Source: Haloarcula vallismortis ATCC 29715 (lineage in GTDB: Archaea; Halobacteriota; Halobacteria; Halobacteriales; Haloarculaceae). From it: a stretch of DNA of 32,976 nt. A model generated the notes under the pieces. It was not told the DNA's origin and made no database searches. It worked only from the letters and a program-made list of their open reading frames with translations. A program made the position numbers and the translations under genes. Position 1 is the stretch's first letter; the number at the start of each line of letters is the position of its first letter. Positions 1 to 32,976 of the stretch are shown here, piece after piece. The stretch is taken from positions 1 through 32,976 of the forward strand of contig NZ_AOLQ01000061.1 of assembly GCF_000337775.1 (NCBI RefSeq). The letters are read 5' to 3'.

Positions 1-2
1 TG

Positions 3-500
3 GGTGTGGGATTCACCCTCCTTACAGCGACATTCAGTCGGTTCATCTGGAAGACCGGAATCGCCCGCGCAACAGGAGCGTCAAAAGTTCCTGATTTCAA
101 CGGCGAGTGGACGGGATACGTCAAAACCTCGTATGAAGGAGTCATTCCGGATGATGCGCTCCACGCGTCGAACGACCCGAATGCGGAAATGCAGCGGGTC
201 GCTGCGACACTGCAAATCACCCAGACATGGCGAAAAATCAGCATCCACCTGGAGACCGATAATTCCGAGTCAGACAGTACTGGCGCAACCGTGCTGACTG
301 AAGATGGGCGTTGGCCGAGCCTTAACTACCAGTATGAGAACGACCCAGACCCAGATTCAGCCTCTTCGATGACAAGACACTACGGAACCGCTGACTTAGC
401 TTTAAAAACAGACTCTGACGAAACAGTACTTGAGGGGTTCTATTATACAGGCCCTGGCCGTGAGAACTATGGAGAAATGTACTTCGTGAAATCGGAGTGA
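3..500 (+). CDS. Cap15-type CBASS effector, second copy, 5' partial
   Basis: The frame is open to the left edge, so the N-terminus, including most of the membrane part, lies outside the window. The visible part aligns by eye along its whole length with the product of 505-1122: a hydrophobic stretch ending in FSRFIW, then PDFNGEWTGYV, IPDDAL, QITQTWRKISI, WPSLNYQY, HYGTADL and LEGFYY. The neighbour has NLNGSWEGYL, IPDEQI, EINQTWDKIRV, WPTLSYNYW, HYGTAIL and LEGKYYN. This is the beta-barrel nucleotide-sensing domain of Cap15 effectors, which sit in the inner membrane and disrupt it on cyclic-dinucleotide binding (family knowledge). A GTG at 6-8 could be a start but would cut off the expected transmembrane helices, so I treat the gene as partial. 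It converges on the other Cap15 gene. Its own CD-NTase, if any, would be left of the window. Confidence 0.75.
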   Translation, partial: GVGFTLLTATFSRFIWKTGIARATGASKVPDFNGEWTGYVKTSYEGVIPDDALHASNDPNAEMQRVAATLQITQTWRKISIHLETDNSESDSTGATVLTEDGRWPSLNYQYENDPDPDSASSMTRHYGTADLALKTDSDETVLEGFYYTGPGRENYGEMYFVKSE

Positions 501-504
501 CTGC

Positions 505-1122
505 TCAGTTCACTCTATATACTTCCAGTATTCCATGGGTTCCTCGCTGATCCGGTCGGTTGTAGTACTTGCCTTCAAGTTTGTCTTGGCCCTCATCGTA
601 TTCCAAGATAGCAGTCCCATAATGTGGATCTAGCTCCTCGTTGGTGGTACTCCCATCATTCCAGTAGTTATACGAGAGTGTCGGCCATGCCTTTTCTTTA
701 ACTAGAATCGTCGCTGCTCGGCTATGTGAGGGCGACTCTGGTCCATCTAAAGATACACGTATCTTATCCCACGTCTGATTAATCTCAATACTGGTTTCTT
801 GTTTTGTCAGCCCCTCAATCTGACGTCCCTCGTCAACAATTTGTTCGTCGGGAATGAGATCCGCGTCGGCGGACGTGTACAGATACCCCTCCCATGAACC
901 ATTCAAGTTTGGAACAGCGACCAGTCCCTTATCGTGTAACCACTCCCATTCCCACAGGTACCTTGTGAATCCGATGTATAGTAATGACGAGACAACACCC
1001 AACGAGAACCCGACTATAGGACCAAAAACACTGATTCCGCCCAGATAGATTACAGCAGTAAGGATACCAATTAGAATATACCGCTGATGCCGATTCGCTT
1101 GGTCAGTGGAAAAGTTGTGCAT
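505..1122 (-). CDS. cap15: Cap15-type CBASS membrane effector
   Basis: The product is 205 residues with two hydrophobic helices at about residues 15-32 and 35-55, then a soluble beta-rich domain. That domain carries the hallmark NLNGSWEGYL near residue 73 and QTWDKIRV near 116. The order 2TM then beta-barrel matches the Cap15 (S-2TM-beta) effectors of type I CBASS. In that family the barrel binds the cyclic dinucleotide made by the CD-NTase, and the membrane helices then assemble and depolarise the cell. The ATG overlaps the end of the CD-NTase gene by 20 nt and has GAGGA three bases upstream (1126-1130), so the two are translationally coupled. No Cap2/Cap3 or Cap7/Cap8 accessory genes are next to it, consistent with a minimal type I system. 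Which nucleotide it senses cannot be read from the sequence. Confidence 0.85.
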   Translation of the reverse strand: MHNFSTDQANRHQRYILIGILTAVIYLGGISVFGPIVGFSLGVVSSLLYIGFTRYLWEWEWLHDKGLVAVPNLNGSWEGYLYTSADADLIPDEQIVDEGRQIEGLTKQETSIEINQTWDKIRVSLDGPESPSHSRAATILVKEKAWPTLSYNYWNDGSTTNEELDPHYGTAILEYDEGQDKLEGKYYNRPDQRGTHGILEVYRVN

Positions 1123-2044
1123 TTTTCCTCTTGTCGTACCAGTCTTCCCACATTTCTCGGAGGCGGTTTATGAGTTCTTCTGCCTCATCAGTATTCCATT
1201 GAGTGTTGCTATCTCCGAATAAAGGCTCCATCTCGGAAACCTGATCGAAGCTTGAGAAGTCCGCGTCTTCTAAATGGGTGAGAATTTCGTCGAATCGGTC
1301 TGATCGACTGGTTCGCTTTAGGATGTTCTCTGGTACGTTGTATATGAGACACTCGATTCCGTACGAGTGAGCATCAATCGTCCAAAGCGTATCGAAGTGG
1401 TTGTTGTAGTAATACCGTGCGTTCTTGAATATACGGACCGTCTCTTTGTAGTTTGAGTGCATATCCCGTCCGTTCTCACGATGGATCTTGGGAAAGTTGA
1501 TTATACGATTGCCGCCGTTTTGCGGCATAAAGTGCATTCCCTTGTCGATTTCTGCGTCGTCGTCACCGCCTTCGGGATATGTCCGGTAGACACGGTACTC
1601 ACCGCACGCGACCACATCAACGTCGACGTCAAGTAGTGATGTTTCGTCTTTGTCGATCTTGATTGCCTTATTACCGGGAGTGACAGCCGAACGACCAAAC
1701 TTGATCCTGAGTGCCTTCAGCACATCATCGTAGAAATCACGATGATCATAATCGGCATCATCATGGTCCTCATCGTATCGTTCCTCCTCCTCTTCACTGA
1801 GTTCCTCGAGATCAGAGCGCCATGCAGACGTGATTTTCGCGACGACGTCTACGTCGCTCGAACCTCGTGTGTGCGTTGTGTTTGCATATGAGCCCTGTAA
1901 ATAGACTTCGTAGTCTTCGTCCGCTTGTTCCAGAGGGGAGCGTTCGCTCATTAGAGCACGGCGAGTTTTATCCCGTGCATCAGCTGATCCCTTGTCAGCT
2001 CCGGTACCATGCCAGTCATTAAATTTGCTTTCAGGAATCGGCAT
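1103..2044 (-). CDS. cdnA: CD-NTase (cGAS/DncV-like nucleotidyltransferase) of CBASS
   Basis: The product is 313 residues. It carries the Pol-beta/SMODS nucleotidyltransferase signature GSYANTTHTRGSSDVDVV at residues 51-68, giving the GS motif and the DxD metal ligands D64 and D66. The third acidic strand is LLDVDVDVV at about 137-145. A downstream SYGIECLIYN segment (about 227-236) matches the OAS-like helical core. In CBASS such enzymes make cyclic di- or trinucleotides on phage infection and activate the effector encoded next to them, here Cap15. An unusual acidic insert (about 80-102, rich in E and D) may be salt adaptation. The gene starts at ATG 2044, with GAGGAA at 2053-2058 on the minus strand as a likely ribosome site. 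The symbol only marks the family; I cannot assign the clade or the nucleotide product. Confidence 0.88.
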   Translation of the reverse strand: MPIPESKFNDWHGTGADKGSADARDKTRRALMSERSPLEQADEDYEVYLQGSYANTTHTRGSSDVDVVAKITSAWRSDLEELSEEEEERYDEDHDDADYDHRDFYDDVLKALRIKFGRSAVTPGNKAIKIDKDETSLLDVDVDVVACGEYRVYRTYPEGGDDDAEIDKGMHFMPQNGGNRIINFPKIHRENGRDMHSNYKETVRIFKNARYYYNNHFDTLWTIDAHSYGIECLIYNVPENILKRTSRSDRFDEILTHLEDADFSSFDQVSEMEPLFGDSNTQWNTDEAEELINRLREMWEDWYDKRKNAQLFH

Positions 2045-2052
2045 TTTAGCGA

Positions 2053-2058
2053 TTCCTC
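2053..2058 (-). promoter_or_regulatory. Shine-Dalgarno-like site of the CD-NTase gene
   Basis: On the minus strand GAGGAA lies 8 nt before the ATG at 2044. Most genes in this window look leaderless, so a good ribosome site here suggests a leadered CBASS transcript and supports the chosen start. Confidence 0.55.
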
Positions 2059-2499
2059 ATTAAGTTCGATAGGTGCGGTGTAGTCACGACTCGACTGTGG
2101 ATGACACCATCCACGCGTTGTATAATGTCGTCCGGAATCATCTGTATTCTATCTCCAGATGTGTTCTGATGGGAGACATTGATAGGTACGGTTGCTTGAT
2201 AGTTAAACACTCGCGAAACAGAGTGAAAGTGATAACACGACTATTGGCTTCTATAGGGCTGATTTTCCTACAAATAAGGCTTCCAAGTACAGGGCGTGGG
2301 CAGCAAGTCGTTGATTGAGAGGTTCACTCGCTTGCAGTCTACAACACACTCGGAATCGATGAATATGTCAAGTTGCGTACTAAGGTGGACGTGCCGATTA
2401 CGGCCCTGTCGAGGTTGTGGCTGCGCGCGCAGCGACCGCAGGGAGCGAGCACGGAGCGGTGGGCGGGGCGGCGGGGCTTGGGCTGGTCCGGCACACATC

Positions 2500-2516
2500 A
2501 AAAAAAGAGGGCCCTC
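2500..2516 (-). terminator. Hairpin plus T-tract after the OB-fold gene
   Basis: Read on the minus strand, the 10-base palindrome GAGGGCCCTC (2507-2516) begins 6 nt after the stop codon and is followed directly by seven T residues (2500-2506). Archaeal RNA polymerase terminates on T-tracts, so this is a convincing end for the OB-gene transcript. It would keep that transcript out of the CBASS genes downstream on the same strand. Confidence 0.7.
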
Positions 2517-2522
2517 AGCCTC

Positions 2523-3383
2523 CTACTCTTCCCACCAGCGGCGGTCGCGCTCTGGGAAGACGATCATACTGTCGTAGGTAACGGCGAGTGAGCACCGTCC
2601 CTCGTACCAGTTCTTCTTGACGGCCCGCATCCGCACGGTGTCACCTTCTCTGACAAAGGCCGGCTCTGACTTGCGCCACGAGGTGAACTTGATTTTCCCG
2701 GTATCGTCCGCGATCAGGCCCACTTGAGCGATCTTCGGGCTGGAAGCATCCCAGAGCTGGACGACTTCTCCTTCGATGCTCACCTCGTCCGTCTGTACGT
2801 CCGGGACGTCCTCGATCGGGCAGATGGCGCCGGGGGCCGCCTTGAGTGCGTCCATCGTGTCGAACACTGCCTCCGTGATGTCCTGCCCCTTGGCCACCCG
2901 CTTCGCGAGTGCCCGCGAGACGGCCGCCCGACTGTGCCCGGTGCGAAGCCGCTGTGCCATCCGGTCTGCTTCCTGATTCACCTTCGCCAGCTCCATCCGC
3001 GAGAGGCGCTCGCGCGGATCCGTCCGGTCCGGGGTGCGTTCCGCCCGCTTGCGCTGCCGTCGTTCAGTGACGACCTCGCGAGTCCGCTGCGCTCGCCCGT
3101 CTTGGGTGCCGAGTTCCGCCTGGGCGCTGATGTGGTCCAGTTCGGCCTCTCGGGCGCGAATCTTCTCCTCTTGGGCGAGGGGCAGGTGCGAGAAGTCTTG
3201 GACGATCCCGTCGGGGTGGTTGGAATCCACCTTCGCCTGCTTTTCCTGCTGGACCGTCGCCCGGAATTCCGGCTGATCGTCGACGACCTCGAAGCCGTCC
3301 TCGTCGACGCCGGCGTCTTCGGTTCGTTCGAATGCCTGTTCATCCACCGTAACGACCTTGCGACTCGAGTTGTTACTAGACAT
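2523..3383 (-). CDS. OB-fold single-stranded-DNA-binding (RPA-like) protein
   Basis: The product is 286 residues. The N-terminal half is very charged and probably helical or coiled. Residues about 150-175 contain a helical segment (SRAAVSRALAKRV). From about residue 190 to 275 there is an OB-fold of the RPA/SSB nucleic-acid-binding type: VSIEGEVVQLWD, IAQVGLIADDTGKIKFTSW, VREGDTVRMRAV, and a final strand before WWEE. Haloarchaeal RPA-like proteins coat single-stranded DNA in replication and repair. On a mobile element this one could protect the transferred strand or serve replication of the element. It is transcribed alone, with a clear terminator after it and a hairpin-rich region before it. 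There is no zinc finger in the visible fold. The family assignment is good; the precise role is inferred. Confidence 0.75.
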   Translation of the reverse strand: MSSNNSSRKVVTVDEQAFERTEDAGVDEDGFEVVDDQPEFRATVQQEKQAKVDSNHPDGIVQDFSHLPLAQEEKIRAREAELDHISAQAELGTQDGRAQRTREVVTERRQRKRAERTPDRTDPRERLSRMELAKVNQEADRMAQRLRTGHSRAAVSRALAKRVAKGQDITEAVFDTMDALKAAPGAICPIEDVPDVQTDEVSIEGEVVQLWDASSPKIAQVGLIADDTGKIKFTSWRKSEPAFVREGDTVRMRAVKKNWYEGRCSLAVTYDSMIVFPERDRRWWEE

Positions 3384-3384
3384 T

Positions 3385-3417
3385 GGAGTTCACTAACTCC
3401 GAAGGCGCTCGCGCGCC
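3385..3417. repeat. Two small hairpins next to the OB-gene start
   Basis: There is a perfect 6-bp stem with a 4-nt loop, ggagtt-cact-aactcc, at 3385-3400, two bases from the start codon. A 5-bp GC stem, ggcgc/gcgcc, lies at 3404-3417. In the minus-strand transcript the first hairpin would contain GGAG, which could hide or present a ribosome site. Confidence 0.6.
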
Positions 3418-3420
3418 GCC

Positions 3421-3445
3421 ACCGCGATGTCCCAAGCATCGCGGT
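3421..3445. repeat. Perfect 9-bp hairpin
   Basis: The stem halves accgcgatg (3421-3429) and catcgcggt (3437-3445) are perfect complements around a 7-nt loop. On the plus strand the stem runs into TTTT (3445-3448), so it could act as a plus-strand terminator. No plus-strand gene ends here. Confidence 0.65.
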
Positions 3446-3479
3446 TTTCCGACGATGTCGACGACCGATAGCACCGACT

Positions 3480-3535
3480 GCGCGCTCTCGCTCGCGCCTT
3501 CGCGAGCGCCCTACCGGGCGCGAGCGAGAGCGCGC
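3480..3535. repeat. Perfect 19-bp inverted repeat
   Basis: Positions 3480-3498 and 3517-3535 are perfect reverse complements (gcgcgctctcgctcgcgcc on the left arm) with an 18-nt loop. It is the strongest hairpin in the window. It lies about 100 nt before the OB-fold gene start and inside no plausible gene. Confidence 0.75.
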
Positions 3536-3589
3536 CCGAGTGCGGCGACCCCAACCAGCACCGCGCGCCGACCTGCCCGGAGCGAGCGG

Positions 3590-3652
3590 CCAGCGGAGAA
3601 AGCGTGGGGGGTGAGCAGCCACGCCGCGCAACCCCTCGCGCTTTCCCGCTGG
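3590..3652. repeat. 14-bp stem with one bulge
   Basis: ccagcgg (3590-3596) pairs with ccgctgg (3646-3652), and gaaagcg (3598-3604) pairs with cgctttc (3639-3645). Only a bulged A at 3597 interrupts the stem. Further ggggt/acccc pairing is possible inside. It is the outermost of the row of hairpins before the OB gene. Confidence 0.65.
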
Positions 3653-3963
3653 CGTCGAGGGCACATTCACTTTAGCCCGGCAGCCCGCCCGCTACTGCAG
3701 GCAGGCAGCCCGGAATGGTCGGTCGCGAGCGACGCGGAGGGCGGCAGCGGCGAGCGGGGCGGGCCGGTACGTACACACCTGTCCAACCGGCTCTACCGCT
3801 CGGCGCAGCTACGCTCGTCCTGGTGGACTCAGAAAGGATGAGGTCGTCTCGGTCGTCCCCCGACCCCGCAAGCACCGCAGGGACGAGGAGCGCAGCGGTG
3901 GTCGCGGGATGCCGAGCGGCCGAGGGCTTTCAGGGGTCGTCTCAGTCGACGAATACAATCCGA

Positions 3964-4224
3964 TTATTGGTTCGGTGAGCCGGCCGGCTCGTCGAGAGGG
4001 ACGTCGACGCTGTCTTGGGTGACGACGAGTTGGACCTCTTCGACGGTAAATCGGACCTCCACATCGCCGGCGGAGGATGCGAGAAGTCGGTCCAGTGCCT
4101 CGACGTCGATGGCGTCGTGGAGCTGGTACGAATCGCTGGGGACCCCGTGGACTTCTAACGTCTCGACGATTTCAACGAGTAGATCGGGGGATGTCTCTGA
4201 GTCGCTGGGGGTGGAGGGTGCCAT
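3964..4224 (-). CDS. HalOD1 output-domain protein
   Basis: The 86-residue product is almost entirely a HalOD1 domain, the small haloarchaeal output domain often found as a stand-alone protein or at the end of signalling proteins. The typical pattern is visible: LLVEIVETLEVHG, a central YQLHDAIDVEALDRLL, and the strand pair VEVRFTVEEVQLVV. I chose ATG 4224. The longer frame to 4287 would add a non-acidic cysteine-containing extension. The molecular function of HalOD1 is unknown. It is probably the last gene of the small minus-strand cluster at 3964-5753. Confidence 0.7.
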   Translation of the reverse strand: MAPSTPSDSETSPDLLVEIVETLEVHGVPSDSYQLHDAIDVEALDRLLASSAGDVEVRFTVEEVQLVVTQDSVDVPLDEPAGSPNQ

Positions 4225-4308
4225 TATGACCTTGACGGGGACGTAGGGCGAGCAGGTGTTACAAATGAAGGCTCGACGGGCGGTCACCGTAGGCCTTCAA
4301 ACGGGCCC

Positions 4309-4638
4309 TCACCTGTCGTCCTGTGCGTTCAGCTCCTCGAGGTACCAGCTGGCTGCCGTCCCGATCCGAACGCCGTCGACGTTGCGCATCTCAAGCCCGT
4401 TCGTGGCGGTCCGAAACGGCTCGTCGTCGACGAGGATGCGGTGGATGACTGTCCGGACTGACTCCGCTCCGTATCTATCGACGATAGCAGCGACCGCTGT
4501 ATCGAAATGTGCGTCGTCGTGGTCGGTTCGCGGGTTCTGCGCCCGTTCGACCACGAGGTCGACCACGTCGTCGACCGATGCATGCTCGGGATCCCCGGTT
4601 TGCTCTCGTACGTTATAGCAAGGCTCAGCATCAGGCAT
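4309..4638 (-). CDS. Conserved-looking haloarchaeal protein, unknown function
   Basis: The 109-residue acidic product has no family I recognise. It appears mostly helical, with a central segment (HFDTAVAAIVDRYG, ESVRTVIHRILVDDEPF) and a C-terminal helix ending ASWYLEELNAQDD. It has one cysteine and no membrane segment. It starts 6 nt after the stop of the upstream zinc-ribbon gene, so the two are likely co-transcribed. The residue composition is typical of haloarchaeal proteins, which is the main reason to believe the gene. Confidence 0.6.
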   Translation of the reverse strand: MPDAEPCYNVREQTGDPEHASVDDVVDLVVERAQNPRTDHDDAHFDTAVAAIVDRYGAESVRTVIHRILVDDEPFRTATNGLEMRNVDGVRIGTAASWYLEELNAQDDR

Positions 4639-4644
4639 TTCGAG

Positions 4645-4995
4645 TCACTCCGTGGTGTCGTCCGTATCAATCGTCGACGGGTCTGTGTCTCGGTGCTGAC
4701 GGATCGTAGCGAGAGCCTCCTCAAGCGTGTCCACACTCTCGATCCCCGCGAGTTCATTGTTGATCTCGTCGATGAGTCCGGCACGCTCAACAGCGGTCTC
4801 GTTGCCGGCGGTCGTGTCGATCGACTCGACCCGTACCTGACGCACTTCCTGCCACCCACAGTCCCAACAGGCCCGCGTAATCTCGAGGCGCTCGTCGGCC
4901 TCGGCCGAGAGGACCGCGTCCCGAAGCGACGTCGAAAGCGGCTGCTCCGGGCCGACCTCGAGCGTGAGGGGAGCGCCGCAGGCGGGGCAGTCCAT
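4645..4995 (-). CDS. Small zinc-ribbon protein
   Basis: The 116-residue product starts MDCPACGAPL and has a second CWDC pair at about residues 44-47, giving a CPxC...CxxC zinc ribbon in the first 50 residues. The rest is acidic and helical (NELAGIESVDTLEEALATI) with a D/T-rich tail. I chose ATG 4995, so the first zinc knuckle sits at the N-terminus; the longer frame upstream has a composition unlike a haloarchaeal protein. Such proteins are common around haloarchaeal plasmid genes, but their role is unknown. It lies 6 nt upstream of the next gene. Confidence 0.65.
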   Translation of the reverse strand: MDCPACGAPLTLEVGPEQPLSTSLRDAVLSAEADERLEITRACWDCGWQEVRQVRVESIDTTAGNETAVERAGLIDEINNELAGIESVDTLEEALATIRQHRDTDPSTIDTDDTTE

Positions 4996-5137
4996 AGATA
5001 TCCCGAGGAGTGCCCGTCTGTTGAAGATAGCGGAGCGATGGGACAGGCACACAAATAGCGCTGCTGAGGGCAGCGGGTAGGTCCACGACACTGCCTCCGT
5101 GGCCTCCTTCCACTCGTGACGTCGACCACTCGGCACA

Positions 5138-5470
5138 TTAGTCCGAGATGAGATGGGGTCTGAGGTCACGCGTCCAGTACGTCGCCGGCCCACCAGGACT
5201 ACACCGCGAACAGACCTGAAGTGGGCCTTCGAGATGGCCCAGTTCCACCCGAAAGCGCGTGAGCGCAGCGAGCGCGTCGACGACGAGGCCACAGCTGTCA
5301 CAGGCGTAGTGGTCACGCGCCTCGGGATCCGGCGTCACCTGAATCGCACAGTCGACGCAGATTGGGTGGCTGACCCGCTCCTCTTTCCCCCACGTGTAGG
5401 CGGTTCCAGTCTCCGTGCCGGGTGCGGCGTCGCAAAAGGCACACCCGGCCAGCGTCTGTTGCTCACTCAT
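5138..5470 (-). CDS. Small double zinc-ribbon protein
   Basis: The 110-residue product has four cysteine pairs in order: CAFC, CVDC, CDSC and CSRC, which should bind two zinc ions. There is no membrane segment or recognised catalytic motif. It may bind nucleic acid or a protein partner, but this is only inference. Its ATG at 5470 overlaps the stop of the upstream gene by 8 nt (ATGAGTGA), which fixes the start and indicates translational coupling. Confidence 0.68.
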   Translation of the reverse strand: MSEQQTLAGCAFCDAAPGTETGTAYTWGKEERVSHPICVDCAIQVTPDPEARDHYACDSCGLVVDALAALTRFRVELGHLEGPLQVCSRCSPGGPATYWTRDLRPHLISD

Positions 5471-5753
5471 CCGCCTCGCCGGCGTCGTGGGCGGCCGTCC
5501 ACCCTTCGTGGAAGACGGCGATCTGCTGCATCGATTCGAACGCCGTGCCGCTGGGCTCGTGAACGAGGATCCGCTGGTCGACGACCGGTGTGACCGTCCC
5601 GGTATCGAGGAGCTCTCGAACCAGCTGGCGGGCTGTCTCGTCGTCGAGATCCGCCGTCGATGGTGACCGGGCATCCCGATCCTGCGCGAGCATTTCCACC
5701 TCGAACCGTTCGTGATCGTCTGTCGTAACTTCGTATCTATCTGGATCAGACAT
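5463..5753 (-). CDS. Small acidic haloarchaeal protein, unknown function
   Basis: The product is 96 residues starting MSDPDRYEVTTDDHERFEV. The sequence is acidic and mixed, with a predicted strand pair RILVHEPSGTAFESMQQIAVFHEGWTA. I recognise no family. The upstream in-frame extension to 5921 is basic and glycine/arginine-rich and was excluded. It overlaps the following zinc-ribbon gene by 8 nt and is probably the first gene of the 3964-5753 cluster. Confidence 0.6.
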   Translation of the reverse strand: MSDPDRYEVTTDDHERFEVEMLAQDRDARSPSTADLDDETARQLVRELLDTGTVTPVVDQRILVHEPSGTAFESMQQIAVFHEGWTAAHDAGEADE

Positions 5754-6298
5754 ACGCACCAGGGGCAGTACAGGAATCGCCCCGCACCCATTCTGGGGCA
5801 CGATAAACAGGTGCCACTGACTTCCCAGTCTCAGTACCGACGGCGAGGTGATCCTCTGTCCTCCACGCCCCACGCCATCGTCCGGGTGGCACCCCCGCTT
5901 ACGTGGCCTGCGGCCTGGCACCTCGGCCCTGTTGGCCGCGAACGAACTTTTGGGCCGCCACCCCCACCATTTATCGGTTGATTTTCCTGCTGTCTAGTGG
6001 TCGAACTCGCCCCTAAAATCGCAAGACAGCGATACCTGACACCAGATTTCGGTGGCTGTCCAGGAACTCCCTCATTCGTGATTCTGGTGTCTAGGGCTGG
6101 CGCCCTGCAATTTGTGGACTTACCACGATCTCGGTCTTACTCGGTGTCTAGAACAGGACAGCACTGGTGTTAACCCGTTCAGATGGTCGATTAGACGAAG
6201 AATTCGGTTGAAACGCTCCAAAGGTGATAGAAATAGCGTGCTGTGAACAGAAAGTGGGTCCGGTACCTGGGTCACTGATTACGAATTAGTTGAGAAAG
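5754..6298. other. Non-coding region with scattered short repeats
   Basis: There are 545 nt without a credible gene. The element tgtctag occurs three times in the same orientation, at 5991-5997, 6088-6094 and 6145-6151. gacaccaga (6038-6046) and tctggtgtc (6083-6091) form a 9-bp inverted repeat with a 36-nt spacer, and gctgtct (5989-5995) faces agacagc (6024-6030). The region separates the small-gene cluster from the nuclease gene and must hold the cluster promoter. A gataaat-like TATA box on the minus strand near 5970 is one possibility. Confidence 0.5.
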
Positions 6299-7231
6299 TC
6301 AGGTGTGAGTAGTCATTCGTTCAAGCATATCATCGTAATATGATTCTGACAGTCTTTCGAGAACCGAATTAAGATCGACGACCGTAACCTCCTCTGCTGT
6401 GCCGCCACCGCGGCAGAAGTAGTATGCCTTCTTCTCTCCGTCACCGTACTGACGGAGGTCTTCGATGACCTCACCGTCGACACCTTCCCTATTCTTCACC
6501 TCGCCGATTATGACGGTTCTGTCAGCGACGCCAAGGATGTCAACCGTCATGTTCGTCCCTGTAGCCCCGCCTGTTTCCATCAGAGGGAAGAATCGCGGAT
6601 GCTCAAGGCGAAGGTACTCCGCGCAGACAAGTTCCGTCTGATCGCTGGTGTAGGAGGTTGGATCCATCTTCGGTTGATCCTTGCCTTTGTACAGCGCCCG
6701 CACTTGACCAGAGAAGCTCCCCCATGGTGAGAACGTGTTGGGGGTCTCGTATTCGTTTAATCTGTACCGATCTCCCTCGATAGTTTTTGTCTCCGAGAGT
6801 GGAACCATCTTATAAAGGTAATCAGCGCCGGATTCGTCGAATTCTTTCCGAGCTTTCGTCTCGTTCCCCAATGGGAACTTCCGATAATTACCATCGGGTT
6901 CTTTGAACACATACATCGGGGTTGTTTTTGGCTCGATTATCCCGATTTTCCGCTGGTCTGTACTAACATCCCTTTCAGATGGAACGTCAAAATCTGCACC
7001 CACGCGCAGTGAGCAGAGGTATGCATCGGAGGATTCGGCGATCTTCCTCATCTTATTCAGTTGATTCGCCCCCCTTTCCTCCGGGTAGTCGTCTCCATCG
7101 AAGCTGGCTTTGTTCTTGTAGTGTCCTACCACCCACCCTAGTTCGAAGAACTCAGCCATTCTGTCTCCCCCACCACTACAGCCCAAGAACGCACATGTAG
7201 CCTCCATCTCGGATATAGCCTGTTGTACCAT
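6299..7231 (-). CDS. PD-(D/E)xK nuclease-like protein
   Basis: The product is 310 residues. The C-terminal third looks like a restriction-endonuclease fold: an acidic helix with E205 in AEYLR, then D231 in MTVDILGVAD and E244-V-K246 in IIGEVKNREG. That gives the D...ExK triad on adjacent strands. The first 190 residues contain no family I recognise and may recognise a target. Such enzymes are usual in defence or DNA repair. No methyltransferase or other system partner is adjacent, so it is either a stand-alone defence nuclease or of unknown use. The start at ATG 7231 is supported by a TATA-like box at the leaderless distance. Confidence 0.6.
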   Translation of the reverse strand: MVQQAISEMEATCAFLGCSGGGDRMAEFFELGWVVGHYKNKASFDGDDYPEERGANQLNKMRKIAESSDAYLCSLRVGADFDVPSERDVSTDQRKIGIIEPKTTPMYVFKEPDGNYRKFPLGNETKARKEFDESGADYLYKMVPLSETKTIEGDRYRLNEYETPNTFSPWGSFSGQVRALYKGKDQPKMDPTSYTSDQTELVCAEYLRLEHPRFFPLMETGGATGTNMTVDILGVADRTVIIGEVKNREGVDGEVIEDLRQYGDGEKKAYYFCRGGGTAEEVTVVDLNSVLERLSESYYDDMLERMTTHT

Positions 7232-7255
7232 GTATCTCTAATTAGGATATTACTG

Positions 7256-7262
7256 TTAAATA
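7256..7262 (-). promoter_or_regulatory. TATA-like box of the nuclease gene
   Basis: On the minus strand TATTTAA is centred 28 nt before the ATG at 7231, the position expected for a leaderless haloarchaeal transcript. Confidence 0.6.
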
Positions 7263-7393
7263 TCTGGTCTGTATCGAGAGGTTCTAATGAATAAGCTTTG
7301 AGCAGCCTCCGTACGGGATTTGTGCACGTATTCAGCAGCACGACTTCAACAGATTGTCAGAATCCGAGGACCTCACCAGAGGCAGTAAGGTGT

Positions 7394-9406
7394 CTACTCA
7401 TCGAACGAAAGGACTCGCCTCGCTTTGTCAAAAGGAGACTGGTCTTCATCCCTATCTTCTTGGTTCGATTCTTGCTCCAAGCGTTCTTCGAGAGCAGTCT
7501 CCAGACGGTCGCGTTCGGAGCGGACGGTGGCGAGTTCCGTACGGACCCGGTCGACTTCTGCTTCTAGATCCTCGATTCGCTCCGATTTCTTCTCCAGTTC
7601 AGACTCGAGACGCTCAACCTTCGCTGTCAACAAGCGATTCTTTTCGCGAAGGTGAGCTCGACCCAAGTCGCCAGCTGACTCGTCGCTCGCAGAGGCAGTA
7701 GCGGGTGACTCTGATTCCTTGTCAGCCGCATTCTCATCAGGGGTAACTCGCTCTCGACCGTGTTTCAGCCCCGCCGCTTCGATGGCTTCCAGCGTCTCGT
7801 TGTATGTTTCGTAGCCGGGAAATCCCTCGTAGGTTCCATCCTCTCCCTTACGATCGACGAACGCGTCCTCGGGACAAACCTCGAGCGCGACAGCTGCTTT
7901 CCGAACGGCCCAGAAGGGCATCTGGTCGTAGGACCCGCCGTCGACACGGTCTGATCCAGCGTCCGGGATCCACACCGGGATGTCGTAGCCGGCGCTCCGC
8001 AGTTCGTCGACGGCTGCCCAGTAGTCTTCTCCATCGAGGTCCGCATCGGCGTCGGCAACGATCCCCGTCGCGAGGGCCATCAGTTTCGCCGGCCCTCCGC
8101 CGGCGTTGACTTTCGAGTCACCAAAGGTATTGGCCTGCTCGTCGACGAAACAGGATTGGCCGCTCTCGCTATGCCGCCAGCATGGGTCGAACTGTGGACG
8201 CGGCTGGTTCGGATCCGTATCGTAGGCATCACTCGCGTAGTGGCGAGCGATCTCGGTGATGTCAACCTTTTCGACGGCCTCGTAGACATCCTCTTTGAAC
8301 GGGGTAATGGGCCGTCCTTCGAGGGCACCGTTGAGTTCCTCTAGTCGCTCCTGGCGTCGCTGGAGAGCTTCCTCGCGGCGCTGCTGCCGCTCCTGTTCCC
8401 GTGTACGCTCCGCATCGGCCCACGCCTCCAACGTGTCCTGCCACCCGTCGTGCTCCTCGTAGAAATCCGGCCAGAGCGTCGCGACCAGCGAGTCGACACA
8501 GTCCGTGTGCTCGACCCGGGTGAGGTCATCGGCCCAGCTGACCGCCTGCTCGATGAGTGCGTCGTCGACGGTCTCGAAGGGACGGAGTTTGTAGCGGACG
8601 TCGTCGGTCGCGATCGGGGTGACGACGGCATCGTGGTCGGCGTGGATCGAGAGCGGCGGCTTGTACTGACGGTTCTTGTTGTTCACCCAATCGGGCTGGA
8701 TGACGTCGCCGGCGCCGTCGACGCGCTCGTTCACTCGTGTCTCTGCCTCTTGGAGCCACGCGTTCGAGCGGTCGAGGAACTCGTCGAACACCCGCTCCAG
8801 CGCGTCCGGATCGTCGCTGAAGTGATCCGCAATCGGGAGCGTAGCCTCCGGTGCTCCGAAAACGTACGCGCCTCCGACGGAATCTAGCGCATACACCGCG
8901 TCACGGGACCCATAGAGCGTCGCATACTCCTCGATGTAAGCGTCGAGTGCTCGCTCGACGAGCTCTCGGGTCTGCACGTCAAGATTGCCACGCTGGGGCT
9001 TGATGTCATCAGCAAGGTCGATGTCCCCCCACGCGGGCACCGCTCGGAGATCGACATAGCCGGGAGTCGGGGGCTCATCTTGCCAGACCGTCCTCCCCTC
9101 GGACTCGTCGTACTGACAGGGCTCCCACCGCTGGAAGGCAGTCGGTGTCTTGTAGGTGGTGACGGCGTAGAGCGTCCGCTCCAGGCGGTCGTGAATCTCG
9201 TCGTAGTCGCGATCGAGGCAGGCGACCCGCCCGCGTTGCGGATACCCCGCCTTGATGGCCCCGACGTCGTCGTGGTCGCGCTTGATGTACCACCCGACGA
9301 AGTCGTTCAGGCCGATGGTCGGATAGTCGCTGACGGTCGCCAGCGCCTCGTAGACCGGTTTGGCGTGCCGGTAGTGCTCGCGGATGGCTGATTCGGAGAG
9401 CGTCAT
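7394..9406 (-). CDS. Archaeo-eukaryotic primase (AEP)-like protein with C-terminal coiled coil
   Basis: The 670-residue product reads as a plasmid-type AEP primase. WGDIDLAD at about 126-133 gives a DxD motif I. DSVGGAYVFG (175-184) occupies the place of motif II, which normally ends in a histidine; here it is Y. DWVNNKNRQYKPPLSIHADHDAVVTPI (239-265, read as its parts NNKNRQYK and LSIHAD) resembles the motif III region. A later segment with C/H residues (about 410-450: CWRHSES, SCFVDE) resembles the zinc/PriCT part of plasmid primases. Residues about 575-650 form a long coiled coil (LESELEKKSERIEDLEAEV). It would make primers on transferred or replicating DNA. It lies 39 nt after the coupling ATPase and is probably the last gene of the transfer operon. 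The assignment rests on motif pattern only. Confidence 0.55.
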   Translation of the reverse strand: MTLSESAIREHYRHAKPVYEALATVSDYPTIGLNDFVGWYIKRDHDDVGAIKAGYPQRGRVACLDRDYDEIHDRLERTLYAVTTYKTPTAFQRWEPCQYDESEGRTVWQDEPPTPGYVDLRAVPAWGDIDLADDIKPQRGNLDVQTRELVERALDAYIEEYATLYGSRDAVYALDSVGGAYVFGAPEATLPIADHFSDDPDALERVFDEFLDRSNAWLQEAETRVNERVDGAGDVIQPDWVNNKNRQYKPPLSIHADHDAVVTPIATDDVRYKLRPFETVDDALIEQAVSWADDLTRVEHTDCVDSLVATLWPDFYEEHDGWQDTLEAWADAERTREQERQQRREEALQRRQERLEELNGALEGRPITPFKEDVYEAVEKVDITEIARHYASDAYDTDPNQPRPQFDPCWRHSESGQSCFVDEQANTFGDSKVNAGGGPAKLMALATGIVADADADLDGEDYWAAVDELRSAGYDIPVWIPDAGSDRVDGGSYDQMPFWAVRKAAVALEVCPEDAFVDRKGEDGTYEGFPGYETYNETLEAIEAAGLKHGRERVTPDENAADKESESPATASASDESAGDLGRAHLREKNRLLTAKVERLESELEKKSERIEDLEAEVDRVRTELATVRSERDRLETALEERLEQESNQEDRDEDQSPFDKARRVLSFDE

Positions 9407-9445
9407 CTCATGGACTCCTGCACCTTCTGAGTGGGAGTGAAACGA

Positions 9446-12400
9446 CTACTCACTGGCATCACTTGCTTCCCCCTGGTCGCCGGCGTCGCACAGCTCGATT
9501 CCGACGTAACAGCGCCGCGTCTGGCCGTCCAGCCATTTCTTGTCGCGCTCGAACTCGACCCAGTCACGGAACGCTTGCGTGAACCGATTTTTCGGCTTCA
9601 CGTCGTAGCCCTCTGCTTCCGCGAACTGCTCGTAGGCGTCGTAGACGTCGGCGACTGCGACGACCCCATCGTCGGATTCGATGATGTGTTCGCGACCGAA
9701 CGCACCGATGCCGTACGGATCGTCCTCATTGTCCTCCTGAGCGACTGACTCCTCGTCAGTCCCCTGGGCCGGTTCTACGCCAGCCGGGTGAAGCTTCTCA
9801 GCATCGATTGCCTCTTTGAGCGTGGAGAGCTCCGTGGCCGTCTCCGATTCTGGCGCGTACAGCTGGAGGGCCGGCTCGTTGTCGTCGGTGAGGATACCGA
9901 TAGCGTACGAGCTCTCTGTGTAGTCTGGGACAGGGAGGTCAGTACGGGGCACGAACGGCCGCTTGACAGGCACCCAGTCCGCCTCAAATACCTCCCGTGA
10001 GTCGTAGGTCTCGGGAAGCTCACCAGGCCTGAAGACGGTATACGTCTCGCTCTCAGCATCGTAACTGTACGTCGCCGGGAACTGATCTTTCGACACGCTC
10101 TCGAAGGAGTCAACCCGAGCGTGCTGGTCGCCCGAGCCGTCCTCGAGGACGAGAGCACCGTCACGCTCGAACCAACGTGTATGGCGACTGCCGTCGCTCG
10201 CGGGACGGACGGCAGTCACGCCGTCCGCTGCTCTGGCTCCACCGTTGAATGTGACGTTGTAGTTCGTTGTATACAGCCGTGTCTCCCCCGACGAGAGGGA
10301 GTTCCGCGGCTCCTGAAGGATCTTCGCGAGCCGATTCGCGATATCGGTTGCAGGCTGGCCGTCGTGGTCTGCGACGACGAACAGCGGGACCCGGTCGTGT
10401 TCTTGGGCCTTCCGGAGGTTCGCGAGGACTTTCGCGGGCCGGACGTGGGTCGTGGTCTCGATCTCAATCTGGATCTCGGTGTCGAGGTCTGAATGCGTCG
10501 CGACGGCGTCAGGGCGAGCGTCTCCATTCTGGTCCAGCACTTCCACGGAGAACCCGGCTGTCACGAGGGCTCGTTCAACCGTTGCGAGGGCCGAGTCGTG
10601 CGCTTCTCCGCCCCCAGTCGGTGACGTTGAGGTATCTGCCTGCGCCGCCTGTTCGCCCTCGTCTGTGAGCCGACACTGGACTGCCGACGCCCCCTCTGGA
10701 AGGCCCACCTCGATCAGCGAGGATGCCTCCCGCACATCCGGGAGTGCTTCGTAGCCCTGCGCCTCGATGGTACTCTCGTCGATGCGGGAGAGGAGTTCCT
10801 CATCGACAGCCTCAACTGACACCCACCCGTTCGTCTTGCGAACCTCGTTGGACAGCTGGACGGTACGGATCGCCCGGGCCATCGCCACTTCGAGCGGCAG
10901 TTCGTCAGCGTTCTCTAAGGCGACGTCAGTCGCCGCGTCACGACTCTCGACAGTCGTCCCGCCGGCGACACCATACTCCTCACGAGTATGCTTGTGGACC
11001 GTCTCCAGCGCGTCTTGGAACCGTTCCTCTTCTCCGGGGGTCAGCGGCCGGTCGCTGTCGGGATGACCGGGCGGAATCGGGAGCGGTTCGATGCTGAACG
11101 GGTCCGGACCCGTTTCGCCGAATTGTGGGCTCGGGAGTTGCGCGATCCACTCGCCCCGCGGGAGTGAACTGATACGGTTCTTGAACTCGACCGGGTCCAT
11201 CGCCTCGTGTGAGAGTGCTTCGGCGATGTCGGCGTCGACGGCGATCTTCCCGACGAGGGGGCTGCCGATGTTGTTCAGGACGTTTAGGTAGACCTCGCGG
11301 TTCCCCGCTTCCTTCATCTGCTCGGGGAACTGCGTCACGAGTTCGATCGAGAGCCGGAACTCTCGTCCCTTTTCCAGCAGCGTTGTCAGCGTATCAGAGA
11401 CGACGACAGACGACGCCTCGTCGATGAGCAGATTCGCCACGTAGTCATCCGGCTTCCGGGCCAACTCGTCGCCGTCGCGACGCTTGACGGCGTCGTACAG
11501 CTGCGTGAGAATGACGCCAGTCATCACACGGGCGGCCTCGTCGCGAAGGTCGCCCAAGTCGAAGATCACCACCTTATCCTCGTCGAGGAGTTCGCGGAAG
11601 TCGAACTGCGACTGGGTGTTGTTGAAGATTCGCCGGAGATGGGCGTCTTGCGTGATGTAGTCCATCCGGTTGCTGATGCCGCTCACGACGTTCGAGAACG
11701 TCGCCGGATTCGAGCGCAGGTGTCGCTCCAGTTTCTCCGCGACCTGCGGGTCGCTGGCTCGCGGTGCATCCTCGGGTGTCGGCTCCGGCGGGCCGGCGGC
11801 GTGGAACTGGGTGACCGCGTGTTCGAGTTGATCGTGGGTGAAGTAGTTCGTATCCTGTCGGAAGTGCCCGTTTTCGAGACCGTACTCCTCGTCGTACATC
11901 GCCTTGATGAGGTACTTGATGAGCGTCGGCGAGGCGATGGCATCCTCGTACCGCTCCGGCCCCATCACGAGCTTAATGAGCTCCTCGTAGTGGTCGGCCT
12001 TGTCCTGAACCGCGTCGACGCGTCGGACGCCGTCCTCCAAGGCCGGCGTGATGTCGAAGAACGCGAAGCCGGGCAGGATATCGGGGACCGAGAAGTGGAG
12101 GACGTTCTCCTCGAGGTCGTCGGTACCGAAGCGCTTCGCGTGAGCCCGCATATAGTTCTCGGGGAAATTCCCGCCCTTGGAGTCGATGATGAACACCGGC
12201 CCGTTCGTCTGGTCGTACAGCGAGAGGGCGTCGTTTTCAAGCGCGACAGACTTGCCGGCGCCGCTCTTGGCGAACCGGCCGACATGGAACGGGAGCAGAT
12301 GTGGGGGAATCCGCATCGGCTCTCGTGTCGGCGTGCCGTCCTCGCCGAGACCACGGCCGATTGCCATACCTCGGTCCGTGAACGCCTCCATATGGTCTTG

Positions 12401-13822
12401 TGACGGGAGCGGGAGTGGCGTTCGACTCTCTGGTTCGGCATCGGAACCACGACCGCCTTCGGTTGTGAGGTCAGTCGCTGGCGGAACGACGACGAAGTTC
12501 GCTAACTCCGCCGGTCCGAGGACGAGATCAGGACGCGTCTTTCGCCAGTCGCTCTTTGCTGCGATCTCGGCGTTGAACACCCGGTCGGCGTGCTTCCTAG
12601 CTCGCCGTCCTTTCCGGAGTCCACGACGCGCCCGCTTGGGGCGAAGGCGATAGTGTGACCCGTTCAGGTGGTCGAACACCGACCCGATATCGTCGAGGCG
12701 GTGGTCGACGCGCTCCCGCTGCTGGTCCGTGGTTACCAGCGAAAGCGCTCGCATATTCACCGTAAACGTATGCTGTGGTTCTTTCTCGTCGATGGAATCG
12801 ACTCGCTCCCGACCACCGATGTCGAGGTATCGGCGCTGTCGACCGGTGTTCGAGGGGCTCTGTGGTTCATTCTCCGTGTTTCCGAGGAGTTCCCCGAAGA
12901 ACCAGTCGACAATCCGATCCTCGCCCTCGCGAAGTTTCCGCTGGCGCTCCCGAGCTTCGTGAGTCCAGTCAGGCTTCCGTTGGAAGAGTACCTGAAACGC
13001 GATTGGGTGTTCGGCCCGGGTTAGCTGATCGATGAGTGATGCGAGCGGCGCTCGTGCGTGGTCGTCGTCCTCATCTTCCGTGTTCGTGAACTGGGGTAGC
13101 GTCGTCATCCAGTCCTCGCGACGGGTAGCCCGCCCGTGCCAGGTGATTCCGAGCGGCGTCGTGTCGTCGATACTCAGCTGTGAATGCTCCGGCTGGTGGT
13201 CGACGTCGGGCCCAGAGTCGGACGAATCACTCGTCGTAGGTTCGTCACTCGATCCGGTTCCGAACAGTACTTCGGCGTCGTCCTGCGACGTGGTGCTATC
13301 TGAGACCACGCTTCCGCCGTCACCAACTGGCTCCTGGCTCGTCGTGTCCAGCGGCGTCGCGGGTTCCGAATCTGGCTGGGAGGTATCGCCGGTCTTCTCA
13401 GCCGTTCTGGTAGTCGTCTCGTGCCGGTTGTCGCCCCCGACACTACTGTCGTGAGCTTGCTTTGCTGGTGAGGGAAGCAGCTTCGTCTCTAGGTCGAGTG
13501 TCACCCGCTCAAACGTCACGGTCGGCGGATACAGCGTCCGAAGGCGCTCTTCGAGAGCATCGATCCGTCTATCCGCGCCGTAATAGAACTCGACCGGCTC
13601 GTCTTTCCCTTCGCTCACCGCGAGGAATTCGAATACTGGTGGTGGATTGCCGAAGGGACCGATACTGTCGAGAAGCCCGTCGTTGCCGGCGTCCAGCCCG
13701 TGGAGGCCAGCCAGTTGGCGGACGACGGTCTCCGGCGCGAGGTCACTCCGAGAGGGAGTGATCCGGATATACTCGACGCCGCGATCTGACCCCGTGGGGT
13801 CTGATGGGTGGTTCTCAGTCAT
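9446..13822 (-). CDS. VirD4/HerA-type conjugative DNA-translocation ATPase with C-terminal nuclease-like domain
   Basis: The 1458-residue product is probably the element's coupling protein. The ATPase core has Walker A GRFAKSGAGKS at about 515-525, FIIDSKGGN after it (a usual VirD4/TraG feature), Walker B NLLIDEAS at about 797-804 and a sensor strand LVTQFPEQ near 829. The first 250 residues include a low-complexity S/T/D linker. Past the ATPase lies a PD-(D/E)xK-like region (PDAVA near 1104, IQIEIET near 1117-1123, then a KVLANLRKAQ helix). The C-terminus (about 1373-1446) resembles the winged helix at the end of D5/P4-type primases. ATG 13822 was chosen because it overlaps the VirB4 stop by 8 nt (ATGACTGA); the frame extends to 14050 only as antisense-like sequence. 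It should pump DNA into the T4SS channel. Confidence 0.75.
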   Translation of the reverse strand: MTENHPSDPTGSDRGVEYIRITPSRSDLAPETVVRQLAGLHGLDAGNDGLLDSIGPFGNPPPVFEFLAVSEGKDEPVEFYYGADRRIDALEERLRTLYPPTVTFERVTLDLETKLLPSPAKQAHDSSVGGDNRHETTTRTAEKTGDTSQPDSEPATPLDTTSQEPVGDGGSVVSDSTTSQDDAEVLFGTGSSDEPTTSDSSDSGPDVDHQPEHSQLSIDDTTPLGITWHGRATRREDWMTTLPQFTNTEDEDDDHARAPLASLIDQLTRAEHPIAFQVLFQRKPDWTHEARERQRKLREGEDRIVDWFFGELLGNTENEPQSPSNTGRQRRYLDIGGRERVDSIDEKEPQHTFTVNMRALSLVTTDQQRERVDHRLDDIGSVFDHLNGSHYRLRPKRARRGLRKGRRARKHADRVFNAEIAAKSDWRKTRPDLVLGPAELANFVVVPPATDLTTEGGRGSDAEPESRTPLPLPSQDHMEAFTDRGMAIGRGLGEDGTPTREPMRIPPHLLPFHVGRFAKSGAGKSVALENDALSLYDQTNGPVFIIDSKGGNFPENYMRAHAKRFGTDDLEENVLHFSVPDILPGFAFFDITPALEDGVRRVDAVQDKADHYEELIKLVMGPERYEDAIASPTLIKYLIKAMYDEEYGLENGHFRQDTNYFTHDQLEHAVTQFHAAGPPEPTPEDAPRASDPQVAEKLERHLRSNPATFSNVVSGISNRMDYITQDAHLRRIFNNTQSQFDFRELLDEDKVVIFDLGDLRDEAARVMTGVILTQLYDAVKRRDGDELARKPDDYVANLLIDEASSVVVSDTLTTLLEKGREFRLSIELVTQFPEQMKEAGNREVYLNVLNNIGSPLVGKIAVDADIAEALSHEAMDPVEFKNRISSLPRGEWIAQLPSPQFGETGPDPFSIEPLPIPPGHPDSDRPLTPGEEERFQDALETVHKHTREEYGVAGGTTVESRDAATDVALENADELPLEVAMARAIRTVQLSNEVRKTNGWVSVEAVDEELLSRIDESTIEAQGYEALPDVREASSLIEVGLPEGASAVQCRLTDEGEQAAQADTSTSPTGGGEAHDSALATVERALVTAGFSVEVLDQNGDARPDAVATHSDLDTEIQIEIETTTHVRPAKVLANLRKAQEHDRVPLFVVADHDGQPATDIANRLAKILQEPRNSLSSGETRLYTTNYNVTFNGGARAADGVTAVRPASDGSRHTRWFERDGALVLEDGSGDQHARVDSFESVSKDQFPATYSYDAESETYTVFRPGELPETYDSREVFEADWVPVKRPFVPRTDLPVPDYTESSYAIGILTDDNEPALQLYAPESETATELSTLKEAIDAEKLHPAGVEPAQGTDEESVAQEDNEDDPYGIGAFGREHIIESDDGVVAVADVYDAYEQFAEAEGYDVKPKNRFTQAFRDWVEFERDKKWLDGQTRRCYVGIELCDAGDQGEASDASE

Positions 13823-15908
13823 CCTCCTGTTGAGCAGTGCTGGTTGGGCCCCCACCGTCGGCACGAGCGCCGGCCTGCCGGCTGTCGGGGCTCGCCACAC
13901 TGGCGCTGGATCCGGTCTCGAGTTCGGCCACGTCCGCCGCACCGCCGTCGATGACATGGGCCTCGTAATCACTTGCCCGAATCCGGAGCGGGAACCATCC
14001 CTCCTGGTCGATTCCCACGAGCGCTTCTGAGTACCCGTCTTCGTCCTCACCGGCTTTCGCGGAGGTAACCCAGTTTACCTGCCGTTCGCTGAGGTCAAAC
14101 CACTTGGCGATCTTCTCTTTCTCCTCGTTGACGCGGTGAAGGACGGTCAGCGAACAGAGGTTTGCGATGGTTCTCGCCTCCGGCGTCAGCGCGAACTCAC
14201 CCCCCGTTTGCGTGATGAATTCGAGGCTCAGGTCGAAGTGGCGACTGTGTCGGACGGCCGTCTCCAAGAAGTCCAGCGAGACGGCATCGTTCATCAGGTA
14301 GTGCGCCTCGTCGATACAGAAGACGACGCGCTTGTCGGTCTGCTTGACCCGCTCGTAGACGCTGTTGAACAGCACCTGCATCATAAGGCTGGTCTCCGCC
14401 CGCCCACGGGTGCCTTCTTCCTGATGGAGATCGAGGTAGATGACCTTCGAATCAAGGTCGAATTCGGAGGGTCGAGCCAGATTCTCGAGTTCACCGCCTT
14501 CGCGGAACGACGGTCGGAGGTCCTTGAGCAGCGACTGCGCATCGGACTGGACGGCTTCCTGCTCGCCATCAGTGACGTAGCCGTACTCCTCTGGATCCTC
14601 GACCATCTCCTCGAGGACTTCAATGACGTCGTGGATTGTCGGTGAATCCCGGGTGTGTGTCTCTGGATCCCTGGTGATGCCGCGCTTCTCGTAGGCTTCC
14701 TGGACGGCCCGCCGGAGCGTCTGGTTACGCTCACCGAGCGGGTGGTCCGCGACGTGCTCGAAGAACGTCGCGAAGAAGGTCATCACCCAGTTGATCTGCT
14801 CGCCCCACGGGTCGATGTCGTCGACCTCCTGTAGGACGTGGTCGGGTGTCGGCTTGATCTCCAGTGGGTTCAATCCACGCCGACCACCGACCGTGACGCG
14901 CTCGCCATCGAGCGCCTCGTTGACGCCGGCGAACCCTCGCATCGGGTCGAGCATAATGATGACCGTATCCTCGTCGAACATCGCCCGCCGCACCAGCCGG
15001 AGCTTCGTTGCGAAGGACTTGCCCGCACCGAGGCGGCCGATAACCATCATACAGTAGCCGGTTTGTCGCTTGAACCGGTCGAGGATGAGCGGGCTCGAAT
15101 TCAGCGCGTACGTCCCGTACTCGATGCCGGGTTCAGCAAACGCACCGGAAACGAAGGGGAACATCGCGCCGACAGCACCGCCAAGCATCGGCGTCTTGCT
15201 GTCGAGCGTCTCGTTGAATTGATCGAGGGCGATTGGACTGGCTGAGGTGAACGTCTTCAGCTGGGACCACCGCGGCGTCACCGGCGTCAGATTCGCGGGG
15301 GCCTGCCGGGCAGTCGTTGACACCGACTCAGTGTCGACGTTATCGCGCTCGTCGCCTCTGACCGTGAGGTACGTCGAGACGTCGAACGCCTGCATCGTCG
15401 TGTTCCTGAGGACGTCGTACATCTCCTGGTGGTCCTCTAGGTCTTTCTCGACGCCGCGGGCGCTCGCACGATGCTTCTCGGTCAGGTATTCGTAATCGGC
15501 TTCAAGATCCTCGATCTTGTTCTCCAGCGAATCCAGCGTCTCCCGCGTGTCGCGGGGGTCGATATGGATGCTGATGTCCGTTTGTTGGGTCTCGGCGGCG
15601 GCGTACAGCTTCTCAAGGAAGCCGTCCATCGGTGCATCCGGATACTCTCCGACCCACAGGCTCTGCGCCCACTGATTGTCCGTCCGGAGAGCACTCGGCG
15701 TCCGTTCGATGCTGGATGGTGAGACGACGGTCTGGTGGATTTCGGGAATACCGTCGACTGCCTCACCGTCCCGCTCGTAGGTGACAGTAAGCTGCGACTC
15801 GTCACCGTCTGCGTCCTGCTCGTCAGGCGTCTCATCTTCAGATGTCTCATCGTCGTCGTTGGCTTCCGAACTGTTCGAGCCGGTGAAGGGGAGCAGGTTA
15901 CGAATCAT
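13815..15908 (-). CDS. virB4: VirB4-type T4SS ATPase
   Basis: The product is 697 residues. Walker A GRLGAGKS is at 291-298, followed by a conserved LDPMRGF strand near 320. Walker B VVFCIDEAH is at 528-536, and FITQTGGEF follows. These spacings and motifs fit the VirB4/TrbE/CagE family that powers pilus assembly and substrate transfer at the inner face of the membrane. Residues 17-40 are an acidic linker and about 121-160 are coiled coil. The usual N-terminal domain of VirB4 is short here and seems to be supplied by the preceding gene. The ATG overlaps the previous stop by 4 nt (ATGA). Confidence 0.85.
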   Translation of the reverse strand: MIRNLLPFTGSNSSEANDDDETSEDETPDEQDADGDESQLTVTYERDGEAVDGIPEIHQTVVSPSSIERTPSALRTDNQWAQSLWVGEYPDAPMDGFLEKLYAAAETQQTDISIHIDPRDTRETLDSLENKIEDLEADYEYLTEKHRASARGVEKDLEDHQEMYDVLRNTTMQAFDVSTYLTVRGDERDNVDTESVSTTARQAPANLTPVTPRWSQLKTFTSASPIALDQFNETLDSKTPMLGGAVGAMFPFVSGAFAEPGIEYGTYALNSSPLILDRFKRQTGYCMMVIGRLGAGKSFATKLRLVRRAMFDEDTVIIMLDPMRGFAGVNEALDGERVTVGGRRGLNPLEIKPTPDHVLQEVDDIDPWGEQINWVMTFFATFFEHVADHPLGERNQTLRRAVQEAYEKRGITRDPETHTRDSPTIHDVIEVLEEMVEDPEEYGYVTDGEQEAVQSDAQSLLKDLRPSFREGGELENLARPSEFDLDSKVIYLDLHQEEGTRGRAETSLMMQVLFNSVYERVKQTDKRVVFCIDEAHYLMNDAVSLDFLETAVRHSRHFDLSLEFITQTGGEFALTPEARTIANLCSLTVLHRVNEEKEKIAKWFDLSERQVNWVTSAKAGEDEDGYSEALVGIDQEGWFPLRIRASDYEAHVIDGGAADVAELETGSSASVASPDSRQAGARADGGGPTSTAQQEDD

Positions 15909-16918
15909 GGGTTGGTGATGACGGGGGAGGTGCGAAGCACCTGTTCAGGGTTGCCGTACTCGATCTCCGTGCCGGTCCAATACTCCGCGATAAGACGGGT
16001 GAGCTCGGCCGCATCGACGGGGCGAGTATCACACCCCTCGATGCCACGGAGGCCTCGCTCGACCCGCCGGCGACGCTCGTCCAATTCCTCGAGCATCGCG
16101 GCGCGCTCTTCCTCCTCCGGCGGCGCCGTGACGATCTGGATAAGGATACCCAGCACTGGGATTCCAGCGAGCTTTTCGAGCAGGCTGGCCCGCTCGTACC
16201 GGACCTCCTCAGGTCGGACCGGGATGAGGACGTAGTGGTCACGGATGGTCATCTGGCGCTGTGCGAGCTCCCGGTCGTACCAGTCGACGTAGTGCTCGAT
16301 GAGCGCCTGCAGTCTCTCGTTGGATTTGACGTCCGGGTCGCTCAATCGGTCCTTGTACCGCCCAACGTACTCGTCGGCAGGGAACGACTGCGTTGTGGAA
16401 TAGATCTGAATCGGGAACTCGACGGTCGTATTGACGAAGTCTTGGAAGGCCTCCGTCTTCTGTTCCCATTCCTCGTCGGTCGCCAGCGCCATCGTCGGCG
16501 GTGACACCTGTACTGCGCCCACAAGAGCCCGGTCGGTCCGCTCGATAGCGTCGTGTCGCGGATACACTCGTTCGACGTGGGTGTACTCCTTCGCGTCCTC
16601 GTGGGCAATCTCCGTCTCGCTGCGATGGAACCCCACGAACGTTCCGAGCCAGTCGAGGCTGTTGGTATACCCAGGCGTGAGGTAGACGAACAGGCCGCCG
16701 AAGGCGATCGCAATTGCTGCGACCGGAATGGTCAGCGCGGATACCGGGATGCCGCGAACGGTGAGTGACGGTGGGATGACGACCTGCGTCACTAGGACCA
16801 CCAGGACGCCGGGAAGCCCTGCGACCGCGAGATCCGTCAGCGAGTACTTCCCGAGGAACTGGGTGTCGGTACCGAGCGACTTCGGAATTCGTTTCGCGGG
16901 GTCAGTTGCGGAGCTCAT
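15905..16918 (-). CDS. VirB3/PrgI-like membrane protein with VirB4 N-domain-like part
   Basis: The product is 337 residues. Two transmembrane helices near residues 30-48 and 56-82, joined by a short loop, follow a KYSLTDLAVAG segment like that in PrgI/VirB3 proteins. The cytoplasmic remainder (about 110-337) resembles the N-terminal domain of VirB4: a strand-helix pattern, a DHYVLIPVRPEE strand near 227-238 and a charged EEEERAAMLEEL helix near 268-280. It likely anchors the VirB4 ATPase to the membrane. It sits between the VirB6-like and VirB4 genes, overlaps VirB4 by 4 nt and follows VirB6 by 3 nt. The family call is by topology and order, not by a diagnostic motif. Confidence 0.65.
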   Translation of the reverse strand: MSSATDPAKRIPKSLGTDTQFLGKYSLTDLAVAGLPGVLVVLVTQVVIPPSLTVRGIPVSALTIPVAAIAIAFGGLFVYLTPGYTNSLDWLGTFVGFHRSETEIAHEDAKEYTHVERVYPRHDAIERTDRALVGAVQVSPPTMALATDEEWEQKTEAFQDFVNTTVEFPIQIYSTTQSFPADEYVGRYKDRLSDPDVKSNERLQALIEHYVDWYDRELAQRQMTIRDHYVLIPVRPEEVRYERASLLEKLAGIPVLGILIQIVTAPPEEEERAAMLEELDERRRRVERGLRGIEGCDTRPVDAAELTRLIAEYWTGTEIEYGNPEQVLRTSPVITNP

Positions 16919-16921
16919 GGA

Positions 16922-18280
16922 TTAGTGAATGTATCGCGGAGGGTCGTCTCTCGACTCTCGATCCCGACTCTGGCGTTGCGGATCACGGAAAGCGTCGTCT
17001 CGTTCGAACTCTCCGCTCTCGTCCTTGCCGCCGTCCTCACCAGAGCCGGCATTGGCGGTGGACCCACTACCGCCACCACCAGAGCCGCCTCGGCCGCCGC
17101 CTTCGCCGCCGTCCGTAATCGCGTCGCGAAGACGGGAGCCGGTCGTGTTGAGGCGTTGGCCGGTAGCGTGCGCTCTGGAGTCACCGGAGTCCAGTACGTA
17201 CTGCCCGCCGCTCTTGACGGCCGGTTCGTCGCGTACTCCCCGGACGAAGTTCTTCCCCCCCTGAGTTGCCGACTGTACCCGTTCCCGACCTCTCGACAGC
17301 CGCCCACGAGCCTTCTGTGCCGAGACATGCCGAGCCGCCCGATCAGCGATGAAGAACAGGGCCCCTGCCTGCCAGAAGAGGATGAACGGCGACGCCACGG
17401 CCACCAGCGGGATGATGAGCGCTGTCAGCCACGCCCCGAACTCACCTGCGGAGGGGCCGATACTGGTCCCGAGGATATCACCTAGCCGGAATAGAAGGGC
17501 AACTGGAACCGTCATAAACAGGAACGGGACGTAGAACCCCGCGAGCTTCTTCATAAACTTCGAAGCCAAGGCGAAGGGACCGACTCCGGGAATCCAGAAG
17601 ACGATGAGCAGCGGCATCAGAAAGACGAACAGGTAGAGTGCGAGGTGACGAGCGAGATAGATCAGACCGATGAGAACGAACAGGATGAAGTTCGTCGACA
17701 GGGCGACGACTATGCCGAGGACTCCCATCGTCGAGAACGACAGGGTCTGGAAGAGGGTGATATCGGAGACAGAGGGAACAAGGAACCCCGCCAAAGCATC
17801 GATAAACCGCAGCGAGAGGGCTGCGATCCACCACCACGACAGGATGCCAAGTAGACCCGAGAAGGCCCGTTTCTTCAGCTTCGAACGATGATAGCCGTTG
17901 AACAGGTGGCTCGTCGACTCGAGGAAAATCACAATTCCAATAGAGAGTCCATACAGCGTGAGAGTGAGCGGGATCATCGTCTCCCAATAGAAATCGTAGA
18001 TTCGAGGCCAGGCACCGTTCGAGGGAGCACTGAACACAGAATCGGGGTGTGGGGTTCCCACGACAGTTCGGAGAACCGCATCGCCGTGATTCTCGATGAC
18101 CGTCCGGATCGGGCTAAACAGAATCCGGAGCAATTCCTGAATTGCCCCGATAATGATATCACCAAGAGCACCTCCATCGCCACCCCCGTCGCTTTGTGCA
18201 GCCACTGGAACCGGTCCCAAACCCACTAATCCGACAACTCCTGCAACAGCGGAGAGTAATCGTCGACGAACCCTACGCAT
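16922..18280 (-). CDS. VirB6/TrbL-like polytopic membrane protein
   Basis: The product is about 452 residues: a signal peptide with basic start and AAQS cleavage site, then at least five or six hydrophobic helices between about residues 100 and 325 (for example LTLTLYGLSIGIVIFLE, GLLGILSWWWIAALSL, LYLFVFLMPLLIVFW and LTALIIPLVAVASPFILFW). After these comes a long soluble glycine- and charge-rich tail. This is the architecture of the VirB6/TrbL channel component of T4SS. The tail may contact the ATPases. ATG 18280 was chosen because it overlaps the lipoprotein stop by 8 nt (ATGCGTAG); a longer start at 18295 is possible. Homology to VirB6 is by topology and gene order. Confidence 0.7.
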   Translation of the reverse strand: MRRVRRRLLSAVAGVVGLVGLGPVPVAAQSDGGGDGGALGDIIIGAIQELLRILFSPIRTVIENHGDAVLRTVVGTPHPDSVFSAPSNGAWPRIYDFYWETMIPLTLTLYGLSIGIVIFLESTSHLFNGYHRSKLKKRAFSGLLGILSWWWIAALSLRFIDALAGFLVPSVSDITLFQTLSFSTMGVLGIVVALSTNFILFVLIGLIYLARHLALYLFVFLMPLLIVFWIPGVGPFALASKFMKKLAGFYVPFLFMTVPVALLFRLGDILGTSIGPSAGEFGAWLTALIIPLVAVASPFILFWQAGALFFIADRAARHVSAQKARGRLSRGRERVQSATQGGKNFVRGVRDEPAVKSGGQYVLDSGDSRAHATGQRLNTTGSRLRDAITDGGEGGGRGGSGGGGSGSTANAGSGEDGGKDESGEFERDDAFRDPQRQSRDRESRDDPPRYIH

Positions 18281-19175
18281 CGTCACCACCACCACTCAGT
18301 AGCTCAATGTCGACGTTCTTGCAGGGATGCTGAACGGCGGCCTGATCATCGATGTGGTAACCACCGGATAGATCAGCGCGAACCGGCTGTTCAATATCAC
18401 CGTGTGGGGTCTGGACGACAACAGTCAGTTCGATAGAATCCCCCTCACACGAAACCGAATCGTCGTCACTGATGATCAGGACTCCACGTCCCTTCAGGAA
18501 CCTCTGCTCTGTGTCGGGCTGAAGGAATTCCTGTTGCGGGTTCTGAGGAAGTTCAAATCTCGTATCAGCGACTCCGTCACCTTCGATAACCTCTGGGGCA
18601 TTCGAATACGGGGCGTTTCGGAACCCAATATTGTAGACCCACGTCGGTCCAGGGCCGGTATTTTCAACCGTGACGAACAGCCGCCCGGTACTATTCTGGT
18701 CGTCTTCATCGACCTCTGGTTGGACATCAGCGACGCTAATCTCCGGTTGGAGGTCAATTGACATCGTATCCGAAGACTCGCCCCGGACGGCGACCAGTTC
18801 GTATTCACCAGTATCGTAGGAGCCGCCGGATTTGTACAGGATCTGGAGTTCTGCTGTCGTTGCTCCTTCCGCAACTGCTGTTTGTTCAAACGTGCTTCCG
18901 TCCTGGGCAATCAGATTGAGACGGTCGACATCGTGATCCTCAGTTAGGTTCACGACAAGGTTGGGGCCCGAGAATTCGACTCCCTTGAACACGGAATCTG
19001 CTGGCGGTGACGGTGAACCTGTGGACGATTCCGTCCCATTGCTGGGGTTGTTTGTCCCTGAACACCCGGCGACGCCGGATAAGAGAGCAGTAGCAGACCA
19101 GGTTATGAGACGGCGTCGGCTGATGGATCGTTTCTCTTTTCGGTCGTGGGGTGTAGGATTGTTTCTGGACATCAT
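18273..19175 (-). CDS. Tat-exported lipoprotein of the transfer operon
   Basis: The 300-residue product begins with a twin-arginine signal: SRRRLITW at residues 19-26, a hydrophobic stretch, and the lipobox GVAGC with the modified cysteine at residue 38. An S/T/P-rich linker then leads to a beta-rich extracellular domain. Tat plus lipobox is the common export route in haloarchaea. Its place between the surface protein and the VirB6-like gene suggests a channel or mating-surface role, as for the outer VirB7-like lipoproteins, but no homology is claimed. ATG 19175 was chosen because it overlaps the upstream stop by 4 nt; the much longer in-frame extension lacks signal features. Confidence 0.72.
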   Translation of the reverse strand: MMSRNNPTPHDRKEKRSISRRRLITWSATALLSGVAGCSGTNNPSNGTESSTGSPSPPADSVFKGVEFSGPNLVVNLTEDHDVDRLNLIAQDGSTFEQTAVAEGATTAELQILYKSGGSYDTGEYELVAVRGESSDTMSIDLQPEISVADVQPEVDEDDQNSTGRLFVTVENTGPGPTWVYNIGFRNAPYSNAPEVIEGDGVADTRFELPQNPQQEFLQPDTEQRFLKGRGVLIISDDDSVSCEGDSIELTVVVQTPHGDIEQPVRADLSGGYHIDDQAAVQHPCKNVDIELLSGGGDDA

Positions 19176-20875
19176 AGTGACCTCCATGGGGGCCAAATCC
19201 GCCAGCCGGTGATGCGGTCGACAAAGAAGACCGCTAAGAGGAACAGCGAGACAGGGACGCCAATTCGGAAAAGCATCGATAGGATTTGGAGTACCGTCCC
19301 CTGCAGCAGGACGGTATCCGAATCGCCGGTATAGCCCGGTGGGTTGAGCCACCAGTGGCCGGGTTCATATCGCGCCGACACCCCGCCAGGAGGGCGTTCA
19401 AGCGTCGTCGTGACGGTTCCGTTGCCGGTCGTGTTCAACCGCTGTCCGTCGACGACGACGTATCCGTCCCGTTCGTCGGTGTTGATTGGGGCGCCAGTAT
19501 CCGCGTTCTGGAGGGTGACCCGGACGGTGACGCTGTCTTCGGTCTGATTCACTACTTCCAGAGTGAGATCGCTCTCGTAGATCTGGATCCGAGCGAACTC
19601 ATCTGCTGGCCGTTTTGCCTCGACTCCTCTAACGAGTCCCCACGCGCGGACGGTTTCGGGTTGCTCGTCGGTCGTGGCGCGTGTTGCGATGCCGTAGCTG
19701 GCCGTGTACGGTTCAGTAAGGATGTCCAAGTGAACGTCCGACGGGAGAGTCGGCGGCGACGTCGACGTGCCGTACACGTCCAGTATCGTCACATTCCTCC
19801 GGGGCGACGGAGTTGGTCCTGTCTCGATAGGGTAGGCGTTCACCTGGAGCGGATGAAGCGGTGAGTGGGCGGTTCGCTCTCCATCGTCTGAGCTGTAGAC
19901 CAGCGTATCCCAGTCTTTGTCCCGGGCCGAGTAGAACCGCCAGACGCCCCGGACGTCACCGTTGGGCAGCTGGTAACCGAGCCACGGTTGATTCTTGTAG
20001 ACGACGAGGCCGAGATCGCCGTTCGGATACTCGGCGATGAATCCGGAAACCGCGAGATTGTACTTTGTGACCTCGATGGAATCGGTCACCGAGACGTTCT
20101 CGGTGGGGTATGAAACGGAACTCTCCCAGTTGGTGCAGTCGCCCTCGTCGTTGTGGACGGTACAGACTTCGACCTCCTTCCGGAGCCGGACCGAGATGTT
20201 TGCCTGGAGCGTGAGACGATGCTCCTCGCCAGCGTAGCCGTCCAACGTGTATGACAGCGCCGGCGTATGAGAGCCGCCAGCCGTTGTCTCCTCATCACCG
20301 TCGACGAGCAGTTTCGTCTCCTCGACTTGGTGGCTCTCGAGACTCCAGTAAACGCGACGATCGCCAGAGGTGTCGTCTCGCGGTACTGCCACTCGGTAGT
20401 CGACAGTTCCGCGGAGCGTCCCGTTTGGAGCGACGTAGAGCGGCTGCCTAGACGACGAGAGCCGTGCTCGCGTGGAGGGTTGGGCGGCGAACACCTCAGC
20501 GTAGGCCTCCTTGATGAATCGTCCGCTGGAAAGGTCCGCATCGGGCGGGTGGATCGACACCGAGCTGTTGGTCGCGGGGAACTCCTGGTGATCGCCCCGG
20601 TTCCATTGCTCGACGGCCTCTGGCGGTGAGTCAAATGGGACATCGGTCCCTTCGCCCAGCTGCTCGACCGCCGACCCGTTACTCAGATTCGCACCGTCGG
20701 TCGCGCCGTCCTGATCCCCCGACCACAGTTTGTGAAAGGTCTCCTCCGGGACGCCGTGGTCGGTACTGTTCGGGGGGTGTGCGCCCACTGGCACGACGGC
20801 TGTCGATGCGACGAGGACGGCGGTCATGACGAGTGCGAATCCTTGTGCGTGGTTAGAATCCACAACTCGTGCCAC
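19172..20875 (-). CDS. Secreted, C-terminally membrane-anchored surface protein
   Basis: The 567-residue product starts with an export signal (ALVMTAVLVASTAVVPVGAH) and ends with one transmembrane helix near residues 537-553 plus a basic tail, so most of it faces outside. The extracellular part is beta-rich, with glycosylation-type N-x-S/T sites such as NLS, NSS and NVS. It contains one cysteine pair, CTVHNDEGDC (about 251-260). I recognise no family. It belongs to the transfer operon and may form part of the mating-pair interface or protect the pilus. Start codon: GTG at 20875 and GTG at 20863 are possible, and both overlap the pilin stop. ATG 20827 would shorten the signal peptide. Confidence 0.65.
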   Translation of the reverse strand: MARVVDSNHAQGFALVMTAVLVASTAVVPVGAHPPNSTDHGVPEETFHKLWSGDQDGATDGANLSNGSAVEQLGEGTDVPFDSPPEAVEQWNRGDHQEFPATNSSVSIHPPDADLSSGRFIKEAYAEVFAAQPSTRARLSSSRQPLYVAPNGTLRGTVDYRVAVPRDDTSGDRRVYWSLESHQVEETKLLVDGDEETTAGGSHTPALSYTLDGYAGEEHRLTLQANISVRLRKEVEVCTVHNDEGDCTNWESSVSYPTENVSVTDSIEVTKYNLAVSGFIAEYPNGDLGLVVYKNQPWLGYQLPNGDVRGVWRFYSARDKDWDTLVYSSDDGERTAHSPLHPLQVNAYPIETGPTPSPRRNVTILDVYGTSTSPPTLPSDVHLDILTEPYTASYGIATRATTDEQPETVRAWGLVRGVEAKRPADEFARIQIYESDLTLEVVNQTEDSVTVRVTLQNADTGAPINTDERDGYVVVDGQRLNTTGNGTVTTTLERPPGGVSARYEPGHWWLNPPGYTGDSDTVLLQGTVLQILSMLFRIGVPVSLFLLAVFFVDRITGWRIWPPWRSL

Positions 20876-21299
20876 CGACCACGATGTTGTTCAGGATGAA
20901 CTGGACGATCTCGGTCCCGAGCGGCGCAACGATCACGCCCCAGAGCAGGCCCTGATTCCGGACCGACTTCATCTCCTTCTTCCAGTCCGATCGGCGGGTG
21001 AACGGGATCGCGACGGTCGCGCCGAGCGCGAGGACGCCGCCGATGAGCGGGCCGCCGAACTGGATGATGGTGAAGATGTTCTGGATGGTATCGGCCATGT
21101 TCGAATCACAGAACGCGCTGCCTGGGTTCGACTGCGCGGCCGCTGTCCCCACGAACAGGACCAGTGGAAGGAGCGCCAGCAGAATCGGGCCGATGGACCT
21201 GTGGATGATCCGAATTGCGGATGTCGATTCCTCAGTACGAGACGGCGTCTCACCGGAGGGGACCTGAGCACACATCGTATGTGGCAAGGTGGAGAACAA
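20853..21299 (-). CDS. VirB2/TrbC-like pilin
   Basis: The 148-residue product has the layout of conjugative pilins: an N-terminal signal with hydrophobic core at about 36-55 ending AAAQS, then a short mature part with two hydrophobic helices at about 72-98 and 118-141, separated by a basic RRSDWKKEMK loop. Both ends of the mature protein carry cysteines (C64, C146) that could form a disulphide outside the cell. It is the first gene of the transfer operon, as virB2-like genes often are. Starts at ATG 21299 and ATG 21275 are both possible. The longer start has an AT-rich stretch about 20-27 nt upstream but no strong ribosome site. Confidence 0.72.
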   Translation of the reverse strand: MFSTLPHTMCAQVPSGETPSRTEESTSAIRIIHRSIGPILLALLPLVLFVGTAAAQSNPGSAFCDSNMADTIQNIFTIIQFGGPLIGGVLALGATVAIPFTRRSDWKKEMKSVRNQGLLWGVIVAPLGTEIVQFILNNIVVGGTSCGF

Positions 21300-21341
21300 C
21301 CAAAAGAAGTCAGAAAATTTGGATGAATTTGGAGGACTTCA

Positions 21342-21365
21342 AAGTTCTCCAAGTTCTCTAGAGAA
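21342..21365. promoter_or_regulatory. Putative operator between pilin operon and RHH gene
   Basis: There is a perfect 12-base palindrome ttctctagagaa at 21354-21365. The direct repeat aagttctc lies at 21342-21349 and 21351-21358, the second copy overlapping the palindrome. The site lies between the divergent starts and just upstream of the TATA box at 21383. RHH repressors bind such palindromes as dimers. Confidence 0.55.
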
Positions 21366-21382
21366 GTTTCTATTCTGGTGGG

Positions 21383-21388
21383 ATATAT
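21383..21388 (+). promoter_or_regulatory. TATA-like box of the RHH regulator gene
   Basis: ATATAT is centred about 29 nt before the ATG at 21415. That is the expected distance for a leaderless haloarchaeal transcript, and it supports the chosen start. Confidence 0.65.
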
Positions 21389-21414
21389 GCGACCGCATAG
21401 CCTGGGTCGAACTA

Positions 21415-21621
21415 ATGTCAGACGCCGACACAGCACCCAGCACCGGCAGCTCTGGCTCGGATGTCGACGACGATGTCGCGCGAATTAATATGCGAATCCC
21501 GCAGGGGAAATACGAGTGGTTGCAGGAGGAACTCGACTCCTTCACAAGCGATACTGCTCGCTTCCAGTATCTCATCCAGTTCTATTCCGATCACAAAGAA
21601 GACGACACCGACTGTTCCTGA
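21415..21621 (+). CDS. Ribbon-helix-helix-like regulator
   Basis: The 68-residue product has an acidic N-terminal tail and a core DVARINMRIPQGKYEWLQ that reads as an RHH fold: a first strand with alternating I/M/R residues, then two helices. The short length and single domain match RHH repressors. It is divergent from the 13.9-kb transfer operon and shares its 115-nt control region, which holds a palindrome. It is therefore the best candidate for the switch of transfer gene expression, possibly self-repressed. The in-frame extension to 21289 would read through the promoter and operator, so I chose ATG 21415. The target genes are inferred, not shown. Confidence 0.65.
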   Translation: MSDADTAPSTGSSGSDVDDDVARINMRIPQGKYEWLQEELDSFTSDTARFQYLIQFYSDHKEDDTDCS

Positions 21622-21645
21622 CCGGCCGCAGGTGGAGAGGCAACA

Positions 21646-21930
21646 CTAGACCTTCAGCGGGGCAACGATGAGCAGCGGGCAATCCTCGCCCTCGAAATAG
21701 TACTGCTTTACCGTCGTTGCGTCGTCGAACTCGTCTGCATCCTCAGGAAGGGTGATCGTACGGGCGCTGCTGTGTTCGTGGATCGAGTAGATGCCGAGTT
21801 CGGAGAGGTCCTCGCACTCGGCGGGATCCAGTTCTCTACTGACCGCCTCGAGCCATACCTCAACTGACACGGAGGGCCGCTCGTCCGCATCAGCTTCGGG
21901 GTGGTTACTGCGGGGACTCGCTTGTGACAT
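21646..21930 (-). CDS. Small acidic protein, unknown function
   Basis: The 94-residue product has no motif I recognise. It has an acidic N-terminus, a middle strand-rich part (GIYSIHEHSSARTITLP) and a hydrophobic end (YYFEGEDCPLLIVAPLKV). There is no membrane segment. It converges with the RHH regulator, and their stop codons are 24 nt apart. The composition is haloarchaeal, which supports it as a real gene, but nothing connects it to transfer beyond its position. Confidence 0.5.
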   Translation of the reverse strand: MSQASPRSNHPEADADERPSVSVEVWLEAVSRELDPAECEDLSELGIYSIHEHSSARTITLPEDADEFDDATTVKQYYFEGEDCPLLIVAPLKV

Positions 21931-22056
21931 GATACATTTTCACATACTTGCGCCATATCTACTAAATATTGACGGCCAACGTATTTCTTCAATTCAGATT
22001 ATGTAACTAATGAAGTGGTTGTCTGACGCGAACCAGATATGCGTCAAGAAGTGTTG

Positions 22057-22428
22057 CTAAGCCGCTTCGAGAAAAGATTGGATATCGGAACCAGTCGGGA
22101 AAATCAAAATTATGAGGGGAACTGCCACTAACGACCACCCAACCGGATCCAGCTGAGGAAGTGCATACAGCGAGAGATAGCCAGCAATACCGAGTACGAC
22201 AAATGGGGTATAGAGAAGGGTCGGGGCGACGGACCCAATCCGAATCGCAAACCTGGGCGCATCGCGTTCGTAGACAGCGTCGACGTACGGTCCACGGCGA
22301 TTCACACCAAACGAGACTGATTCCGCGTAGAAGCTATGGACTACGTAATGGGCCGATTCGTGGAGAATCCACGCGATGCCGCAGGCTACCAGATAGACAC
22401 CAAATATCAGCACTGTCTCGTGGAGCAT
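22057..22428 (-). CDS. Membrane metallopeptidase-like protein (M50-type HExxH)
   Basis: The 123-residue product is almost entirely hydrophobic with about three or four membrane helices. HESAH at residues 23-27 fits the HExxH zinc site of site-2-protease-like membrane peptidases. A GSDIQSF segment near residue 113 could supply the third ligand (D115), as in compact DUF3267-type members. It lacks PDZ or CBS domains and is very short. Transfer elements sometimes carry such proteases, but the substrate is unknown. The start at ATG 22428 is the first possible. The composition is more AT-rich than the transfer operon. Confidence 0.6.
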   Translation of the reverse strand: MLHETVLIFGVYLVACGIAWILHESAHYVVHSFYAESVSFGVNRRGPYVDAVYERDAPRFAIRIGSVAPTLLYTPFVVLGIAGYLSLYALPQLDPVGWSLVAVPLIILIFPTGSDIQSFLEAA

Positions 22429-22505
22429 CGTGGCTCAGTCCTACACAGCACAAAATGGACGGAGGTCGTAATTAAGCCTGAAGGCTGGACTTGAACTGGC
22501 AACGA

Positions 22506-22549
22506 CTTAACCAATAAGATGGGATGTATCCAGCGTTATGTTGGTTAAG
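22506..22549. repeat. 9-bp inverted repeat, 26-nt spacer
   Basis: cttaaccaa at 22506-22514 and ttggttaag at 22541-22549 are perfect reverse complements. It lies between the metallopeptidase-like and XseB genes. It could be an operator or end repeat, but the function is unknown. Confidence 0.45.
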
Positions 22550-22578
22550 ATGATGGCTCACGTCGACTGAGAGGTCAG

Positions 22579-22761
22579 TTACTCGATCTCGATGACTTCG
22601 CCGTCTCCGTCCTGGAGCCGTTCTCGGATCTCGGACAGCAATTCCTGACCTTCATCGTATAGATCATGGCCATCCTCTAGCGGTACCTCGTCTGCATCGA
22701 GCTGCTCGATGATCTCCTCGACGCGATCCATACGCCGGCGGATGTCGGAATCCTTTGCCAT
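22579..22761 (-). CDS. xseB: Exonuclease VII small subunit
   Basis: The 60-residue helical hairpin (MDRVEEIIEQLDADEVPLEDGHDLYDEGQELLSEI, read in parts) matches XseB proteins, including the conserved VEEIIEQLD and L-ED...Y-EG-L pattern. XseB helices wrap around the coiled coil of the large subunit XseA in the two-subunit ExoVII nuclease, which digests single-stranded DNA from both ends. It follows the XseA gene with a 2-nt gap, so the pair is clearly one operon. Confidence 0.8.
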   Translation of the reverse strand: MAKDSDIRRRMDRVEEIIEQLDADEVPLEDGHDLYDEGQELLSEIRERLQDGDGEVIEIE

Positions 22762-22763
22762 CC

Positions 22764-23816
22764 TTAGATCACCCCCAGCCAGAGTGCGGTGATGAGCAAC
22801 AACAGCAGAACGAGCACTACGATTGCGGCCTTGTAGTAGACCGGTGGGAGCCCCTCGGGAGCAGTCGCCTCCTCAACGGCTTCAGCCAGCTCCTGTTCGT
22901 GCTCGTGCTCCTGTTCGAAGGTCTCGTAGGCGGTGTCAAGCTGCTGCTCTAGCGGGTCAATTTCGCTGGCAAGGAAGTCATTCCGCGACTTCACAATATA
23001 CTCGCCGGCGGCCGTCGGGGTGATCGCGGCCATATCCGCCACCCGGTCTGCGATCAACCGGTCGTCAGTATGGCCGATTGCCGTGACGATCGGCGTGTTC
23101 GCGGTGAAGATCGCCTCTGCGACTCGCTCAGTGTTGAACGCTTGGAGGTTCGAATCGCTCCCTCCGCCCCGTCCGACGATAATCGAGTCGACGTCCTCCG
23201 ACCGGTCCAGATGGTGAATGCCGTTCGCGATGGACGTCGGTGCCTCCGACCCTTGGACGGTCGCATCCTTCACCAGGATATCGACGGTGGGGTCCTGCTC
23301 GTGGATCGCGCTCTGGATGTCGTACCGAGCATCTCCTCGAAGAGAGGTGACGACACCGACCCGTTCCGGGAACGCCGGCGGGCGCTGTTTCTGCTCGTCG
23401 TCGAACCAGCCACGCTCTTCGAGTTCGCTCTGCAGTCGCTCGACAGCAGCTGCTTGGTCGCCGTCGCCGACGACAATTACCTCCCACGGCTTGAGGTCGA
23501 TTTTCCCACCTTCAGTCCAGTAGTCGATATCACCTTCGAGGATAACCTCGGTCCCATCTTCGAGGTCGGCATCCATATTCCGATAGCGGTTCGCCCAGAT
23601 CATACAGGGCAGCTCGGCGTCGCCGTCGGTGAGGGTAAAATAGAGAGCCGTACTGTTCTGATGGAGATCCGTGACCTCGCCAACACAGCGGACACCGTCG
23701 AGAGCAGGCGCGTCCTCGACCACCGACGCAATCCGGTCGTTCAGCTGTGATACGCTGAGCACCTCTCCCGCGTCGGTGTCGGCTGCCTGCCGCTCAGTAT
23801 CCGGTGCCTCCGCCAT
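22764..23816 (-). CDS. xseA: Exonuclease VII large subunit, short form with C-terminal membrane helix
   Basis: The 350-residue product shows the XseA order. First comes an N-terminal OB-fold (LSVSQLNDRIASVV, VRCVGEVTDL, LYFTLTDGDAELPCMIW). Then the catalytic domain has VGRGGGSDSNLQAFN at 214-228 and AIGHTDD at 246-252, with ADRVADMAAITPTAAGEY following. Bacterial enzymes have GHETD where this has GHTDD. The long coiled coil after the catalytic domain is reduced to about 50 residues (EQEHEHEQEL). A hydrophobic helix follows at 330-348 (AIVVLVLLLLLITALWLGV). The enzyme would degrade single-stranded DNA in repair or DNA uptake; here it may be tied to the membrane. Promoter and regulation are not obvious. 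Confidence 0.8.
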   Translation of the reverse strand: MAEAPDTERQAADTDAGEVLSVSQLNDRIASVVEDAPALDGVRCVGEVTDLHQNSTALYFTLTDGDAELPCMIWANRYRNMDADLEDGTEVILEGDIDYWTEGGKIDLKPWEVIVVGDGDQAAAVERLQSELEERGWFDDEQKQRPPAFPERVGVVTSLRGDARYDIQSAIHEQDPTVDILVKDATVQGSEAPTSIANGIHHLDRSEDVDSIIVGRGGGSDSNLQAFNTERVAEAIFTANTPIVTAIGHTDDRLIADRVADMAAITPTAAGEYIVKSRNDFLASEIDPLEQQLDTAYETFEQEHEHEQELAEAVEEATAPEGLPPVYYKAAIVVLVLLLLLITALWLGVI

Positions 23817-23891
23817 ACACGTCTACTAACTAATGAACAAGAACGTCAAAAAGGTACGTTTGAGTGATGGGGATAGCTGCGTTACGCGGGC

Positions 23892-24059
23892 TTACAGATC
23901 GCGGGGCTGGACCGTCTTCCGGTCGTTGGCCTCGGCACGCTCTGCGGCGTCGTCGAGCAGTTCGGCGACCTCTTCGTTGAGGGCGTTGTAGAAATCGGCC
24001 GAAACGTTGTTCTCCGACAGTGCATCCTTCACGGCTGCTTTGACGATTAGGTCAGACAT
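23892..24059 (-). CDS. Mini histone-fold protein (DUF1931-like)
   Basis: The 55-residue product MSDLIVKAAVKDALSENN... has the helix-strand-helix pattern of a single histone fold, with the typical ending KTVQPRDL. It matches the small haloarchaeal histone-like family in length and sequence. It probably binds DNA as a dimer, or binds a partner. ATG 24059 was chosen because a TATA box lies 28 nt before it; the frame extends upstream to 24098 without need. It is divergent from the 24131 gene. Confidence 0.75.
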   Translation of the reverse strand: MSDLIVKAAVKDALSENNVSADFYNALNEEVAELLDDAAERAEANDRKTVQPRDL

Positions 24060-24083
24060 TCCGTCATAAGATTCACCAGCTAC

Positions 24084-24091
24084 TATATAAA
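24084..24091 (-). promoter_or_regulatory. TATA box of the mini histone gene
   Basis: On the minus strand TTTATATA is centred about 28 nt before the ATG at 24059, so the transcript is probably leaderless and the short start is favoured. Confidence 0.7.
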
Positions 24092-24119
24092 CAGTCATTC
24101 TTTGTATCTCGTAGCTCTC

Positions 24120-24125
24120 GGAGGA
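24120..24125 (+). promoter_or_regulatory. Shine-Dalgarno site of the 24131 gene
   Basis: GGAGGA lies 5 nt before the ATG at 24131. This strong ribosome site supports the start and is unusual beside the mostly leaderless neighbours. Confidence 0.65.
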
Positions 24126-24130
24126 TTAGT

Positions 24131-24331
24131 ATGGAAGAACTCGATTTAGAGAACCCGTTGGCAGACTTATGGCGTCGCAATTTCGCATTTGGCTACTGGG
24201 ATAACCGAATCAAGAAACTAAACCCCTACAATCGCTACGACGGGGTGGACTCGCTCTATATTCTAGCTCAATTATCCGACCTATATGCCCACTTATTCGC
24301 AGTGAATGCTCGGAACCCAGAGCAGCCCTAG
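24131..24331 (+). CDS. Small protein of unknown function
   Basis: The 66-residue product has many aromatic and positively charged residues (DLWRRNFAFGYWDNRIKKLNPYNRY) and a helical end (SLYILAQLSDLYAHLFAV). I recognise no family. It has a strong ribosome site. Its stop codon directly abuts the ATG of the next gene, so the two form a unit. Base composition is clearly more AT-rich than in the transfer operon. The two-gene layout suggests a toxin-antitoxin-like or defence pair, but nothing in the sequence proves this. Confidence 0.6.
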   Translation: MEELDLENPLADLWRRNFAFGYWDNRIKKLNPYNRYDGVDSLYILAQLSDLYAHLFAVNARNPEQP

Positions 24332-25063
24332 ATGATGGTGAAAGAGGATACCTATACACGGGATATCACCAGTGTCCTTGATGAGCTTACAGTTGAGATT
24401 GATGACGGCGAAATGGTTTCCGTTAGCCGCTTAGCGGAGGAGCCGGAAGATCTAATTGAGTTTGAGCAGGTCATCGATGAAATAGATGCAACAGACCAGG
24501 AGATGATCGCACGAGAGTTCTTGGGGTGTTCCGCAGTCTACGACGAGGAAACAAATGAATTAGACTTCGTTGAAGATCCCGACCTACATATCGCAGCTGC
24601 GAATGCCGCCCTCAATTTTTGGCGAGGATTCCGACCGCTACTGAATGATTTGAAGCACGGGTTTCGCGTTCTACCAGTCACAATCGCGGATATCGAGTGG
24701 CTTTGGCAAGAGGGGCTTTTCGGACAGCTGGATACCGAGGTTGAAGATCTAATAGACGACATGGAAGCTGTACAGCAGGACCAATGGGGCTTCTTTTTCC
24801 TTAGACTCCAAACGGAGTCGCTGGGGAACCGACATTACGACGCTGAGTTGAATCTCTACCATGTGAATAGTGAGGTGTGCAAGCAGATGTCGAAGGTGAT
24901 TTTGAATCTCATCTACAACCTGATTATGGGACGAGAAGGCGGACAAACTATAGCAGAACCGATGTCAGAGGCAATAGAGCAGTCCAGTTCTACAGATGTC
25001 TACTCAATCCAGACCTTAGAGCATCTGATTACGATGAGTCTCCAGGTAGAGAAGCCTACGTGA
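24332..25063 (+). CDS. Acidic protein of unknown function, second gene of a pair
   Basis: The 243-residue acidic product has no family I recognise. It appears to be largely helical, with a conserved-looking middle (DLHIAAANAALNFWRGFRP) and a C-terminal helix containing YNLIMGREGGQ. It has no membrane segment, Walker or nuclease motif. It starts at the base after the stop of the 24131 gene (ATGATG; the second ATG is an alternative) and has a T-tract after its stop. The pair seems to be a small independent cassette. Confidence 0.6.
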   Translation: MMVKEDTYTRDITSVLDELTVEIDDGEMVSVSRLAEEPEDLIEFEQVIDEIDATDQEMIAREFLGCSAVYDEETNELDFVEDPDLHIAAANAALNFWRGFRPLLNDLKHGFRVLPVTIADIEWLWQEGLFGQLDTEVEDLIDDMEAVQQDQWGFFFLRLQTESLGNRHYDAELNLYHVNSEVCKQMSKVILNLIYNLIMGREGGQTIAEPMSEAIEQSSSTDVYSIQTLEHLITMSLQVEKPT

Positions 25064-25067
25064 GTTC

Positions 25068-25073
25068 TTTTTT
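25068..25073 (+). terminator. T-tract after the 24131/24332 pair
   Basis: Six T residues begin 5 nt after the stop codon, and another TTTT follows near 25090 within a direct repeat of ttttggagt (25070-25078 and 25090-25098). T-tracts alone end archaeal transcripts. The CoiA-like gene converges here. Confidence 0.5.
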
Positions 25074-25115
25074 GGAGTCCATTCGGCTGTTTTGGAGTTC
25101 TCGATTTTACCGCCT

Positions 25116-26351
25116 CTACGGATCTATCTGAAAGCAGTCCGGGCAATAGTCCCAGTCCACCTGTTCGTGGTGAGAGCGGTTGTTACACTTTCGCGGATTT
25201 CCGTTTAGGTGGTCCAATCCCCAATCCGGGTTTGGAGCTTTTCCGAACAGAATTGTCGCCTCCGTCTCTCCCTGCCCGGTATGGTTCGTGAGAAGGTGAA
25301 CAGGGCAGTGCTGGCATTCCCAGAGCGCGACGTCGACGCGATCATCGTACCTTCGCTTAATGACTTCCTTTCTCGTCCATTCGTGAATGCCGTGTGGTCC
25401 GCGACACGGTGCGACATCGGTACGGTTTGCTAATGCGCCCTCAAACGACCGTTCACGACCGAACGAGTCCCCGTTCTTCCAGTCGTCAAAATCGTCCGCA
25501 ACATCGGGATAGGGGATAACAGCGTCGCGAAGAACTTCGATGTCGACCTCTGGTGCGAGCACCCCCTCGTAGTCGTACACGAATCTGGTGAGTTCGTGAT
25601 CGTACCGCCGGCGTGATCCGCACCACCAGCAGTATTCGTATTCGTACCCGTCCGGATGTGCATATCCTGGGACTGGGCTCCAATTGTGGCTCCCGTATTC
25701 GTCGACGAAATGGCAGCCTCGAGATTTCTCCTCCCAGTCGAGATTCGCTTCAACACGAGTGTCGAACTCCCACGGGTCGTACTCACGGATGCTGAAAGCA
25801 CGCCCGTCGTCGGCTTGGAACACGCCATCGACGATCTGGTAGTCCAGCTGCTCGTCACCAAAGTCCTCAGACTCCAACCACGCGACTGAGTACCCCGCTG
25901 AAAGGTAATCGTGGGTGGTCCCTTCGATGTCCTTGCTGTGGTGCTTGTGTTGAACCTCGATGATGAGGCCGCCTCCGAAGAAGGGGTTTTCCTCATTAAA
26001 CTCGACGAGGGCGTCAGCCCGTCGGGTCTCGGGAGTTGTCGGCGTCCCTGTTGCGTCGATTGTGATTTCAGCCCCGACACGTGCTGCATTCGGATATTGG
26101 TCTGCCAGCGTAGCGACCGCCAGTGCGGTACAGCGAGCGTGGGTATCTGATTCCCCCTGGCTCGCCTTTGAACAGGACTCAGCTGCGTCGTCGGCAGCGT
26201 GAAAGAAGTGGCGGGCACGGTGGTCGCCGTCGCGAGGATAAAGGATACCTCGGCACTCAGGACATTCGACGGGCTGCTGGTCATCGACCTGTGTGGGGGT
26301 GACAATCTTCCCGTCGTTGAGTGCTCTGAACGGCACGGTCAACTGAACCAA
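25116..26351 (-). CDS. CoiA-like nuclease with zinc knuckles
   Basis: The product is up to 411 residues. An N-terminal zinc knuckle (CPECRGILYPRDGDHRARHFFH, near 30-51, read as the pair CPEC and HFFH) precedes a CoiA-type nuclease part: D113 in RRADALVEF and E132-x-Q134 in LIIEVQHKHHSK, then a GYSVAWLE strand. CoiA-type PD-(D/E)xK proteins are linked to DNA uptake and processing. The second half is a cysteine-rich region with further putative zinc knuckles (CWWC, CQHCPVH, CPDCF), absent from plain CoiA. Start uncertain: TTG 26351 is the longest, and GTG 26336 is also plausible. The gene stands alone and converges with the 24332 gene. Confidence 0.65.
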   Translation of the reverse strand: MVQLTVPFRALNDGKIVTPTQVDDQQPVECPECRGILYPRDGDHRARHFFHAADDAAESCSKASQGESDTHARCTALAVATLADQYPNAARVGAEITIDATGTPTTPETRRADALVEFNEENPFFGGGLIIEVQHKHHSKDIEGTTHDYLSAGYSVAWLESEDFGDEQLDYQIVDGVFQADDGRAFSIREYDPWEFDTRVEANLDWEEKSRGCHFVDEYGSHNWSPVPGYAHPDGYEYEYCWWCGSRRRYDHELTRFVYDYEGVLAPEVDIEVLRDAVIPYPDVADDFDDWKNGDSFGRERSFEGALANRTDVAPCRGPHGIHEWTRKEVIKRRYDDRVDVALWECQHCPVHLLTNHTGQGETEATILFGKAPNPDWGLDHLNGNPRKCNNRSHHEQVDWDYCPDCFQIDP

Positions 26352-26434
26352 AATACGTGGATTGCTTGAACGTTCCGCTGTTTCGGATTACAGATCATAG
26401 GAGGATATGCCGAGATGAAATGAGAACGAGAATT

Positions 26435-27271
26435 CTATTTTTCAGAGAACGGATGGTGTTCTCCGTGGCATTCTGCACAAAGTGTCTCTAAGTTCTCTAC
26501 AACATCGGCATCGGTCGGGTCTTCAAATTCTGCAATATCAGTCAAATGATGCACGTTCAATCCAACACCAAATTTCTCTTGATGCTCTTCTTCAGAAATT
26601 CCACACGATTGGCACTCATAATCATCTCGTTTTAGTGCCTGTGTACGGAGTTCTTTCCACTCTGCGCTTGCGTAGTGTTTCTGCCGAGAGTCACGACTTG
26701 CCGTAATGGACGGGTCAGGACCGTCAATATTCGCTCTATTCAGCGCTTCCGACCAGCTCCCAAATCGGTACTGGTAGGTTTGACTACTGTACTCGCCGGC
26801 GTGATCCATCATTCGAACCGACGCTCTGCCTGTCAACTCAAAAACTCGCCAGAGCTCACTAATGAGATCCCACTCGCTGTATCGTTTTGATCCATCCGCA
26901 TCGTGATCGTACCTTCCAGGTTCAAGATCAGTCAGCCCAGCGAAGACAGCTGTACCGTACACGGAGCCGAATTCATTAATATAATCTTCGCGACTGTATC
27001 CATCTATCTCATCTAATTCGTGAGGCGTCGGCATTCGTCCAAGAGCGTTATGTTGACGCTGAAATCGATTGAGCATCACCTCACGATCTGTTTCGGGTGA
27101 CTGTTCCCCGTTACTCGAATTCGTTGAATGTTGGTCCCGATCTGCGTCACGAGAGGAGGTCTCAATAACTCTCTTCCTAGCTTCGATTCGCGAGATTTCG
27201 TGGGCGTTCGTCAGATGAGTCACCAGTCCATCTGAACTCGAGAAAGACTTCGAACACTGAGGACAATCCAT
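26435..27271 (-). CDS. HNH endonuclease with N-terminal C2H2 zinc finger
   Basis: The product is 278 residues. An N-terminal C2H2 finger (C3, C6, H19, H24) precedes a charged linker. Two copies of a homing-endonuclease-associated repeat follow, ending FGSVYGTAVFAGL near 101 and FGSWSEALNRANI near 170. The C-terminal HNH domain has zinc ligands C220/C223 and C265/C268, with the catalytic VHHLTDI near 240 and N260. This is a DNA-binding plus cutting architecture seen in haloarchaeal HNH proteins. It may be a stand-alone homing or restriction-type nuclease. ATG 27271 is supported by an AT-rich element (AATATTTC) about 30-40 nt upstream. Confidence 0.75.
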   Translation of the reverse strand: MDCPQCSKSFSSSDGLVTHLTNAHEISRIEARKRVIETSSRDADRDQHSTNSSNGEQSPETDREVMLNRFQRQHNALGRMPTPHELDEIDGYSREDYINEFGSVYGTAVFAGLTDLEPGRYDHDADGSKRYSEWDLISELWRVFELTGRASVRMMDHAGEYSSQTYQYRFGSWSEALNRANIDGPDPSITASRDSRQKHYASAEWKELRTQALKRDDYECQSCGISEEEHQEKFGVGLNVHHLTDIAEFEDPTDADVVENLETLCAECHGEHHPFSEK

Positions 27272-27341
27272 CTGTTCTTGTCAGAACACCCGTCCGAAAA
27301 AGAAATATTGGTTATTGAACTCAACCTTTGCGGGTAATCGG

Positions 27342-27363
27342 GCTGGATGGAAAACCATCCAGC
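27342..27363. repeat. Perfect 9-bp hairpin between divergent genes
   Basis: gctggatgg (27342-27350) and ccatccagc (27355-27363) pair perfectly around a 4-A loop. It lies in the 166-nt gap between the divergent HNH and AlbA_2 genes, so it does not fit as a terminator of either. It might be an operator or a remnant of an insertion. Confidence 0.6.
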
Positions 27364-27437
27364 ATAGAGTTTCCTTTAGATTCAGATCTTAGCGTTCACC
27401 GAGACTTATGGTACAACACGACCGTTTTTGAGGTATC

Positions 27438-28670
27438 ATGCCTGCCATCGAGAAACCGCTTTCCGAAATAACAAAATCTGATCTCCAGAAACTTGTTGAT
27501 CTCGGTATTCAGGAAGGAAAAGAAATCGAGTATAAAGAGTACCTCGATCTATCTACTGACGCGAACAATCACAAAGCAACTTTTGTAGGAGAGGCAACCT
27601 CCTTCGCTAACGCGCGAGGAGGCGACCTTGTTGTCGGACTGCCGGAGGAAGATGGGAAACCCTCGAAGGTAGCTGGTATCCCGCTTGAGAAAGGCATCGA
27701 CCAAGCACTTGAACAGTGGAACAGTGTGCTCCGCCGGCAGACGGATCCAACGCTGCCAACAGCAGCGTTCAATATAGATGCTATTCCTGTCGAAGAGGAC
27801 CGAGCAGTCGTAGTTGTCCGAGTCGAGCAGAGCTGGCGTGCTCCTCATCGCGTTGCCCTCAACGATCGTTTCTATGGGCGAAGTCCAAGTGGAAAGGTAC
27901 GACTGGACACTGGGGAACTCCGACGGCGATTCCGTCAATCAGAGCAGCGAGTCGAACAAGCCCAGAAGTTCCGATCTGATCGAATAGCTAAAATCCAGGC
28001 ACGGAACACTCCTGTTCCATTACAAGAAGGCCCCGTCTTGACACTTCACGTCGTACCGTTCACCGCGTTCACGCCGGGTGAAGAAATCAACGTCGAGCAA
28101 GCATCAGTTCTTAACAAAGGTGCACCACGACTGCTGGGCCCACGTCCGGAAGGAGAGATTGAACGTCATACTCTCGAGGGTCTTGTGACATGTGTTCTCG
28201 ATCCTGCGGACGAACAACCCGCATATACACTCACTTTTCGCTCTGGGGCAATTGAGGCGGTTGCCACAGAGCTATTCCAGTCGCCTACTGGATCCCACGA
28301 ACGACCGTCAATTGATGGGAGCGGGCTACGAGCTTCTCTTGAGGCAACTCTACCAAGATTCTGTAGGTTTCTCCTCCGACAAGATGTTCGGCCACCGTTC
28401 GCGGTATTTCTTACTGTAATCGGTGCTAATGGCTATACTGTACAACGTCGCTCGGGGAAGAGAGAAAGCCGCCACGCTCTCGACCGCGATGTCGCTCAGT
28501 TACCCGAGCAAGTGATTGAGGGAATCGACGAGCCCGACCCAGACCCTCGAACATTCAGTAGTGAACCAGGTGTTCGCCCTTCCGTGGAAGAGCCATATTC
28601 CAACGTGATCGACGCGCTGATGGATTTTATCTGGCAAGCTGTTGGTCAAAATGGGGAGCCCGGTAGGTAA
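27438..28670 (+). CDS. AlbA_2/Schlafen-type ATP-binding-like protein
   Basis: The product is 410 residues. Residues about 27-150 form an AlbA_2 domain: EGKEIEYKEYL near the N-terminus, then EATSFANARGGDLVVGLPEEDG, the usual signature (read in parts). This family binds nucleic acid or nucleotides and occurs in many putative regulators and defence proteins, including relatives of Schlafen. The C-terminal 230 residues (about 180-410) have no motif I recognise. The gene is on its own between the HNH gene and the MCM N-domain-like gene. A defence role is plausible from context but not shown. Confidence 0.65.
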   Translation: MPAIEKPLSEITKSDLQKLVDLGIQEGKEIEYKEYLDLSTDANNHKATFVGEATSFANARGGDLVVGLPEEDGKPSKVAGIPLEKGIDQALEQWNSVLRRQTDPTLPTAAFNIDAIPVEEDRAVVVVRVEQSWRAPHRVALNDRFYGRSPSGKVRLDTGELRRRFRQSEQRVEQAQKFRSDRIAKIQARNTPVPLQEGPVLTLHVVPFTAFTPGEEINVEQASVLNKGAPRLLGPRPEGEIERHTLEGLVTCVLDPADEQPAYTLTFRSGAIEAVATELFQSPTGSHERPSIDGSGLRASLEATLPRFCRFLLRQDVRPPFAVFLTVIGANGYTVQRRSGKRESRHALDRDVAQLPEQVIEGIDEPDPDPRTFSSEPGVRPSVEEPYSNVIDALMDFIWQAVGQNGEPGR

Positions 28671-28735
28671 CAGTCTAAGAGAAGAGGGAAGCTGAGAATA
28701 GTCGAAGCCGACCTCTCAGAGATGGCATCTCAACG

Positions 28736-29488
28736 CTATGTCGGTTCGACGTGGAGCACCTCATAAATAGGCGTTACAGAACCATCATTAGATGTGATCA
28801 GCCGAGGAATTCCAATCATCGAAAGGTCGGAATCGGCTTCGACATTCTCGAATTTGTGATCCATCTCGGCGTATCGGCCAGTAGCGACACACCTGAGTTC
28901 TTCCTCGTGATACGATACCGAAAATTCGACGACTCGTCTGGCTTTAGTACGCGTCTCGTCGATAAAGACGTTATTCAAGCAGTCGTCGTGACCACAGACT
29001 TCGAGGGTTCGGGCATCGTATATCGGTTGCCGAATACGTGTGTGATGGCCATCAGGACAAGCGAAACTCGTAGCTATCGCTCGGAGTTCAGCCGTGGGTT
29101 CTCCTTCAATCTGAACCGATGAAATCTCGGTGACCGTATTAGCATCAGAGACCATCCCTTCAAACGAGAAAAGATGCGAATTACGTCGATCGATATTGAC
29201 GATATGAAGCGGGAGTAAATCGTACTCGGTGTCTGCTACATTATCTATCTCTTCCTCCGATACGAACTCGGTGAAACCCTGACGAGCAGCGTCGAATGCA
29301 ACATCAGGGTGGCTACTGAGATGGTCTAACCCAATTTCGATCTCATTGTTAGCGAGGTGACGGGTATCTACGGTCAACCAGCGGTCTATTGGTGATTGAG
29401 CAGCCTTCCGAAGGTCTCTGTAGTCCCGACCCTCATACCGTTTCTTCCAATATTGCTTCCAGTGCTCGGCGTAGTCGGGGATGCTCAT
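28736..29488 (-). CDS. MCM N-terminal-domain-only protein
   Basis: The 250-residue product resembles the N-terminal half of archaeal MCM helicase. There is a helical A-domain (WKQYWKKRY, WLTVDTRHLANNEIEIGLDHL read in parts). An OB-fold opening, HLFSFEGMVSDANTV near 105-119, aligns with the MCM signature strand for DNA binding. A zinc-like knuckle follows: C144 and H148/H149 with C165 and C170 in CGHDDC. No AAA+ ATPase half follows; the protein ends at 250 residues, so it cannot unwind DNA by itself. It could bind DNA or MCM and modulate replication. Not all usual zinc ligands are cysteines. It is transcribed toward the AlbA_2 gene and converges on it. Confidence 0.6.
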   Translation of the reverse strand: MSIPDYAEHWKQYWKKRYEGRDYRDLRKAAQSPIDRWLTVDTRHLANNEIEIGLDHLSSHPDVAFDAARQGFTEFVSEEEIDNVADTEYDLLPLHIVNIDRRNSHLFSFEGMVSDANTVTEISSVQIEGEPTAELRAIATSFACPDGHHTRIRQPIYDARTLEVCGHDDCLNNVFIDETRTKARRVVEFSVSYHEEELRCVATGRYAEMDHKFENVEADSDLSMIGIPRLITSNDGSVTPIYEVLHVEPT

Positions 29489-29592
29489 TTGTTAGAATCT
29501 CTCAGACAGTTCTGTGGGATCAGCAAAATAACTAGTCCAACTGAGTGATAAAGGACATCCAGACTTCGCATCAACGGCGTACTACGGCCGGG

Positions 29593-29751
29593 TCAGTCGT
29601 CGGTTTTCTCTAATTTCGTGTCGATCCCGGTGTTCTCGTCTGGACTGTCGCTTTTCTGTGCGACTGCAGCCATCGGATCATCAACATCATCCGGAAGAAT
29701 TTCGTCGACGATTTCGTCGGCATTCAAAGAAGGCTCATCATCGGTTGGCAT
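29593..29751 (-). CDS. Small acidic protein overlapping the end of the 3-TM gene
   Basis: A 52-residue frame reads MPTDDEPSLNADEIVDEILP and onward to KLEKTDD. It is strongly acidic, as real haloarchaeal proteins are, and has the intact ATG 29751 and stop at 29593. It overlaps the last 28 nt of the upstream 3-TM gene, so it could be translated by coupling. No family is recognised and it contains no membrane segment. Confidence 0.45.
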   Translation of the reverse strand: MPTDDEPSLNADEIVDEILPDDVDDPMAAVAQKSDSPDENTGIDTKLEKTDD

Positions 29752-30314
29752 ATACTGTAATTGCAGATATCCAGGGACAAAACAATTCCGGCGAGAAGAG
29801 CGAGAATGCCGAGAATGAAGCTATAGATCGCCCATTGAATGAATTTCGCTCGCTCGGTGATGACTTGGTCAGCCTCCTCGATCCATTCGGCGTATCCACG
29901 ATATGTGACCTGAAGGAGATACTGGGTCTCGGAGAAATTCTTCTCGATAGTATCCTCTGCAAGGGACTTTTGTGGGCCTGTTTTGACGGGCTTATTCCGA
30001 AATGCAATACCGGCGAGGAGTATCGAACAAACGAAAGCAGATACCGATATCAGTGACCCAAAATTCAGGTACTCAGAAAGTGTGATCTGTGATGCAACAG
30101 AAGCGAGTATCGTGAGAACAAGCCCATTCAGCTGAATGATGCGGGTGGCCTTAGTCGATAGTTCGCCAACGTTTGTAAGCGATTCCTGGTGTGTACGCTG
30201 AAGATCATCTCGAAGTAATTTGAGTGTTTTTGGATTCAAATCAGGGGTATCTGAGCCAATCTCTGAATCAGAATCTGCAGCTGTGTTTCTCGAATCCGTT
30301 TTCTCAGTCGTCAT
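29724..30314 (-). CDS. Three-TM protein resembling Pycsar-type membrane effectors
   Basis: The product is 196 residues from ATG 30314. The N-terminus is acidic. A segment ELSTKATRIIQLNGLVLTIL (51-70) leads into a first membrane helix, a second lies near 85-104, then a helical soluble part (SETQYLLQVTYRGYAEWIEEA) and a third membrane helix near 157-180. This layout, with KA-x-x-x-x-x-x-NG before TM1, is like the PycTM (DUF5706-type) effectors of Pycsar, which depolarise the membrane. No pyrimidine cyclase gene is near, so the role is uncertain. A longer GTG start at 30371 overlaps the integrase stop by 4 nt and would couple the two genes. Confidence 0.5.
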   Translation of the reverse strand: MTTEKTDSRNTAADSDSEIGSDTPDLNPKTLKLLRDDLQRTHQESLTNVGELSTKATRIIQLNGLVLTILASVASQITLSEYLNFGSLISVSAFVCSILLAGIAFRNKPVKTGPQKSLAEDTIEKNFSETQYLLQVTYRGYAEWIEEADQVITERAKFIQWAIYSFILGILALLAGIVLSLDICNYSICQPMMSLL

Positions 30315-30367
30315 AGGGAAAAATTTGAACGGAAGGTTATCAATATCGGCGGATGTGAAGAGCTCCC

Positions 30368-31633
30368 TCACTCGTCAGTAGATAGCTCAGCTTGCGAATC
30401 AATCTCGTTGAGTGCCTCTGTAGCGACATCACCTAATTCACCCGCCTCGATATGCGAATACCGCTCACGAACCATCTCTTCGGAGTTGTCGAGATACCGA
30501 GCTGCGACCGTGTACCCGAAGGCTCTGACGAGGACCTCTCCCATCCCGCGACGGCCACCGTGTGGAGCAAGATAATCGTGCTTCGGATGGTCGATGTCCA
30601 CCTCCGCCTCCTGGGAGAGGCGCTGAAGGATCGACCGCGCGCCGTCTGTCGTAATCGACGGCGGTTGGATATCTTCATCCAGCGCCAACAAGAGGTCTCG
30701 AGTGTACTCCTCACGGCGCTCAGCAATTGCTTCCGGTCGCTCCCCTCGTTCGGCGAGCTCCTCCTGCACGAGCTCTGCGAGCGTCCGTTGGTCGAACGTC
30801 GGAAACACGGGCCACCGCTCCGTCGGTGGTTCCATCAGCTTCCGGTAGCTCCGCAGTGGCGAGATCACCGGATCAGGGAGACTGGCGGCATCCCACTGCT
30901 GTTTCTTCCGGTAGACGTCCATACTCCCGTCCTCGAGGGAGAGATCCTCCCAGCGGACACCGCGCCGACGCGGATCGTTTGGGTCTCGTAGGAGTTCCCC
31001 AACGCGGACAGCTGTATAGGCGAGGACGAACACCAAAGCTCGGTCACGAGCCGCCTTTAGTGCCGCGTAGCGCGCTCGCTGTTTGTCGAGGGGGTCAGTA
31101 TCCTCCGGGAGTGTCGTGTACGCCTCGACGGCGTCGCGGGCCCGTTCGTCGACGTGGCGGGTGAGCGTGTGACGCTGTTCAGACGTCCACGCCTGCTGGT
31201 CGCCAGGCTTGCGACCGTCGTCCTCCGGCAGCGGCGCCATCGCACTCGCCCGCTGCGCATAGTGTGCCTCGAGGTAGCCCTCGTTGACGCACCAACCACA
31301 CCACGCAGAGATATAGCGGTAGTAGGTTTGGACAGTATTCTGCTTGAGCCTCCGGTCGCCGGCGAGATGTCGAGCGTACTCACGGAAGACACGTTCATCG
31401 AGGTCCTCGAAGGTGGGCTCTCTGTCGACGTCGTCGGGGACGATCCCGGTCCAGTCGTCGCGACCGCGGTCGCCAGCGGCCCACTCGGCGAATCGCTCAA
31501 GCTCGCGGGCTGCATTTCGTCGGTAGTTCCCGCCGTCACCACCGCGGCCTTTCCCCTTGTCCTGGAGGTACCGCTCGAACGAACTTGCGAGCGACCGCCC
31601 GGTACGTTCTCCAGACGTCTTCTCGGAGGTCAT
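30368..31633 (-). CDS. Tyrosine recombinase / integrase
   Basis: The product is 421 residues. An N-terminal SAM-like core-binding domain runs to about residue 115. The catalytic domain has R210 in AYTAVRVGELL, a lysine near 243-244 (YRKKQQW), H358 and R361 in APHGGRRG and the nucleophile Y392 in RERYSHIE. The order and spacing fit a site-specific recombinase that inserts or excises the element at an attachment site. No obvious att duplication or tRNA lies within the window, so the other end must be outside. The start overlaps the stop of the TumE-like gene by 4 nt (ATGA), so they are co-translated. Confidence 0.85.
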   Translation of the reverse strand: MTSEKTSGERTGRSLASSFERYLQDKGKGRGGDGGNYRRNAARELERFAEWAAGDRGRDDWTGIVPDDVDREPTFEDLDERVFREYARHLAGDRRLKQNTVQTYYRYISAWCGWCVNEGYLEAHYAQRASAMAPLPEDDGRKPGDQQAWTSEQRHTLTRHVDERARDAVEAYTTLPEDTDPLDKQRARYAALKAARDRALVFVLAYTAVRVGELLRDPNDPRRRGVRWEDLSLEDGSMDVYRKKQQWDAASLPDPVISPLRSYRKLMEPPTERWPVFPTFDQRTLAELVQEELAERGERPEAIAERREEYTRDLLLALDEDIQPPSITTDGARSILQRLSQEAEVDIDHPKHDYLAPHGGRRGMGEVLVRAFGYTVAARYLDNSEEMVRERYSHIEAGELGDVATEALNEIDSQAELSTDE

Positions 31634-32088
31634 AGGTCTTTGTTCCCGAATTGATAGTTGGAGCGAATTTCCTCGAGGAGATCTTCGACGATTTCCCAGA
31701 GAATTAGGGACGGTGTCTCGTGTTCGAACGTGATTCCCCAGCGGTCCTCTTCATCGTCGACTGAGTACTGGAAATGGGTCCGTCCGAGGTCGGGATGATC
31801 CTCGTCCTGGTGCCAGCCGGCGTGAAAGCCCGTGTTCGGGTCAGTGTAATTGATACGAAACCAATCGTGGGGGTCCTGCCGGTACCATTTGATGGTCAGT
31901 TCCGGTGAGTCAGAACCGGTCGGCGGGTCAAGACGAGCCGGATCGAAAATTGCTCGCAGCTGCTTGGCCTCGATATCGTCAGGAACGTACTCAACGGCTG
32001 TGATCTGTGGGACGCGGTCGAGGACGTCCCGCTTCAGCTGGGCGTAGAGATTCGCGTTCGGGTCACCACCGGGATGCGGGACCGACAT
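31630..32088 (-). CDS. TumE-like protein, putative toxin
   Basis: The 152-residue product follows an HTH gene and resembles TumE/DUF6516-type toxins: a strand pair near LTIKWYRQDPHDWFRINY, a His-rich piece (HAGWHQDEDHPDLGRTHFQYS) and a C-terminal helix LILWEIVEDLLEEI. The similarity is by overall pattern, not by a decisive motif. Haloarchaeal genomes often pair such a gene with a winged-helix gene upstream, as here. The neighbouring gene would then be the antitoxin or regulator. The start at ATG 32088 lies 3 nt after the stop of the HTH gene. Confidence 0.5.
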   Translation of the reverse strand: MSVPHPGGDPNANLYAQLKRDVLDRVPQITAVEYVPDDIEAKQLRAIFDPARLDPPTGSDSPELTIKWYRQDPHDWFRINYTDPNTGFHAGWHQDEDHPDLGRTHFQYSVDDEEDRWGITFEHETPSLILWEIVEDLLEEIRSNYQFGNKDL

Positions 32089-32091
32089 CCG

Positions 32092-32631
32092 TTAGCTACC
32101 GGCCTCGGCGGGCTCTGTCGTCGGAGCAAGGAAGTCCCACTCGCGGATAGCGAACCCGACAATTTTGATGCGGCGTTGGAGGTGGTCCCACTCACGAGCG
32201 ATCTCACGCCGCCGGTCTTCCTCGTCGGCGTCGAGGGTCTCGTCGGCAAGTGTCCCGCGAAGCTGATTCGGTGACTCGACGCCGAATTCCTCTTCCCAAT
32301 CACGGATTTGTGCTTTCATCTCCGCGAGCCGGTCCGTAAGCTCCTCAACAGTGTGGCCGCTATCCCGCAGGCGCATCGCCTCCTGCATCGCTTGTCGCCG
32401 GTAATCGGGATAGTACGTGGTGTGGGTGCCGCTTTCGTCACGGTGGAGGATGCCGTCGCCGACGAGCCGTTTGAGGACGCGCTTGGTGGGTTCGTGTGAC
32501 CAGTCCGCCTCAGATGCGATCCAGTTTGCCGTCCGCGGCTCCGACAGCTGCCGGGCGACCATTCGGACGCGATCTTCACCCGTGGTTTGACGGTCCATCA
32601 GGCTCTCCGAGTTCGATTCGTCTTCGGTCAT
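32092..32631 (-). CDS. Winged-helix regulator, putative antitoxin
   Basis: The 179-residue product has a winged-helix region near 22-75: RVRMVARQLSEPRTANWIA, then EPTKRVLKRLVGDGILHRDES and the wing TYYPDY. A charged helical coiled-coil part follows (LTDRLAEMKAQIRDWEEEF). It belongs to a haloarchaeal family of TrmB-like HTH proteins often found beside small partner genes. A TATA box 27 nt upstream makes it the first gene of the HTH/TumE-like/integrase operon, which it may repress. Confidence 0.65.
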   Translation of the reverse strand: MTEDESNSESLMDRQTTGEDRVRMVARQLSEPRTANWIASEADWSHEPTKRVLKRLVGDGILHRDESGTHTTYYPDYRRQAMQEAMRLRDSGHTVEELTDRLAEMKAQIRDWEEEFGVESPNQLRGTLADETLDADEEDRRREIAREWDHLQRRIKIVGFAIREWDFLAPTTEPAEAGS

Positions 32632-32654
32632 ACGCTACAGTTCGCACCCTATCT

Positions 32655-32661
32655 TAATATA
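32655..32661 (-). promoter_or_regulatory. TATA box of the HTH/TumE-like/integrase operon
   Basis: On the minus strand TATATTA is centred 27 nt before the ATG at 32631, fitting a leaderless transcript. Confidence 0.65.
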
Positions 32662-32976
32662 GGTTGAGGTGGTTCGTTCTATATCGAAGTCAAGGTTCCA
32701 ACCATTCCGTCGACGCACAGTGACTGGTTAAAAAGCAATATGGAAACCCGACCTTGGGAGCTCTACCCGGGGAAAGCGTCGTCGTGAGGCGGTTCCAGCA
32801 TTCGTGCTTCACCGACAGCGCGGGGGTACTTCAAAGTGGTCGTGATTATTCGTGTAATCACGTCCAGACGAGTATTCGCTTGAAGTGCCGAATTCCGGTG
32901 GTAGCAGTGCTAATAGCTTCGAATATGTGATTATAAACTGTATGGCGCTATACTAAATCTGAGCCGGCGGTCTCGG
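32662..32976. other. Right-end non-coding region
   Basis: No gene is seen in the last 315 nt. It holds an 8-bp inverted repeat at 32841-32862 with the looser pair acttcaa (32829-32835) and ttgaagt (32881-32887) around it, and an AT-rich tail. It could be the upstream region of a gene to the right. Confidence 0.45.
32841..32862. repeat. 8-bp inverted repeat, 6-nt loop
   Basis: cgtgatta (32841-32848) and taatcacg (32855-32862) are perfect reverse complements. An outer pair, acttcaa and ttgaagt, encloses it. It may be an operator; no gene lies within. Confidence 0.5.

Follow-up and report, generated by a model that had tools for sequence, protein, structure and literature searches.

A probable compound CBASS of two tail-to-tail CdnE-Cap15 pairs in haloarchaea

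The left end of a contig from Haloarcula vallismortis ATCC 29715 raises the question of whether one CD-NTase serves two Cap15-type effectors or whether two CBASS systems meet there. The window, i.e. the whole stretch of DNA analysed, comprises 32,976 bp and is an entire contig (G000:C61) of a genome present in 69 contigs. As described before, two Cap15-type genes are located tail-to-tail at positions 3-500 on the plus strand (CapB) and 505-1122 on the minus strand (CapA), and their stop codons (498-500 and 505-507) enclose a spacer of 4 nt (501-504). The CapB reading frame is cut by the left edge of the window and is incomplete within it, which made the content to the left of the window the key question.

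Two CdnE-Cap15 pairs across a probable contig junction

For the minus strand, the preliminary description had recognized a pair of CD-NTase and Cap15 genes, and PADLOC returned matches for both. The CdnE-type cyclase, CdnA (1103-2044, minus strand), was matched by PDLC00788 (2.6e-99), and its end is overlapped by the start of CapA by 20 nt. CapA is a complete effector with two helices and a barrel (Pfam PF18153, 9.8e-22; PADLOC '2TM' effector, 1e-121), and its AlphaFold model (helices plus barrel; pLDDT 81.9) resembles 7n34 with a TM-score by target of 0.86. The window contains the C-terminal part of CapB, 165 codons in length (Pfam Cap15_CD_rec PF18153, 1.1e-31; PADLOC CBASS '2TM' effector, 9.6e-54). 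As this is only part of the gene, CapB was modelled via its Haloglomus orthologue, which likewise consists of helices and a barrel (pLDDT 83.2; TM-score by target 0.81 against 7n34), in agreement with the earlier assignment of the plus-strand gene as a Cap15 barrel. The first PDB matches of both models were the Yersinia Cap15 structures 7n34/7n35. By Pfam, PADLOC, models and PDB matches, both halves encode the two membrane helices and the Cap15 barrel of a CBASS effector. The patterns NGxWxGY, QTWxKI, HYGTA and LEGxYY are present in both facing genes. The two proteins are related yet divergent, as had been proposed: CapA and CapB share 35% identity over 152 residues, indicating diverged relatives and not a recent duplication, and A differs from B at 32 effector positions that are fixed within each group.

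A search of the same genome with the window's CD-NTase as query yielded a second CD-NTase at C60:18600-19484. The last genes of contig C60 (19,656 bp) are an intact CdnE-type CD-NTase of 298 aa, CdnB (C60:18594-19490), and a truncated Cap15. The latter starts at C60:19496, 5 nt past the end of CdnB, and runs off the contig end with codons 1-53, in the reading frame of the window's first codons. C60 would thereby carry the first ~50 codons of CapB, the part that holds the membrane helices in relatives. An unbroken CapB is present in 5/5 relatives (L092, L093, L094, L038 and L039), and in each of them the two contig ends align to it with an 11-nt overlap. At the junction (window 1-12, plus strand), positions 2-12 overlap the end of C60, which carries the rest of the operon; the last base of C60 and the first base of C61 do not fit the relatives' alignment. 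From this homology, and not from reads, we infer that C60 and C61 are adjacent and that the locus is arranged as CdnB-CapB> <CapA-CdnA. The leftward look suggested earlier has ended at an intact second CD-NTase, the very finding that had been named as refuting. The reading favoured in the preliminary description, one CD-NTase serving two effectors, had in its support the single cyclase visible within the window. Unless the C60-C61 join is wrong, it is rejected for this locus, as C60 carries a full CdnB directly to the left and CapB has CdnB as its neighbour in the five relatives in which the locus is unbroken.

The catalytic residues G-S, D-D and third D (GS...DxD...D) occur in all 55 aligned cyclases, CdnA and CdnB included, and both halves possess the CD-NTase active site of type I CBASS. 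CdnE structures matched both cyclases, the best being 6e0k (RmCdnE). According to published residue rules, a lid-1 Asn goes with a uracil acceptor, and an (R/Q)xW lid 3 together with the lid-1 Asn marks CdnE enzymes that make cyclic di-pyrimidines (PMC10442399). Lid-1 Asn and lid-2 His are kept in CdnA and CdnB, and lid 3 reads TxW, not (R/Q)xW, in all 11 CdnA and 8 CdnB rows. CdnA and CdnB were rejected as makers of cyclic di-UMP or other di-pyrimidines, as the lid-3 rule failed despite the lid-1 Asn; with TxW in place of (R/Q)xW, a purine donor is expected for both. By the published lid rules, both cyclases are predicted to make a uracil-purine signal. The idea that the effectors are tuned to different nucleotides finds no support in these lid residues, which are the same in CdnA and CdnB, although other positions near the donor site differ: the position aligned with RmCdnE Cys252, near that site, is Gln in A and Val in B. 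It is one of 37 cyclase positions at which A and B are each fixed for a different residue, and CdnA and CdnB may differ in products or triggers. A match of CdnA to NCBIfam NF053871 (DS2_2 antiphage nucleotidyltransferase) was discarded at 211 bits, under the curated cut-off of 350.

Recurrence and maintenance of the four-gene unit

Relatives were collected by several searches, and the loci were annotated with profiles built for this analysis. Among 145 related genomes, a Cap15 match was obtained in nine and a cyclase match in nine, with the window's own genome counted in both. A class-wide Cap15 profile search of 391 genomes matched 31, two of which (G055 and G068) were weak and were dropped, and an order-wide CdnB search of 392 genomes matched 27. 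Further loci came from named genomes (25 loci) and from plasmids (67 records, the best 40 of 67 inspected). The arrangement CdnB-CapB> <CapA-CdnA occurs in six haloarchaeal genomes, all with the 4-nt spacer between the effector stop codons: the window's genome (C60 and C61), G366 (L092), G218 (L093), Salinigranum rubrum (plasmid NZ_CP026311.1; L094/L154), Haloglomus halophilum (plasmid NZ_CP101167.1; L038/L155) and Halapricum sp. CBA1109 (L039). The alternative view that two ordinary CBASS loci converge here was right as to the two systems; "ordinary" does not suit the same four genes and spacer recurring in six genomes. The module spans at least two families (f1 and f4 in the class-wide search). 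No match was obtained in other genomes of the window's genus in the 145-genome Cap15 search, and this absence fits a horizontal gain of the module. A CdnA fragment very close to that of the window is located near a contig end in G202 (L150:5546-6013), adjoined by a Haloglomus-type integrase (85%), and is perhaps a seventh copy.

The comparison of the flanks covered 5.7 kb of C60 and 4 kb of C61. In L094 and L038, homology comprises the four genes together with the ~45 nt preceding CdnB and the ~225 nt preceding CdnA, and nothing more in the stretch compared. L039 additionally has three genes upstream of CdnB in common with the window's locus, and L092 and L093 share nearly all of the compared stretch. 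The conserved region upstream of CdnA (2045-2267) looks coding in the window and ends just before the CdnA start; a fifth small gene was nonetheless rejected, as this relic reading frame is broken by a stop in L038 and by frameshifts in L039. L154 and L155 each have an integrase within ~0.5 kb of CdnA, and L039 has one that is split into two pieces and shows 33% identity. A single integrase moving the module was dismissed, since those in L154 and L155 are of different kinds and the corresponding position in the window, L092 and L093 yielded none.

Mean dN/dS values were 0.054 for CdnB, 0.048 for CapB, 0.080 for CapA and 0.064 for CdnA at pairwise dS of 0.04 to 0.82, indicating that all four proteins are maintained by purifying selection. 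When the two module subgroups are compared, silent sites have diverged ~1.5-2 times as far in the A half as in the B half, and the divergence of CdnA of L094 does not match that of the genes next to it. This speaks against simple co-inheritance and indicates that the halves recombined separately at times.

A gene encoding a QueC protein is located 63 nt upstream of CdnB on the same strand; the protein is QatC-like and gave a QatC match only (PADLOC, 1.9e-38). Two small genes precede it, neither with a Pfam or PADLOC match. The first of them starts MGT, and QatB proteins start MGTS (PMC13279940). This trio (L037:2261-4531; C60:16260-18530) is found beside four of the six modules, those of the window, L092, L093 and L039, and may constitute a reduced Qat-like system associated with this CBASS. 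L094 and L038 have a UvrD-like helicase and a PD-(D/E)XK nuclease in its place. Elsewhere in the window, the match of an ORF at 9446-14050 was weak and of the type IV secretion coupling/HerA-like kind, and the gene at 30368-31633 is integrase-like, with 87% identity to one beside the cyclases of Halomarina sp. BND7; C61 is possibly part of a conjugative or integrative element, or such an element itself.

Our preferred explanation, which we consider very probable, is a compound CBASS in which two complete two-gene systems, placed tail-to-tail, form a single four-gene unit of defence that is maintained and moves as a whole. It draws directly on two catalytically intact cyclase sequences, two effectors, the conserved arrangement, purifying selection and spread between families. 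In such a unit, virus infection would switch on each cyclase, which would make a small cyclic nucleotide, predicted to hold uracil and a purine, that binds the barrel of the matching Cap15. Assembly of the Cap15 membrane helices would in turn breach the membrane, so that the cell is sacrificed and the virus is stopped; this killing mechanism is taken from published work (PMC10686824, PMC12657230). Two sensors and two receptors could widen recognition and provide backup if a virus evades or soaks up one signal.

Two-cyclase relatives and the tie between the halves

Trees were calculated from 56 effectors and 55 cyclases, after removal of eight duplicate loci, five short effector rows and one short cyclase row; loci L147-L162 were not part of either tree. 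The A and B genes fall into separate, well-supported groups in both trees, and the two halves differ in lineage for CdnE cyclase and Cap15 effector alike. Eight loci make up the CdnB/CapB group, the six modules among them, and CdnA adjoins in all eight. The other two are tandem: G073 and G312 carry an operon CdnA-CdnB-CapB whose two cyclase genes overlap by 4 nt (ATGA), i.e. two cyclases and one effector. Genome searches of G073 and G312 for a second Cap15 found none, and the next gene upstream, a candidate for a second effector of CdnA, is a type IIG restriction enzyme gene in both. Halomarina sp. BND7 has another row of two cyclases and one effector, made of different genes. Head-to-head pairs of other lineages occur in seven genomes (L032, L033, L034, L095, L096, L097 and Natronomonas marina L151).

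Two cyclases were present in 16 of 37 distinct haloarchaeal loci (6 convergent, 3 tandem and 7 divergent); the 37 are those with both Cap15 and cyclase and were found with these genes as queries, not as a random sample. They exclude the effector fragments L036/L057 and L115, the lone effector L113, L114 with a cyclase but no Cap15, and the cyclase fragment L150. Among the 21 single-cyclase loci are L112 with a broken effector, L106 with its cyclase located at a contig edge, and L153, where an insertion sequence separates the genes (on the Haloarcula sinaiiensis plasmid pHsi55, an ISH6 transposase gene at L153:4510-5850 lies between cyclase and Cap15). The small control set comprised 15 non-haloarchaeal loci in which the same profile had found a cyclase, drawn from the named-genome loci, from six plasmid loci selected among the 67 records and from one viral contig; the viral contigs yielded one distant locus. 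The same profile detected a second cyclase in 0/15 of these (Fisher p = 0.002 against haloarchaea), a comparison of loci that are not independent and differ in flank length, with the haloarchaeal ones screened for this cyclase clade only. In the near-identical Bradyrhizobium loci L158 and L159, the pair directly adjoins an annotated type II CBASS that has a DncV-like CD-NTase of its own, and counting them changes the result to 2/15 (p = 0.055). The contrast with bacteria is therefore weak, and a haloarchaeal preference for two cyclases is not established as a speciality. On these two Bradyrhizobium plasmids, a second weak Cap15-like match (6.6e-6) was also seen near Cap15 and the distant CD-NTase. 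Within the class, two Cap15 genes were found in 8 of 391 genomes, with the pair adjacent in all eight, and about one such genome would be expected under independent placement, given 29/391 positive.

These distributions bear on the strongest rival, in which two independent CBASS are chance neighbours in a defence island, co-transferred by linkage and without functional tie. Defence genes cluster, and the QatC-like cluster, the UvrD-like helicase with the PD-(D/E)XK nuclease and the type IIG restriction genes all adjoin loci of this set; linkage in a defence-rich plasmid region could hold neighbours together without cooperation. CdnA-CapA also occurs without CdnB (L029, L100, L102 and L149), indicating that the A half does not need it, and the unequal silent divergence of the halves points the same way. 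Several of the head-to-head loci are near-identical across families, so the paired loci represent few independent events, partly as recent copies. On the other hand, CdnB-CapB is accompanied by CdnA in 8/8 of the sample and across two layouts, the tandem operons retain CdnA without CapA, and pairing is seen again in other lineages. We rate mere linkage at somewhat below an even chance. Cooperation between the halves of the compound unit would go beyond this: the tandem operon retains CdnA with CapB as its sole Cap15, which makes it plausible that the halves share signal or effector to some extent.

A more specific form of cooperation, which we put forward tentatively and regard as rather doubtful, is a dual-cyclase CBASS. 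The tandem CdnA-CdnB-CapB would feed one Cap15 via two sensors or a mixed cyclase complex, and the tail-to-tail form would add a second effector with cross-reading, or one half would guard the other against viral signal sponges.

Comparison with known CBASS and Panoptes systems

Guarding is known from Panoptes (optSE), which often lies near CBASS and couples a Cap15 relative to inhibitory signalling (PMC12657218, PMC12657230). By analogy, one half could be activating while the cyclase of the other constantly makes a decoy nucleotide that holds a Cap15-like effector off, so that viral sponges trigger this effector. Panoptes beside CBASS likewise amounts to two synthase and Cap15-like pairs per locus, and two Cap15 pairs of different lineages are kept together here. 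However, the Panoptes synthase is an mCpol, whereas both synthases here are CdnE-kind CD-NTases, and the sequence gives no sign of inhibitory signalling; we consider this guard arrangement improbable.

Type IV CBASS (PMC11996544, PMC13279940) shares with four of the six modules a QueC-family gene, here 63 nt from CdnB. It consists of a CD-NTase with an N-terminal glycine tail, Cap9 (QueC) and Cap10 (TGT-like). We rejected type IV for the module because CdnA starts MP, CdnB starts MI and the QueC protein is QatC-like; no match to a TGT-like gene was obtained in the sequence covered on either side of the six modules. In Halomarina rubra, Halomarina sp. BND7 and Haloarcula sinaiiensis (L030, L152 and L153), CD-NTases whose long N-terminal tail starts MG were observed beside a TGT-like gene and Cap15; these loci look like type IV CBASS with a Cap15 effector.

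In archaea, Haloferax 48N has two CBASS systems that are downregulated in chronic infection (PMC12714723), and a survey of 7,747 archaeal genomes treated CBASS by cyclase tree (PMC12988326); paired cyclases are not described in the available parts of these two papers. Literature on two-cyclase Cap15 units was not found by title or abstract, in a coverage that largely leaves aside subscription papers.

The closest known system is type I CBASS with CdnE and Cap15, which has the same two genes, order, cyclase family and effector fold as each half of the module. RmCdnE, a cyclic UMP-AMP maker (PMC10442399), is the best solved relative of both cyclase sets and has lid-1 Asn and lid-2 His in common with them, with ExW in lid 3 where CdnA and CdnB have TxW. 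Single two-gene CdnE-Cap15 operons are represented by S. schleiferi CdnE03-Cap15 (PMC10686824) and by those of EfCdnE, ClCdnE and LpCdnE (PMC10442399). Two-cyclase relatives in several layouts suggest a possible selective advantage in the combination of sensors or signals, and these small sets (four genes, or three in the tandem form) are suited for testing cross-talk, backup and guarding against viral counter-defence in archaea. While the Cap15 CBASS operons described in the cited papers, as far as available, contain one cyclase and one effector, the locus here unites two diverged pairs in one mobile unit, and its relatives include operons with two cyclases and one effector. In the corrected picture, this double CBASS is transferable and has two-cyclase relatives with other gene arrangements.

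Follow-up and report, generated by a model that had tools for sequence, protein, structure and literature searches.

We propose a model for the initiation of DNA transfer in haloarchaea in which a 1458-aa protein, encoded at the end of a transfer operon, unites in a single chain a coupling ATPase with a nuclease for DNA processing, a built-in predicted nicking nuclease taking the place of a relaxase; to this reading we would give an even chance. Judged from its sequence and its modelled domains, the tail of this protein is a strong candidate for the 'missing' archaeal enzyme by which DNA transfer is begun. Conjugative plasmids of archaea are stated to have no recognised relaxase (PMC12857230, PMC9905601), and the existence of unrecognised archaeal relaxases has been suggested (PMC3158045). 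If such tails serve as relaxases in archaeal systems more widely, this would account for the apparent lack of relaxases on archaeal conjugative elements; our model would also provide a one-protein solution that couples nicking with pumping. It points to one definite candidate and to individual residues (D1105, E1120 and E1122), within a motor family that has members in 131 of the 194 haloarchaeal genomes sampled and in 55 of 65 genera. A literature search, with most subscription journals outside its scope, returned no description of a T4CP-nuclease fusion, and the literature consulted for comparison held no demonstration of transfer of these elements.

The transfer operon and its coupling ATPase

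The window, by which we mean the whole 32,976-base contig analysed, is part of a 3.9 Mb haloarchaeal genome. Its minus strand carries an operon that runs from two conserved proteins through TrbL/VirB6, TrsD-like and VirB4 proteins to the 1458-aa protein, an order common to class A, B and D relatives (classes as set out below).

19172..20875, minus strand: second conserved transfer-operon protein, no function assigned (synteny in classes A, B and D)
18273..19352, minus strand: conserved transfer-operon protein, no function assigned (synteny in classes A, B and D)
16922..18295, minus strand: VirB6/TrbL-like membrane protein (TrbL_3, E 1.1e-16)
15905..16918, minus strand: TrsD/VirB4-N-like transfer protein (NF041427 TrsD, E 2.9e-6; syntenic in classes A, B and D)
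13815..15908, minus strand: VirB4-type ATPase (NCBIfam VirB4 models, E 4.8e-50)
9446..13822, minus strand: VirD4/HerA-type coupling ATPase with a tail of winged helix, nuclease-like domain, linker and D5 winged helix, 1458 aa (ORF, T4SS-DNA_transf, homologues)
2523..3383, minus strand: OB-fold DNA-binding protein (Ssb-like OB, E 1.1e-3)

The open reading frame of the 1458-aa protein is intact, begins with ATG and overlaps the stop end of the VirB4 gene by 8 bp, and full-length homologues are present in many haloarchaea. The motor bears a Walker A motif (GxxxxGKS) at residues 517-525 and a Walker B motif (LLIDE) at ~798-802, and Pfam T4SS-DNA_transf matches residues 693-872 with 22.2 bits, above the curated cut-off of 20.1 by which the nucleotide-binding domain of a T4CP (VirD4/TraG, PF02534) is recognised. 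DUF87/HerA matches residues 513-774 under its cut-off and TraG-D_C matches residues 798-872. The motor is a T4CP/VirD4-type ATPase, placed as a T4CP should be in one operon with VirB4/VirB6 transfer genes, and the preliminary description of a VirD4/HerA-type ATPase at this locus holds. Like VirD4/TraD-type coupling proteins and HerA ATPases, the protein has a Walker A/B motor that exceeds the T4SS-DNA_transf cut-off and follows VirB4 directly; unlike them, it continues for ~550 further residues with DNA-binding and nuclease-like domains, and its N-terminal part does not, by inspection, resemble the membrane anchors of typical T4CPs.

Architecture of the tail

The tail was correctly described beforehand as long, its length being ~550 residues instead of the ~600 then given, and as containing a nuclease-like domain and a C-terminal winged helix; an additional winged helix that precedes the nuclease had been overlooked, and with the linker this makes four parts.

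11108..12325, minus strand: ATPase motor, ~residues 500-905 (Pfam matches and invariant residues)
10643..10906, minus strand: predicted first winged helix, ~residues 973-1060, ending 'RLTDEGE' (position and 'LTxxG' wing motif)
10310..10612, minus strand: PD-(D/E)xK-like nuclease core, ~residues 1071-1171 (invariant residues, AF2, Foldseek)
9728..10300, minus strand: linker domain ('mid'), ~residues 1175-1365 (profile matches in classes A and D, absent from B and C)
9485..9727, minus strand: C-terminal D5/RFX-type winged helix, ~residues 1366-1446 (Pox_D5, AF2, Foldseek)

The first winged helix is a direct reading of the sequence, its fold not being confidently modelled, and both its position and its 'LTxxG' wing motif recur in class B and C tails and in TraX. 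The strand set 'PDAVA...IQIEIET', from which a PD-(D/E)xK-like domain had been proposed, is present in the tail, and in an alignment of ~46 homologues the residues H1075, D1105, E1120, E1122 and K1131 are identical in 25 of 25 representatives sharing <85% identity. AF2 modelled the tail as a whole poorly, the C-terminal winged helix excepted, and the nuclease domain better when taken alone (pLDDT 70-87 over the core, model pTM 0.52), giving the order helix-strand-strand-strand-helix-helix, which contains an alpha-beta-beta-beta-alpha core. Members of the PD-(D/E)xK superfamily are recognised by an a-b-b-b-a-b core in which D and (D/E)-x-(K/E) lie on neighbouring strands; the topology and residues of the domain fit this description, and its structural matches, all with E > 0.1, are alike in kind. 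Hjc was the top Foldseek match in the PDB, where the few others of probability >0.1 included EcoRV and DdmD, and against viral models the top named matches were a PD(D/E)XK endonuclease (probability 0.77), VRR-NUC, nucleases and a Holliday junction resolvase. The best matches in these two libraries are for the most part PD-(D/E)xK enzymes. No structural match is individually significant (best E 0.15-0.36), and it is the agreement in kind among the Foldseek matches that supports, with low confidence, the PD-(D/E)xK reading, so that the modelled domain may be called nuclease-like and its fold partly established.

The linker is restricted, by profile matches, to class A and D tails. The C-terminal winged helix, previously proposed to be of D5 type, is borne out as a winged helix by an AF2 model with pLDDT 72-90 and by its Foldseek matches, which are DNA-binding domains of RFX type (E 1.4e-4 and 1.1e-3, TMt 0.76-0.80); its Pox_D5 match over residues 1380-1439 (D5/P4 primase C-terminal winged helix, PF03288) has E 5e-4 and, at 20.9 bits, stays just short of the 21.4 cut-off. 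PGAP already names some homologues 'primase-like DNA-binding domain-containing protein', and the C-terminal winged helix alone is therefore not new. No relatives turned up in viral contigs or phage genomes, and we therefore rejected the idea of a viral module.

Tails on several classes of motor

Class A relatives match the 1458-aa protein over its full length, class B to ~residue 956 and class C over ~220-960, and class D has its tail in common with class A but a different N-terminus and motor. The class B and C tails at first looked unrelated to that of class A. On reading they prove to contain a winged helix ('YTVLPxGR') and, after it, a module whose H, D, E-x-E and K come in the class A order and are unchanged in 49 of 49 class B/C sequences; in the divergent class C tails L112 and L113 the second E and the K are gone. 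A profile comparison linked these tails to class A at borderline strength (E 0.013, with 2 of 100 shuffled controls as high). When the class A-type set was widened to more diverse sequences, the comparison gave E 1.7e-4 and none of 100 column-shuffled controls scored as high; on this profile evidence the winged helix and nuclease modules of classes A and B/C are homologous, and the invariance of the acidic residues, on which the preliminary description had staked its reading, extends from class A homologues to class B/C tails. The same module stands at the end of 842-892 aa T4CPs from outside Halobacteria and, inside that group, of shorter T4CP-like proteins encoded on chromosomes, and some of these non-haloarchaeal or short versions lack K1131 and retain D and E-x-E. 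By these sequence comparisons this element is not alone in having the tail, which extends over the haloarchaeal VirD4 classes and beyond Halobacteria.

The motor tree places class A together with B (100/99) and with C. The tail subtype of class A, with nuclease, linker and D5 winged helix, is that of class D, on a different motor, which suggests exchange of tails between motors and not their loss. None of the fetched members of classes A-D is tailless, save for genes broken by frameshifts or contig ends.

Search for a relaxase

As the preliminary description had stated, no known relaxase is encoded in the operon, and our search extended this to the remainder of the window, the rest of the genome and two complete related plasmids. 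PF03432, PF08751 and PF02486 are missing both from this genome and from the records of three complete related plasmids, a search of 59 genomes with PF13814 gave nothing over its cut-off, and an HUH relaxase (MOBP/F/Q/V), with its three-His motif and catalytic Tyr domain, was found neither in the window nor on the related plasmids. The two complete class A plasmids both carry Orc1/Cdc6 genes and have no HUH gene by profile, and for their genes without assigned function there is no relaxase family or DUF7845 among the matches listed (25 of 31 families). The core common to classes A, B and D contains no other nuclease-like gene. A 670-aa gene downstream (7394-9406) was dropped as a candidate nicking enzyme because it is found solely in the closest subclade. 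A search for an oriT returned weak repeats only, none of them convincing.

HUH relaxases do occur in haloarchaea, in 15 of 194 genomes and 6 of 65 genera, where the HUH gene adjoins a T4CP, as on Haloarcula pNG500. The T4CP is tailless in all 14 HUH loci examined, one of which (L160) has the HUH domain fused to the T4CP, whereas the 38 tailed loci (8-44 kb) are all devoid of HUH genes. Since HUH-type and tailed T4CPs form separate clades in the motor tree (100/100), this contrast counts as one evolutionary event, and we regard it as supportive of our model, not as proof. The HUH systems (H. marismortui pNG500, L128) share with the present one a conjugative operon with VirB4 and a T4CP, and differ in that the HUH relaxase is separate and accompanied by two small accessory genes, and in that the T4CP, of 738 aa, has no nuclease tail.

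Resemblance to MOBC relaxases

MOBC relaxases belong to the PD-(D/E)XK enzymes and carry a winged helix at the N-terminus; no covalent intermediate has been observed with them, and one of them, TraX, initiates transfer, so an enzyme of this build can start conjugation (PMC12857230). To the MOBC relaxases belong TraX of pAD1/pTEF1 and MobC of CloDF13 (Pfam Replic_Relax, PF13814); TraX and PF13814 served for comparison, no intact MobC frame being recognised in the CloDF13 record examined. The tail resembles these enzymes in having an 'LTxxG' winged helix, conserved H, D and E-x-E, and then a basic helix; the order in TraX is LTxxG - H - D - E-x-E, and D1105, E1120 and E1122 follow the same order, giving the acidic D ... 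E-x-E active site characteristic of MOBC. The winged helix likewise stands before a predicted PD-(D/E)xK-type domain, the fold of the latter coming from a model whose structural matches are individually non-significant. Unlike TraX, which is a separate 261-aa protein, the module here is fused to a T4CP and followed by further C-terminal domains. The profile comparison of the class A nuclease with TraX was not significant, the extended profile included, that of class B/C with TraX was significant over the winged helix only, and PF13814 did not match the tail. We therefore do not claim MOBC membership and say that the tail would work like, not that it is, a MOBC relaxase.

Model and alternatives

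Our model builds on the observed architecture, the conserved acidic triad, the homologous tails on several motor types and the lack of another relaxase on related complete plasmids. The two winged helices would recognise a site on the element DNA, the PD-(D/E)xK domain (D1105, E1120, E1122) would use metal ions to nick one of the strands, and the VirD4 motor to which it is attached would then pump this strand through the VirB4/TrbL channel; a separate relaxase would not be needed by the motor. We infer that nicking would be metal-dependent and site-specific, and that the DNA would travel single-stranded and be rejoined in the recipient. The earlier suggestion, that DNA might be cut or guided by the tail and a canonical relaxase dispensed with, is supported by sequence and model, cutting being the predicted activity. 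Of the three outcomes named beforehand as refuting it, none occurred: the modelled fold is nuclease-like, at low confidence, the acidic residues are invariant, and no relaxase came to light on the window contig, in the rest of the genome or on the two complete related plasmids. With a little less than an even chance, in our judgement, the winged helix and PD-(D/E)xK module at the C-terminus of the coupling ATPase may also constitute a relaxase type not recognised before, serving most haloarchaeal and some other archaeal systems.

A rather unlikely alternative is that the tail is an active nuclease of general end-processing or strand-degrading function, which would prepare or protect the transferred DNA and not nick at a specific site. 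Non-specific action is common among PD-(D/E)xK domains, the close relatives have exonuclease VII subunits upstream, and production of ssDNA by HerA-NurA has been proposed for archaeal DNA transfer or import (PMC9905601). However, a resection enzyme would still require a starting break, no other recognised product of the element could nick, and the nuclease is flanked by two DNA-binding winged helices in an order, and with residues, that match MOBC relaxases. We judge it unlikely, too, that the tail has no catalytic activity in vivo, or serves mainly as a dock that selects the DNA of the element, and that an unrecognised relaxase, for example Rep-Arvir/DUF7845 or a host enzyme, makes the nick. 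DUF7845 (Rep-Arvir) initiators are present on some archaeal conjugative elements (PMC13107129), some plasmid genes have no assigned function, and the losses in L112 and L113 would fit such a role; against this stand the invariance of the acidic residues in nearly all tails, the results from the two complete plasmids (no HUH gene, and no DUF7845 among the matches listed) and the class A/B/D core, where the tail is the sole nuclease-like product.

That the domain is not a nuclease at all, its motif being a coincidence within a Rossmann-like or other alpha/beta domain, seems to us most improbable. A weak Pfam B12-binding match (E 5.6e-4, below cut-off) suggests such another fold, sequence searches of the PDB gave no significant or usable match, and the structural E-values are weak. 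Yet it is exactly the D and E-x-E that are invariant, the same residues recur in the divergent class B/C tails, and independent Foldseek lists are headed by PD-(D/E)xK enzymes.

HerA-NurA and the protein described here are alike in linking a hexameric-type, HerA-like motor to a nuclease, and differ in that the nuclease is here covalently fused and placed after a winged helix. NurA is a separate protein, with a fold different from that of the PD-(D/E)xK-like tail domain. The OB-fold gene at 2523..3383 has a counterpart, 50-97% identical, in class A, C and D loci, and its product is possibly an accessory of the putative relaxosome.

HUH relaxases and tail variants at other loci

Described here are two loci that encode HUH relaxases and three that carry variants of the C-terminal tail:

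L160, 6854-8923 (+): HUH relaxase-coupling ATPase fusion, one ORF
L128 (Haloarcula pNG500), 14157-17969: HUH relaxase, with two small genes upstream, and T4CP
L187, 2566-4899 (+): 778-aa motorless protein with class A-type tail domains

The L160 ORF, in which residues 5-134 form the HUH relaxase domain and 275-556 the coupling ATPase, is a natural relaxase-T4CP fusion from a haloarchaeon. On pNG500 the relaxase is annotated as a 'hypothetical protein', and MOB-suite classes this carrier of relaxase and T4CP as non-mobilizable. The L187 protein has three domains known from the class A tail (that of the window T4CP and its full-length relatives), namely nuclease, linker and D5 winged helix, but lacks the motor, and its N-terminal half differs. 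In the class C-like tails of L112 and L113, E-x-E has become E-x-V and the K has become D, substitutions suggesting possibly inactive versions of the nuclease.

Other genes of the window

505-2044 (-): CBASS-type two-gene defence pair (PADLOC matches)
7394-9406 (-): protein of 670 aa whose counterpart in a relative carries the annotation 'ZapB'
22764-23816 (-): large subunit of Exonuclease VII, close to the transfer operon on its upstream side
25116-28670: adjoining CoiA-like protein, HNH nuclease with C2H2 finger and Schlafen AlbA_2 protein

The 670-aa protein is confined to the closest class A subclade; by eye, its N-terminal part appears archaeo-eukaryotic primase-like, with DxD and SxH-like motifs, and its C-terminus holds a coiled coil. 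Exonuclease VII, whose small subunit adjoins the large in relatives, is an uncommon neighbour for an archaeal transfer system. The CBASS-type pair, comprising a CD-NTase cyclase (PADLOC, E 2.6e-99) and a Cap15/2TM effector (E 1e-121), shares one contig with the transfer genes and is absent from the relatives compared. The HNH nuclease has a weak ZorE-like match, and its cluster may represent defence or competence-like cargo.
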